Shown: piece after piece, positions 1 through 30,807 of the stretch
How positions within the stretch are numbered: position 1 is the first letter of the stretch
Layout of the letters: each line of letters begins with the position of its first letter
Virus record (IMG/VR): IMGVR_UViG_3300032224_001461
Span: 1 to 30,807 of that record
From: a virus
Direction: 5' to 3' (one strand)
Length of the DNA stretch: 30,807 bases
Made by a program: the position numbers and the translations under genes
Notes under the pieces: model-generated
What the model was told of the DNA's origin: nothing
Seen by the model: only the letters and a program-made list of their open reading frames with translations
Database searches by the model: none

Positions 1-1203
1 CTCACTGCCAATGGTACCATTCTCACATATGAGAAGAAAGGTATCATTCCAGGCCTGCTGGAACGTTGGTACAGTGAACGGCAAGAAATGCAGGCCAAGA
101 AGAAACAAGCTCGAGATGCCAAAGAAATTGCATTCTGGGACAAGCGACAACTGGTCAAGAAGATCAACTTGAACAGTTTGTACGGTGCTATTCTCAATCC
201 GCATTGCAGATTCTTTGACAAACGCATTGGACAGAGCACCACGCTCACAGGTAGAAGCATTGCCAAGCACATGGATGCATACATCAATGAATGCATCACT
301 GGTGAGTACGATCACATGGGTGCGGCAATCATATACGGCGACACTGACAGTTGTTATTTCAGTGCGTGGCCTGTGTTGGAAAAAGAAGTTGCCGAAGGTC
401 GCATGGAATGGAACAAAGAAACTGCCATTGCATTGTATGACAGCGTGGCTGAACAAGTGAATGAAAGTTTTCCCGGCTTTATGGAGCAGTCATTCCATTG
501 CCCAAGAGACATGGGCGGCCTGATCAAAGCTGGCAGAGAAATGGTGGCTGACCGTACTTTGTTTATCACGAAGAAACGTTATGCTGTGAATATCATTGAC
601 CTGGAAGGCAAACGACTGGATGTGAATGGCAAAACTGGCAAGATCAAAGCCACTGGCCTGGACCTGAAACGTTCGGACACTCCCAAGGTTATTCAGGATT
701 TTCTCAGCACTATCTTGACCGAGGTACTGGCAGGGGCAGATCGTGATCAAATCATTGAAAAGATTCGCGAGTTCAAATATATTTTCAAAGAGCGTCCAGG
801 TTGGGAGAAAGGATCTCCCAAACGTGTGAACAACTTGACCAAATACGGCAAAGAAGAAGAACGGCAGGGCAAAGCCAACATGCCCGGGCATGTACGAGCT
901 GCATTGAACTGGAATAATCTACGCAGGATGAACTCAGACAACTATTCAATGCAGATTGTAGATGGCATGAAGACCATTGTGTGCAAACTAAAATCAAATG
1001 CACTTGGATGGACCAGTATAGGCTATCCCACTGATGAAATGCACTTGCCGCAGTGGTTCAAAGACTTGCCATTTGACGACGGAGAGATGGAAGCCACTGT
1101 GGTGGATCAAAAAATTGACAACCTGTTGGGTGTGTTAAATTGGAATCTTGCCAGTGCTACCAACACAGAAAACACATTTACTAGTTTATTTTCTTTCGAA
1201 TGA
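1..1203 (+). CDS. Family B DNA polymerase, C-terminal part (5' truncated by window edge)
   Basis: The reading frame is open from the first base, so this is the last 400 residues of a longer protein. It holds the palm and thumb of a replicative family B polymerase (gp43-like). Motif B is visible as KKINLNSLYG near fragment residue 53 and motif C as YGDTDS near residue 112, which carries the metal-binding aspartates. The extreme C-terminus (TFTSLFSFE) resembles the short hydrophobic tail by which T4-type polymerases bind their sliding clamp; a gp45-like clamp is encoded about 1 kb downstream. The stop overlaps the next start (ATGA at 1200). It would replicate the phage genome in the host cytoplasm. 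The family call is secure; how much is missing upstream cannot be seen. Confidence 0.95.
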   Translation, partial: LTANGTILTYEKKGIIPGLLERWYSERQEMQAKKKQARDAKEIAFWDKRQLVKKINLNSLYGAILNPHCRFFDKRIGQSTTLTGRSIAKHMDAYINECITGEYDHMGAAIIYGDTDSCYFSAWPVLEKEVAEGRMEWNKETAIALYDSVAEQVNESFPGFMEQSFHCPRDMGGLIKAGREMVADRTLFITKKRYAVNIIDLEGKRLDVNGKTGKIKATGLDLKRSDTPKVIQDFLSTILTEVLAGADRDQIIEKIREFKYIFKERPGWEKGSPKRVNNLTKYGKEEERQGKANMPGHVRAALNWNNLRRMNSDNYSMQIVDGMKTIVCKLKSNALGWTSIGYPTDEMHLPQWFKDLPFDDGEMEATVVDQKIDNLLGVLNWNLASATNTENTFTSLFSFE

Positions 1204-2144
1204 ATCTCAGCCAGATAGTACAATTTAAAAATTTGATAGACAGTCTTGAACCTGATCCTACAGGCACCGACGCTGTGCGGCATTTTGAAAATCTGTTGTA
1301 TCATGCCAGCAGTAATATCGAACTTAGAATGGAATCTGACATCAAGAATCTTGAGAACGATATTGGATCAATACAGCAATCTGTTGAATCTTTTAGACAA
1401 TCCTTTGCCAACCTATCCAAGTCGCTTCAGCAGCTGATTGAATCTCAAGATCAAAGCATGTACAATCACAGCATGCGAGTATACCAGGAAGAATTTTCAC
1501 AAGATACAGTGGCTGGTATACTGGATCGCAAGTTGTTGATTGATACCGAGAGCGAGACCATAATGCGAGCCAGATTAAAAAATTGCGGAGATTGGCGACT
1601 GCCTGGCATGATCATCAGGCCCAGCACAGAAGATTATATCAATGATATGGTAGCATTGGATCCGTTGTATCTAGTGGATCATGACCTGGAACTGCTTAGA
1701 CCATCAATGGAACAGTATCTTCCTGAGTACCAGCGACGATTACGTACATATACCATAAACGATTATGCCCAGCGCCCTATATTTAAAAATTTCCCCAAAG
1801 GCCAATTTGGTGTGATTTTTGCTTACAATTACTTTAACTTCAAACCATTGCCAATTATCAATGACTACTTGGCCGAGCTGTTTCAATTGTTGCGACCCGG
1901 TGGCATATTGATTTTTACTTACAACAACTGTGACCGATGGCACGGTGTATCATTTGCTGAAAAGAACTACATGTGTTACACACCCGGAACACGAGTATGC
2001 AGTCTAGCACGTGAGCAAGGATACACAGTGAACTTTGAACACAACGGATTGCTGGATGCCAGTTGGGTAGAGTTACGAAAGCCTGGTCACTTGACCAGTA
2101 TAAAAGGCGGCCAGTCGTTGGCCAAAATAGTTGCAGGCCAGTAA
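1200..2144 (+). CDS. Coiled-coil protein with a methyltransferase-like C-terminal domain
   Basis: A 314-residue protein of uncertain function. Residues about 45-90 are rich in heptad-like Glu/Gln/Leu/Ser and probably form a coiled coil. The C-terminal half reads like a class I SAM-methyltransferase fold: an acidic strand end (LYLVDHD), then a strand and helix ending in LLRPGGILIFTYNN, the usual post-motif pattern of these enzymes. A clean glycine-rich motif I is not visible, so SAM binding may be degenerate. It overlaps the polymerase stop by four bases and sits just before the clamp gene, so it is co-transcribed with replication genes. Catalysis and substrate are unknown. Confidence 0.7.
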   Translation: MNLSQIVQFKNLIDSLEPDPTGTDAVRHFENLLYHASSNIELRMESDIKNLENDIGSIQQSVESFRQSFANLSKSLQQLIESQDQSMYNHSMRVYQEEFSQDTVAGILDRKLLIDTESETIMRARLKNCGDWRLPGMIIRPSTEDYINDMVALDPLYLVDHDLELLRPSMEQYLPEYQRRLRTYTINDYAQRPIFKNFPKGQFGVIFAYNYFNFKPLPIINDYLAELFQLLRPGGILIFTYNNCDRWHGVSFAEKNYMCYTPGTRVCSLAREQGYTVNFEHNGLLDASWVELRKPGHLTSIKGGQSLAKIVAGQ

Positions 2145-2159
2145 AAAAACCTATATACT
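2131..2159 (+). promoter_or_regulatory. Possible sigma70-like promoter for the sliding clamp gene
   Basis: TTGCAG (2131-2136) and TATACT (2154-2159) are separated by 17 bases. The -35 box lies at the end of the preceding gene. The clamp start follows 23 bases after the -10 box with a strong AAGGAG ribosome site. The -35 is a poor match, so this is tentative. Confidence 0.4.
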
Positions 2160-2182
2160 ACACACAATACAAGGAGATTAGT

Positions 2183-2905
2183 ATGAAAGATTATTTGTTA
2201 GATTTAGTAGAACACACGTTTGATCTAGGCTGTATCAGTTTGGTCAAAGTTGTAGGCACAGACGCTGCCACCAGCATGGCCGGATTGGCTGAAGACTTGA
2301 GCGTGGTTGTACAAGCGGATTTTAAAAACCCAGTGGCTGAGTTTATTGGTACTTTTGGCATGCCTAATCTTGGCAAGCTCAAGACCTTGATCAACTTGCA
2401 GGAGTATCGTGAAGACGCCACGCTGACTATCACAAAGAAGGCAGATGGCGAACCAGATGGCATTGAGTTTGAAAACAAAGCAGGTGACTTTCGTAATACC
2501 TATCGTTTCATGGCCAGTACCATTGTGAACGACAAACTCAAAACTGCCAAGTTCAAAGGTGCCACATGGCACGTGGAATTCGAACCAACCAATGCTGCTA
2601 TACAGCGACTGAAGTGGCAGATGACTGCCAATGCAGAAGAACCCAACTTCACAGTGAAGATTGAAAACGGCGATCTGAAATTGTTCTTTGGCGATCACTC
2701 CACACATGCTGGTAACTTTGTGTTTCATCCTGGAGTGAAAGGCACACTCAAACGTGCATGGGCCTGGCCTGCTGCACAGGTACACAGTATCTTGAGCTTG
2801 ACCGGAGACAAGATCATGCGTATCAGTGATGACGGTGCTGCACAGATCACTGTGGATTCAGGCATTGCAGTTTACAACTACATCTTGCCAGCACAGTCAA
2901 AATGA
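2183..2905 (+). CDS. Sliding clamp (gp45-like DNA polymerase processivity factor)
   Basis: The 240-residue product has the length and composition of T4-type clamps (T4 gp45 is 228 residues). These trimeric rings encircle DNA and tether the polymerase. The start is fixed by AAGGAG seven bases before ATG 2183; the open frame extends upstream but has no ribosome site there. Visible features are repeated amphipathic strands, basic patches for DNA, and a long central segment (GATWHVEFEPTNAAIQRLKW, near residues 130-150) typical of phage clamp alignments. No clamp loader (gp44/gp62) follows, unlike the T4 order, so those genes must be elsewhere. The stop overlaps the next start (ATGA). Confidence 0.8.
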   Translation: MKDYLLDLVEHTFDLGCISLVKVVGTDAATSMAGLAEDLSVVVQADFKNPVAEFIGTFGMPNLGKLKTLINLQEYREDATLTITKKADGEPDGIEFENKAGDFRNTYRFMASTIVNDKLKTAKFKGATWHVEFEPTNAAIQRLKWQMTANAEEPNFTVKIENGDLKLFFGDHSTHAGNFVFHPGVKGTLKRAWAWPAAQVHSILSLTGDKIMRISDDGAAQITVDSGIAVYNYILPAQSK

Positions 2906-3249
2906 TCAAAGGCCTAATGGGCACTGGCTCAGTAATGGTCAGTGGCGGCGACACCAGTGTGCCGTATATCAATATGCATACTGAAACTCCCATGCAAGGT
3001 ATGATGCGTGTATGGGGTACAGAGATACAGGTGTTTGCCGGTACCTGTTGGATGAACATGCCGTCTAGCTATGCCACTGTGAAATTGACTCCCGACGCTG
3101 AAGAATTGATCAACTGGGCACGGCAAAAGCGTGATGAAGAATCAAGCCTGAAAGCACTGGCTGAAAAACATCCCACTGTGGCTGATGCTGTTGATGCGGT
3201 TGAGCAGGCAAAGACAAAATTAAAAATAATTACAGAATTGGTGTCATGA
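2902..3249 (+). CDS. Conserved small phage protein of unknown function
   Basis: A 115-residue protein. The N-terminal 60 residues are rich in Gly, Met and Thr with a short beta-like pattern (GTGSVMVSGGDTSVPYI). The C-terminal 50 residues are charged and helical, ending in a likely short coiled coil. It overlaps the clamp stop by four bases and its own stop overlaps the DpdA start, so it is translationally coupled between the two. I recognise no catalytic motif. Its position suggests an accessory role in DNA replication or modification, but that is inference only. Confidence 0.7.
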   Translation: MIKGLMGTGSVMVSGGDTSVPYINMHTETPMQGMMRVWGTEIQVFAGTCWMNMPSSYATVKLTPDAEELINWARQKRDEESSLKALAEKHPTVADAVDAVEQAKTKLKIITELVS

Positions 3250-4805
3250 CTCAAGATCTAATCCAAGACAATCTCACTGCCAAACAGAATGACTATGCTG
3301 TGTTCTTGCCGGCTATCAGTGGATTTTATGCCACCTTTGTGGGCAAGCAACGAGATCCTGTCAACGGGCCTTATGTGGATCCTGCACGTATGCCCGCAGG
3401 CATACCGGACATGGAACAGCTGAACTGGCTCAACAGCCAAAAAGCATTGTTTCCGTACAAGTGGAGCCTGTATTCAGGTGGGCATGCCAACCTGGATCTC
3501 AACAAGCAAGACTGGTCAGAAGACATGGTTCGCAATAGAGAACCGGGCACGTTCATGCTGGGCGACTCAGGTGGATTCCAGATTGCCAAAGGCCTGTGGG
3601 AAGGCGACTGGAAGGCCAACTCAGGTTGTGCAAAAGCACAAAAGAAGCGTGAGTCAATTCTCAACTGGCTGGACAATGTGTCTGATTATTGCATGACTCT
3701 TGACATTCCAACCTGGGTCATACACGATAAAAAAGCCTCAAAAGCCTGCCAGATTACCACGCTGCAAGAAGCTGTGGATGCTACCAAATTCAACAACGAA
3801 TACTTCATGCGGCACCGCAAAGGTGTTGCCAATGGTGGCACCAAGATTTTGAATGTGTTGCAAGGAGACAATCACACTTCGGCTGATGCGTGGTATGAAG
3901 AGATGAAACACTTTTGTGATCCTGCTGTGTATCCTGACACACACTTTGATGGGTGGAGTATGGGCGGGCAGAACATGTGCGACGTGCATCTGGTGCTCCG
4001 ACGTCTTGTGGCTTTGCGTTACGATAATCTCTTGCAAGAAGGTGTACATGACTGGATGCATTTCTTGGGCACATCAAAACTAGAATGGGCTGTGCTGCTG
4101 ACCGCTATCCAACGTGCAGTGAGAAAACATGTGAATCCTGCTTTTACCATCAGCTTTGATTGTGCCAGCCCGTTTTTGGCCACTGCCAATGGACAAGTGT
4201 ATCACGAAATTGATACCACACACAACAGCAAGTGGTCTTATAGAATGAGTCCCATTGCTGACGACAAGAAATACAGCACAGACACACGCCCATATGGTCC
4301 GGCTGTGGTAGCAGATGGCCTGGTCAGTCACTTTGATGAAAGCCCTATCAGTCGACATTTGACCATGAAAGATGTTTGCATTTACAAGCCTGGTGATCTG
4401 AACAAGATTGGCAAAGAAGGCAAAACGTCCTGGGACAGTTTCTCATATGCATTGCTGATGGGGCACAATGTGTGGACCCACCTGGAATCTGTACAACGTG
4501 CCAATCGTGAATATGATTCCGGCACCAAGTGGCCTCGAATGCTGTGGAATGAAAAAGGTGATCATGCTCGATTCCATGACATTGTGGAAGCCATCTTTGC
4601 TGCTCCGACCAAACAAGACAGCATGGACATCATTGAGCACTACAGCAACTACTGGATGGATGTGGTAGGCACACGCGGCTTCAAAGGCAAGAAGGCCATG
4701 AATGCAAGAACTCAATTCAATGCTCTATTTGACGTGATAGAGGTTGACACTGACCCTGAAGATCTTGGCACAACAAAATTGGAACAACTGGAGCAATCAC
4801 TTTGA
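3246..4805 (+). CDS. dpdA: DpdA-like DNA-guanine transglycosylase (7-deazaguanine insertion in DNA)
   Basis: The 519-residue product is a member of the tRNA-guanine transglycosylase (TGT) superfamily. TGT-type TIM-barrel landmarks occur in order: GDSGGFQ at residues 106-112 (base-recognition Asp and Ser-Gly-Gly), LDIP at 152-155, NVLQG at 203-207, WSMGGQ at 237-242, and FDCASP at 304-309. The last matches the DCVxPT motif holding the nucleophilic Asp (here Asp305). The zinc-binding CxCxxC...H block found in bacterial tRNA TGT after this point is not visible. FolE, QueD and QueE in the same window make the deazaguanine precursor, which supports a DpdA role: replacing guanine in phage DNA and so protecting it from host nucleases. 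It could in principle be a tRNA enzyme, but phage context and the missing zinc motif argue against that. Confidence 0.85.
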   Translation: MTQDLIQDNLTAKQNDYAVFLPAISGFYATFVGKQRDPVNGPYVDPARMPAGIPDMEQLNWLNSQKALFPYKWSLYSGGHANLDLNKQDWSEDMVRNREPGTFMLGDSGGFQIAKGLWEGDWKANSGCAKAQKKRESILNWLDNVSDYCMTLDIPTWVIHDKKASKACQITTLQEAVDATKFNNEYFMRHRKGVANGGTKILNVLQGDNHTSADAWYEEMKHFCDPAVYPDTHFDGWSMGGQNMCDVHLVLRRLVALRYDNLLQEGVHDWMHFLGTSKLEWAVLLTAIQRAVRKHVNPAFTISFDCASPFLATANGQVYHEIDTTHNSKWSYRMSPIADDKKYSTDTRPYGPAVVADGLVSHFDESPISRHLTMKDVCIYKPGDLNKIGKEGKTSWDSFSYALLMGHNVWTHLESVQRANREYDSGTKWPRMLWNEKGDHARFHDIVEAIFAAPTKQDSMDIIEHYSNYWMDVVGTRGFKGKKAMNARTQFNALFDVIEVDTDPEDLGTTKLEQLEQSL

Positions 4806-5569
4806 AGCGATTTATCGCTTTGCATTTTATACCAGGAGCAGCGGGAAATTTTCTTTCCCGCTGTATTAATCTACTAGACGACACTTTTGTATGGTCTAAC
4901 GGAAAAAATATACCAAACACCTTGGAAGAAAAACTGGACCTATTGACTTATAAAGATCAATCCAAGTATCCTACCTGGACTGATTTTGAGGGTACAATCG
5001 AAGAGTACAGTGGTGTGAAACCACACTGGGACATAGGCCCCAACAGCAACGGAGTTGTGATCAGGCATCCTTCCCCAGCGGATTTTATCAAAAATATTAC
5101 CGGTAAAGATGACACCGCAGTTAACATTTTTATAGATCATGAGAATAATCTAGACTGGGTTATATTGAATGGGGCGTACAAAAATTCTTTCCAAACTTTT
5201 GAATATTTTGAAAACGGTTTTGATTTGAAGAATGATCCATCAGTTTATAAAATTAATCTTGCTAGTATTATCAACGGTTACCAAAAATTCTTACCAGAAT
5301 TTATTAAGTTGGCCGCATTCATAGATAGAACAGTAACTCAAGATATAGAAATTGCGTTGAATATTTTGTATGAGGAATGGCAGAAAACGGTTTTTCGAGG
5401 ACCCGAGTTTGAAGAAAAAAGAAATAGAGCTGCTAAAATTTTTAGAAAAATAGTTGACGATTTTGAAAGAGACAACGTCAAGAAACACAACACAATCAAG
5501 GTTGACACAGCCTACCAAGATCAGTTAAACTTACAAGCATTACAACAACTTGAACAGGATCAAATATGA
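4802..5569 (+). CDS. P-loop/sulfotransferase-like phage protein
   Basis: A 255-residue protein. The only start that keeps the conserved N-terminus is TTG at 4802, overlapping the dpdA stop (TTGA). The N-terminus, LHFIPGAAGNFLSRC, resembles the phosphosulfate-binding loop of sulfotransferase-like phage proteins: a hydrophobic strand, then PGxxGN, then a helix. The C-terminus is charged and helical with a run of Lys/Glu/Arg near residues 195-230. The gene is more AT-rich than dpdA before it and has more AAA/ATT codons, suggesting separate origin. The protein at 6751 begins the same way. Transfer of a sulfo group to a surface or small-molecule target is a guess from this motif. Confidence 0.6.
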   Translation: MKRFIALHFIPGAAGNFLSRCINLLDDTFVWSNGKNIPNTLEEKLDLLTYKDQSKYPTWTDFEGTIEEYSGVKPHWDIGPNSNGVVIRHPSPADFIKNITGKDDTAVNIFIDHENNLDWVILNGAYKNSFQTFEYFENGFDLKNDPSVYKINLASIINGYQKFLPEFIKLAAFIDRTVTQDIEIALNILYEEWQKTVFRGPEFEEKRNRAAKIFRKIVDDFERDNVKKHNTIKVDTAYQDQLNLQALQQLEQDQI

Positions 5570-6069
5570 ATCGAGAAGGTCATGAAAATACTGCATTCTT
5601 TACAGGCACAGAAGTAGAACACACACCAGCACTTGGCAAAAAAACATTGTTTGTGGTTGGCGTACAACCCAAAGCTGACATTGCCCGACATATTAACGGA
5701 TGTGAACACATCTACTTTGGTGCCAATCAGAGTTTTCCCAACTATGACACTGATGCTCGTGGTTGGTTAGACTGGGAAAATATGATCCAGCCATTCTTAG
5801 CAGCAGGCTACTTATGCTCATTGGATATTGATGTTCGATGTGTAGAAGGCCTACTAGAATCAGGATTGACTGAACATCACAACTTCATTCCTATGATCTC
5901 TGTGAAACTGCCTTACATCCAACAATTGGGCTACAATGCTGTACTCAAACTGGACGACCGAGACTTTGATGCCACCAACCCCGGCGTTTGGTGTCACAGC
6001 ATACACGACTTACAAAACCGAGGCCACTTCACTGACTGGTCTAAATATACCAAGGACGAAACACTATGA
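5566..6069 (+). CDS. Conserved phage protein, unknown function
   Basis: A 167-residue protein of the kind seen in T4-like phages of aquatic bacteria; I do not know a function. An alternating pattern of hydrophobic strands (LFVVGVQ, HIYFGANQSF, LCSLDIDV, FIPMISVKLP, NAVLKLDD) separated by helices suggests a compact alpha/beta domain of Rossmann or barrel type. Four-base overlaps tie it to the genes on both sides. Its position directly after dpdA and before a T-fold-like protein makes a link to base modification possible, but nothing in the sequence proves it. Confidence 0.7.
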   Translation: MNREGHENTAFFTGTEVEHTPALGKKTLFVVGVQPKADIARHINGCEHIYFGANQSFPNYDTDARGWLDWENMIQPFLAAGYLCSLDIDVRCVEGLLESGLTEHHNFIPMISVKLPYIQQLGYNAVLKLDDRDFDATNPGVWCHSIHDLQNRGHFTDWSKYTKDETL

Positions 6070-6518
6070 ACGAACGCGATCATGCACTGACAGAAACACG
6101 ACAACGTATCAAGGATCGTGCTGTACGCACAATTTTTGTACGGTTCCAAAAAGAAGGCATTCATTGTTATCCGGCAGCAGCCACAGACCCTGCATTGGCC
6201 ACCGGTGATGAGTATGATGTGAGCTTTTTGGGCAGTCCACACAGACACATATTTCACTTTGAAGTGACCATACAAGTATTCCACAACGACCGTGACATTG
6301 AATTCATTCAGTTCAAACGCTGGCTAGAAAATCTCTACGCTGGTGGCACACTTGAACTCAATTACAAGAGTTGTGAAATGATCAGCGATGAACTTTACGA
6401 TCAAATCGCTGCAAGATATCCAGACCGTGCTGTATGGATCAACATATCCGAAGATGGTGAGAACGGCGCTGTGATACAGTACAATCTCACTTATCCTGCT
6501 CAATCAATTATAATCTAA
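6066..6518 (+). CDS. Phage protein, possible T-fold (QueD/FolE superfamily) relative
   Basis: A 150-residue protein with no firm assignment. Its layout parallels QueD/6-pyruvoyl-tetrahydropterin synthase proteins: a His-rich strand (HRHIFHFEVTIQVF, where QueD has HGH followed by a long strand), then an acidic turn and helix (DIEFIQFKRWLENL), then KSCEMISDEL, then a last strand with conserved acid (WINISEDGENG). The catalytic cysteine near the His motif and the exact zinc triad of true QueD are not clear, so it may be an inactive or divergent member. Start ATG 6066 overlaps the previous stop. This resemblance is by eye and uncertain. Confidence 0.55.
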   Translation: MNERDHALTETRQRIKDRAVRTIFVRFQKEGIHCYPAAATDPALATGDEYDVSFLGSPHRHIFHFEVTIQVFHNDRDIEFIQFKRWLENLYAGGTLELNYKSCEMISDELYDQIAARYPDRAVWINISEDGENGAVIQYNLTYPAQSIII

Positions 6519-6529
6519 TAGGAAATAAC

Positions 6530-6754
6530 ATGGCAAAAATTGCATTCCGCACTAACCCTCACGTGGCTGAGATCTTCAACCACCTTGAACAATACGAGGA
6601 GTTTTGCAAAGACTATGGATATCGTTACAACGAAGCAGATCTATACAACTTCAAAAGTTATGCCTGGCAACAGTTCACCAAGTACACCCAAGGCAAGAAT
6701 GCCAAGAACATGTGGTGGGAAGATGCACGTAGATTGGCCGGACATCGTGCATGA
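6530..6754 (+). CDS. Small conserved phage protein
   Basis: A 74-residue, aromatic-rich helical protein (Phe, Tyr and Trp are frequent) with a basic C-terminus. AGGAAA lies 5-10 bases before ATG 6530, a reasonable ribosome site. Its stop overlaps the next start as ATGA. No enzyme motif is visible. It is probably a small binding protein; the role is unknown. Confidence 0.65.
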   Translation: MAKIAFRTNPHVAEIFNHLEQYEEFCKDYGYRYNEADLYNFKSYAWQQFTKYTQGKNAKNMWWEDARRLAGHRA

Positions 6755-7623
6755 TTCATGTGTTTTTTGTCCCCGGAATGTTTGGAACTACAATAGAATA
6801 TGTACTAAGAACATTTACCAAAGAGCATGATTCTATCAATGGAGTCATTCTTGCTGACGGGAGCATGCACAGCTATTCTAAAGAACTGCATATCTACCAA
6901 CAAAACTTGTTGGACGATTTAAAAAAAATACAACATGATTCGATAACCACTCCTATATATCCTTTTAAAACTCTGCACCTACCTGAAATATTAGATTATT
7001 ACAAGTTGTACATTGGCAAACAAAGTCGATCAATTTTGATTCATGCCAGCAATTTAAGATCCGCAGAGCTTAATATATTATTTCAATATCACAAAATTTG
7101 TGTGGGACTAGAGTGTGGCCTGGGAATTTTTTGTGACGGCAATGCTCATAATATAATCCAATGGAACCCAGCGTACACAAGTTGGACGGAAATGCAGCTC
7201 TGGGAACTCCGAGAATGGTTCAGTTTGTTTTATGCAGAATGGGTGCAAGAATGGATACAATCACAAAATCAGGTATCCAACAACTTTCTTAAGATTGCCA
7301 ACACAGACCTGTTGTATGATACAGAGCCAACATTTATTAAAATAATTGACCATTGCGGTCTTACACAAGATGGCGATCTTGGGTACTTTGTCACAAAATG
7401 GCAACTGGCCCAACAATATATTTTGGATGAATTCAAATTGTTAGATCAGATTGTTGAATCAACAATTAATCAACAAGAATTTTCTTGGCAATGCATTCAC
7501 GTCGTGGCCGAGGCCATAGTTCAACAACGACTGCGAACACATGGGTATGAGATACGCTGTGATAGGTTAAATATCTTTCCAACAGATTCTAAAACGCTTT
7601 ACAACTTACTAGAAAAATGTTAA
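6751..7623 (+). CDS. P-loop/sulfotransferase-like phage protein
   Basis: A 290-residue protein whose N-terminus (VFFVPGMFGTTIEYVL) resembles the phosphosulfate-binding loop of sulfotransferase-like proteins and parallels the protein at 4802. A segment near residues 180-215 (IANTDLLYD..., then a helix ending in a Gly-Tyr-Phe turn) is reminiscent of the second half of that fold. The gene is AT-rich compared with its neighbours. Start ATG 6751 overlaps the preceding stop. It is followed by an unlinked start with its own ribosome site at 7646. Substrate is unknown; a carbohydrate is plausible because glycosyltransferase and epimerase genes come next. Confidence 0.6.
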   Translation: MIHVFFVPGMFGTTIEYVLRTFTKEHDSINGVILADGSMHSYSKELHIYQQNLLDDLKKIQHDSITTPIYPFKTLHLPEILDYYKLYIGKQSRSILIHASNLRSAELNILFQYHKICVGLECGLGIFCDGNAHNIIQWNPAYTSWTEMQLWELREWFSLFYAEWVQEWIQSQNQVSNNFLKIANTDLLYDTEPTFIKIIDHCGLTQDGDLGYFVTKWQLAQQYILDEFKLLDQIVESTINQQEFSWQCIHVVAEAIVQQRLRTHGYEIRCDRLNIFPTDSKTLYNLLEKC

Positions 7624-7645
7624 ACTTCAACAAAGGATTGTTACA

Positions 7646-8848
7646 ATGAGAAAATTATTTTACATGGGACTGGAAAGTTACGAAGCCCGCTATACACTAC
7701 AACTGACTGAATGGAATCGTCGTGTGTTTGATCGTCGAGGCCTTGACGTGGTGTATGTGCCTGGCCTGACCTTAGACAACAGTCAAAAGATTGTGGTTGG
7801 TCAGGTGTTAGACGCACACGGACGCAGCTACTTTGGTATGAGTCAGATGATGAATCTAGTTCGTCTCATGCAACAGGGCGAAGTTACCAGTGAAGATGTG
7901 ATCTATTTTGAAGACATGTTCCAACCAGGCATCGAAAGTCTGCCATACATCATGGACCAAGTGCCTGCAGAATTGCGTCCACAGGTATGGGTACGTTGTT
8001 TGGCACAGGCAATTGATCCTGACGACTTTGTGCATGTTTGGGGCATGGCAGGTTGGATGAGCACATACGAACGAATGGTCAATCAATTTGTGACCGGTGT
8101 GTTGGCTACCAACGAAGAAATGGTTGCTCACATGCGTATTGCTGGCTGGACTGCTCCTATCTACAACATCTCTGGTCTTGCATTTGGCAAAGCGGAAGTG
8201 CTGGAACGCATTGGTGGTGCTGAGAACATCCAGCCATTTGGTGCTCGGCCACGGCGTGTGGGTTTTGCAGCCAGATTTGATCAAGAAAAGCAACCGGGCT
8301 TTTTTATGGATCTCATTGACATGTATGGCGAACTCACAAGCGAACCATGTGAGTTTGCTATCTACAGCGGCGGTGAGTTGCGTAGCAACAACCCAGAGTA
8401 CGTGACCCGTGCCAGAGCAATGGAAGCAGCCGGCAAATTGAAAATTTACGACAACATCTCAAAAAATGATTACTACTCTCACCTTAATAATACTCGTGTG
8501 TTGTTTAATTGCGCCCTTCAAGATTGGGTTTCCAACACAGTCAGTGAAGCAGATACTCTTGGCTGTAATGTTTTATACCCTGCTTATAGGTCTTTCCCTG
8601 AGACTTTTTCTAATGACCCTAACAGGCTTTACGTTCCTTGGTCAATAGACGATGCCTACCACAAAATGCAAAATCTCTTGCGTGAGCCACATCACAACAT
8701 GGGCCTGATATCTGATTGGAACAACAGCACAGTGGATCGTGTGGTGGATATATTACAAGGCCAAGGAGAACAATGGAACCGAGCTGGCAATAGATATCGT
8801 GATCATGTGGCTCACGAAAAATATCAAGTGGTAAAGATTGAATCATGA
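7646..8848 (+). CDS. GT-B-type glycosyltransferase
   Basis: A 400-residue protein with a two-Rossmann-domain GT-B architecture. The N-terminal half ends in a hydrophobic strand and helix (VTGVLATNEEMVAHM), typical of the interdomain region. The C-terminal half begins RRVGFAARFDQEKQPGFF, the usual strand-loop-helix where the nucleotide-sugar binding domain starts. It ends with SEADTLGCNVLYP, matching the (S)EA..G...LYP signature of group 1 glycosyltransferases. It would transfer a sugar to an unknown acceptor. ATG 7646 follows an AAAGGA ribosome site. The stop overlaps the epimerase start. Codon use between about 8466 and 8640 differs from the rest of the gene. Confidence 0.75.
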   Translation: MRKLFYMGLESYEARYTLQLTEWNRRVFDRRGLDVVYVPGLTLDNSQKIVVGQVLDAHGRSYFGMSQMMNLVRLMQQGEVTSEDVIYFEDMFQPGIESLPYIMDQVPAELRPQVWVRCLAQAIDPDDFVHVWGMAGWMSTYERMVNQFVTGVLATNEEMVAHMRIAGWTAPIYNISGLAFGKAEVLERIGGAENIQPFGARPRRVGFAARFDQEKQPGFFMDLIDMYGELTSEPCEFAIYSGGELRSNNPEYVTRARAMEAAGKLKIYDNISKNDYYSHLNNTRVLFNCALQDWVSNTVSEADTLGCNVLYPAYRSFPETFSNDPNRLYVPWSIDDAYHKMQNLLREPHHNMGLISDWNNSTVDRVVDILQGQGEQWNRAGNRYRDHVAHEKYQVVKIES

Positions 8849-9792
8849 AAGTAGTGGTCACCGGTTCGGCCGGTTACATTGGTGGGCAAATTGCACTGGC
8901 ATTGAAAGATGCCGGTCACGAAGTCTTGGGTATTGATCGCAGACCGTGTCCGTCACATCTCAAAGAAGTATTTGATCAGTTTGTGCTGGCCGACTTTGAC
9001 AGTGACACAACTGGTAAAAAATTGATACAATTTATTCCCGACGCTATAGTTCATTGTGCCGGTACCAGTCTGGTAGGACCCAGCATTCGATATCCGTCTG
9101 ACTACTATCATAACAATGTGATCAAGACCATCCACATGTTGGATCTTGTGCTGGCTGCTTTGCCCCGAACTAGATTTATCTTCAGTTCAAGTGCAGCAGT
9201 ATATGGTGAGCCTGCCATAACGCCTTGTGCCGAAACGGATCCTTGCAAACCAGTGAGCCCGTACGGTGAAAGCAAGCACATGATTGAACAGGTGTTGGCC
9301 AGTTATCATCAGGCTTATAAACTGGATTATGTGGCATTTCGTTATTTCAATGCATGCGGAGCCGATAGTCAAGGACGTCATGGCAGTGAGCCTGGCGGCA
9401 CACATATCATTTCGCGGGTGTTAGAGAGCATCAGGGACAAAGAAGAATTTGTGCTTAACGGTATCAATTATCCCACCAATGATGGTACCTGTGTGCGGGA
9501 CTATGTGCATGTGGAAGACATTGCCCAAGCACATGTTGCAGCACTAGATGCCAAGGTGCCTGTTGGTGTGTATAATCTTGGTAGCAATCAAGGTGTAAGT
9601 AATTTAGAAATTATTGACGCTGCACAGCGAATCACAAAACAGATTTTGAATTTTAGATCAGGTGACAAACGTGCTGGAGATCCAGCTGTGTTGACCGCAA
9701 GTTCAGATAAATTTAATCAGTACGGTCATTGGCGCAAATACTCAATGGATGATATGATACAACATGCATGGAACTGGTATCAGGAAAAATGA
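8845..9792 (+). CDS. NAD-dependent sugar-nucleotide epimerase (GalE-like)
   Basis: A 315-residue extended short-chain dehydrogenase/reductase. The NAD-binding GSAGYIGG is at residues 7-14, the acid that selects NAD is Asp31 in LGIDRRP, the substrate serine strand is FSSSAAVYG (112-121), and the catalytic Tyr140-x3-Lys144 is in SPYGESK. Length and motifs fit UDP-glucose/UDP-N-acetylglucosamine 4-epimerase or a close relative such as a 4,6-dehydratase. It would supply a nucleotide sugar to the glycosyltransferase just upstream, with which it overlaps by four bases. The exact sugar cannot be told from sequence. Confidence 0.88.
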   Translation: MKVVVTGSAGYIGGQIALALKDAGHEVLGIDRRPCPSHLKEVFDQFVLADFDSDTTGKKLIQFIPDAIVHCAGTSLVGPSIRYPSDYYHNNVIKTIHMLDLVLAALPRTRFIFSSSAAVYGEPAITPCAETDPCKPVSPYGESKHMIEQVLASYHQAYKLDYVAFRYFNACGADSQGRHGSEPGGTHIISRVLESIRDKEEFVLNGINYPTNDGTCVRDYVHVEDIAQAHVAALDAKVPVGVYNLGSNQGVSNLEIIDAAQRITKQILNFRSGDKRAGDPAVLTASSDKFNQYGHWRKYSMDDMIQHAWNWYQEK

Positions 9793-10928
9793 CCTACTCA
9801 GTCTATCAGCATTGGGATCCGTTAAAAGTGTGTGCTGTAGGGCGCAGTTATCCCCCGGAGTTTTATTCTTGGATTACTGTGCCACATGTGAGAAAGTTAT
9901 TTGAAAAAATAGCCATCGAGACTGAAGAAGATTATCAAAATATCATACACAAGTTACAAAGTTTTGGTGTAGAAATCGTTCGCATTGATATCCCCGATGA
10001 TATAGATCAATGCAAACGATATGATGGGCGGCTTATGCCTCCTCCTATGTGCCCTAGAGATCACACAATCATGGTTGGTAATACATTTTACATAAATGAT
10101 GTAAAATCAGCATATGATCAGGTTCGTGATCCTACTTGGCCAGATTGTAATTCTTATCATGATTGGATGTTGTTACCCGAATGGATCCGTGACGAATGTT
10201 TAAAAATTCATAAAATTGGAAATCGTCAATGCTCACTTGATTTTTCTTATAAGTCAATTATTAAACAAGTGCAGTCACAGGGAAATAAAATCATAAAAAC
10301 CAATGATAGTATCAATGGCGCAATGGTCACAAGACTTGGTCGGGATCTATATATTGGCACCAATGATTACGATCAGGATCAAAACGAACTTAAAAAATTT
10401 ATAGATCAAGAATTTACCAACACAAGAAATCACATCATCAATACCGGTGGTCACAGTGATGGAACTTATTGTCCAGTGGCTCTGGGATTGATAATCAGTT
10501 TGTGTGATGTTCCAAACTATTCAGATACTTTTCCTGGCTGGGAAGTAGTTTATCTCCCAGGCCAAAGTTGGGATGCTGTTCGACCGTTTCTGGATCTTAA
10601 AGAAAAAAATCGAGGCAAATGGTGGATACCAGGATTCGAACATGATCAAACGGTGGTTGATGTAGTAGAAACGTGGTTAGATCATTGGACTGGTTACGTA
10701 GAAGAAACTGTATTTGATGTAAACATGTTGATCGTTGACCCTAAAAATGTCCTAGTGTTTAACTACAACAAACAGGTATTTAATGCATTAGATCGATACG
10801 GGATCACTCCACACATAGTTCCATTTCGACATAGATACTTTTGGGATGGTGGTGTACATTGTGTCACTAGCGACCTGCATAGGGAAGGAACTATGCAAGA
10901 CTTTTTTCCAGGAAGAAATAATGTTTGA
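9789..10928 (+). CDS. Amidinotransferase/dimethylarginase-type (pentein-fold) enzyme
   Basis: A 379-residue member of the glycine/inosamine amidinotransferase branch of the pentein fold. The substrate-carboxylate motif CPRDH is at 88-92, the catalytic His/Asp pair is in TGGHSDG (His222, Asp224), and the nucleophilic cysteine is Cys358 in GGVHCVT near the C-terminus, all in the expected order. Such enzymes move an amidino group from arginine to an amine. ATG 9789 overlaps the epimerase stop. The gene is AT-rich relative to its neighbours. Partnership with the adjoining aminotransferase (eight-base overlap) suggests one enzyme makes an amine and the other amidinates it, on a sugar or possibly a deazaguanine; this is inference. 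Confidence 0.82.
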   Translation: MTYSVYQHWDPLKVCAVGRSYPPEFYSWITVPHVRKLFEKIAIETEEDYQNIIHKLQSFGVEIVRIDIPDDIDQCKRYDGRLMPPPMCPRDHTIMVGNTFYINDVKSAYDQVRDPTWPDCNSYHDWMLLPEWIRDECLKIHKIGNRQCSLDFSYKSIIKQVQSQGNKIIKTNDSINGAMVTRLGRDLYIGTNDYDQDQNELKKFIDQEFTNTRNHIINTGGHSDGTYCPVALGLIISLCDVPNYSDTFPGWEVVYLPGQSWDAVRPFLDLKEKNRGKWWIPGFEHDQTVVDVVETWLDHWTGYVEETVFDVNMLIVDPKNVLVFNYNKQVFNALDRYGITPHIVPFRHRYFWDGGVHCVTSDLHREGTMQDFFPGRNNV

Positions 10929-11511
10929 TAAGATATTGGAATTTGAAAAGGCCTTGGCCAAGTACACCGGTGCTCCTTATGCGATCATGACTGATTGCTG
11001 CACACACGCTATTGAGATGTGTCTGCGTTATGATCGAGTACGCGGTCTTAAAATGACTCCTTACACTTATCTCAGCATCCCAATGACCATGCACAAATTG
11101 GGCATTGATTATGTGTACCTGGACGAACCTGAACAAACTTGGACAGGGGAATATAACTTTGTGTATACCAGAGTATGGGACAGTGCCAGACGATTAGAAG
11201 CTGATATGTATCAAGCTGGGCAGATGCAATGTGTGAGTTTTGGACACACAAAGCCTTTACAAATAGGCCATGGCGGTGCTATACTGTTAGATAACAAGCG
11301 AGCTTATGACACAATGATAAAACAACGATATGATGGTCGCGACCTAAATATCATACCCTGGCAGTCACAAAAGACTTTCCGGCTAGGATATCATTACAAG
11401 CCCACCATTGAAGATGCGGTGCGCGGATTAGAATTGCTAGAGCAATACCAATCACAGGCACCTGTGTTTGTACAGTATCCAGATTTGAGAAATATAACCA
11501 TTGAACCATAA
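10921..11511 (+). CDS. Half-size DegT/DnrJ/EryC1-type PLP aminotransferase domain
   Basis: A 196-residue protein matching the large-domain core of DegT-type sugar aminotransferases. The cofactor-binding lysine is Lys111 in SFGHTKPLQIGHGGAIL, the counterpart of the family's S-H-x-x-K...GEGGA motif. An acid at Asp87 (VWDSARR) stands where the PLP ring is contacted. Full-length family members have about 370-400 residues, so the C-terminal small domain is largely missing and intervening segments are short. It may be a minimal enzyme, or an inactive remnant. Start ATG 10921 overlaps the amidinotransferase stop by eight bases; the stop precedes folE by one base. Confidence 0.72.
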   Translation: MFDKILEFEKALAKYTGAPYAIMTDCCTHAIEMCLRYDRVRGLKMTPYTYLSIPMTMHKLGIDYVYLDEPEQTWTGEYNFVYTRVWDSARRLEADMYQAGQMQCVSFGHTKPLQIGHGGAILLDNKRAYDTMIKQRYDGRDLNIIPWQSQKTFRLGYHYKPTIEDAVRGLELLEQYQSQAPVFVQYPDLRNITIEP

Positions 11512-11512
11512 C

Positions 11513-12301
11513 ATGACCAACTTTGTACCTGATCCACTACTGACTCCTCTCGAACAAGAATTTGTGCCAATGGAACAAACATTGTATGTAAAGAAAGCAC
11601 CCGGAGCTGCCGGAAAGCATCTTAGCACTGCATTGCGTGAACGTATGCAAGCAGACAACAAACGCTTCTGGGCCGGAGACAACATCAGTGACTATGTTGC
11701 GGAATCTGATCGAGAACATTTGATCAACGAAGCAACAGAAGCATTTGAACAAGTATTGGACGCATTACTGATCGATCGTGAGAATGATCCCAACTCACGA
11801 GGCACAGCACACCGCTTGGCCAAGATGTACTACAACGAAATAATGGCAGGAAGATATGAACCAGCACCAGACGCAACAGCATTTCCAAATGATTCAGCGG
11901 AACGTTACGAAGGCATGCTTGTGGTTAGAAGTGAACTACGCAGTATGTGTAGCCATCATCACCAGCCTGTATCTGGGGTTGCTTATATTGGGATTATCGC
12001 CGCAGAAAAGCTCATTGGTTTGTCTAAGTACACTCGTATTGCTCAGTGGTGCGCTCGTCGTGGTACTTTACAGGAGGAACTGTGCAACGACATCGCAAGA
12101 GAAATCATGAAAGCCACTGATGCCAAAGACGTGGCAGTATATGTACAAGCGGTGCATGGTTGCTGTGAAAATCGTGGCATCATGGCACATTCAAGTCTCA
12201 CACAGACCACTGTGCTCAAAGGCGCATTCCAGACCGATCAAAGCACCAAGAAAGAGTTCTTTGACAACATCAAACTACAACAAGAGTTTGCACCAAGATA
12301 A
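11513..12301 (+). CDS. folE: GTP cyclohydrolase I
   Basis: Converts GTP to dihydroneopterin triphosphate, the first step of both folate and 7-deazaguanine synthesis. The 262-residue product shows the zinc-binding SMCSHHHQP (Cys146 and the following His residues), IGLSKYTRI, and HGCCENRG (third zinc ligand Cys217 or Cys218), all family signatures. About 60 residues precede the usual core as an extension. ATG 11513 is preferred over an upstream TTG at 11501 because the TTG lies inside the preceding gene. In this window folE most likely feeds QueD and QueE and so the DpdA DNA modification. A break with a new promoter follows. Confidence 0.93.
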   Translation: MTNFVPDPLLTPLEQEFVPMEQTLYVKKAPGAAGKHLSTALRERMQADNKRFWAGDNISDYVAESDREHLINEATEAFEQVLDALLIDRENDPNSRGTAHRLAKMYYNEIMAGRYEPAPDATAFPNDSAERYEGMLVVRSELRSMCSHHHQPVSGVAYIGIIAAEKLIGLSKYTRIAQWCARRGTLQEELCNDIAREIMKATDAKDVAVYVQAVHGCCENRGIMAHSSLTQTTVLKGAFQTDQSTKKEFFDNIKLQQEFAPR

Positions 12302-12330
12302 ATTGTTTCAAAAGAGACCAAATTGGTAGG

Positions 12331-12359
12331 TTGACTCAAAATTATGTTTCAGTTATAAT
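12331..12359 (+). promoter_or_regulatory. Sigma70-type promoter of the lipoprotein gene
   Basis: TTGACT (12331-12336), 17-base spacer, TATAAT (12354-12359). It lies in a 90-base gap between folE and the lipoprotein, whose ATG follows 32 bases after the -10 box. It is one of the best consensus promoters in the window, so the gene probably has its own host-polymerase expression. Confidence 0.75.
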
Positions 12360-12391
12360 GTCTAGTATTACTAACCAATTTAGATTACATT

Positions 12392-13693
12392 ATGAAACAG
12401 ATTTTTATTTTGTTAACTATACTGTTATCCGCGTGTGGTGGCGGCAGTGACGGAACATCAAGCAATAACTCAATTCCTGGTCCAGCACCGATGCCTAGCC
12501 AAACTGCTATGATCCAAACTGCTGTGGTCAATGCTGCCATCAAGGTGATGGATTATCAAAATGAAAATAGTGTGAGCCATTCATTTAATGTTGCAGTGGC
12601 TGACTTGAACGGAGATGGGTTAGAGGATGTGGTGGTCACTGGATGGGCCGTGATGCCTGCCGGTTGGTCTGGTGTTCGTAACGCCAACGTGCCTGTAAAA
12701 ATTCTAATACAACAAGAAAATGGTTCTCTAATAGATCGCACGGATGCACTGCTGGGATCAAATAATATGATTGCTGGCGCACAACGAATTCTCATTGAGG
12801 ATTTTGATAATGATGGCCGACCGGATATTTTTGTTGGTGGATTTCAGGATGTGCCCAGCCGGTCGGCTGCCAGTGTGATGTTTTGGAACAATGGATCAAC
12901 ATGGGCACGGCAGGACTTTACAGAATCTGTATGGGCACATGCAGCATGTGCAGGAGATTTGCGAGGCACTGGCCGCAAAGATATTGTGATGGGCGCAAGT
13001 GGAACCAGCCCCAACACCATTTTAGTAAACAACGGGTCAAGGTCATTCACATTAAACAGATCGTTGACCAGCACACCCATCAGCAGCGCCGGCACATGCA
13101 GCATTGTCAAAGATTCCGCTACCGGAAACATTGGCATTATCACAGCCAATGTTGTTAACGAAGGGAATTACAGTGTTTATGTGAGAGTGTTTGATTCCAA
13201 CATGAATTATATTACCACTCGTGCCTTACCCGGCAGTGAAGAAAAAGACAATATGAATCTCACTCACGACATAGTTAGTGTGGTGATTGTTGACATAGAT
13301 AAAGATGGTGATCAGGATGTGATATTGCTTGACAATGGCAATCATAGAGTCACAACACCCAATGGCAAATTCACGGTGTTGGTCAATCAGGGCAATTTCA
13401 ACTTGGTTGATCAAACCAGCAAATATTTTCCTTCACAAACAAATGATTTTGCTTTTGCAATGTATTCTCGTGTGATTGATGTGGGCTCAAAAATATCTCT
13501 GATCGTTGGCGATGGTAAGGCTGCGCTATCAGCAATATTATGGAAGCAAGATACTGTGCCATTTAGTAAAACATCAACTGATTTATCAATGCAATATTTG
13601 GCATTGTATAAAACCCGTAACGATAGTTACAAAGTGCTAGTGTACGAGAATCTCATCCTTGGTCAGTATACGTTTTATACAAAAGGTTTATAA
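12392..13693 (+). CDS. Exported lipoprotein with FG-GAP/VCBS-like repeats
   Basis: A 433-residue protein beginning with a lipoprotein signal peptide: a Lys near the start, a hydrophobic run, and lipobox LLSAC with Cys15 as the lipidated residue, then a Gly/Ser linker. The body carries calcium-loop repeats of the integrin/FG-GAP kind, DLNGDGLED (71-79), DFDNDGRPD (137-145) and DIDKDGDQD (about 300-308), each followed by a short beta strand, so a beta-propeller is expected. It would be anchored in a host membrane facing the periplasm or outside. Such a gene is unusual in a lytic replication region; superinfection exclusion, receptor masking or envelope alteration are candidate roles. It has its own promoter. 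Confidence 0.85.
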   Translation: MKQIFILLTILLSACGGGSDGTSSNNSIPGPAPMPSQTAMIQTAVVNAAIKVMDYQNENSVSHSFNVAVADLNGDGLEDVVVTGWAVMPAGWSGVRNANVPVKILIQQENGSLIDRTDALLGSNNMIAGAQRILIEDFDNDGRPDIFVGGFQDVPSRSAASVMFWNNGSTWARQDFTESVWAHAACAGDLRGTGRKDIVMGASGTSPNTILVNNGSRSFTLNRSLTSTPISSAGTCSIVKDSATGNIGIITANVVNEGNYSVYVRVFDSNMNYITTRALPGSEEKDNMNLTHDIVSVVIVDIDKDGDQDVILLDNGNHRVTTPNGKFTVLVNQGNFNLVDQTSKYFPSQTNDFAFAMYSRVIDVGSKISLIVGDGKAALSAILWKQDTVPFSKTSTDLSMQYLALYKTRNDSYKVLVYENLILGQYTFYTKGL

Positions 13694-14085
13694 TGGATTT
13701 AGCACAAGCACAGCAAGCAGGCATAGCGCCATGGGATCAACATCTCAAAGACCTCAGTGATTTTCACGTCACTGTGTTTCGAGATCGTTATCCAGTAACT
13801 CCAGGCCATTTGTTGTTTGTGCCAAACTATAATACCCTCACCGTTATCAATCATGCGTTTGAAAGTGCATTACTATATGGTGAAAGAATGGTAAGACAGG
13901 GAGAATACGATGGATACAATATTGGATTCAATTCGGGCACTGCTGCTGGCCAAACAGTAATGTATCCACATGTTCATTTGATTCCTCGTCGGCATGGCGA
14001 TAGTGAAAACCCCATTGGTGGTGTTCGGGGTGTGATTCCCGGCCAGGCTGACTACAAAGCTGCTGGCTATCAACCGTCAGCATAA
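13693..14085 (+). CDS. HIT-family nucleotide hydrolase
   Basis: A 130-residue histidine-triad protein. The conserved block GQTVMYPHVHLIPRR near residues 95-110 corresponds to the Q-x-V-x-H-x-H-x-H motif with the first His replaced by Tyr; the two later His residues, which include the catalytic one, are kept. Upstream DRYPVTPGHLLFVPN is the usual HIT N-terminal strand pair (YP..PGH.LV.P). Relatives cleave dinucleoside polyphosphates or nucleotide-monophosphate adducts such as Ap4A. It overlaps the lipoprotein stop by one base (TAATG), so it is probably read from the same promoter. Confidence 0.85.
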   Translation: MDLAQAQQAGIAPWDQHLKDLSDFHVTVFRDRYPVTPGHLLFVPNYNTLTVINHAFESALLYGERMVRQGEYDGYNIGFNSGTAAGQTVMYPHVHLIPRRHGDSENPIGGVRGVIPGQADYKAAGYQPSA

Positions 14086-14088
14086 ATA
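14082..14088 (+). promoter_or_regulatory. ATAAATA box, possible T4-type late promoter
   Basis: ATAAATA overlaps the stop codon of the HIT gene, ahead of queD. T4-like phages use TATAAATA as the late -10 element. Only seven bases match here, so support is weak by itself; three further copies lie at gene boundaries in the window. Confidence 0.3.
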
Positions 14089-14142
14089 TCCATACAGCGG
14101 CCTATCGGCATCGTCCCGCTATACAAACTCCGCCGCCTATGC

Positions 14143-14148
14143 TATAAT
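14143..14148 (+). promoter_or_regulatory. Extended -10 promoter element before queD
   Basis: TATAAT is preceded by TGC, giving the TGnTATAAT extended -10 form. No good -35 box is present at the right distance. The queD start (14167) follows 18 bases later, with TAGGAG as ribosome site. Confidence 0.45.
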
Positions 14149-14166
14149 CTAACATAGGAGAAAATC

Positions 14167-14649
14167 ATGGCACAAAAATACTTTTCAACCAAGACTTACA
14201 GGCAAATTGGCCCTGTGGCATATCGTCAATGGCGTGCTCAAAGTCACTGCAATCTCATCCACGGATATGCAATGAGCTTTCACTTTGAGTTTGAAGCAGA
14301 TACTTTAGATGCACGTAATTGGGTCACTGACTTCGGCGGACTCAAACCACTCAAAGAAAAACTAGAAGAATGGTTTGATCACACCTTGCTAGTGGCACAA
14401 GACGATCCCATGCGTGAACACCTGCTGGAACTGGGACGACTCAAACTGGCCAAGATCACCGAAGTGGAAAAGACCGGCTGCGAAGGCATTGCCGACTTCT
14501 TGTACGAATACATCAACACCATATTCTTGCCCAACTGTGGCAGCGAAGAAGCCCGACGTGTTTGGTGTACTCGAGTAGAAGTGCGCGAAACAGATTCAAA
14601 CATGGCAGGCCGTCAGGGACACAGAGAGGACCATGAATTCAATGACTGA
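14167..14649 (+). CDS. queD: 6-carboxytetrahydropterin synthase (QueD) family, HGY variant
   Basis: Second step of 7-deazaguanine synthesis: dihydroneopterin triphosphate to 6-carboxytetrahydropterin. In the 160-residue protein the catalytic cysteine is Cys28 in SHCNLIHGY, followed by the long strand FHFEFEAD, DFGGLK (55-60), the FDHTLL pair (70-75), the GCEGIAD helix start, and the closing REThr acid (RET at 140-142). Compared with E. coli QueD, two zinc histidines appear as Tyr (Tyr19 for the AAH histidine and Tyr34 in HGY for HGH), while His32 is kept. I believe this HGY form recurs in phage QueD-like proteins. ATG has an AGGAG site. It ends by overlapping the next gene by 17 bases. Confidence 0.8.
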   Translation: MAQKYFSTKTYRQIGPVAYRQWRAQSHCNLIHGYAMSFHFEFEADTLDARNWVTDFGGLKPLKEKLEEWFDHTLLVAQDDPMREHLLELGRLKLAKITEVEKTGCEGIADFLYEYINTIFLPNCGSEEARRVWCTRVEVRETDSNMAGRQGHREDHEFND

Positions 14650-15502
14650 ACGCAAGTATAACATAGCAATGTTGTTGGCTACCAGAGGCCGTACTACCAG
14701 TCTGGAACGTAGCATACGCAGTCTCGTAGAGTTGGCAGATGATCCTAAAAAATTGCAACTGATGTTTGCGTTCGATCGGGACGATGAAAGAGGCACAAGT
14801 TTTTTCAAAGAAACATTACAGCCTTGGCTGGATTCTCAATCAGTGACCTACACGGCCATGCGGTTTGATCGACTGGGTTATGTGAATCTGCACAAATACA
14901 ACAATGCATTGGCCAAGGTGTCTGACAGCAAATGGTTGATGATCTGGAACGATGATGCTGTGATGCAAACCAAAGGCTGGGATAATGTGATCATGAGCCA
15001 TACCAGTGAGCACCTCCAGCTGTTGAGTTTCCGCACACACAACATGCATCCTTACAGCATTTTTCCTATTATTCCACGGGTATGGTTTGATCTGTTGGGA
15101 TACATTTCTCCACACAGCTCACAGGATGCTTGGTTAAGTCAGCAGGCATACCTGCTGGACATATACAAACGTATTCCGGCAGATGTGCTGCATGATCGTT
15201 TTGATCTTACTGGCAACAACGGAGATGCCACCTTCTTGGACAGACATATCTTGGAAGGCAAACCACTGGATCCAAATGATTTTCATAGTTTACCAAATCT
15301 ACAGATTCGGCAAGGCGACTGTGCCAAGCTGGCCATGTACATGCAACAGCACGGGCAAAGCACTGAATATTTTGAAAATGTGTTTCGTGGCACCCAGGAA
15401 CCCTGGCAGCGACTGCTGGAAAACGACCCCAACAATCAAATGAAGCAATTTAACAATCCACACTTTGGTAAGTCGGCCGCTCCTGAATCAATAAGTACAT
15501 GA
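14633..15502 (+). CDS. GT-A glycosyltransferase-like protein, copy 1
   Basis: A 289-residue protein with a family 2-like GT-A fold. It starts with a strand and nucleotide-binding loop (IAMLLATRGRTTSLERSI), and has the divalent-metal/diphosphate motif in MIWNDDAVM near residue 105. The downstream block HNMHPYSIFPIIPRVW and QDAWLSQQAYLLDI is shared almost residue for residue with the protein at 17527, so the two are paralogs. It overlaps queD, and its stop overlaps the radical SAM start. An alternative start is ATG 14642. The acceptor is unknown: DNA base, host glycan or virion protein are all possible. Confidence 0.75.
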   Translation: MNSMTERKYNIAMLLATRGRTTSLERSIRSLVELADDPKKLQLMFAFDRDDERGTSFFKETLQPWLDSQSVTYTAMRFDRLGYVNLHKYNNALAKVSDSKWLMIWNDDAVMQTKGWDNVIMSHTSEHLQLLSFRTHNMHPYSIFPIIPRVWFDLLGYISPHSSQDAWLSQQAYLLDIYKRIPADVLHDRFDLTGNNGDATFLDRHILEGKPLDPNDFHSLPNLQIRQGDCAKLAMYMQQHGQSTEYFENVFRGTQEPWQRLLENDPNNQMKQFNNPHFGKSAAPESIST

Positions 15503-17499
15503 TGAAACATAAAATTGCCTGGGTCCAACCCAATTTCCAACAAGGTCCCAAAGAGTTCAATGCGTACTACCTGCCCTATTCGGCTGGTGTGGTATGGAGT
15601 TACAGTCTAGCTGACCCAGAGATCCGCGAACGATTTGAAGCCACTGATTGGATCTGGCGCAGAGATGCCATAGAACCGTTGGCACAGCGTCTAGCACAAA
15701 ATCAAATTGTGACTTTCAGCACCTATGTATGGAATCATCGGTACAATTATGCACTGGCCAAACGGATCAAAGAAATAAATCCTGCTGTGTTGACTGTGTT
15801 TGGCGGCCCCGAAGTTGCAATTACCGACCCCGACTTGTTTGTAAAAGAACCTTTTATAGATCTTGTGATCTGCTACGAAGGAGAAATAACTTTCAAAAGT
15901 GTGCTACAGCATTTTGAAATCAAAGATTGGGAAAATGTATCTGGTGTGTTGATCAATAGAAATGGTCAAGCAGTGAAGACGCAAGATGCCAAACGTATTG
16001 AATCACTAGAAGAAGTGGCCAGTCCATACTTGGCAGGCATCTTTGACCAGATGATCGCCGATCATCCTGACGTGACATGGCAAGGTACTTTGGAAACCAA
16101 TCGTGGGTGTCCATTTGCTTGTACATTTTGTGACTGGGGTAGCTTGACCTACAACAAGGTTAAGAAGTTTGAACTAGAACGTGTGTTTGCCGAACTTGAA
16201 TGGATGGCCCAACGCAACTTTGACTGGATCTCAATTACCGATGCCAACTTTGGCATGTTCCCCGAACGTGACGGTATGATTGCAGACAAGATCATTGAGA
16301 TGCAAGAAAAGTACGGATCTCCGAGAACATTCAGTGTGGCCTGGGCCAAGAATCAAAAGAAAGAAGTCATAGACATTGTGAAGAAATTGTTGGACGCACG
16401 TGGCTTCAATCAAGGCCTGACACTGAGTGTACAAAGTCTAGATTTGGATGTACTGGAAAACATTCGCCGTAAAAACATGGAAATGAACAAGTTAGAAGAA
16501 GTGTTTGAGCTGTGCGACCAGCGCAACATTCCTGCATACACAGAACTCATACTTGGCTTGCCTGGTGAGTCACTGGAGTCCTGGAAGAAAAACTTCTATG
16601 CGCTATATGACCTGAATCAGCACACTGGTATCACTGTGTTCCAGGCACAGTTGTTGGAAAACGCCGAGATGAACTTGTTGCAAAAGAAACTGTTCAAGAT
16701 CACCAGTCAACCGGTTACTGATTATTTTGCCGGCAGTTACAGTGTGGAACACATTGAAGAAAGCATTGATGTCATAACAGGAACCAAAGACATGCCCACA
16801 CCTGTGATGTTGGATGCACAAATCTTTTCGTGGTTCCAGACCACATTCCATATCAATGGATTTGCCACTCTGGTTGCTAGATTCATCAACAAGTACAAAG
16901 GCCTAAGTTATAACGACTACTATGAAGATTTATTTGCGTACTTTATGACCAACGATTGGTTAAAAAAGGAAGAAGCCGAAGCAAGGCAATATTTCTCCAA
17001 CTGGATGACCACTGGTCGAATCAACCATCCCAAAATTGGGGTGGAGATACACGGTTGGAATATCATTCATAGAACCAGTATGAACATGCATCAAGAAGAT
17101 CGTGTGGATGAACTGTATGATTTCTTGGAAATATTTTTACAACGCTACGACTTGCCCAAAGATTTGTTGGCCAGTTTGATGAAGCTGCAAAGAGGTTACT
17201 ACATCAAATACAACGACAGAAATCAATATCCAATGAATCTTGAATTGGACTATAATATTTGGGACTACTTGAGCTTCAATCGGCCATTGGAGAAAACTGC
17301 TACAACATATCATCTAGACTTTCCAGAAGACAAAACCATGAGCCGCAATCGATTTTTGGAATTGTTTTATTTTGCAAGACGCAGAAATTTTGGCAAAGCC
17401 ACAGTGGATTTGGTAGGGGTTGAGAACCTTAAAGGTACACATCGCGGTGCTGGTGCTGCCAAAGCACAAGGTACTTTTTCTATTAAGAAAACGTATTAA
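15499..17499 (+). CDS. Large radical SAM enzyme with B12-binding-like N-terminus
   Basis: A 666-residue protein. The radical SAM cluster motif CxxxCxxC is RGCPFACTFCDWG (Cys204, Cys208, Cys211). Residues 1-150 resemble the Rossmann-like cobalamin-binding domain that precedes the barrel in BchE-type enzymes (strand-turn TVFGGPEVAITDP at 99-111), but the cobalamin-ligating DxHxxG is not present, so B12 may bind base-off or not at all. The barrel continues with TDANFGMF, LSVQSLD and ELILGLPGES. About 250 residues follow the barrel with no motif I recognise. It sits between two glycosyltransferase paralogs; methylation or C-C bond chemistry on an unactivated carbon is the family's usual work. Confidence 0.85.
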   Translation: MMKHKIAWVQPNFQQGPKEFNAYYLPYSAGVVWSYSLADPEIRERFEATDWIWRRDAIEPLAQRLAQNQIVTFSTYVWNHRYNYALAKRIKEINPAVLTVFGGPEVAITDPDLFVKEPFIDLVICYEGEITFKSVLQHFEIKDWENVSGVLINRNGQAVKTQDAKRIESLEEVASPYLAGIFDQMIADHPDVTWQGTLETNRGCPFACTFCDWGSLTYNKVKKFELERVFAELEWMAQRNFDWISITDANFGMFPERDGMIADKIIEMQEKYGSPRTFSVAWAKNQKKEVIDIVKKLLDARGFNQGLTLSVQSLDLDVLENIRRKNMEMNKLEEVFELCDQRNIPAYTELILGLPGESLESWKKNFYALYDLNQHTGITVFQAQLLENAEMNLLQKKLFKITSQPVTDYFAGSYSVEHIEESIDVITGTKDMPTPVMLDAQIFSWFQTTFHINGFATLVARFINKYKGLSYNDYYEDLFAYFMTNDWLKKEEAEARQYFSNWMTTGRINHPKIGVEIHGWNIIHRTSMNMHQEDRVDELYDFLEIFLQRYDLPKDLLASLMKLQRGYYIKYNDRNQYPMNLELDYNIWDYLSFNRPLEKTATTYHLDFPEDKTMSRNRFLELFYFARRRNFGKATVDLVGVENLKGTHRGAGAAKAQGTFSIKKTY

Positions 17500-17526
17500 C
17501 CGTATAAAATAATTGTGAGAGAATTT

Positions 17527-18372
17527 ATGGATACTGAATTCAAGTATGATATCAGTGTGCTGTTGCCCACGCGAGGTCGCACCGATGCACTGAGACGAAG
17601 TGTACAATCACTGTACGACAATGTGGCTGACCCAAAGTCAATATACCTGATGCTGGGGTTTGATCAGGACGATGCTGTAGGCACAGACTATTTTTATGCC
17701 AGTTTGAAACCCTGGTTGGATTCTATCAAAGCCAACTACACCGCAATAAAATTTGAACCCATGGGATATATTCGACTGAACGAATATGTGAATGCCATGG
17801 CACGCATGGTCAAATCTCGTTGGTATATCATTTGGAATGATGATGCTGTCATGCAAACGCCTGCATGGGATAGTGAAATCATGAAACATGACGGCGAATT
17901 TAAACTGTTGGCATTCTGCACACACAATTTGCATCCTTACAGTATTTTTCCCATTGTGCCACACAAGTGGATAGAACTGCTGGGATATCTTTGCCCGCAT
18001 CAAATTTCTGACGCATGGTTGAGTCAACAGGCCTATATGCTAGATATCTTTGAACGCATACCCGTTGATGTGTTGCATGAACGTTATGATCTCACTGGTA
18101 AAAATCAAGACGCCACCTTCAACAACAGACCCATGCTGGAAGGCAATCCCAATGATCCGAGAGATTTTTTACACATGGATGTGATAGAATTACGATTTAA
18201 TGACTGTAAGAAAATCTCTAGGTACATGGAAAGTCTAGGCATGAGCACAACACATTTTAAAAATGTTCTCAATGGCACACAAGATCCCTGGGAAAAACTC
18301 AAGATCAATGATGTAAATCATCAACAATCACAATGGAGCATGGAGATCAAACGATCTATCATGGGAGGATAA
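17527..18372 (+). CDS. GT-A glycosyltransferase-like protein, copy 2
   Basis: A 281-residue paralog of the protein at 14633, alike along its whole length: ISVLLPTRGRTDALRRSV at the N-terminus, the metal motif IWNDDAVM near residue 103, then HPYSIFPIVPHKW and DAWLSQQAYMLDIFERIP. ATG 17527 is chosen over GTG 17515 because GAGAG lies just upstream of it. DNA identity between copies looks only moderate, so the duplication is not recent. A 27-base gap separates it from the radical SAM gene; the methyltransferase start follows after three bases. Confidence 0.75.
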   Translation: MDTEFKYDISVLLPTRGRTDALRRSVQSLYDNVADPKSIYLMLGFDQDDAVGTDYFYASLKPWLDSIKANYTAIKFEPMGYIRLNEYVNAMARMVKSRWYIIWNDDAVMQTPAWDSEIMKHDGEFKLLAFCTHNLHPYSIFPIVPHKWIELLGYLCPHQISDAWLSQQAYMLDIFERIPVDVLHERYDLTGKNQDATFNNRPMLEGNPNDPRDFLHMDVIELRFNDCKKISRYMESLGMSTTHFKNVLNGTQDPWEKLKINDVNHQQSQWSMEIKRSIMGG

Positions 18373-18375
18373 TCA

Positions 18376-19158
18376 ATGAATGATCAAACACTTGAACAGC
18401 GTATCATACGCTACTGGGACAATCAACCTTGTAATATTTTACATGGCACCAGCGAGGTAGGCACATTAGAATTTTATCAGCAGGTGTCAGAACGCAGATA
18501 TCGTGTGGAATCGCACATAAGAGAATTTGCCGGATTTCATCTTTGGCAAGGCAAACGTGTGTTGGAGATTGGCTGTGGCATAGGAACAGATGCTGCTGAA
18601 TTTGCGCGATATGGCGCAGATTATACTGCTATTGACATCAGCCCACGAACCATAGAGCTGGCTCAACAGCGATTCAAAGTTGAAGGGCTGGATGGAAACT
18701 TTGTGTGCGGCGATGCCAGTGATGCGGCAGTATACCAAGACTTGGGGCAGTTTGATTTGGTTTACAGTTGCGGAGTCATGCATCACTTTCCACGTATTGA
18801 TCACATGATACAAAATGCATATGATGCTCTAGTGCCCCAGGGCGAATTTAGATTTTTGGTATATGCCAAGAATAGCTGGAAGTACAGCATGATACGCAAA
18901 GGATTAGATCAATTTGAAGCACAAAATGGTTGCCCATATGCCAAGGCCTACACCAATGAAGAAGTGTATGCGCTGTTGGGCGACCGTTTTCATATTGAGC
19001 GTCTGCGTCAGGCACATTGTTTCATGTACGATGTGCCGGCTTACAAACAAGGTAGATATGAATTAGAACCTTGGTTTGAGGCCATGCCAGCTGACATGCG
19101 AGATGCCATCAAAGAATATCTTGGCTGGCACCTCTTGGTCAAAGCTCGTAAAACATGA
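18376..19158 (+). CDS. Class I SAM-dependent methyltransferase
   Basis: A 260-residue protein with the full Rossmann methyltransferase signature: motif I VLEIGCGIGTD at 62-72, acid at the end of strand 2 (AIDISP, 85-90), FVCGDASDA for motif II, and FDLVYSCGVMHHF followed by LVPQGEFRFLVYAK for motifs III and post-III. This layout is typical of small-molecule and sugar methyltransferases of the UbiE/SmtA type. The acceptor is not evident. It lies among glycosyltransferase, radical SAM and SGNH genes and overlaps the next start by four bases. Confidence 0.85.
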   Translation: MNDQTLEQRIIRYWDNQPCNILHGTSEVGTLEFYQQVSERRYRVESHIREFAGFHLWQGKRVLEIGCGIGTDAAEFARYGADYTAIDISPRTIELAQQRFKVEGLDGNFVCGDASDAAVYQDLGQFDLVYSCGVMHHFPRIDHMIQNAYDALVPQGEFRFLVYAKNSWKYSMIRKGLDQFEAQNGCPYAKAYTNEEVYALLGDRFHIERLRQAHCFMYDVPAYKQGRYELEPWFEAMPADMRDAIKEYLGWHLLVKARKT

Positions 19159-19862
19159 GACGGCTGTTTGCATTTGGTTGCAGTTTTACCAACTATCGTT
19201 GGCCAACGTGGGTGGATTGTTTAGAGCCTGAGTTTGATCACACACAGAATTGGGGGCAGGCCGGTGGCGGTAATCACTACATATTCAATTCAGTAATGGA
19301 ATGCGATCAACGCAATACATTTGGTCCAGGCGACACTGTGGTTGTGTGTTGGACCAGTATAGATCGTGAAGATAGATACATAGACAATCGTTGGCATACT
19401 CCGGGAAACGCATACTTTGCCAAAACAGTATATCATCCCGAATACATTCGTTCACACATTGATGAGCGAGGATTTTTAATTCGAGATCTAGCATACATCA
19501 AGGCTGTTAAAGCATTGTTAGAATCACGCCCCGGAGTTGACTGGAAATTTTTAAGCATGGTTGAACTCATGGCAAGACCCAATGACAACGATGATGTGAG
19601 TCTGCACCGTGACGTCATGCGGCTTTACAGTGACGTGTTAGATTGCATCCTGCCCGGATATGACAAAACGGTATTCAAAAACAACTGGCCCAAGCCTGGC
19701 CCTGATCCGCACCCCAGCCCCGAAGAACATTTGGCTTACTTAGATGCAGTGTTACCGGGCTGGGTGACAAAACTCGAAACTCGTGTTAAAATGCACAAAG
19801 TCAGTATCAATCTAAATAAAGATCCAAACTACTCAGGAATGACCAAGGTAACAAGATTATGA
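19155..19862 (+). CDS. SGNH-hydrolase-like protein
   Basis: A 235-residue protein with the block I motif LFAFGCSFT (family GDS, here GCS) and block II NWGQAGGGN containing the conserved Gly/Asn. The last block reads DPHPSPEEHLAYLD, matching the D-x-H-P pair that ends the SGNH fold. Such proteins are common in phages of aquatic bacteria, usually without known substrate; the family removes acyl groups from sugars or lipids. Start ATG 19155 and stop both overlap neighbours by four bases. Confidence 0.7.
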   Translation: MRRLFAFGCSFTNYRWPTWVDCLEPEFDHTQNWGQAGGGNHYIFNSVMECDQRNTFGPGDTVVVCWTSIDREDRYIDNRWHTPGNAYFAKTVYHPEYIRSHIDERGFLIRDLAYIKAVKALLESRPGVDWKFLSMVELMARPNDNDDVSLHRDVMRLYSDVLDCILPGYDKTVFKNNWPKPGPDPHPSPEEHLAYLDAVLPGWVTKLETRVKMHKVSINLNKDPNYSGMTKVTRL

Positions 19863-20725
19863 GCAAAATTAAAATAGCAGAACTATTCTACAGCATACAA
19901 GGTGAAGGCCGCTACATGGGTGTACCCAGTGTGTTCTTACGCACATTTGGTTGCAACTTCAAATGTGCAGGCTTCGGTATGCCACGTGGGGAACTAAGCA
20001 CAGAGGTAGAGGCAATTGCCATACAAGATGCACAAATGCCTTTTGGTGCATATAAAGATTTGCCATTAGTTAGCACAGGTTGTGACAGTTACGCAAGTTG
20101 GGATCCACGTTTCAAAGACTACAGCCCCGTGCTGACTACAGATGCAATTGTAGAACGCATTATAGAAATACTTCCGCACGGTGAGTGGCGTGATGAGCAT
20201 CTGGTTATCACCGGAGGCGAACCATTGCTGGGATGGCAGAAGCAGTATCCGGACTTGTTGGATCATCCCAAGATGAAAGGTCTTAAAGAAATTACCTTTG
20301 AGACAAATGGCACTCAGAAACTAACAACTGAATTCAAACAATACCTGCATACATGGAAATATCACAGTGATGATATTGACTTCTGGAGAGACGTTACATT
20401 TAGTGTGAGTGCCAAATTACCATGCAGCGGAGAGCTGTGGTCAGATGCCATCAAACCCGAACTTGTATGTGAGTATGAAGAATATGGCACAGCATATTTG
20501 AAGTTTGTTATTGCTACAGAAGAAGACTTTGTGGATGCCGAACGTGCCATTGTTGAATATCGTAAGGCTGGATTCTTAGGACACGTTTATCTAATGCCAG
20601 TGGGCGGTGTAGAAAGTGTCTATGCTATGAACAATCGTAATGTAGCATTGTTGGCAATGAAACATGGATTACGATACAGTGACCGACTACAAGTTCCATT
20701 GTTTAAAAACGAATGGGGCACCTGA
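19859..20725 (+). CDS. queE: 7-carboxy-7-deazaguanine synthase (QueE), radical SAM
   Basis: Turns 6-carboxytetrahydropterin into 7-carboxy-7-deazaguanine. The 288-residue protein begins with the QueE hallmark FYSIQGEGRYMGVPSVFLR (10-28). Cluster cysteines are Cys32 and Cys36 (GCNFKC) and probably Cys75 (GCDSYASWD), so the third ligand is separated by 38 residues instead of the usual few; QueE enzymes vary here but this is long. ITGGEPLL (117-124) is the SAM-binding GGE motif, and ETNGTQ follows. With folE and queD in the window it completes the path to CDG. No queC was found nearby. Confidence 0.9.
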   Translation: MSKIKIAELFYSIQGEGRYMGVPSVFLRTFGCNFKCAGFGMPRGELSTEVEAIAIQDAQMPFGAYKDLPLVSTGCDSYASWDPRFKDYSPVLTTDAIVERIIEILPHGEWRDEHLVITGGEPLLGWQKQYPDLLDHPKMKGLKEITFETNGTQKLTTEFKQYLHTWKYHSDDIDFWRDVTFSVSAKLPCSGELWSDAIKPELVCEYEEYGTAYLKFVIATEEDFVDAERAIVEYRKAGFLGHVYLMPVGGVESVYAMNNRNVALLAMKHGLRYSDRLQVPLFKNEWGT

Positions 20726-20729
20726 CCAA

Positions 20730-21203
20730 GTGACTGACAAATCAAATCTTGTCAAAGGCCGCACCAGCTACGACAGCACCAGTACAGGGGCACTGATACC
20801 ATTCCTCAACAGAAATGTGACTCCTTATGCTACCGAAAGCAGTGGGCCCAAGTTTGACATGATCCCTGTCACTGAGAACAAGGACATAATGATCAATCAT
20901 GCCAGGATGTATGCCCAGCAAGAGTATGATCGTATAATGGCCCTGGTCCATGTGCTGGAAGAACAAGCAAGGCAAATCAAACGTAGATTGGAAATAACAG
21001 ACGCAGTACATGCAGCCGAGTTTCAGTTCAAAACAGTAATGGGCAACTGCTACTGGTTGGTGTGGGAAAAGAGACGAGAAAAAATGTTGTTGGTACACAA
21101 TGGTCCAAAAAATTGGAGTACAGGTGTGCCAGAAGATTACGAGTATGTGGCACAGGTCAAATACATGGGTGACCATACCTGGATGGAAATAATAGAGGAT
21201 TAA
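20730..21203 (+). CDS. DUF2452-like protein
   Basis: A 157-residue protein. Its C-terminal half, with MGNCYWLVWEKR, HNGPKNW and QVKYMGDHTWMEI, fits the DUF2452 family as I remember it, small proteins of unknown role in phages and Bacteroidetes; a helical middle (residues 60-100) precedes it. The start is best placed at GTG 20730, four bases after the queE stop. The open frame runs further upstream inside queE but without a fitting start. Function unknown. Confidence 0.65.
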   Translation: MTDKSNLVKGRTSYDSTSTGALIPFLNRNVTPYATESSGPKFDMIPVTENKDIMINHARMYAQQEYDRIMALVHVLEEQARQIKRRLEITDAVHAAEFQFKTVMGNCYWLVWEKRREKMLLVHNGPKNWSTGVPEDYEYVAQVKYMGDHTWMEIIED

Positions 21204-21204
21204 T

Positions 21205-21612
21205 ATGGGAATATTTGATATTTTTCGAAAGAAACCAACGCCTGTTCCTGAACCAAAAGCACCAGCAGTGCCTAGAGTTCGAACACCTAAAGAAGAACCC
21301 AAGTCAGCTAAACAACTGGCCACAGAAGCCAACGAACCATATGTGGCTGTGTTGCGGATGGATGTGGATCCTAACAATCTGCATCAAGGTGCGTTTGAAT
21401 TGGACTGGAATGAGATCTTTGTGGCGCGGCTGGTCAAAGCAGGTTACATGATCAAAAAAGATGATGCTGATTCTGACATAGTGGACCGTTGGTTCCAAAA
21501 CGTATGTAGGCACGTGGTCATGGAGACCTGGGAACAAGAACAAGCTATCAAGAATTCCGGAGTGTATGTACAGTCAAGAAACATCGGCGATGGCCGCAGC
21601 GAGATATCATGA
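21205..21612 (+). CDS. Conserved phage protein of unknown function
   Basis: A 135-residue protein. The first 10 residues are hydrophobic-aromatic (MGIFDIFRKK), followed by a Pro/Lys/Glu-rich linker to residue 45 and a compact alpha/beta domain from there (YVAVLRMDVD..., then ELDWNEIFVARLVKAGY). A short N-terminal anchor or peptide-binding tail followed by a linker is a plausible architecture. The stop overlaps the next start by four bases. No known function. Confidence 0.7.
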   Translation: MGIFDIFRKKPTPVPEPKAPAVPRVRTPKEEPKSAKQLATEANEPYVAVLRMDVDPNNLHQGAFELDWNEIFVARLVKAGYMIKKDDADSDIVDRWFQNVCRHVVMETWEQEQAIKNSGVYVQSRNIGDGRSEIS

Positions 21613-22085
21613 TCTTCAATCACATCAAACAACTCAAAGCCGAAGGCAAAAGAATTGGCATTACGTTCTCAACTTTTGACATGCTGCATGCTGGGCATAT
21701 TGCCATGCTGAGCGAAGCCAAGAATCACTGTGACTACTTGATTGCAGGCTTGCAAACTGATCCCACTATAGATAGACCAGACACCAAAAATCATCCTGTG
21801 CAGAGCGTGGTAGAACGACAAATACAATTGGCTGCATGTCGTTATGTGGACGAAGTTGTGGTGTATCAAACCGAACAAGATCTCATTGATCTATTGTTGA
21901 TCCTGCCCGTGGATGTGCGTATCTTGGGTGTGGAATATGAAAACAACAATTTCACTGGTCGAGATGAAGGTGCTCATCGAGGTATTGAACTGGTATTCAA
22001 CGGGCGCGATCATTCTTTCAGCAGCAGCAGTCTACGCCGACGTGTGGTTGCAGCCGAGAGTCACAAGGTGCTTGCACAAAAATGA
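21609..22085 (+). CDS. Cytidylyltransferase-like nucleotidyltransferase
   Basis: A 158-residue protein of the HxGH nucleotidyltransferase superfamily, closest in form to glycerol-3-phosphate cytidylyltransferase (TagD). Visible motifs are GITFSTFDMLHAGH (17-30) with the nucleotide-binding HAGH, the Arg after HPVQSVVERQ, and the C-terminal SFSSSSLRRR, equal to the family's (I)SSTxxR signature. It would activate a phosphorylated alcohol or sugar by CMP or AMP transfer. It may serve the glycan genes upstream. Overlaps both neighbours. Confidence 0.82.
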   Translation: MIFNHIKQLKAEGKRIGITFSTFDMLHAGHIAMLSEAKNHCDYLIAGLQTDPTIDRPDTKNHPVQSVVERQIQLAACRYVDEVVVYQTEQDLIDLLLILPVDVRILGVEYENNNFTGRDEGAHRGIELVFNGRDHSFSSSSLRRRVVAAESHKVLAQK

Positions 22086-22813
22086 TACTGTACATCAATG
22101 GCGACAGCCACGCAGCTGGTGCCGAAGCTGAAGTATCGTATGGCTGGGCCGAAGATGATGGTCGCTTCTGGGGTCAAGGTCGGCATCCACATCCTGACAA
22201 CGAAGCTGTGAGTTTTGGTGCTGAACTGGCTCGGTCGCTAGGCTGCAAGCGAATCAATCAAAGTCAAGCCGGCGGTAGTAATGCTCGAATTTATCGAACC
22301 ACTGTTGAATGGGTGCAATCCAATCCTGATTTACTGGCAGACACATTCATGCTGATACAATGGAGCACCTGGGAAAGAGAAGAATGGTTTCATGATGGCA
22401 TATGGTACCAGGTGAATGCATCGGGGGTGGATCATGTGCCAGCTGAACTGGAACAGCGATATCGTCAATATATCATTGACATAGACTATGATGCTTGCAC
22501 CAGAGCCGGCCATGACCTAGCATGGCAATTGCATCAGTATCTGGGCACAAAAGGTGTAAAGCATCTGTTTTTCAATGGCAACAGCACATTCAGTGATTTG
22601 GCTCAAGATCCCAAAGTTTGGAATCACTGTTATTTAGATCCATACTGTGCCCAATCAAGCTACGATCGTGTGCTCAAAAACAACGGATTTGACTATGTAA
22701 ATCCAAAATCTTATCATTTTGGCAAACAAGCCCATTGCTTTTGGGGCAAATATCTGTTACAATACATCAAACAGCACCAACTATTGGACCTTGATGAAAT
22801 ACCTACTGATTGA
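22082..22813 (+). CDS. SGNH-hydrolase-like protein
   Basis: A 243-residue protein. The N-terminal block is YINGDSHAAG (Ser9 as nucleophile), the second block INQSQAGGSNAR holds the conserved Gly and Asn, and the C-terminal region YHFGKQAHCFWGKYLL matches the His-containing last block with Trp/Lys. It is a second SGNH-like gene unlike the one at 19155 in detail. Likely an esterase or deacetylase; target unknown. Overlaps the exonuclease start by 20 bases. Confidence 0.7.
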   Translation: MILYINGDSHAAGAEAEVSYGWAEDDGRFWGQGRHPHPDNEAVSFGAELARSLGCKRINQSQAGGSNARIYRTTVEWVQSNPDLLADTFMLIQWSTWEREEWFHDGIWYQVNASGVDHVPAELEQRYRQYIIDIDYDACTRAGHDLAWQLHQYLGTKGVKHLFFNGNSTFSDLAQDPKVWNHCYLDPYCAQSSYDRVLKNNGFDYVNPKSYHFGKQAHCFWGKYLLQYIKQHQLLDLDEIPTD

Positions 22814-23816
22814 CACTGCCAACATGTTTTTCCGAGCACGGCACAGTGCTCACCGTGCATCTGATTCGTGGACCAGGGTAGGATTCGCATTGCATGTGAC
22901 ACTGATGGCAGCAAACAAAGTGGCTCGCAGATTTGATGCTGATCATGTGGTATTTGCACTAGAAGGACGTAGCTGGCGCAAAGACCATTACCGGCCATAC
23001 AAGGCCAATCGTGCTGTGGCACGTGGCAAGATGACCGAAGCCGAAGCTGAGGAAGACAAGCTGTTCTGGGAAACCTATGATGAGCTGACACAATACCTCA
23101 GCAACAAGACCAATTGCAGTGTCATACGCCATGCCCAAGCCGAAGCAGATGATGTGATTGCACGATGGATTGCGTTACACCCCCAGGACGAACACATAGT
23201 GGTCAGTTCAGACACAGATTTTGTGCAACTGATCGCACCCAATGTCCGGCAGTTCAATGGCATCACAGACGAACTGATCACACTGGAAGGCATATTCGAT
23301 GCCAAAGGCAACGCTGTCAAAGATAAAAAAACCAAACAGCCAAAGACCATTCTCGATCCAGCCTGGCTGCTGTTTGAGAAGTGCATGCGTGGCGACAGTT
23401 CGGACAATGTGTTCAGTGCATATCCAGGAGTTCGTGAAAAGGGCACAAAGAATAAAGTTGGTCTCCGCGAGGCCTTTGCTGATCGAGAGAAAAAAGGCTA
23501 CAGTTGGAACAATCTCATGTTGCAACGTTGGACCGACCACGAAGGTGCAGAACATCGTGTGCTAGACGATTACGAGCGCAATCGCACCTTGATTGATCTC
23601 ACAGCCCAGCCCGCTGACATCAAACTGCTGGTAGACACAGCCATACATGAACAGATCAGTCACAAGGATGTGGGCCAGGTGGGCGCACACTTTTTGCGAT
23701 TTTGCGGCAAATACGATTTGGTCAAGCTCAGCGAATCTGCAGACAGCATTGGTCGCTGGTTGAACAAAACATACACAGGAGAACTAGATGATATTAGCAA
23801 TGCCAGTAATAGCTGA
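22794..23816 (+). CDS. 5'-3' exonuclease / RNase H of the FEN type
   Basis: A 340-residue nuclease like T4 RNase H, which removes RNA primers and trims flaps on the lagging strand. Acidic metal-binding motifs are in order: LLIDTANMFFRARH near residue 4, VFALEGRSWRKDHYRPYKANR near 52-72 (helical-arch basic residues), QAEADDVIARW near 115-125, VVSSDTDFVQL near 135-145, and the H3TH-type GDSSDNVFSAYPGVREKGTKN near 200-220. ATG 22794 keeps LLIDTAN at the N-terminus; the longer open frame upstream is inside the preceding gene. Works with the polymerase and clamp of this window. Confidence 0.88.
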   Translation: MKYLLIDTANMFFRARHSAHRASDSWTRVGFALHVTLMAANKVARRFDADHVVFALEGRSWRKDHYRPYKANRAVARGKMTEAEAEEDKLFWETYDELTQYLSNKTNCSVIRHAQAEADDVIARWIALHPQDEHIVVSSDTDFVQLIAPNVRQFNGITDELITLEGIFDAKGNAVKDKKTKQPKTILDPAWLLFEKCMRGDSSDNVFSAYPGVREKGTKNKVGLREAFADREKKGYSWNNLMLQRWTDHEGAEHRVLDDYERNRTLIDLTAQPADIKLLVDTAIHEQISHKDVGQVGAHFLRFCGKYDLVKLSESADSIGRWLNKTYTGELDDISNASNS

Positions 23817-24231
23817 CCGCTATTGGATACTGAAAAAAGACAACCGCAAGGTTGGGCAAATTGAAGCACAGGACGATGGCTACACTGTGAAGATCAGCAA
23901 CACAGTAAAAAAATACAAGACCATCAAGATGCTGGATCGAGACATTGAATTTGTGCCAGCTGTTGAAATCCGGCCCAATCCAGAAAATCAAGTGTATGGC
24001 TATGACACCGGACAAAAAGTGTTCAATGCCATGTGGGACATACAACATCGACTGCCGCTGTTCACTCAAGAAGAACACAGCAAAAGCTGGTTTGCTGCCG
24101 GATGGTACTATGTCAAAAAGCATCGAGCCTGGAAGATGGTACAGAATCCCAAATTGATCACCCTACAACGATACAGCTATCAAGGCCCGTATCACAACAA
24201 AGAACAAGCTGTTGCCAAAGGAACACCATGA
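23788..24231 (+). CDS. Conserved phage protein of unknown function
   Basis: A 147-residue protein rich in Lys, Tyr and Trp with beta-type strands (YWILKKDNRKVGQIEAQDDG) and aromatic motifs (SWFAAGWYYVKKHRAWK). GGAGAA seven bases before ATG 23788 supports this start, giving a 29-base overlap with the exonuclease; ATG 23800 is an alternative. Coupling to the exonuclease and to a MazG-like gene after it suggests a nucleic-acid role. Basic composition would fit nucleic-acid binding. Confidence 0.7.
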   Translation: MILAMPVIADRYWILKKDNRKVGQIEAQDDGYTVKISNTVKKYKTIKMLDRDIEFVPAVEIRPNPENQVYGYDTGQKVFNAMWDIQHRLPLFTQEEHSKSWFAAGWYYVKKHRAWKMVQNPKLITLQRYSYQGPYHNKEQAVAKGTP

Positions 24232-24590
24232 TACTCAATCCATTCAAAGACCAAGAAAAATTCATGCTGGCCTGTGATCAAAGCGTCACTGGCGACCAAG
24301 CACAATTTGACATGTACATCGATCTAATTGCAGAAGAGTTCCAAGAACTGCAAGACGCCGACACTGACGTGGACACACTGGATGCCTTGATTGACATATT
24401 AGTTGTCACAATTGGTGCCATACACAGCATGGGTGCCGATGGCGAAGGTGCCTGGATCGAAGTCATGCGTAGTAACTTTGCCAAGATTGATCAGGCCAGC
24501 GGCAAGGTTCTCAAACGTGAAGATGGCAAGGTGCTCAAACCCGAAGGTTGGACACCGCCCAAACTAGAACAATTCTTGAACAGATCATGA
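24228..24590 (+). CDS. MazG-like/PRA-PH-like nucleotide pyrophosphohydrolase
   Basis: A 120-residue all-alpha protein with the EExxE...DxxxD metal-binding arrangement of the MazG superfamily: LIAEEFQEL (33-41) and DALIDILVVTIGA (52-64). Family members hydrolyse NTPs, dNTPs or related nucleotides to monophosphates; in phages they can clean dNTP pools or act on (p)ppGpp-linked signals. A modified-nucleotide filter would suit this genome but is not shown. ATG 24228 overlaps the preceding stop; the longer frame from 24033 lies inside the previous gene. Confidence 0.82.
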   Translation: MILNPFKDQEKFMLACDQSVTGDQAQFDMYIDLIAEEFQELQDADTDVDTLDALIDILVVTIGAIHSMGADGEGAWIEVMRSNFAKIDQASGKVLKREDGKVLKPEGWTPPKLEQFLNRS

Positions 24591-25012
24591 TTGCTCCACT
24601 ACGTGACGATCTCATGGTGCAGCAACAACTGGGCATGGAAGATATTCCTTATGTGGAAAAGTGGAGACACATGGTAGCAGTGATCATGCTGAACCAAACT
24701 GGCCGCAAGCCAGTGAAGACTGTGTATCCACTATTCATGCATCACTGGCCCACACCTAATCTTCTTTTGTTAAGCACACCCGGAGAGGTCAAGAACATCA
24801 TCTGGAGCCTGGGCATGAGCACGGTCAAAGAGAATCGCATACGCAGAATGACTGAAGACTATGTGAATTGGGATGGAGAAGATGCTACCAAACTGTATGG
24901 CATCGGCAAGTATGGATCAGACTCATACGAGATCTTTTTCAAGCGCAACTATCAGGTGCAACCCACGGACAAAGAATTGATCCGTTATTTAGATGAAGAG
25001 GTTTTTGTATGA
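24587..25012 (+). CDS. HhH-GPD DNA glycosylase, MBD4-like
   Basis: A 141-residue protein that aligns by eye with the glycosylase domain of MBD4 more than with endonuclease III. Matches include MVAVIMLNQTGRKPV (29-43), the helix-hairpin-helix with LYGIGKYGSDSYEIF (103-117), and the catalytic Asp112, equivalent to Asp560 in the human enzyme's GKYGNDSYRIF. It has no iron-sulfur cysteines. MBD4 removes T or U mispaired with G. In a phage with altered guanines it might repair deamination products or police base identity; that is inference. ATG 24587 overlaps the MazG-like stop. Confidence 0.82.
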   Translation: MIAPLRDDLMVQQQLGMEDIPYVEKWRHMVAVIMLNQTGRKPVKTVYPLFMHHWPTPNLLLLSTPGEVKNIIWSLGMSTVKENRIRRMTEDYVNWDGEDATKLYGIGKYGSDSYEIFFKRNYQVQPTDKELIRYLDEEVFV

Positions 25013-25221
25013 GCCTGCACATAAATCGTTTTGTAGACAGTATCAAAGCACATGAATCACGCAATCAACGTGATTTTGTCATGACCATGAGAGATGCCAA
25101 AGATCTACATGCAGACATAACCAAACTGCTGCTGACTTTAGACGCCATGCGAGCGCCTGCTGCTGGTAAAAACGAAACTGTTTCAATAGAACTTGACGGT
25201 GGAAGTTTTAAATCTACATAG
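25009..25221 (+). CDS. Small conserved phage protein
   Basis: A 70-residue protein, helical and charged in its first 50 residues (two amphipathic helices around residues 5-30 and 30-48), ending with a short beta strand (VSIELDGGSFK). Start overlaps the glycosylase stop. No function recognised. Confidence 0.6.
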   Translation: MSLHINRFVDSIKAHESRNQRDFVMTMRDAKDLHADITKLLLTLDAMRAPAAGKNETVSIELDGGSFKST

Positions 25222-25229
25222 ATTATGTG

Positions 25230-25236
25230 ATAAATA
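25230..25236 (+). promoter_or_regulatory. ATAAATA box, possible T4-type late promoter
   Basis: ATAAATA in the gap between the genes ending at 25221 and starting at 25242. The start codon follows five bases later, so a transcript from here would have almost no leader. Weak support by itself. Confidence 0.25.
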
Positions 25237-25241
25237 ATGCT

Positions 25242-25538
25242 ATGAGCAGGCCACGTCCACAGGTGTTGATTGAACACACCAACAAAGTAACTTACAAAAC
25301 AGAACAAGTTTTGGCCAGCGAAGGAGTGTGGGCAGTATTTTACGATGCCAAACCCATCAATCTCAAAACCAGCCATATGCTCACACAGTACCCAGGACCC
25401 AAGTACAAAAAGGTAAGTTTTTCAAATCCGGGCCATGCTAAAAATCTGTCCCGCAAGCTGAACACTCAATTCAAGACTGACAAGTTCACAGTGGTGTTGC
25501 TAACTCAGGGGTCACAAGTATACCCCGATGCCACATAA
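25242..25538 (+). CDS. Conserved phage protein of unknown function
   Basis: A 98-residue basic protein (many Lys; VLIEHTNKVTYKTEQVLA near the N-terminus). Alternating strands and one helix near residues 65-78 (GHAKNLSRKLN) suggest a small alpha/beta fold. ATG 25242 is preferred; GTG 25227 in frame would add five residues. It overlaps the next gene by 11 bases. No function recognised. Confidence 0.65.
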   Translation: MSRPRPQVLIEHTNKVTYKTEQVLASEGVWAVFYDAKPINLKTSHMLTQYPGPKYKKVSFSNPGHAKNLSRKLNTQFKTDKFTVVLLTQGSQVYPDAT

Positions 25539-25905
25539 ACTCTATTACACTCAGCAACTGCTGAAACTGCTGCCCGATGATGATCGGCCAACTGAAGACG
25601 CAGCCATAAAAGAATGGTGGCAAGACATTCGTGAAGACAGCGGGTTACGATTGAGTTGGGAAGGCTACAGCGTCATGAACCAGTTGGAAATAGAATCTTG
25701 GTCATTTGATACTGATTTTGCAATAGGGCCAGCCCAGTTGATATTGTTAAACAACAAACTTACCTGCCCTTATTTTATCATGATGGGCAAAAAAATGTTG
25801 GCAAAAAAACAGCCTCAAATAATACTGTATGGCACTCAAGAAGCCACCATGTATGCGTTGTATGGAGATTTGAAACGGTTTTTGAAATATCTAAAGACCA
25901 CATAA
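25528..25905 (+). CDS. Conserved phage protein of unknown function
   Basis: A 125-residue protein starting with a Leu/Asp-rich helix (LYYTQQLLKLLPDDD), then an aromatic middle (WWQDIR, WEGYSV) and a C-terminal alpha/beta part ending FLKYLKTT. I recognise the type from T4-like phages of aquatic bacteria but no role is known. It is the last gene before the promoter and tRNA pair. Confidence 0.65.
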   Translation: MPHKLYYTQQLLKLLPDDDRPTEDAAIKEWWQDIREDSGLRLSWEGYSVMNQLEIESWSFDTDFAIGPAQLILLNNKLTCPYFIMMGKKMLAKKQPQIILYGTQEATMYALYGDLKRFLKYLKTT

Positions 25906-25920
25906 AGAGCTAAAAATCAA

Positions 25921-25949
25921 TTGACCATAAATAGTTTTCCTGCTATACT
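25921..25949 (+). promoter_or_regulatory. Sigma70-type promoter for the tRNA pair
   Basis: TTGACC (25921-25926), 17-base spacer, TATACT (25944-25949), with the first tRNA starting nine bases after the -10 box. The same pair of boxes and spacing is repeated at 30205-30233. Confidence 0.8.
25927..25933 (+). promoter_or_regulatory. ATAAATA box inside the tRNA promoter
   Basis: ATAAATA lies just after the -35 box of the sigma70-like promoter. If it is a late promoter, the tRNAs would be made in both early and late infection. Weak support. Confidence 0.3.
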
Positions 25950-25957
25950 ATAGCTTA

Positions 25958-26034
25958 GGGACCTTAGCTCATTAGGTTAGAGCAAGCGACTCATAATCGC
26001 TGGGTGGTGTGTTCGAATCACACAGGTCCCACCA
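25958..26034 (+). tRNA. tRNA with CAU anticodon, probably tRNA-Ile2
   Basis: A complete 77-base cloverleaf with encoded CCA: acceptor GGGACCT/AGGTCCC, D stem GCTC/GAGC, anticodon stem AGCGA/TCGCT with loop CTCATAA, T stem GTGTG/CACAC with loop TTCGAAT. The anticodon arm GCGACTCATAATCGC matches bacterial tRNA-Ile2, where C34 is changed to lysidine to read AUA, better than elongator tRNA-Met. Elongator Met cannot be excluded from sequence. Confidence 0.95.
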
Positions 26035-26039
26035 AACAA

Positions 26040-26114
26040 CTGGCGTTCGTATAATGGATAATACAGGGGATTTCTACTCCCTAAATAGCAGTTCGATTCT
26101 GTTACGCCGGACCA
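26040..26114 (+). tRNA. tRNA-Arg (UCU)
   Basis: A 75-base cloverleaf with encoded CCA: acceptor CTGGCGT/ACGCCGG (one T-G pair), D stem GTAT/ATAC, anticodon loop TTTCTAC giving UCU for AGA codons, T stem AGCAG/CTGTT with loop TTCGATT. It starts five bases after the first tRNA, and a protein start follows five bases after its CCA, so the tRNA and gene share one transcript. Confidence 0.92.
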
Positions 26115-26119
26115 GATTT

Positions 26120-26509
26120 ATGAAAAAATACACAGTTGATCACGACCTAGAGCAAGACATTCAAACATGTGCCTGGATGTTGCAAAAAGTACAAGACAGT
26201 GAGTGCTACGCACAGAATCTCTATGCGGCCATGTGCAACAATGTGTTTCAAAAAAACGATGTATGGTCATTGCTCAAGGATGAATACTGGTCATGTTCGT
26301 GGCGCAGTGCCGGTGGCCTGATTGCTCGATTGCGAAATTCAGGCGATTACATGGACTGGTACTGTTCAGGCATAGGAGATGGACTGGGCAATGGTGATGC
26401 CGACGGAACCAAAGGCTACGTGGGCGAAAGCGTGGTCACAGATGAAATTCAACAAGATCTGTTTGCCATTGGCTGGATTGTACAACCATACGATGAAGAA
26501 TTTGGCTAA
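26120..26509 (+). CDS. Conserved phage protein of unknown function
   Basis: A 129-residue acidic protein with many Trp, Cys, Asp and Gly. A helical N-terminal half (LEQDIQTCAWMLQKVQD) leads to WRSAGGLIARLRNSGDYMDWY and a Gly/Asp-rich loop. ATG 26120 is just after the tRNA-Arg CCA; the frame runs back through the tRNA but that part cannot be coding. There is no Shine-Dalgarno other than within the tRNA 3' end, so translation may depend on tRNA processing. Function unknown. Confidence 0.7.
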   Translation: MKKYTVDHDLEQDIQTCAWMLQKVQDSECYAQNLYAAMCNNVFQKNDVWSLLKDEYWSCSWRSAGGLIARLRNSGDYMDWYCSGIGDGLGNGDADGTKGYVGESVVTDEIQQDLFAIGWIVQPYDEEFG

Positions 26510-26532
26510 ATATTTTTTTAAGAGGTAACACT

Positions 26533-26625
26533 ATGGCAACACGTAAAACAACAACTCCACGAGCCAAGAGCTTGAAAACCATGGCCAAGCGAGCTGCCAA
26601 GGCCTATGTGCGTAAGCGCAAGTGA
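26533..26625 (+). CDS. Very basic 30-residue peptide
   Basis: A short gene: AGAGGTAA eight bases before ATG 26533, and 30 codons ending TGA at 26625. The product has 13 Lys/Arg, no acid residue, and an Ala-rich middle (MAKRAAKAYVRKRK at the end). It probably binds nucleic acid or acts on a host factor by charge. A CTAAATA box lies at 26506-26512 just upstream. Its stop overlaps the next gene's GTG start. Confidence 0.65.
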   Translation: MATRKTTTPRAKSLKTMAKRAAKAYVRKRK

Positions 26626-26822
26626 TTGTGATGATAGTACGACTGGCAAACAAAATTGGTCAAGCACATGGAAAGTTTTTCATGTGGTTGGGCAAGAAAG
26701 CAGAATCAAATCCCTGGTGGGCAGTGGCTCTCACGGCATGGGCGTTGTATGAAATTGGCGAGCATATTGCAGGGCCTGTGATGGCCATTATGTATGCCAC
26801 AGGGCATCTTGTTGTACAATGA
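26622..26822 (+). CDS. Small membrane protein
   Basis: A 66-residue product (from GTG 26622, overlapping the previous stop as GTGA; ATG 26631 gives 63 residues). After an amphipathic basic N-terminus there is a hydrophobic stretch around residues 33-60 (WWAVALTAWALYEIGEHIAG and then VMAIMYATG), enough for one or two membrane passes. It has no known motif. Small membrane proteins of phages often act in lysis or superinfection exclusion, but this cannot be told here. Confidence 0.6.
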   Translation: MIVMIVRLANKIGQAHGKFFMWLGKKAESNPWWAVALTAWALYEIGEHIAGPVMAIMYATGHLVVQ

Positions 26823-26860
26823 TGTCAACTAAATGCATGTCTTGTGCGTTATACATGTAT
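26823..26860 (+). promoter_or_regulatory. Shared TGTCAAC-N18-GTTATA motif, copy 1
   Basis: TGTCAAC (26823-26829), exactly 18 bases, then GTTATACATGTAT (26848-26860), directly before AGGAG and the exported protein start at 26873. The same arrangement occurs at 27678-27715. TGTCAAC is the reverse complement of GTTGACA. Likely a promoter or operator form, unproven. Confidence 0.5.
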
Positions 26861-26872
26861 AGGAGATAAATT

Positions 26873-27178
26873 ATGAAAAAATTATTTTTGGTAATCGCAT
26901 TGCTGGCAGCAACCGCAGCACAAGCACAATGGCGGCATGAGCATCGTTATTGGGAACCACCACGCACTGTTGTTGTTGAACGTAATGATTGGGTGGCACC
27001 ATTGATCATTGGTGGCATTGCAGGCGCAATCATTGCCAATCAGAATCAACCGCAACCAGTAGTTGTTCAACGTGAGCAAGTGATTGTACCACAACCACAA
27101 ACTGTTTGTACTGCTTGGAAAGAGATTCTACAACCCGATGGTCAGATTTATCGTGAGCGTAATTGCTATCAACGATAA
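26873..27178 (+). CDS. Small exported protein with glycine-zipper-like segment
   Basis: A 101-residue protein with a Sec signal peptide: MKK, hydrophobic core LFLVIALLAATAA, and a likely cut after AQA at about residue 18. Next comes a His/Arg/Trp-rich stretch, then APLIIGGIAGAIIANQN (about 41-57), a glycine-spaced hydrophobic segment that could span a membrane or pack as a glycine zipper, then a Gln/Pro/Val-rich linker and two Cys near the end. AGGAG precedes ATG 26873. It is a bacterial-envelope type of protein, so it may be host-derived and alter the envelope. Confidence 0.75.
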   Translation: MKKLFLVIALLAATAAQAQWRHEHRYWEPPRTVVVERNDWVAPLIIGGIAGAIIANQNQPQPVVVQREQVIVPQPQTVCTAWKEILQPDGQIYRERNCYQR

Positions 27179-27200
27179 AATTCATTCTTAAGGGAATAAT

Positions 27201-27344
27201 ATGTTTATAGGATTGATGGGTGTTGATAATGATGGCAAGACCATGTATACTCCAAATGGTAGCAAGATATTTTTCACACTGCCATGGGGACTAGCGTGGA
27301 AAGTACAAGAGATACAACATTGGATCGCTCGGAAAACTTGGTGA
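27201..27344 (+). CDS. Small phage protein (47 residues)
   Basis: A short gene with AAGGGAAT just before ATG 27201 and TGA at 27342-27344, whose last base starts the ATAAATA box ahead of the tmRNA. Product begins MFIGLMGVDNDGKTMY, then has KIFFTLPWGLAWKVQEIQHW with a possible amphipathic helix. Clean ribosome site and sense-like codon use support it. No function known. Confidence 0.5.
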   Translation: MFIGLMGVDNDGKTMYTPNGSKIFFTLPWGLAWKVQEIQHWIARKTW

Positions 27345-27350
27345 TAAATA
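27344..27350 (+). promoter_or_regulatory. ATAAATA box before tmRNA
   Basis: ATAAATA sits right before the likely 5' end of the tmRNA precursor. If it works as a T4-type late -10 element, the first transcribed base would fall near 27355-27357, matching the expected start of the acceptor piece. Confidence 0.35.
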
Positions 27351-27354
27351 AAAG

Positions 27355-27418
27355 AACAGCGTAAACCTGCTTAGGAAATACTGGCGACACGGGAGTTCAA
27401 TTCTCCCCACCTCCACCA
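27355..27418 (+). ncRNA. ssrA: Circularly permuted tmRNA, acceptor piece (3' half of the tRNA-like domain)
   Basis: The segment ends in a T arm (GGGAG, loop TTCAATT, CTCCC, 27391-27407), acceptor strand CACCTCC (27408-27414), discriminator A and encoded CCA (27416-27418). The acceptor strand pairs with GGGGGTG at 27485-27491, which lies downstream, not upstream. All seven pairs form, including a G3-U70 wobble, the alanine identity element of tmRNA. This order (acceptor piece first, coding piece second) is that of permuted two-piece tmRNAs. The 5' end is approximate. Confidence 0.88.
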
Positions 27419-27484
27419 TAAGCATATTAGATACATCGGTGTTATTTAACGGCATCGGTCACTGAGAACTAGTATGTTTCTGAT
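27419..27484 (+). other. Intervening segment of permuted tmRNA precursor
   Basis: Sixty-six bases between the CCA of the acceptor piece and the first G of the coding piece. In permuted tmRNAs this loop is cut out by tRNA-processing enzymes, leaving two paired RNAs. No gene is visible in it. Confidence 0.7.
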
Positions 27485-27640
27485 GGGGGTGACTTGGGAT
27501 CGACCGACAGGATAGTAGTTAAGATTTGGCGCTCATCAGCAACGATGTAAAAAGAAGAAAAACCGTAAACGCAAACGACGAATTGTTCGCATTGGCCGCC
27601 TAAACGCCGCCTAGGGTAGGAAATACCTCGTAACAGAAAC
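27485..27640 (+). ncRNA. ssrA: Circularly permuted tmRNA, coding piece with tag ANDELFALAA
   Basis: Begins GGGGGTGACTTGGGATCGAC, like the 5' end of standard tmRNA (GGGGCTGATTCTGGATTCGAC in E. coli). The resume reading frame is GCA at 27571 to stop TAA at 27601-27603 and encodes ANDELFALAA, ending in the ALAA degron seen by ClpXP. GGGTA/TACCT (27614-27628) forms a hairpin after the tag, and a Rho-independent terminator closes the transcript. The piece is short, so some pseudoknots of bacterial tmRNA are missing or reduced. It would rescue stalled ribosomes and tag nascent chains during infection. The 3' end is approximate. Confidence 0.9.
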
Positions 27641-27646
27641 AACCAG

Positions 27647-27671
27647 AACCCGCTTCGGCGGGTTTCTTTTT
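27647..27671 (+). terminator. Rho-independent terminator after tmRNA
   Basis: AACCCGC, TTCG tetraloop, GCGGGTT (27647-27664), then a T-rich tail. Confidence 0.93.
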
Positions 27672-27677
27672 GACTTG

Positions 27678-27715
27678 TGTCAACGCAATGTCCGGCTGTG
27701 GCGTTATATATGTAT
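27678..27715 (+). promoter_or_regulatory. Shared TGTCAAC-N18-GTTATA motif, copy 2
   Basis: TGTCAAC (27678-27684), 18 bases, GTTATATATGTAT (27703-27715). Same sequence blocks and spacing as at 26823. The next possible gene starts at 27714, inside the motif, so its mRNA would have little or no leader. Confidence 0.5.
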
Positions 27716-27884
27716 GCAAGACAAAAAACAACTTGACAACCATGAAACCAAACGTGATAAAACCGAACCGTTTCAGGAACAGTATTTGCCCACCAGTTAT
27801 GATTGGAGACAATCCAATTGTGATGAACGGCGTAGTGGTCCATGTAGGCGAGTTGATGATAATGTCAAGCATAAATTTCATTAA
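27714..27884 (+). CDS. Small hydrophilic protein (56 residues), tentative
   Basis: From ATG 27714 the frame reads a charged 56-residue product (MQDKKQLDNHETKRDK at the start, YDWRQSNCDERRSGPCRR in the middle). It is the only Met in the frame downstream of the promoter-like motif. There is no Shine-Dalgarno site, and the start coincides with the expected transcription start, so translation would be leaderless. Overlapping frames here are less protein-like. No function known. Confidence 0.5.
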   Translation: MQDKKQLDNHETKRDKTEPFQEQYLPTSYDWRQSNCDERRSGPCRRVDDNVKHKFH

Positions 27885-27901
27885 CCTAAAGGAAACTTCA
27901 A

Positions 27902-28126
27902 ATGAAAACAATCGCTACTGTTATCGCTACTTTGGTAGCAACCGCTGCTTTCGCTGCTGAGCCTGCCAAGACTGCTGCACCTGCTGCTGCAACACCTGCA
28001 AACAAGGCCGAACAGAAAGCGGAGCATAAAAAGGCTGATCACAAGAAGGCCGAAGTGACGCCTGTCAAAAGTGCGGCACCTGCTGCCAAGGACACAGCAA
28101 AGACAGCTGAGCCTACAAAGAAGTGA
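27902..28126 (+). CDS. Small exported Ala/Lys-rich protein
   Basis: A 74-residue product with a signal peptide (MKTIATVIATLVATAAFAA, cut near residue 19), then a low-complexity region of Ala, Lys, Pro and His with a repeated KKADHKKAE pattern. AAAGGAAA lies upstream of ATG 27902. The mature part would be basic and disordered in the periplasm, able to bind envelope or DNA by charge. Similar low-complexity exported proteins exist in proteobacteria; a host origin is plausible. Function unknown. Confidence 0.72.
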   Translation: MKTIATVIATLVATAAFAAEPAKTAAPAAATPANKAEQKAEHKKADHKKAEVTPVKSAAPAAKDTAKTAEPTKK

Positions 28127-28325
28127 TCCGTCTGAACTAGACGATGACGATGATGCAGTCCATGACTTCCCTGATCTCCAGATTGCTTATCGTCGTCCCA
28201 GTCTAATACCGTGTGATGATGGATGTCATGATCACGAGCAAGATGAATTGTCTGATCATGTGTTGGTTAGGCTGGCACTGGCTCGAGCCAAGGCATTGCA
28301 AATCTTGACCAGAAAGGTTGCTTAG
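28071..28325 (+). CDS. Acidic/helical small protein with uncertain start
   Basis: An open frame overlapping the exported protein by 56 bases and ending TAG at 28323-28325 inside the terminator stem. After residue 22 it looks like a real protein: an acidic run LDDDDDAVHDFPD, then Cys/His residues, and a helical C-terminus (HVLVRLALARAKALQIL). The only start candidate is GTG 28071 with no ribosome site, so it may instead start at another codon, be read by frameshift from the gene before, or be partly spurious. Function unknown. Confidence 0.45.
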   Translation: MRHLLPRTQQRQLSLQRSDPSELDDDDDAVHDFPDLQIAYRRPSLIPCDDGCHDHEQDELSDHVLVRLALARAKALQILTRKVA

Positions 28326-28337
28326 GCAACCTTTTTT
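28313..28337 (+). terminator. Rho-independent terminator
   Basis: AAAGGTTGC, loop TTAG, GCAACCTTT, followed by T residues; nine perfect base pairs. Confidence 0.9.
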
Positions 28338-28369
28338 GTTTATAATAAGTACTTAAAGGACAACTCCAC

Positions 28370-28777
28370 ATGATTGACTGTATAATTTTAGGCGATAGCA
28401 TTGCTGTAGGTACACATCAGTTCAGACCCGAATGTGTAGCTCGTGCTCGCGGTGGTATCAACAGTTGGCAATGGCGCAAAGATTATCTAGAACATGATCA
28501 AGGTAACAATCTTGTGGCCGAAACTGTGATAATCAGTTTGGGATCCAATGATCACCAGGGTGTAAAAACTCTAGAAGAAATTTCAAGGATACGTTTAGCA
28601 GTCAAGGCCAAACGAGTGTTTTGGATCTTGCCCGCAATCAAGCCCGACGTACAAGCCCGTGTGCGAGAAGTTGCTGCCGGCTTTGGAGATACTGTTTTAG
28701 AAATCAACAGATTACAACCTGATGGTATTCATCCCAGTTGGGCAGGCTACAAAAACATTGCCGAAAGAACAAAATAA
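28370..28777 (+). CDS. SGNH/GDSL hydrolase
   Basis: A 135-residue compact SGNH hydrolase with all blocks: IILGDSIAVG (Ser10 nucleophile), ARGGINSW (Gly), VIISLGSNDH (Asn), and DGIHPSWAGY near residue 118 with the catalytic Asp/His. Small phage members of this family can deacetylate polysaccharides or peptidoglycan. AAAGGACA lies before ATG 28370. TTTATAATA at 28338-28346 could be a -10 element but no -35 is seen. The stop overlaps the next ATG (TAATG). Confidence 0.8.
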   Translation: MIDCIILGDSIAVGTHQFRPECVARARGGINSWQWRKDYLEHDQGNNLVAETVIISLGSNDHQGVKTLEEISRIRLAVKAKRVFWILPAIKPDVQARVREVAAGFGDTVLEINRLQPDGIHPSWAGYKNIAERTK

Positions 28778-29022
28778 TGGGCAAGCAAACTGAATATTTT
28801 GACAGCATTGGATATCAACCCAAGTACTGGATTGGCGATCGTGTGTTTGGTCACTGGAACAAAATACCATTTGTGGGCAGCGTGGGCAACGACACAGTGA
28901 TTGACAACACTGGACCACGTGTTTCGATCCACTTGGATTTGCCAATTCAATTTGAAGATCAAACTCACCGCATCATAGTGGTCCGGCACAAAGATATTAA
29001 AAAGCTGGTGCCAATGGACTAG
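28777..29022 (+). CDS. Small phage protein, beta-rich
   Basis: An 81-residue product. A strand pattern WIGDRVFGHWNKIPFVGSV followed by PRVSIHLDLPIQF and HRIIVVRHKDIKKL suggests a small SH3-like or OB-like barrel. ATG 28777 overlaps the SGNH stop. Function unknown. Confidence 0.65.
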   Translation: MGKQTEYFDSIGYQPKYWIGDRVFGHWNKIPFVGSVGNDTVIDNTGPRVSIHLDLPIQFEDQTHRIIVVRHKDIKKLVPMD

Positions 29023-29033
29023 TAAATAACAGT

Positions 29034-29225
29034 ATGAAAATTGACACAGCATACAACAATCAACTGCACAGGCTTCAGGACACGAAACATGTGGACCAGC
29101 GCCATCAGGCAATGGTGCAAGAAGCTGCTCGCGTAAAATTTCAACACACTGTCGAAGAAGCCCAGCGCATTGAAATGAACCGTCGCATGAATCGTGCCGG
29201 ACAAAACATTGACAAACTGGCCTAA
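29034..29225 (+). CDS. Small helical charged protein
   Basis: A 63-residue product, almost all helix-forming and rich in Gln, Arg, His and Glu, so a coiled coil is likely. A GTAAATA box at 29022-29028 precedes it. Its first residues (MKIDTAYNNQL) resemble the C-terminal stretch KVDTAYQDQL of the protein ending at 5569; this may be chance. Function unknown. Confidence 0.55.
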   Translation: MKIDTAYNNQLHRLQDTKHVDQRHQAMVQEAARVKFQHTVEEAQRIEMNRRMNRAGQNIDKLA

Positions 29226-29267
29226 CATCGTTATAGAAAATTTCAATTGCAAAACTGTTGTTTGTAG

Positions 29268-29296
29268 TTGACATGTATAGTAAATATCTGTACAAT
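29268..29296 (+). promoter_or_regulatory. Consensus sigma70 promoter for rubrerythrin
   Basis: TTGACA (29268-29273), 17 bases, TACAAT (29291-29296). The ribosome site AAAGGAAG and ATG 29319 follow, giving a short leader. Confidence 0.88.
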
Positions 29297-29318
29297 GATA
29301 TTTTACAGAAAGGAAGTT

Positions 29319-29765
29319 ATGTCAATCACAATCAAAAACTTAGAAAGCGCACTGGCTGGAGAAAGCAAGGCACACATCAAGTATCGTTACTTTGCCCGGA
29401 TCGCTAGAGAAGAAGGTCATGAAGAAATCGCTCAACACTTTGAGCACACAGCAGATCAAGAAATCAAACACGCATGGGGTCATTTGGAACTGCTAGTCGG
29501 CCGACCAACAACTCGAGAATGTTTGGAAATGGCCATTGCAGGTGAAACATATGAGTTCACTACCATGTATCCTACATTTAAAGAACAAGCCGCACAGGAA
29601 GGTCATACAGCAGTTCAAGAGTTCCAAGAACAGATTGATGAGTCAGTTGAACATGCTGAACAATTTAAGGCTGTGTTAGCCAAAGCAGAAAAGCGTTTTG
29701 CCGCACTACAAAAAGTAGAGCAACGTCACGCCGATGCTTACAAGAAAGTTTTGGAGGCACTATAA
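29319..29765 (+). CDS. Rubrerythrin
   Basis: A 148-residue diiron protein that reduces hydrogen peroxide. The four-helix bundle shows paired carboxylate/histidine sites: GES (about 14-16), DQEIKHAW with Glu48 and His51, AGETYEF around 75-80, and DESVEHAEQF near 107-116. The usual C-terminal rubredoxin domain is absent, but a separate rubredoxin starts at the last base of the stop (TAATG). ATG 29319 is chosen because a ribosome site precedes it and the added upstream residues in the open frame overlap the promoter. An oxidative-stress function carried by a phage is unusual. Confidence 0.9.
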   Translation: MSITIKNLESALAGESKAHIKYRYFARIAREEGHEEIAQHFEHTADQEIKHAWGHLELLVGRPTTRECLEMAIAGETYEFTTMYPTFKEQAAQEGHTAVQEFQEQIDESVEHAEQFKAVLAKAEKRFAALQKVEQRHADAYKKVLEAL

Positions 29766-29899
29766 TGGAACACGTTTGCGTAGTGTGCGGTCACGTACAC
29801 GATGAAGAAACTGAAGGTGCATGGGATACCCTGCCTGACACATTCACCTGCCCAGAATGCGGTTGTGGTCGGGAAGATTACGAAGAAATAATTATCTGA
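29765..29899 (+). CDS. Rubredoxin
   Basis: A 44-residue iron protein with two CxxCG knuckles, CVVCG (Cys5, Cys8) and CPECG (Cys29, Cys32), and the acidic middle and Trp/Leu-Pro-Asp segment (AWDTLPDTFTCP) of rubredoxins. It is slightly short compared with the usual 50-54 residues. It would pass electrons to rubrerythrin, with which it is translationally coupled. It is too short for many gene finders. Confidence 0.88.
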   Translation: MEHVCVVCGHVHDEETEGAWDTLPDTFTCPECGCGREDYEEIII

Positions 29900-29918
29900 T
29901 GAAAATTGCCAAAAACAA

Positions 29919-29947
29919 TTGCTTTTTCGTCAACTGTCATATATAAT
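29919..29947 (+). promoter_or_regulatory. Sigma70-like promoter
   Basis: TTGCTT (29919-29924), 17 bases, TATAAT (29942-29947). Transcription would start around 29953-29955, at or beside an ATG, and run to the terminator at 30077-30102. Confidence 0.65.
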
Positions 29948-29952
29948 ACACT

Positions 29953-30054
29953 ATGATTATGCAACAAGCCCAACTGTCCCGAGAGATACCCTCACTCAAT
30001 TATTCGAGTAGTGAGGCGCTGGATTATGACTTCAGCGGGCCTAGTGATATTTGA
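29953..30054 (+). CDS. Possible 33-residue leaderless peptide, or part of a small RNA
   Basis: An ATG at the predicted transcription start opens 33 codons to TGA 30052-30054. The product is Ser/Asp-rich (LNYSSSEALDYDFSGPSDI at the end). The same DNA also folds: CCTCACT pairs with AGTGAGG and CGCTG with CAGCG. There is no ribosome site. I cannot decide between a leaderless peptide gene and a small non-coding RNA of about 150 bases. Confidence 0.35.
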   Translation: MIMQQAQLSREIPSLNYSSSEALDYDFSGPSDI

Positions 30055-30076
30055 TACTATACAAATTTCACGAAAG

Positions 30077-30102
30077 ACCCGCCAACTAGGCGGGTTTTTT
30101 TT
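30077..30102 (+). terminator. Rho-independent terminator
   Basis: ACCCGCC, loop AACTA, GGCGGGT, then eight T residues in all. Confidence 0.93.
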
Positions 30103-30107
30103 GGTGG

Positions 30108-30136
30108 TTGACCACTAATTGCCCAACTGCTACAAT
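30108..30136 (+). promoter_or_regulatory. Sigma70-type promoter
   Basis: TTGACC (30108-30113), 17 bases, TACAAT (30131-30136), immediately after the terminator. Confidence 0.78.
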
Positions 30137-30163
30137 AGCGGCAAGTAGGGAAAAACAGCAAGA

Positions 30164-30199
30164 TTTGTAAAGTCCTTCCAGATTGTAGGACTTTACAAA
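30164..30199 (+). other. Perfect 13-bp inverted repeat
   Basis: TTTGTAAAGTCCT (30164-30176) and AGGACTTTACAAA (30187-30199) around a 10-base loop. It lies between two promoters. No T tract follows, so it is not a typical terminator; it may be an RNA hairpin or a protein-binding site. Confidence 0.8.
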
Positions 30200-30204
30200 A
30201 CAAG

Positions 30205-30233
30205 TTGACCAGTATGGCATTCGGTGTTATACT
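30205..30233 (+). promoter_or_regulatory. Sigma70-type promoter
   Basis: TTGACC (30205-30210), 17 bases, TATACT (30228-30233). Identical boxes and spacing to the promoter before the tRNA pair at 25921. Confidence 0.82.
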
Positions 30234-30239
30234 AGAGAC

Positions 30240-30520
30240 TAGTTAGAAAGCAGCACAGTGCATTGACACAGTGCAGCCAAGTTCATTAACAACGCAATTT
30301 TGTATAGCGTACCCAGATTTGGTTCTGGGCACTATATGTAAACACAGTTATACAGGTTACCCACACCGTTAGGCAAGTTGATCAGGATTATGGGATTTGA
30401 TGCGCCCGCCGTAGCTCGGCTACTCCCTCACTTGCATGAAATAGGCACTCACTGAGAAATCAGTTGATCCGGAAACGCGACGGAACATGTGGGCAGTAAT
30501 GACAGTTGACAAACACAAGA
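30240..30520 (+). ncRNA. Candidate structured RNA of unknown class
   Basis: A stretch of about 340 bases (to the tRNA at 30582) without any credible protein gene follows a strong promoter. It contains hairpins CCCAGA/TCTGGG (30312-30329), GCCG/CGGC (30408-30420) and ACTGA-GAAA-TCAGT (30451-30464, a GNRA-type loop). TTACCCAC near 30357-30364 could pair with GTGGG near 30489-30493 to close the last two into one domain. A direct repeat CACAGTGCA lies at 30254 and 30267. No RNA family was recognised. Boundaries are estimates. Confidence 0.45.
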
Positions 30521-30552
30521 GTAGCCATCTGATGTTTGTTGACACGTTCCTG

Positions 30553-30558
30553 TATAAT
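30553..30558 (+). promoter_or_regulatory. -10 element before tRNA-Glu
   Basis: TATAAT 24 bases before the tRNA. A TTGACA lies only eight bases upstream and no -35 is present at 16-18 bases, so it may be a weak or activator-dependent promoter. Confidence 0.35.
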
Positions 30559-30581
30559 TGTGTTTTCATATGGTGAATCAT

Positions 30582-30656
30582 GGAGCATTCGTCTATCGGT
30601 TAGGACAGTGGGTTTTCAGTCCACTAAGAGCGGTTCGACTCCGCTATGCTCTACCA
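30582..30656 (+). tRNA. tRNA-Glu (UUC)
   Basis: A 75-base cloverleaf with encoded CCA: acceptor GGAGCAT/ATGCTCT (first pair G-U), D stem GTCT/GGAC, anticodon stem GTGGG/TCCAC with loop TTTTCAG giving UUC, T stem AGCGG/CCGCT with loop TTCGACT. Confidence 0.93.
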
Positions 30657-30732
30657 TATAAAAACATACTTTCTGCGTAATGTAAATCGTTGGCAGCGTA
30701 GTAGTTAGTGTGTTTCTATATGGTAAGTTTTA

Positions 30733-30807
30733 GGTCTCAAAGTGTTCATGGACGCACACAACACTGTCACTGTTGAAGAAGGGGATCGTTACCCCTTGAG
30801 ACCGCCA
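30733..30807 (+). tRNA. tRNA-Asp (GUC) with atypical T loop
   Basis: A 75-base cloverleaf ending exactly at the window edge: acceptor GGTCTCA/TGAGACC, D stem GTGT/GCAC with GG in the loop, anticodon stem CAACA/TGTTG with loop CTGTCAC giving GUC, T stem AGGGG/CCCCT, discriminator G73 (as in tRNA-Asp) and CCA. The T loop is ATCGTTA instead of TTCRAnn, and position 8 is A, so it may be a divergent or poorly active tRNA. Confidence 0.75.

Follow-up and report, generated by a model that had tools for sequence, protein, structure and literature searches.

Gene content of the window

The window, i.e., the whole stretch of DNA that was analysed, is a 30.8-kb IMG/VR virus record, and the genes of interest are all located on its + strand. 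The relevant features are the following:

88-1203, + strand: DNA polymerase, C-terminal part
2063-2905, + strand: putative sliding clamp (phrog_12062; a homolog is annotated as clamp in phage Phosso)
3246-4805, + strand: putative divergent TGT/DpdA-like transglycosylase of an unannotated family (motifs; AF2 model with archaeosine TGT as top Foldseek match)
6066-6518, + strand: small conserved partner of QueC-less deazaguanine loci (phrog_17812)
7646-8848, + strand: GT-B-like glycosyltransferase (GT), of a family adjoining dpdA/folE in other phages
8845-9792, + strand: nucleotide-sugar epimerase (SDR; PF01370, E 1.1e-55; YGESK and TGSAGYIG motifs visible)
9789-10928 (alternative start 9768), + strand: AGAT/StrB1-type amidinotransferase, optional cassette member
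9781-10920, + strand: insert of exactly 1140 bp compared with loci L083, L081, and L093, whose epimerase/DegT junction is empty
10921-11511, + strand: short DegT-type PLP aminotransferase, 196 aa (Pfam PF01041, E 3.5e-14; K111 and D87 kept; no small C-terminal domain)
11501-12301, + strand: FolE, GTP cyclohydrolase I (PF01227, E 1.5e-40)
13693-14085, + strand: HIT-domain protein, conserved in the cassette
14167-14649, + strand: QueD
14633-15502, + strand: glycosyltransferase-like protein (phrog_14945)
15499-17499, + strand: B12-binding radical SAM protein, variable cassette member
17515-18372, + strand: glycosyltransferase-like protein (phrog_14945)
18376-19158, + strand: SAM methyltransferase
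19859-20725, + strand: QueE-like radical SAM protein (phrog_2076, E 8.5e-49)

The earlier note had described an amidinotransferase gene and a short DegT gene beside folE, and both reading frames are indeed open at these coordinates, with folE next. Between folE and the HIT gene, positions 12392-13693 encode an FG-GAP repeat protein with a lipoprotein-like start, which is rare in relatives. SGNH/GDSL-like proteins, recognised by reading and with Pfam support only for the one at 28370, are encoded at positions 19155-19862, 22082-22813, and 28370-28777, and similar proteins fill slots of related cassettes. A rubrerythrin/ferritin-like protein is found at positions 29268-29765 (PF02915, E 7.8e-17).

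Deazaguanine genes and the sugar genes that accompany them

The DpdA-like protein (519 aa) has no Pfam or PHROG match. It carries the TGT-like motifs DSGGFQ, GW(S/A)MGG, FLGT, and SFDCASP, which are conserved in 16 relatives. Its AF2 model is of moderate confidence (pLDDT 73; TM 0.35), and the top Foldseek matches of this model are archaeosine TGT (E 5.9e-5) and QTRT2, both with probability 1.00; no fold other than the TGT type was retrieved below E 0.01. A PDB sequence search gave no match, either with the single sequence or with the profile. As the profile also failed to align with 9g DpdA in hhalign, we named the protein TGT/DpdA-like. The modelled fold places it in the TGT superfamily as a probable DpdA-like transglycosylase. 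Its gene is located downstream of the polymerase and clamp-like genes, which is the place occupied by dpdA in phage 9g.

FolE, QueD, and QueE of the 7-deazaguanine pathway are present in the window. QueC is absent from it, and none was found above the cut-off in 20 records of the window lineage, some of which are fragments. A phage lacking QueC could carry a 7-carboxy base, glycosylation not being mentioned in that context (Hutinet et al. 2019, PMC6884629). We saw no QueF/QueC route that would lead to an aminomethyl base. Later than the 7-carboxy proposal, a carboxy-deazaguanine decarboxylase (DpdL) has reportedly been named in QueC-less phages. In the GT-bearing phages examined, the small protein family encoded at positions 6066-6518 occurs with folE/dpdA, and we regard it as a candidate deazaguanine enzyme. 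In Cellulophaga phage phiST, too, a member of this family is encoded close to folE (about 0.6 kb away). Other arrangements include that of Vibrio phage 2.275 (L252:11905-15797), in which the DpdA-like gene is followed by an amidoligase-like protein and QueF, and a phosphoribosyltransferase gene adjoining queE in BUCT-ZZ01 and Paride (L250:7093-7554 and L251:13955-14389).

The GT family follows the deazaguanine genes beyond the window lineage. A search with its profile retrieved genes adjoining dpdA or folE, both in phages outside the profile (Phosso, ACP17, and X1) and in phages that were part of it (BUCT-ZZ01 and Paride). The GT thus adjoins dpdA/folE in five other phages (BUCT-ZZ01, Paride/PA5oct, Phosso, ACP17, and X1); the 6066-6518 family accompanies it in all five, and QueC was found in none of them above the cut-off. 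Conversely, the four dpdA phages without the GT (9g, Vibrio 2.275, pf16, and Moby) all have QueC. QueC is present in 0/6 GT-positive lineages versus 4/4 GT-negative phages (Fisher p about 0.005, for a hand-picked sample), while RHph_I1_18 has neither GT nor QueC. This exclusivity suggests a route via 7-carboxy- or plain 7-deazaguanine, which would then be glycosylated. More distant GT homologs (24%) in PhiXhv phages are not near dpdA, so only the closer GT family tracks the deazaguanine genes. In Xanthomonas phage PhiXhv-15 (L263:3747-7833), GlmS-like, PIG-L-type deacetylase, and GT genes are side by side, possibly a further amino-sugar line.

Cassettes were counted at loci chosen by the DpdA-like gene, not by DegT or the amidinotransferase, and only loci reaching 7.5 kb downstream were considered (n=30). 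GT and epimerase are present in 30/30 of these cassettes, FolE in 28/30, and DegT in 27/30, while the amidinotransferase is found in only 3/30. Among larger records (n=46), all 27 with a DpdA-like gene have a DegT relative. DegT is a core member of the cassette and the amidinotransferase an optional one. The co-occurrence with dpdA that the earlier note had asked about is thus seen for DegT but hardly for the amidinotransferase. The scenario in which the two genes would be found only with glycan genes and never with dpdA does not hold, as a TGT/DpdA-like gene is located 5 kb upstream in the window and occurs with DegT in most relatives.

These counts bear on the guanidinylated deazaguanine that the earlier note had thought conceivable. 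The genes for a deazaguanine base (dpdA-like, folE, queD, and queE) are indeed in the window. However, guanidinylation of aminomethyl-7-deazaguanine by the amidinotransferase itself appears extremely improbable, given the lack of QueC in the lineage, the lack of a visible QueF, and the absence of the enzyme from 27/30 dpdA cassettes and from ten other phages examined for deazaguanine genes. The other option of that note, a guanidinylated sugar made with the upstream epimerase and glycosyltransferase, is better supported. As the sugar genes share one conserved cassette with dpdA/folE/queD/queE, the sugar and deazaguanine options need not exclude each other.

The same amino- or guanidino-sugar could nevertheless be destined for a glycan of the virion or of the host envelope, with dpdA sharing the locus by position only. 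We consider this destination doubtful, yet deserving of attention, as proteins of the 2OG oxygenase-like, SGNH-like, radical SAM, and exostosin-like GT types occupy the cassette slots (sequence reading and Pfam), and the glycan islands of isolate S-SCSM2R include relatives of both DegT and the amidinotransferase in the absence of this dpdA. In G017, the sole DegT relative (38%) is located about 120 kb from the dpdA cassette, in a second cluster comprising DegT, 2OG oxygenase-like, GT, radical SAM, and amidinotransferase genes. This cluster and the S-SCSM2R islands make a glycan role conceivable. In contrast, GT, epimerase, and DegT persist between dpdA and folE/queD/queE despite a heavy turnover of insertions, and in five other phages the GT family likewise goes with dpdA/folE, QueC being excluded in our sample. 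Two points speak against the pathway reading: retention of these three genes could also result from linkage within one phage lineage, and the other GT-positive phages have neither DegT nor the amidinotransferase. In the G017 cassette itself, the gene between epimerase and FolE encodes, in place of DegT, an aminotransferase that is class I/II-like (PF00155, E 5e-4, at the cut-off); genes for a sugar C-methyltransferase and a hexapeptide acyltransferase are also present in this cassette. G010 carries a full-length DegT/RfbH-type enzyme and TPP enzymes. These extra genes look like nucleotide-sugar tailoring genes.

The amidinotransferase and its place beside DegT

Numbering of the amidinotransferase from the start at 9789 gives exactly H222, D224, and C358, the residues previously described as an intact catalytic set. 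All three are invariant in 38/38 aligned relatives, as is D91 of the PRD motif. The catalytic Cys and His of AGAT (C407 and H303) correspond to C358 and H222 in all 38 rows. In the alignment, N176 takes the place of D254, the Asp of the AGAT triad; in 37/38 rows this position is N, P, H, G, Q, or T, and D occurs only in one diverged paralog. The catalytic residues are therefore intact as far as H222, D224, and C358 are concerned, but the triad Asp is not conserved in this viral family. The positions matching R322 and S354/S355 of AGAT are changed as well, so the pocket is remodelled.

The amidinotransferase profile matches StrB1, AGAT, HsvA, and SxtG with E-values of 1e-21 to 1e-28. The AF2 model has a pLDDT of 86, and its top seven Foldseek matches are AGAT, SxtG, HsvA, and StrB1 structures (E about 1e-16 to 1e-18). 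The gene product belongs to the AGAT/StrB1-type family, well beyond chance. As the triad Asp is replaced, we classify it as AGAT-like rather than as a proven amidinotransferase, and the Asn at the D254 position makes amidinotransferase activity less than certain. The changes at the D254, R322, and S354/S355 positions would also fit a guanidine hydrolase or a catalytically altered homolog; this is quite improbable, since no relative departs from the Cys, the His, or the acidic residues of the HxD and PRD motifs, and since the Foldseek E-values of amidinotransferases are better than those of deiminases by some seven orders of magnitude.

A segment of the protein, DPxWPDxxxxxxFxxLPxxIxxEC (window 10101-10223, residues about 105-145), is also found at the C-terminus of unrelated phage proteins (L070:2644-3828 and L036:2865-4109); this segment of ~40 residues is rare. 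The literature search returned no paper on phage amidinotransferases of this kind; among the papers searched, one names DUF6875, in an unrelated pathway, and none names DUF6614 or DpdL. In the search for a bacterial source of the enzyme, only two MAG contigs were found, one of which (L254) reads as phage, with PhoH- and ThyX-like genes, so there is no cellular context to learn from.

The neighbouring DegT protein was previously described as half-size, and this is borne out. At 196 aa, it falls short of the full-length two-domain architecture (about 360-440 aa): its similarity to solved DegT enzymes is confined to their large domain, with a portion of the middle missing, and there is no C-terminal domain. 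The PLP residues K111 and D87 are invariant in 19/19 relatives and, together with the family match, place it in the DegT/DnrJ/EryC1/StrS family.

Most relatives of the amidinotransferase are found elsewhere, in a module with DUF6875-like (weak, E 0.07), ATE_C-like (E 0.002), and DUF6614 proteins beside a T4-like baseplate gene, and this module has no sugar genes. An example comprising DUF6875-like, ATE_C-like GNAT, amidinotransferase, and DUF6614 genes is located at L004:9073-11480, with others in L010, L013, L023, and further loci. Large genomes have up to about six paralogs, as in G013 and G041 (records of 345 and 342 kb; loci L054 and L159). The enzyme thus also serves functions independent of DegT.

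With several copies per genome, most of them at other loci, the amidinotransferase is ill suited to a plain count of co-occurrence with DegT; this measure was dropped, and slot statistics and trees were used instead. In about 100 deduplicated cassettes, the amidinotransferase is present in 12, 11 times in the epimerase/DegT slot and once in the GT/epimerase slot. None is present in five other slots, which together contain 194 of the 268 inserted genes counted. Seeding with the amidinotransferase biases the number of such cassettes seen, not the slot used. On the epimerase tree, the 11 amidinotransferase cassettes need 11 changes, at least 8 of which are forced by well-supported branches; on the amidinotransferase tree, the slot label needs 7 changes, at least 6 of them forced. 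These are counts of changes, which on their own do not distinguish gain from loss; we inferred gain, since cassettes devoid of the amidinotransferase greatly outnumber those with it. For 7 gains out of 8 in the epimerase/DegT slot, a rough binomial gives 3e-6, on the assumption, only approximately valid, that these inserts spread over the slots in proportion to other inserts.

In the cassettes closest to that of the window (L083, L081, and L093), the epimerase gene runs directly into DegT, and the window differs by the insert at 9781-10920. The closest relatives of the inserted gene are in L002 and then L003, the latter not being in such a cassette. At the empty sites, epimerase overlaps DegT in the same way as the genes of the window overlap, so gene overlap is not evidence of coupling and was ruled out as a sign of it. 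The proposal that an amine is made and then receives an amidino group, originally drawn from this overlap, keeps its order of steps but changes its basis: repeated independent insertion at one slot is stronger support than overlapping genes for a link between DegT and the amidinotransferase.

The amidinotransferase could alternatively be a mobile gene of the separate small-molecule module described above, unrelated to DegT and landed here by chance. The prevalence of its relatives in that module, the paralog numbers, and the presence of the whole DUF6875-like/ATE_C-like/DUF6614 module in the slot of L007 and L008 are in line with such an origin. Yet the gene was gained repeatedly in the same slot and never or almost never in the other cassette slots, and 10 of the 11 slot copies came without companion genes, which makes a chance landing unlikely.

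Proposed pathway and comparison with known systems

Based on these observations, we tentatively read the locus as a QueC-less 7-deazaguanine DNA-modification cassette with a sugar line, in which the amidinotransferase may be an optional guanidino-sugar tailoring enzyme. The deazaguanine part would comprise polymerase, clamp, DpdA-like TGT, FolE, QueD, and QueE, interleaved with a nucleotide-sugar line. In this line, the epimerase would act on a nucleotide sugar and the mini DegT would place an amine on it. The amidinotransferase would use arginine or another guanidine compound as amidino donor and turn this amine into a guanidino group, yielding a guanidino sugar, and the glycosyltransferase would move the sugar to its acceptor, most likely the deazaguanine base in DNA. 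Whether the amidinotransferase uses the amine made by DegT appears evenly balanced, and if a sugar is made, the evidence leans slightly towards its ending on DNA. On the whole, it is rather unlikely that the DNA of these phages contains 7-deazaguanine bearing a guanidino-sugar, i.e., a hypermodified base that would be bulky and positively charged and would be the product of a DpdA-like enzyme, a dedicated GT, a mini DegT, and the optional amidinotransferase.

Known phage deazaguanines have small C7 substituents, and we know of no description of glycosylated 7-deazaguanine in DNA. Should it be confirmed, such a base would represent a novel type of hypermodification of phage DNA. The slot beside DegT looks like an exchange site for sugar-tailoring enzymes, which would let phages vary their DNA decoration against host nucleases. 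Moreover, the GT/QueC exclusivity in the sample predicts glycosylated 7-deazaguanine in the culturable phages Paride, PA5oct, ACP17, X1, and BUCT-ZZ01.

With AGAT, StrB1, SxtG, and HsvA, the enzyme of the window has in common the fold, the Cys-His pair, and the HxD and PRD acidic residues. It differs from them by the loss of the triad Asp (AGAT D254), by changed donor and acceptor pocket residues, and by an identity of about 20% or less. The 7-deazaguanine DNA modification of phages 9g, CAjan, and nt-1 (PMC6884629) resembles the present locus in that FolE, QueD, and QueE are encoded together with a TGT-type protein next to polymerase and clamp. In contrast, the window has no QueC or Gat-QueC and instead has a GT, an epimerase, and an aminotransferase, and its DpdA-like protein has diverged beyond alignment with 9g DpdA. 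Glucosylated hydroxymethylcytosine in T4 differs in its base and GT family; as there, a phage GT would here put a sugar on a modified base, in the proposed pathway.

In streptomycin biosynthesis, the substrate of StrB1 is an aminocyclitol produced by a DegT-family aminotransferase. Unlike the streptidine (StsC-StrB1) system, the present genes belong to a phage cassette linked to dpdA/folE, with a mini DegT devoid of the small domain and no cyclitol genes seen. The logic proposed here would nevertheless be the same as that of streptidine: a DegT-type enzyme aminates a sugar-like ring, which then receives an amidino group.
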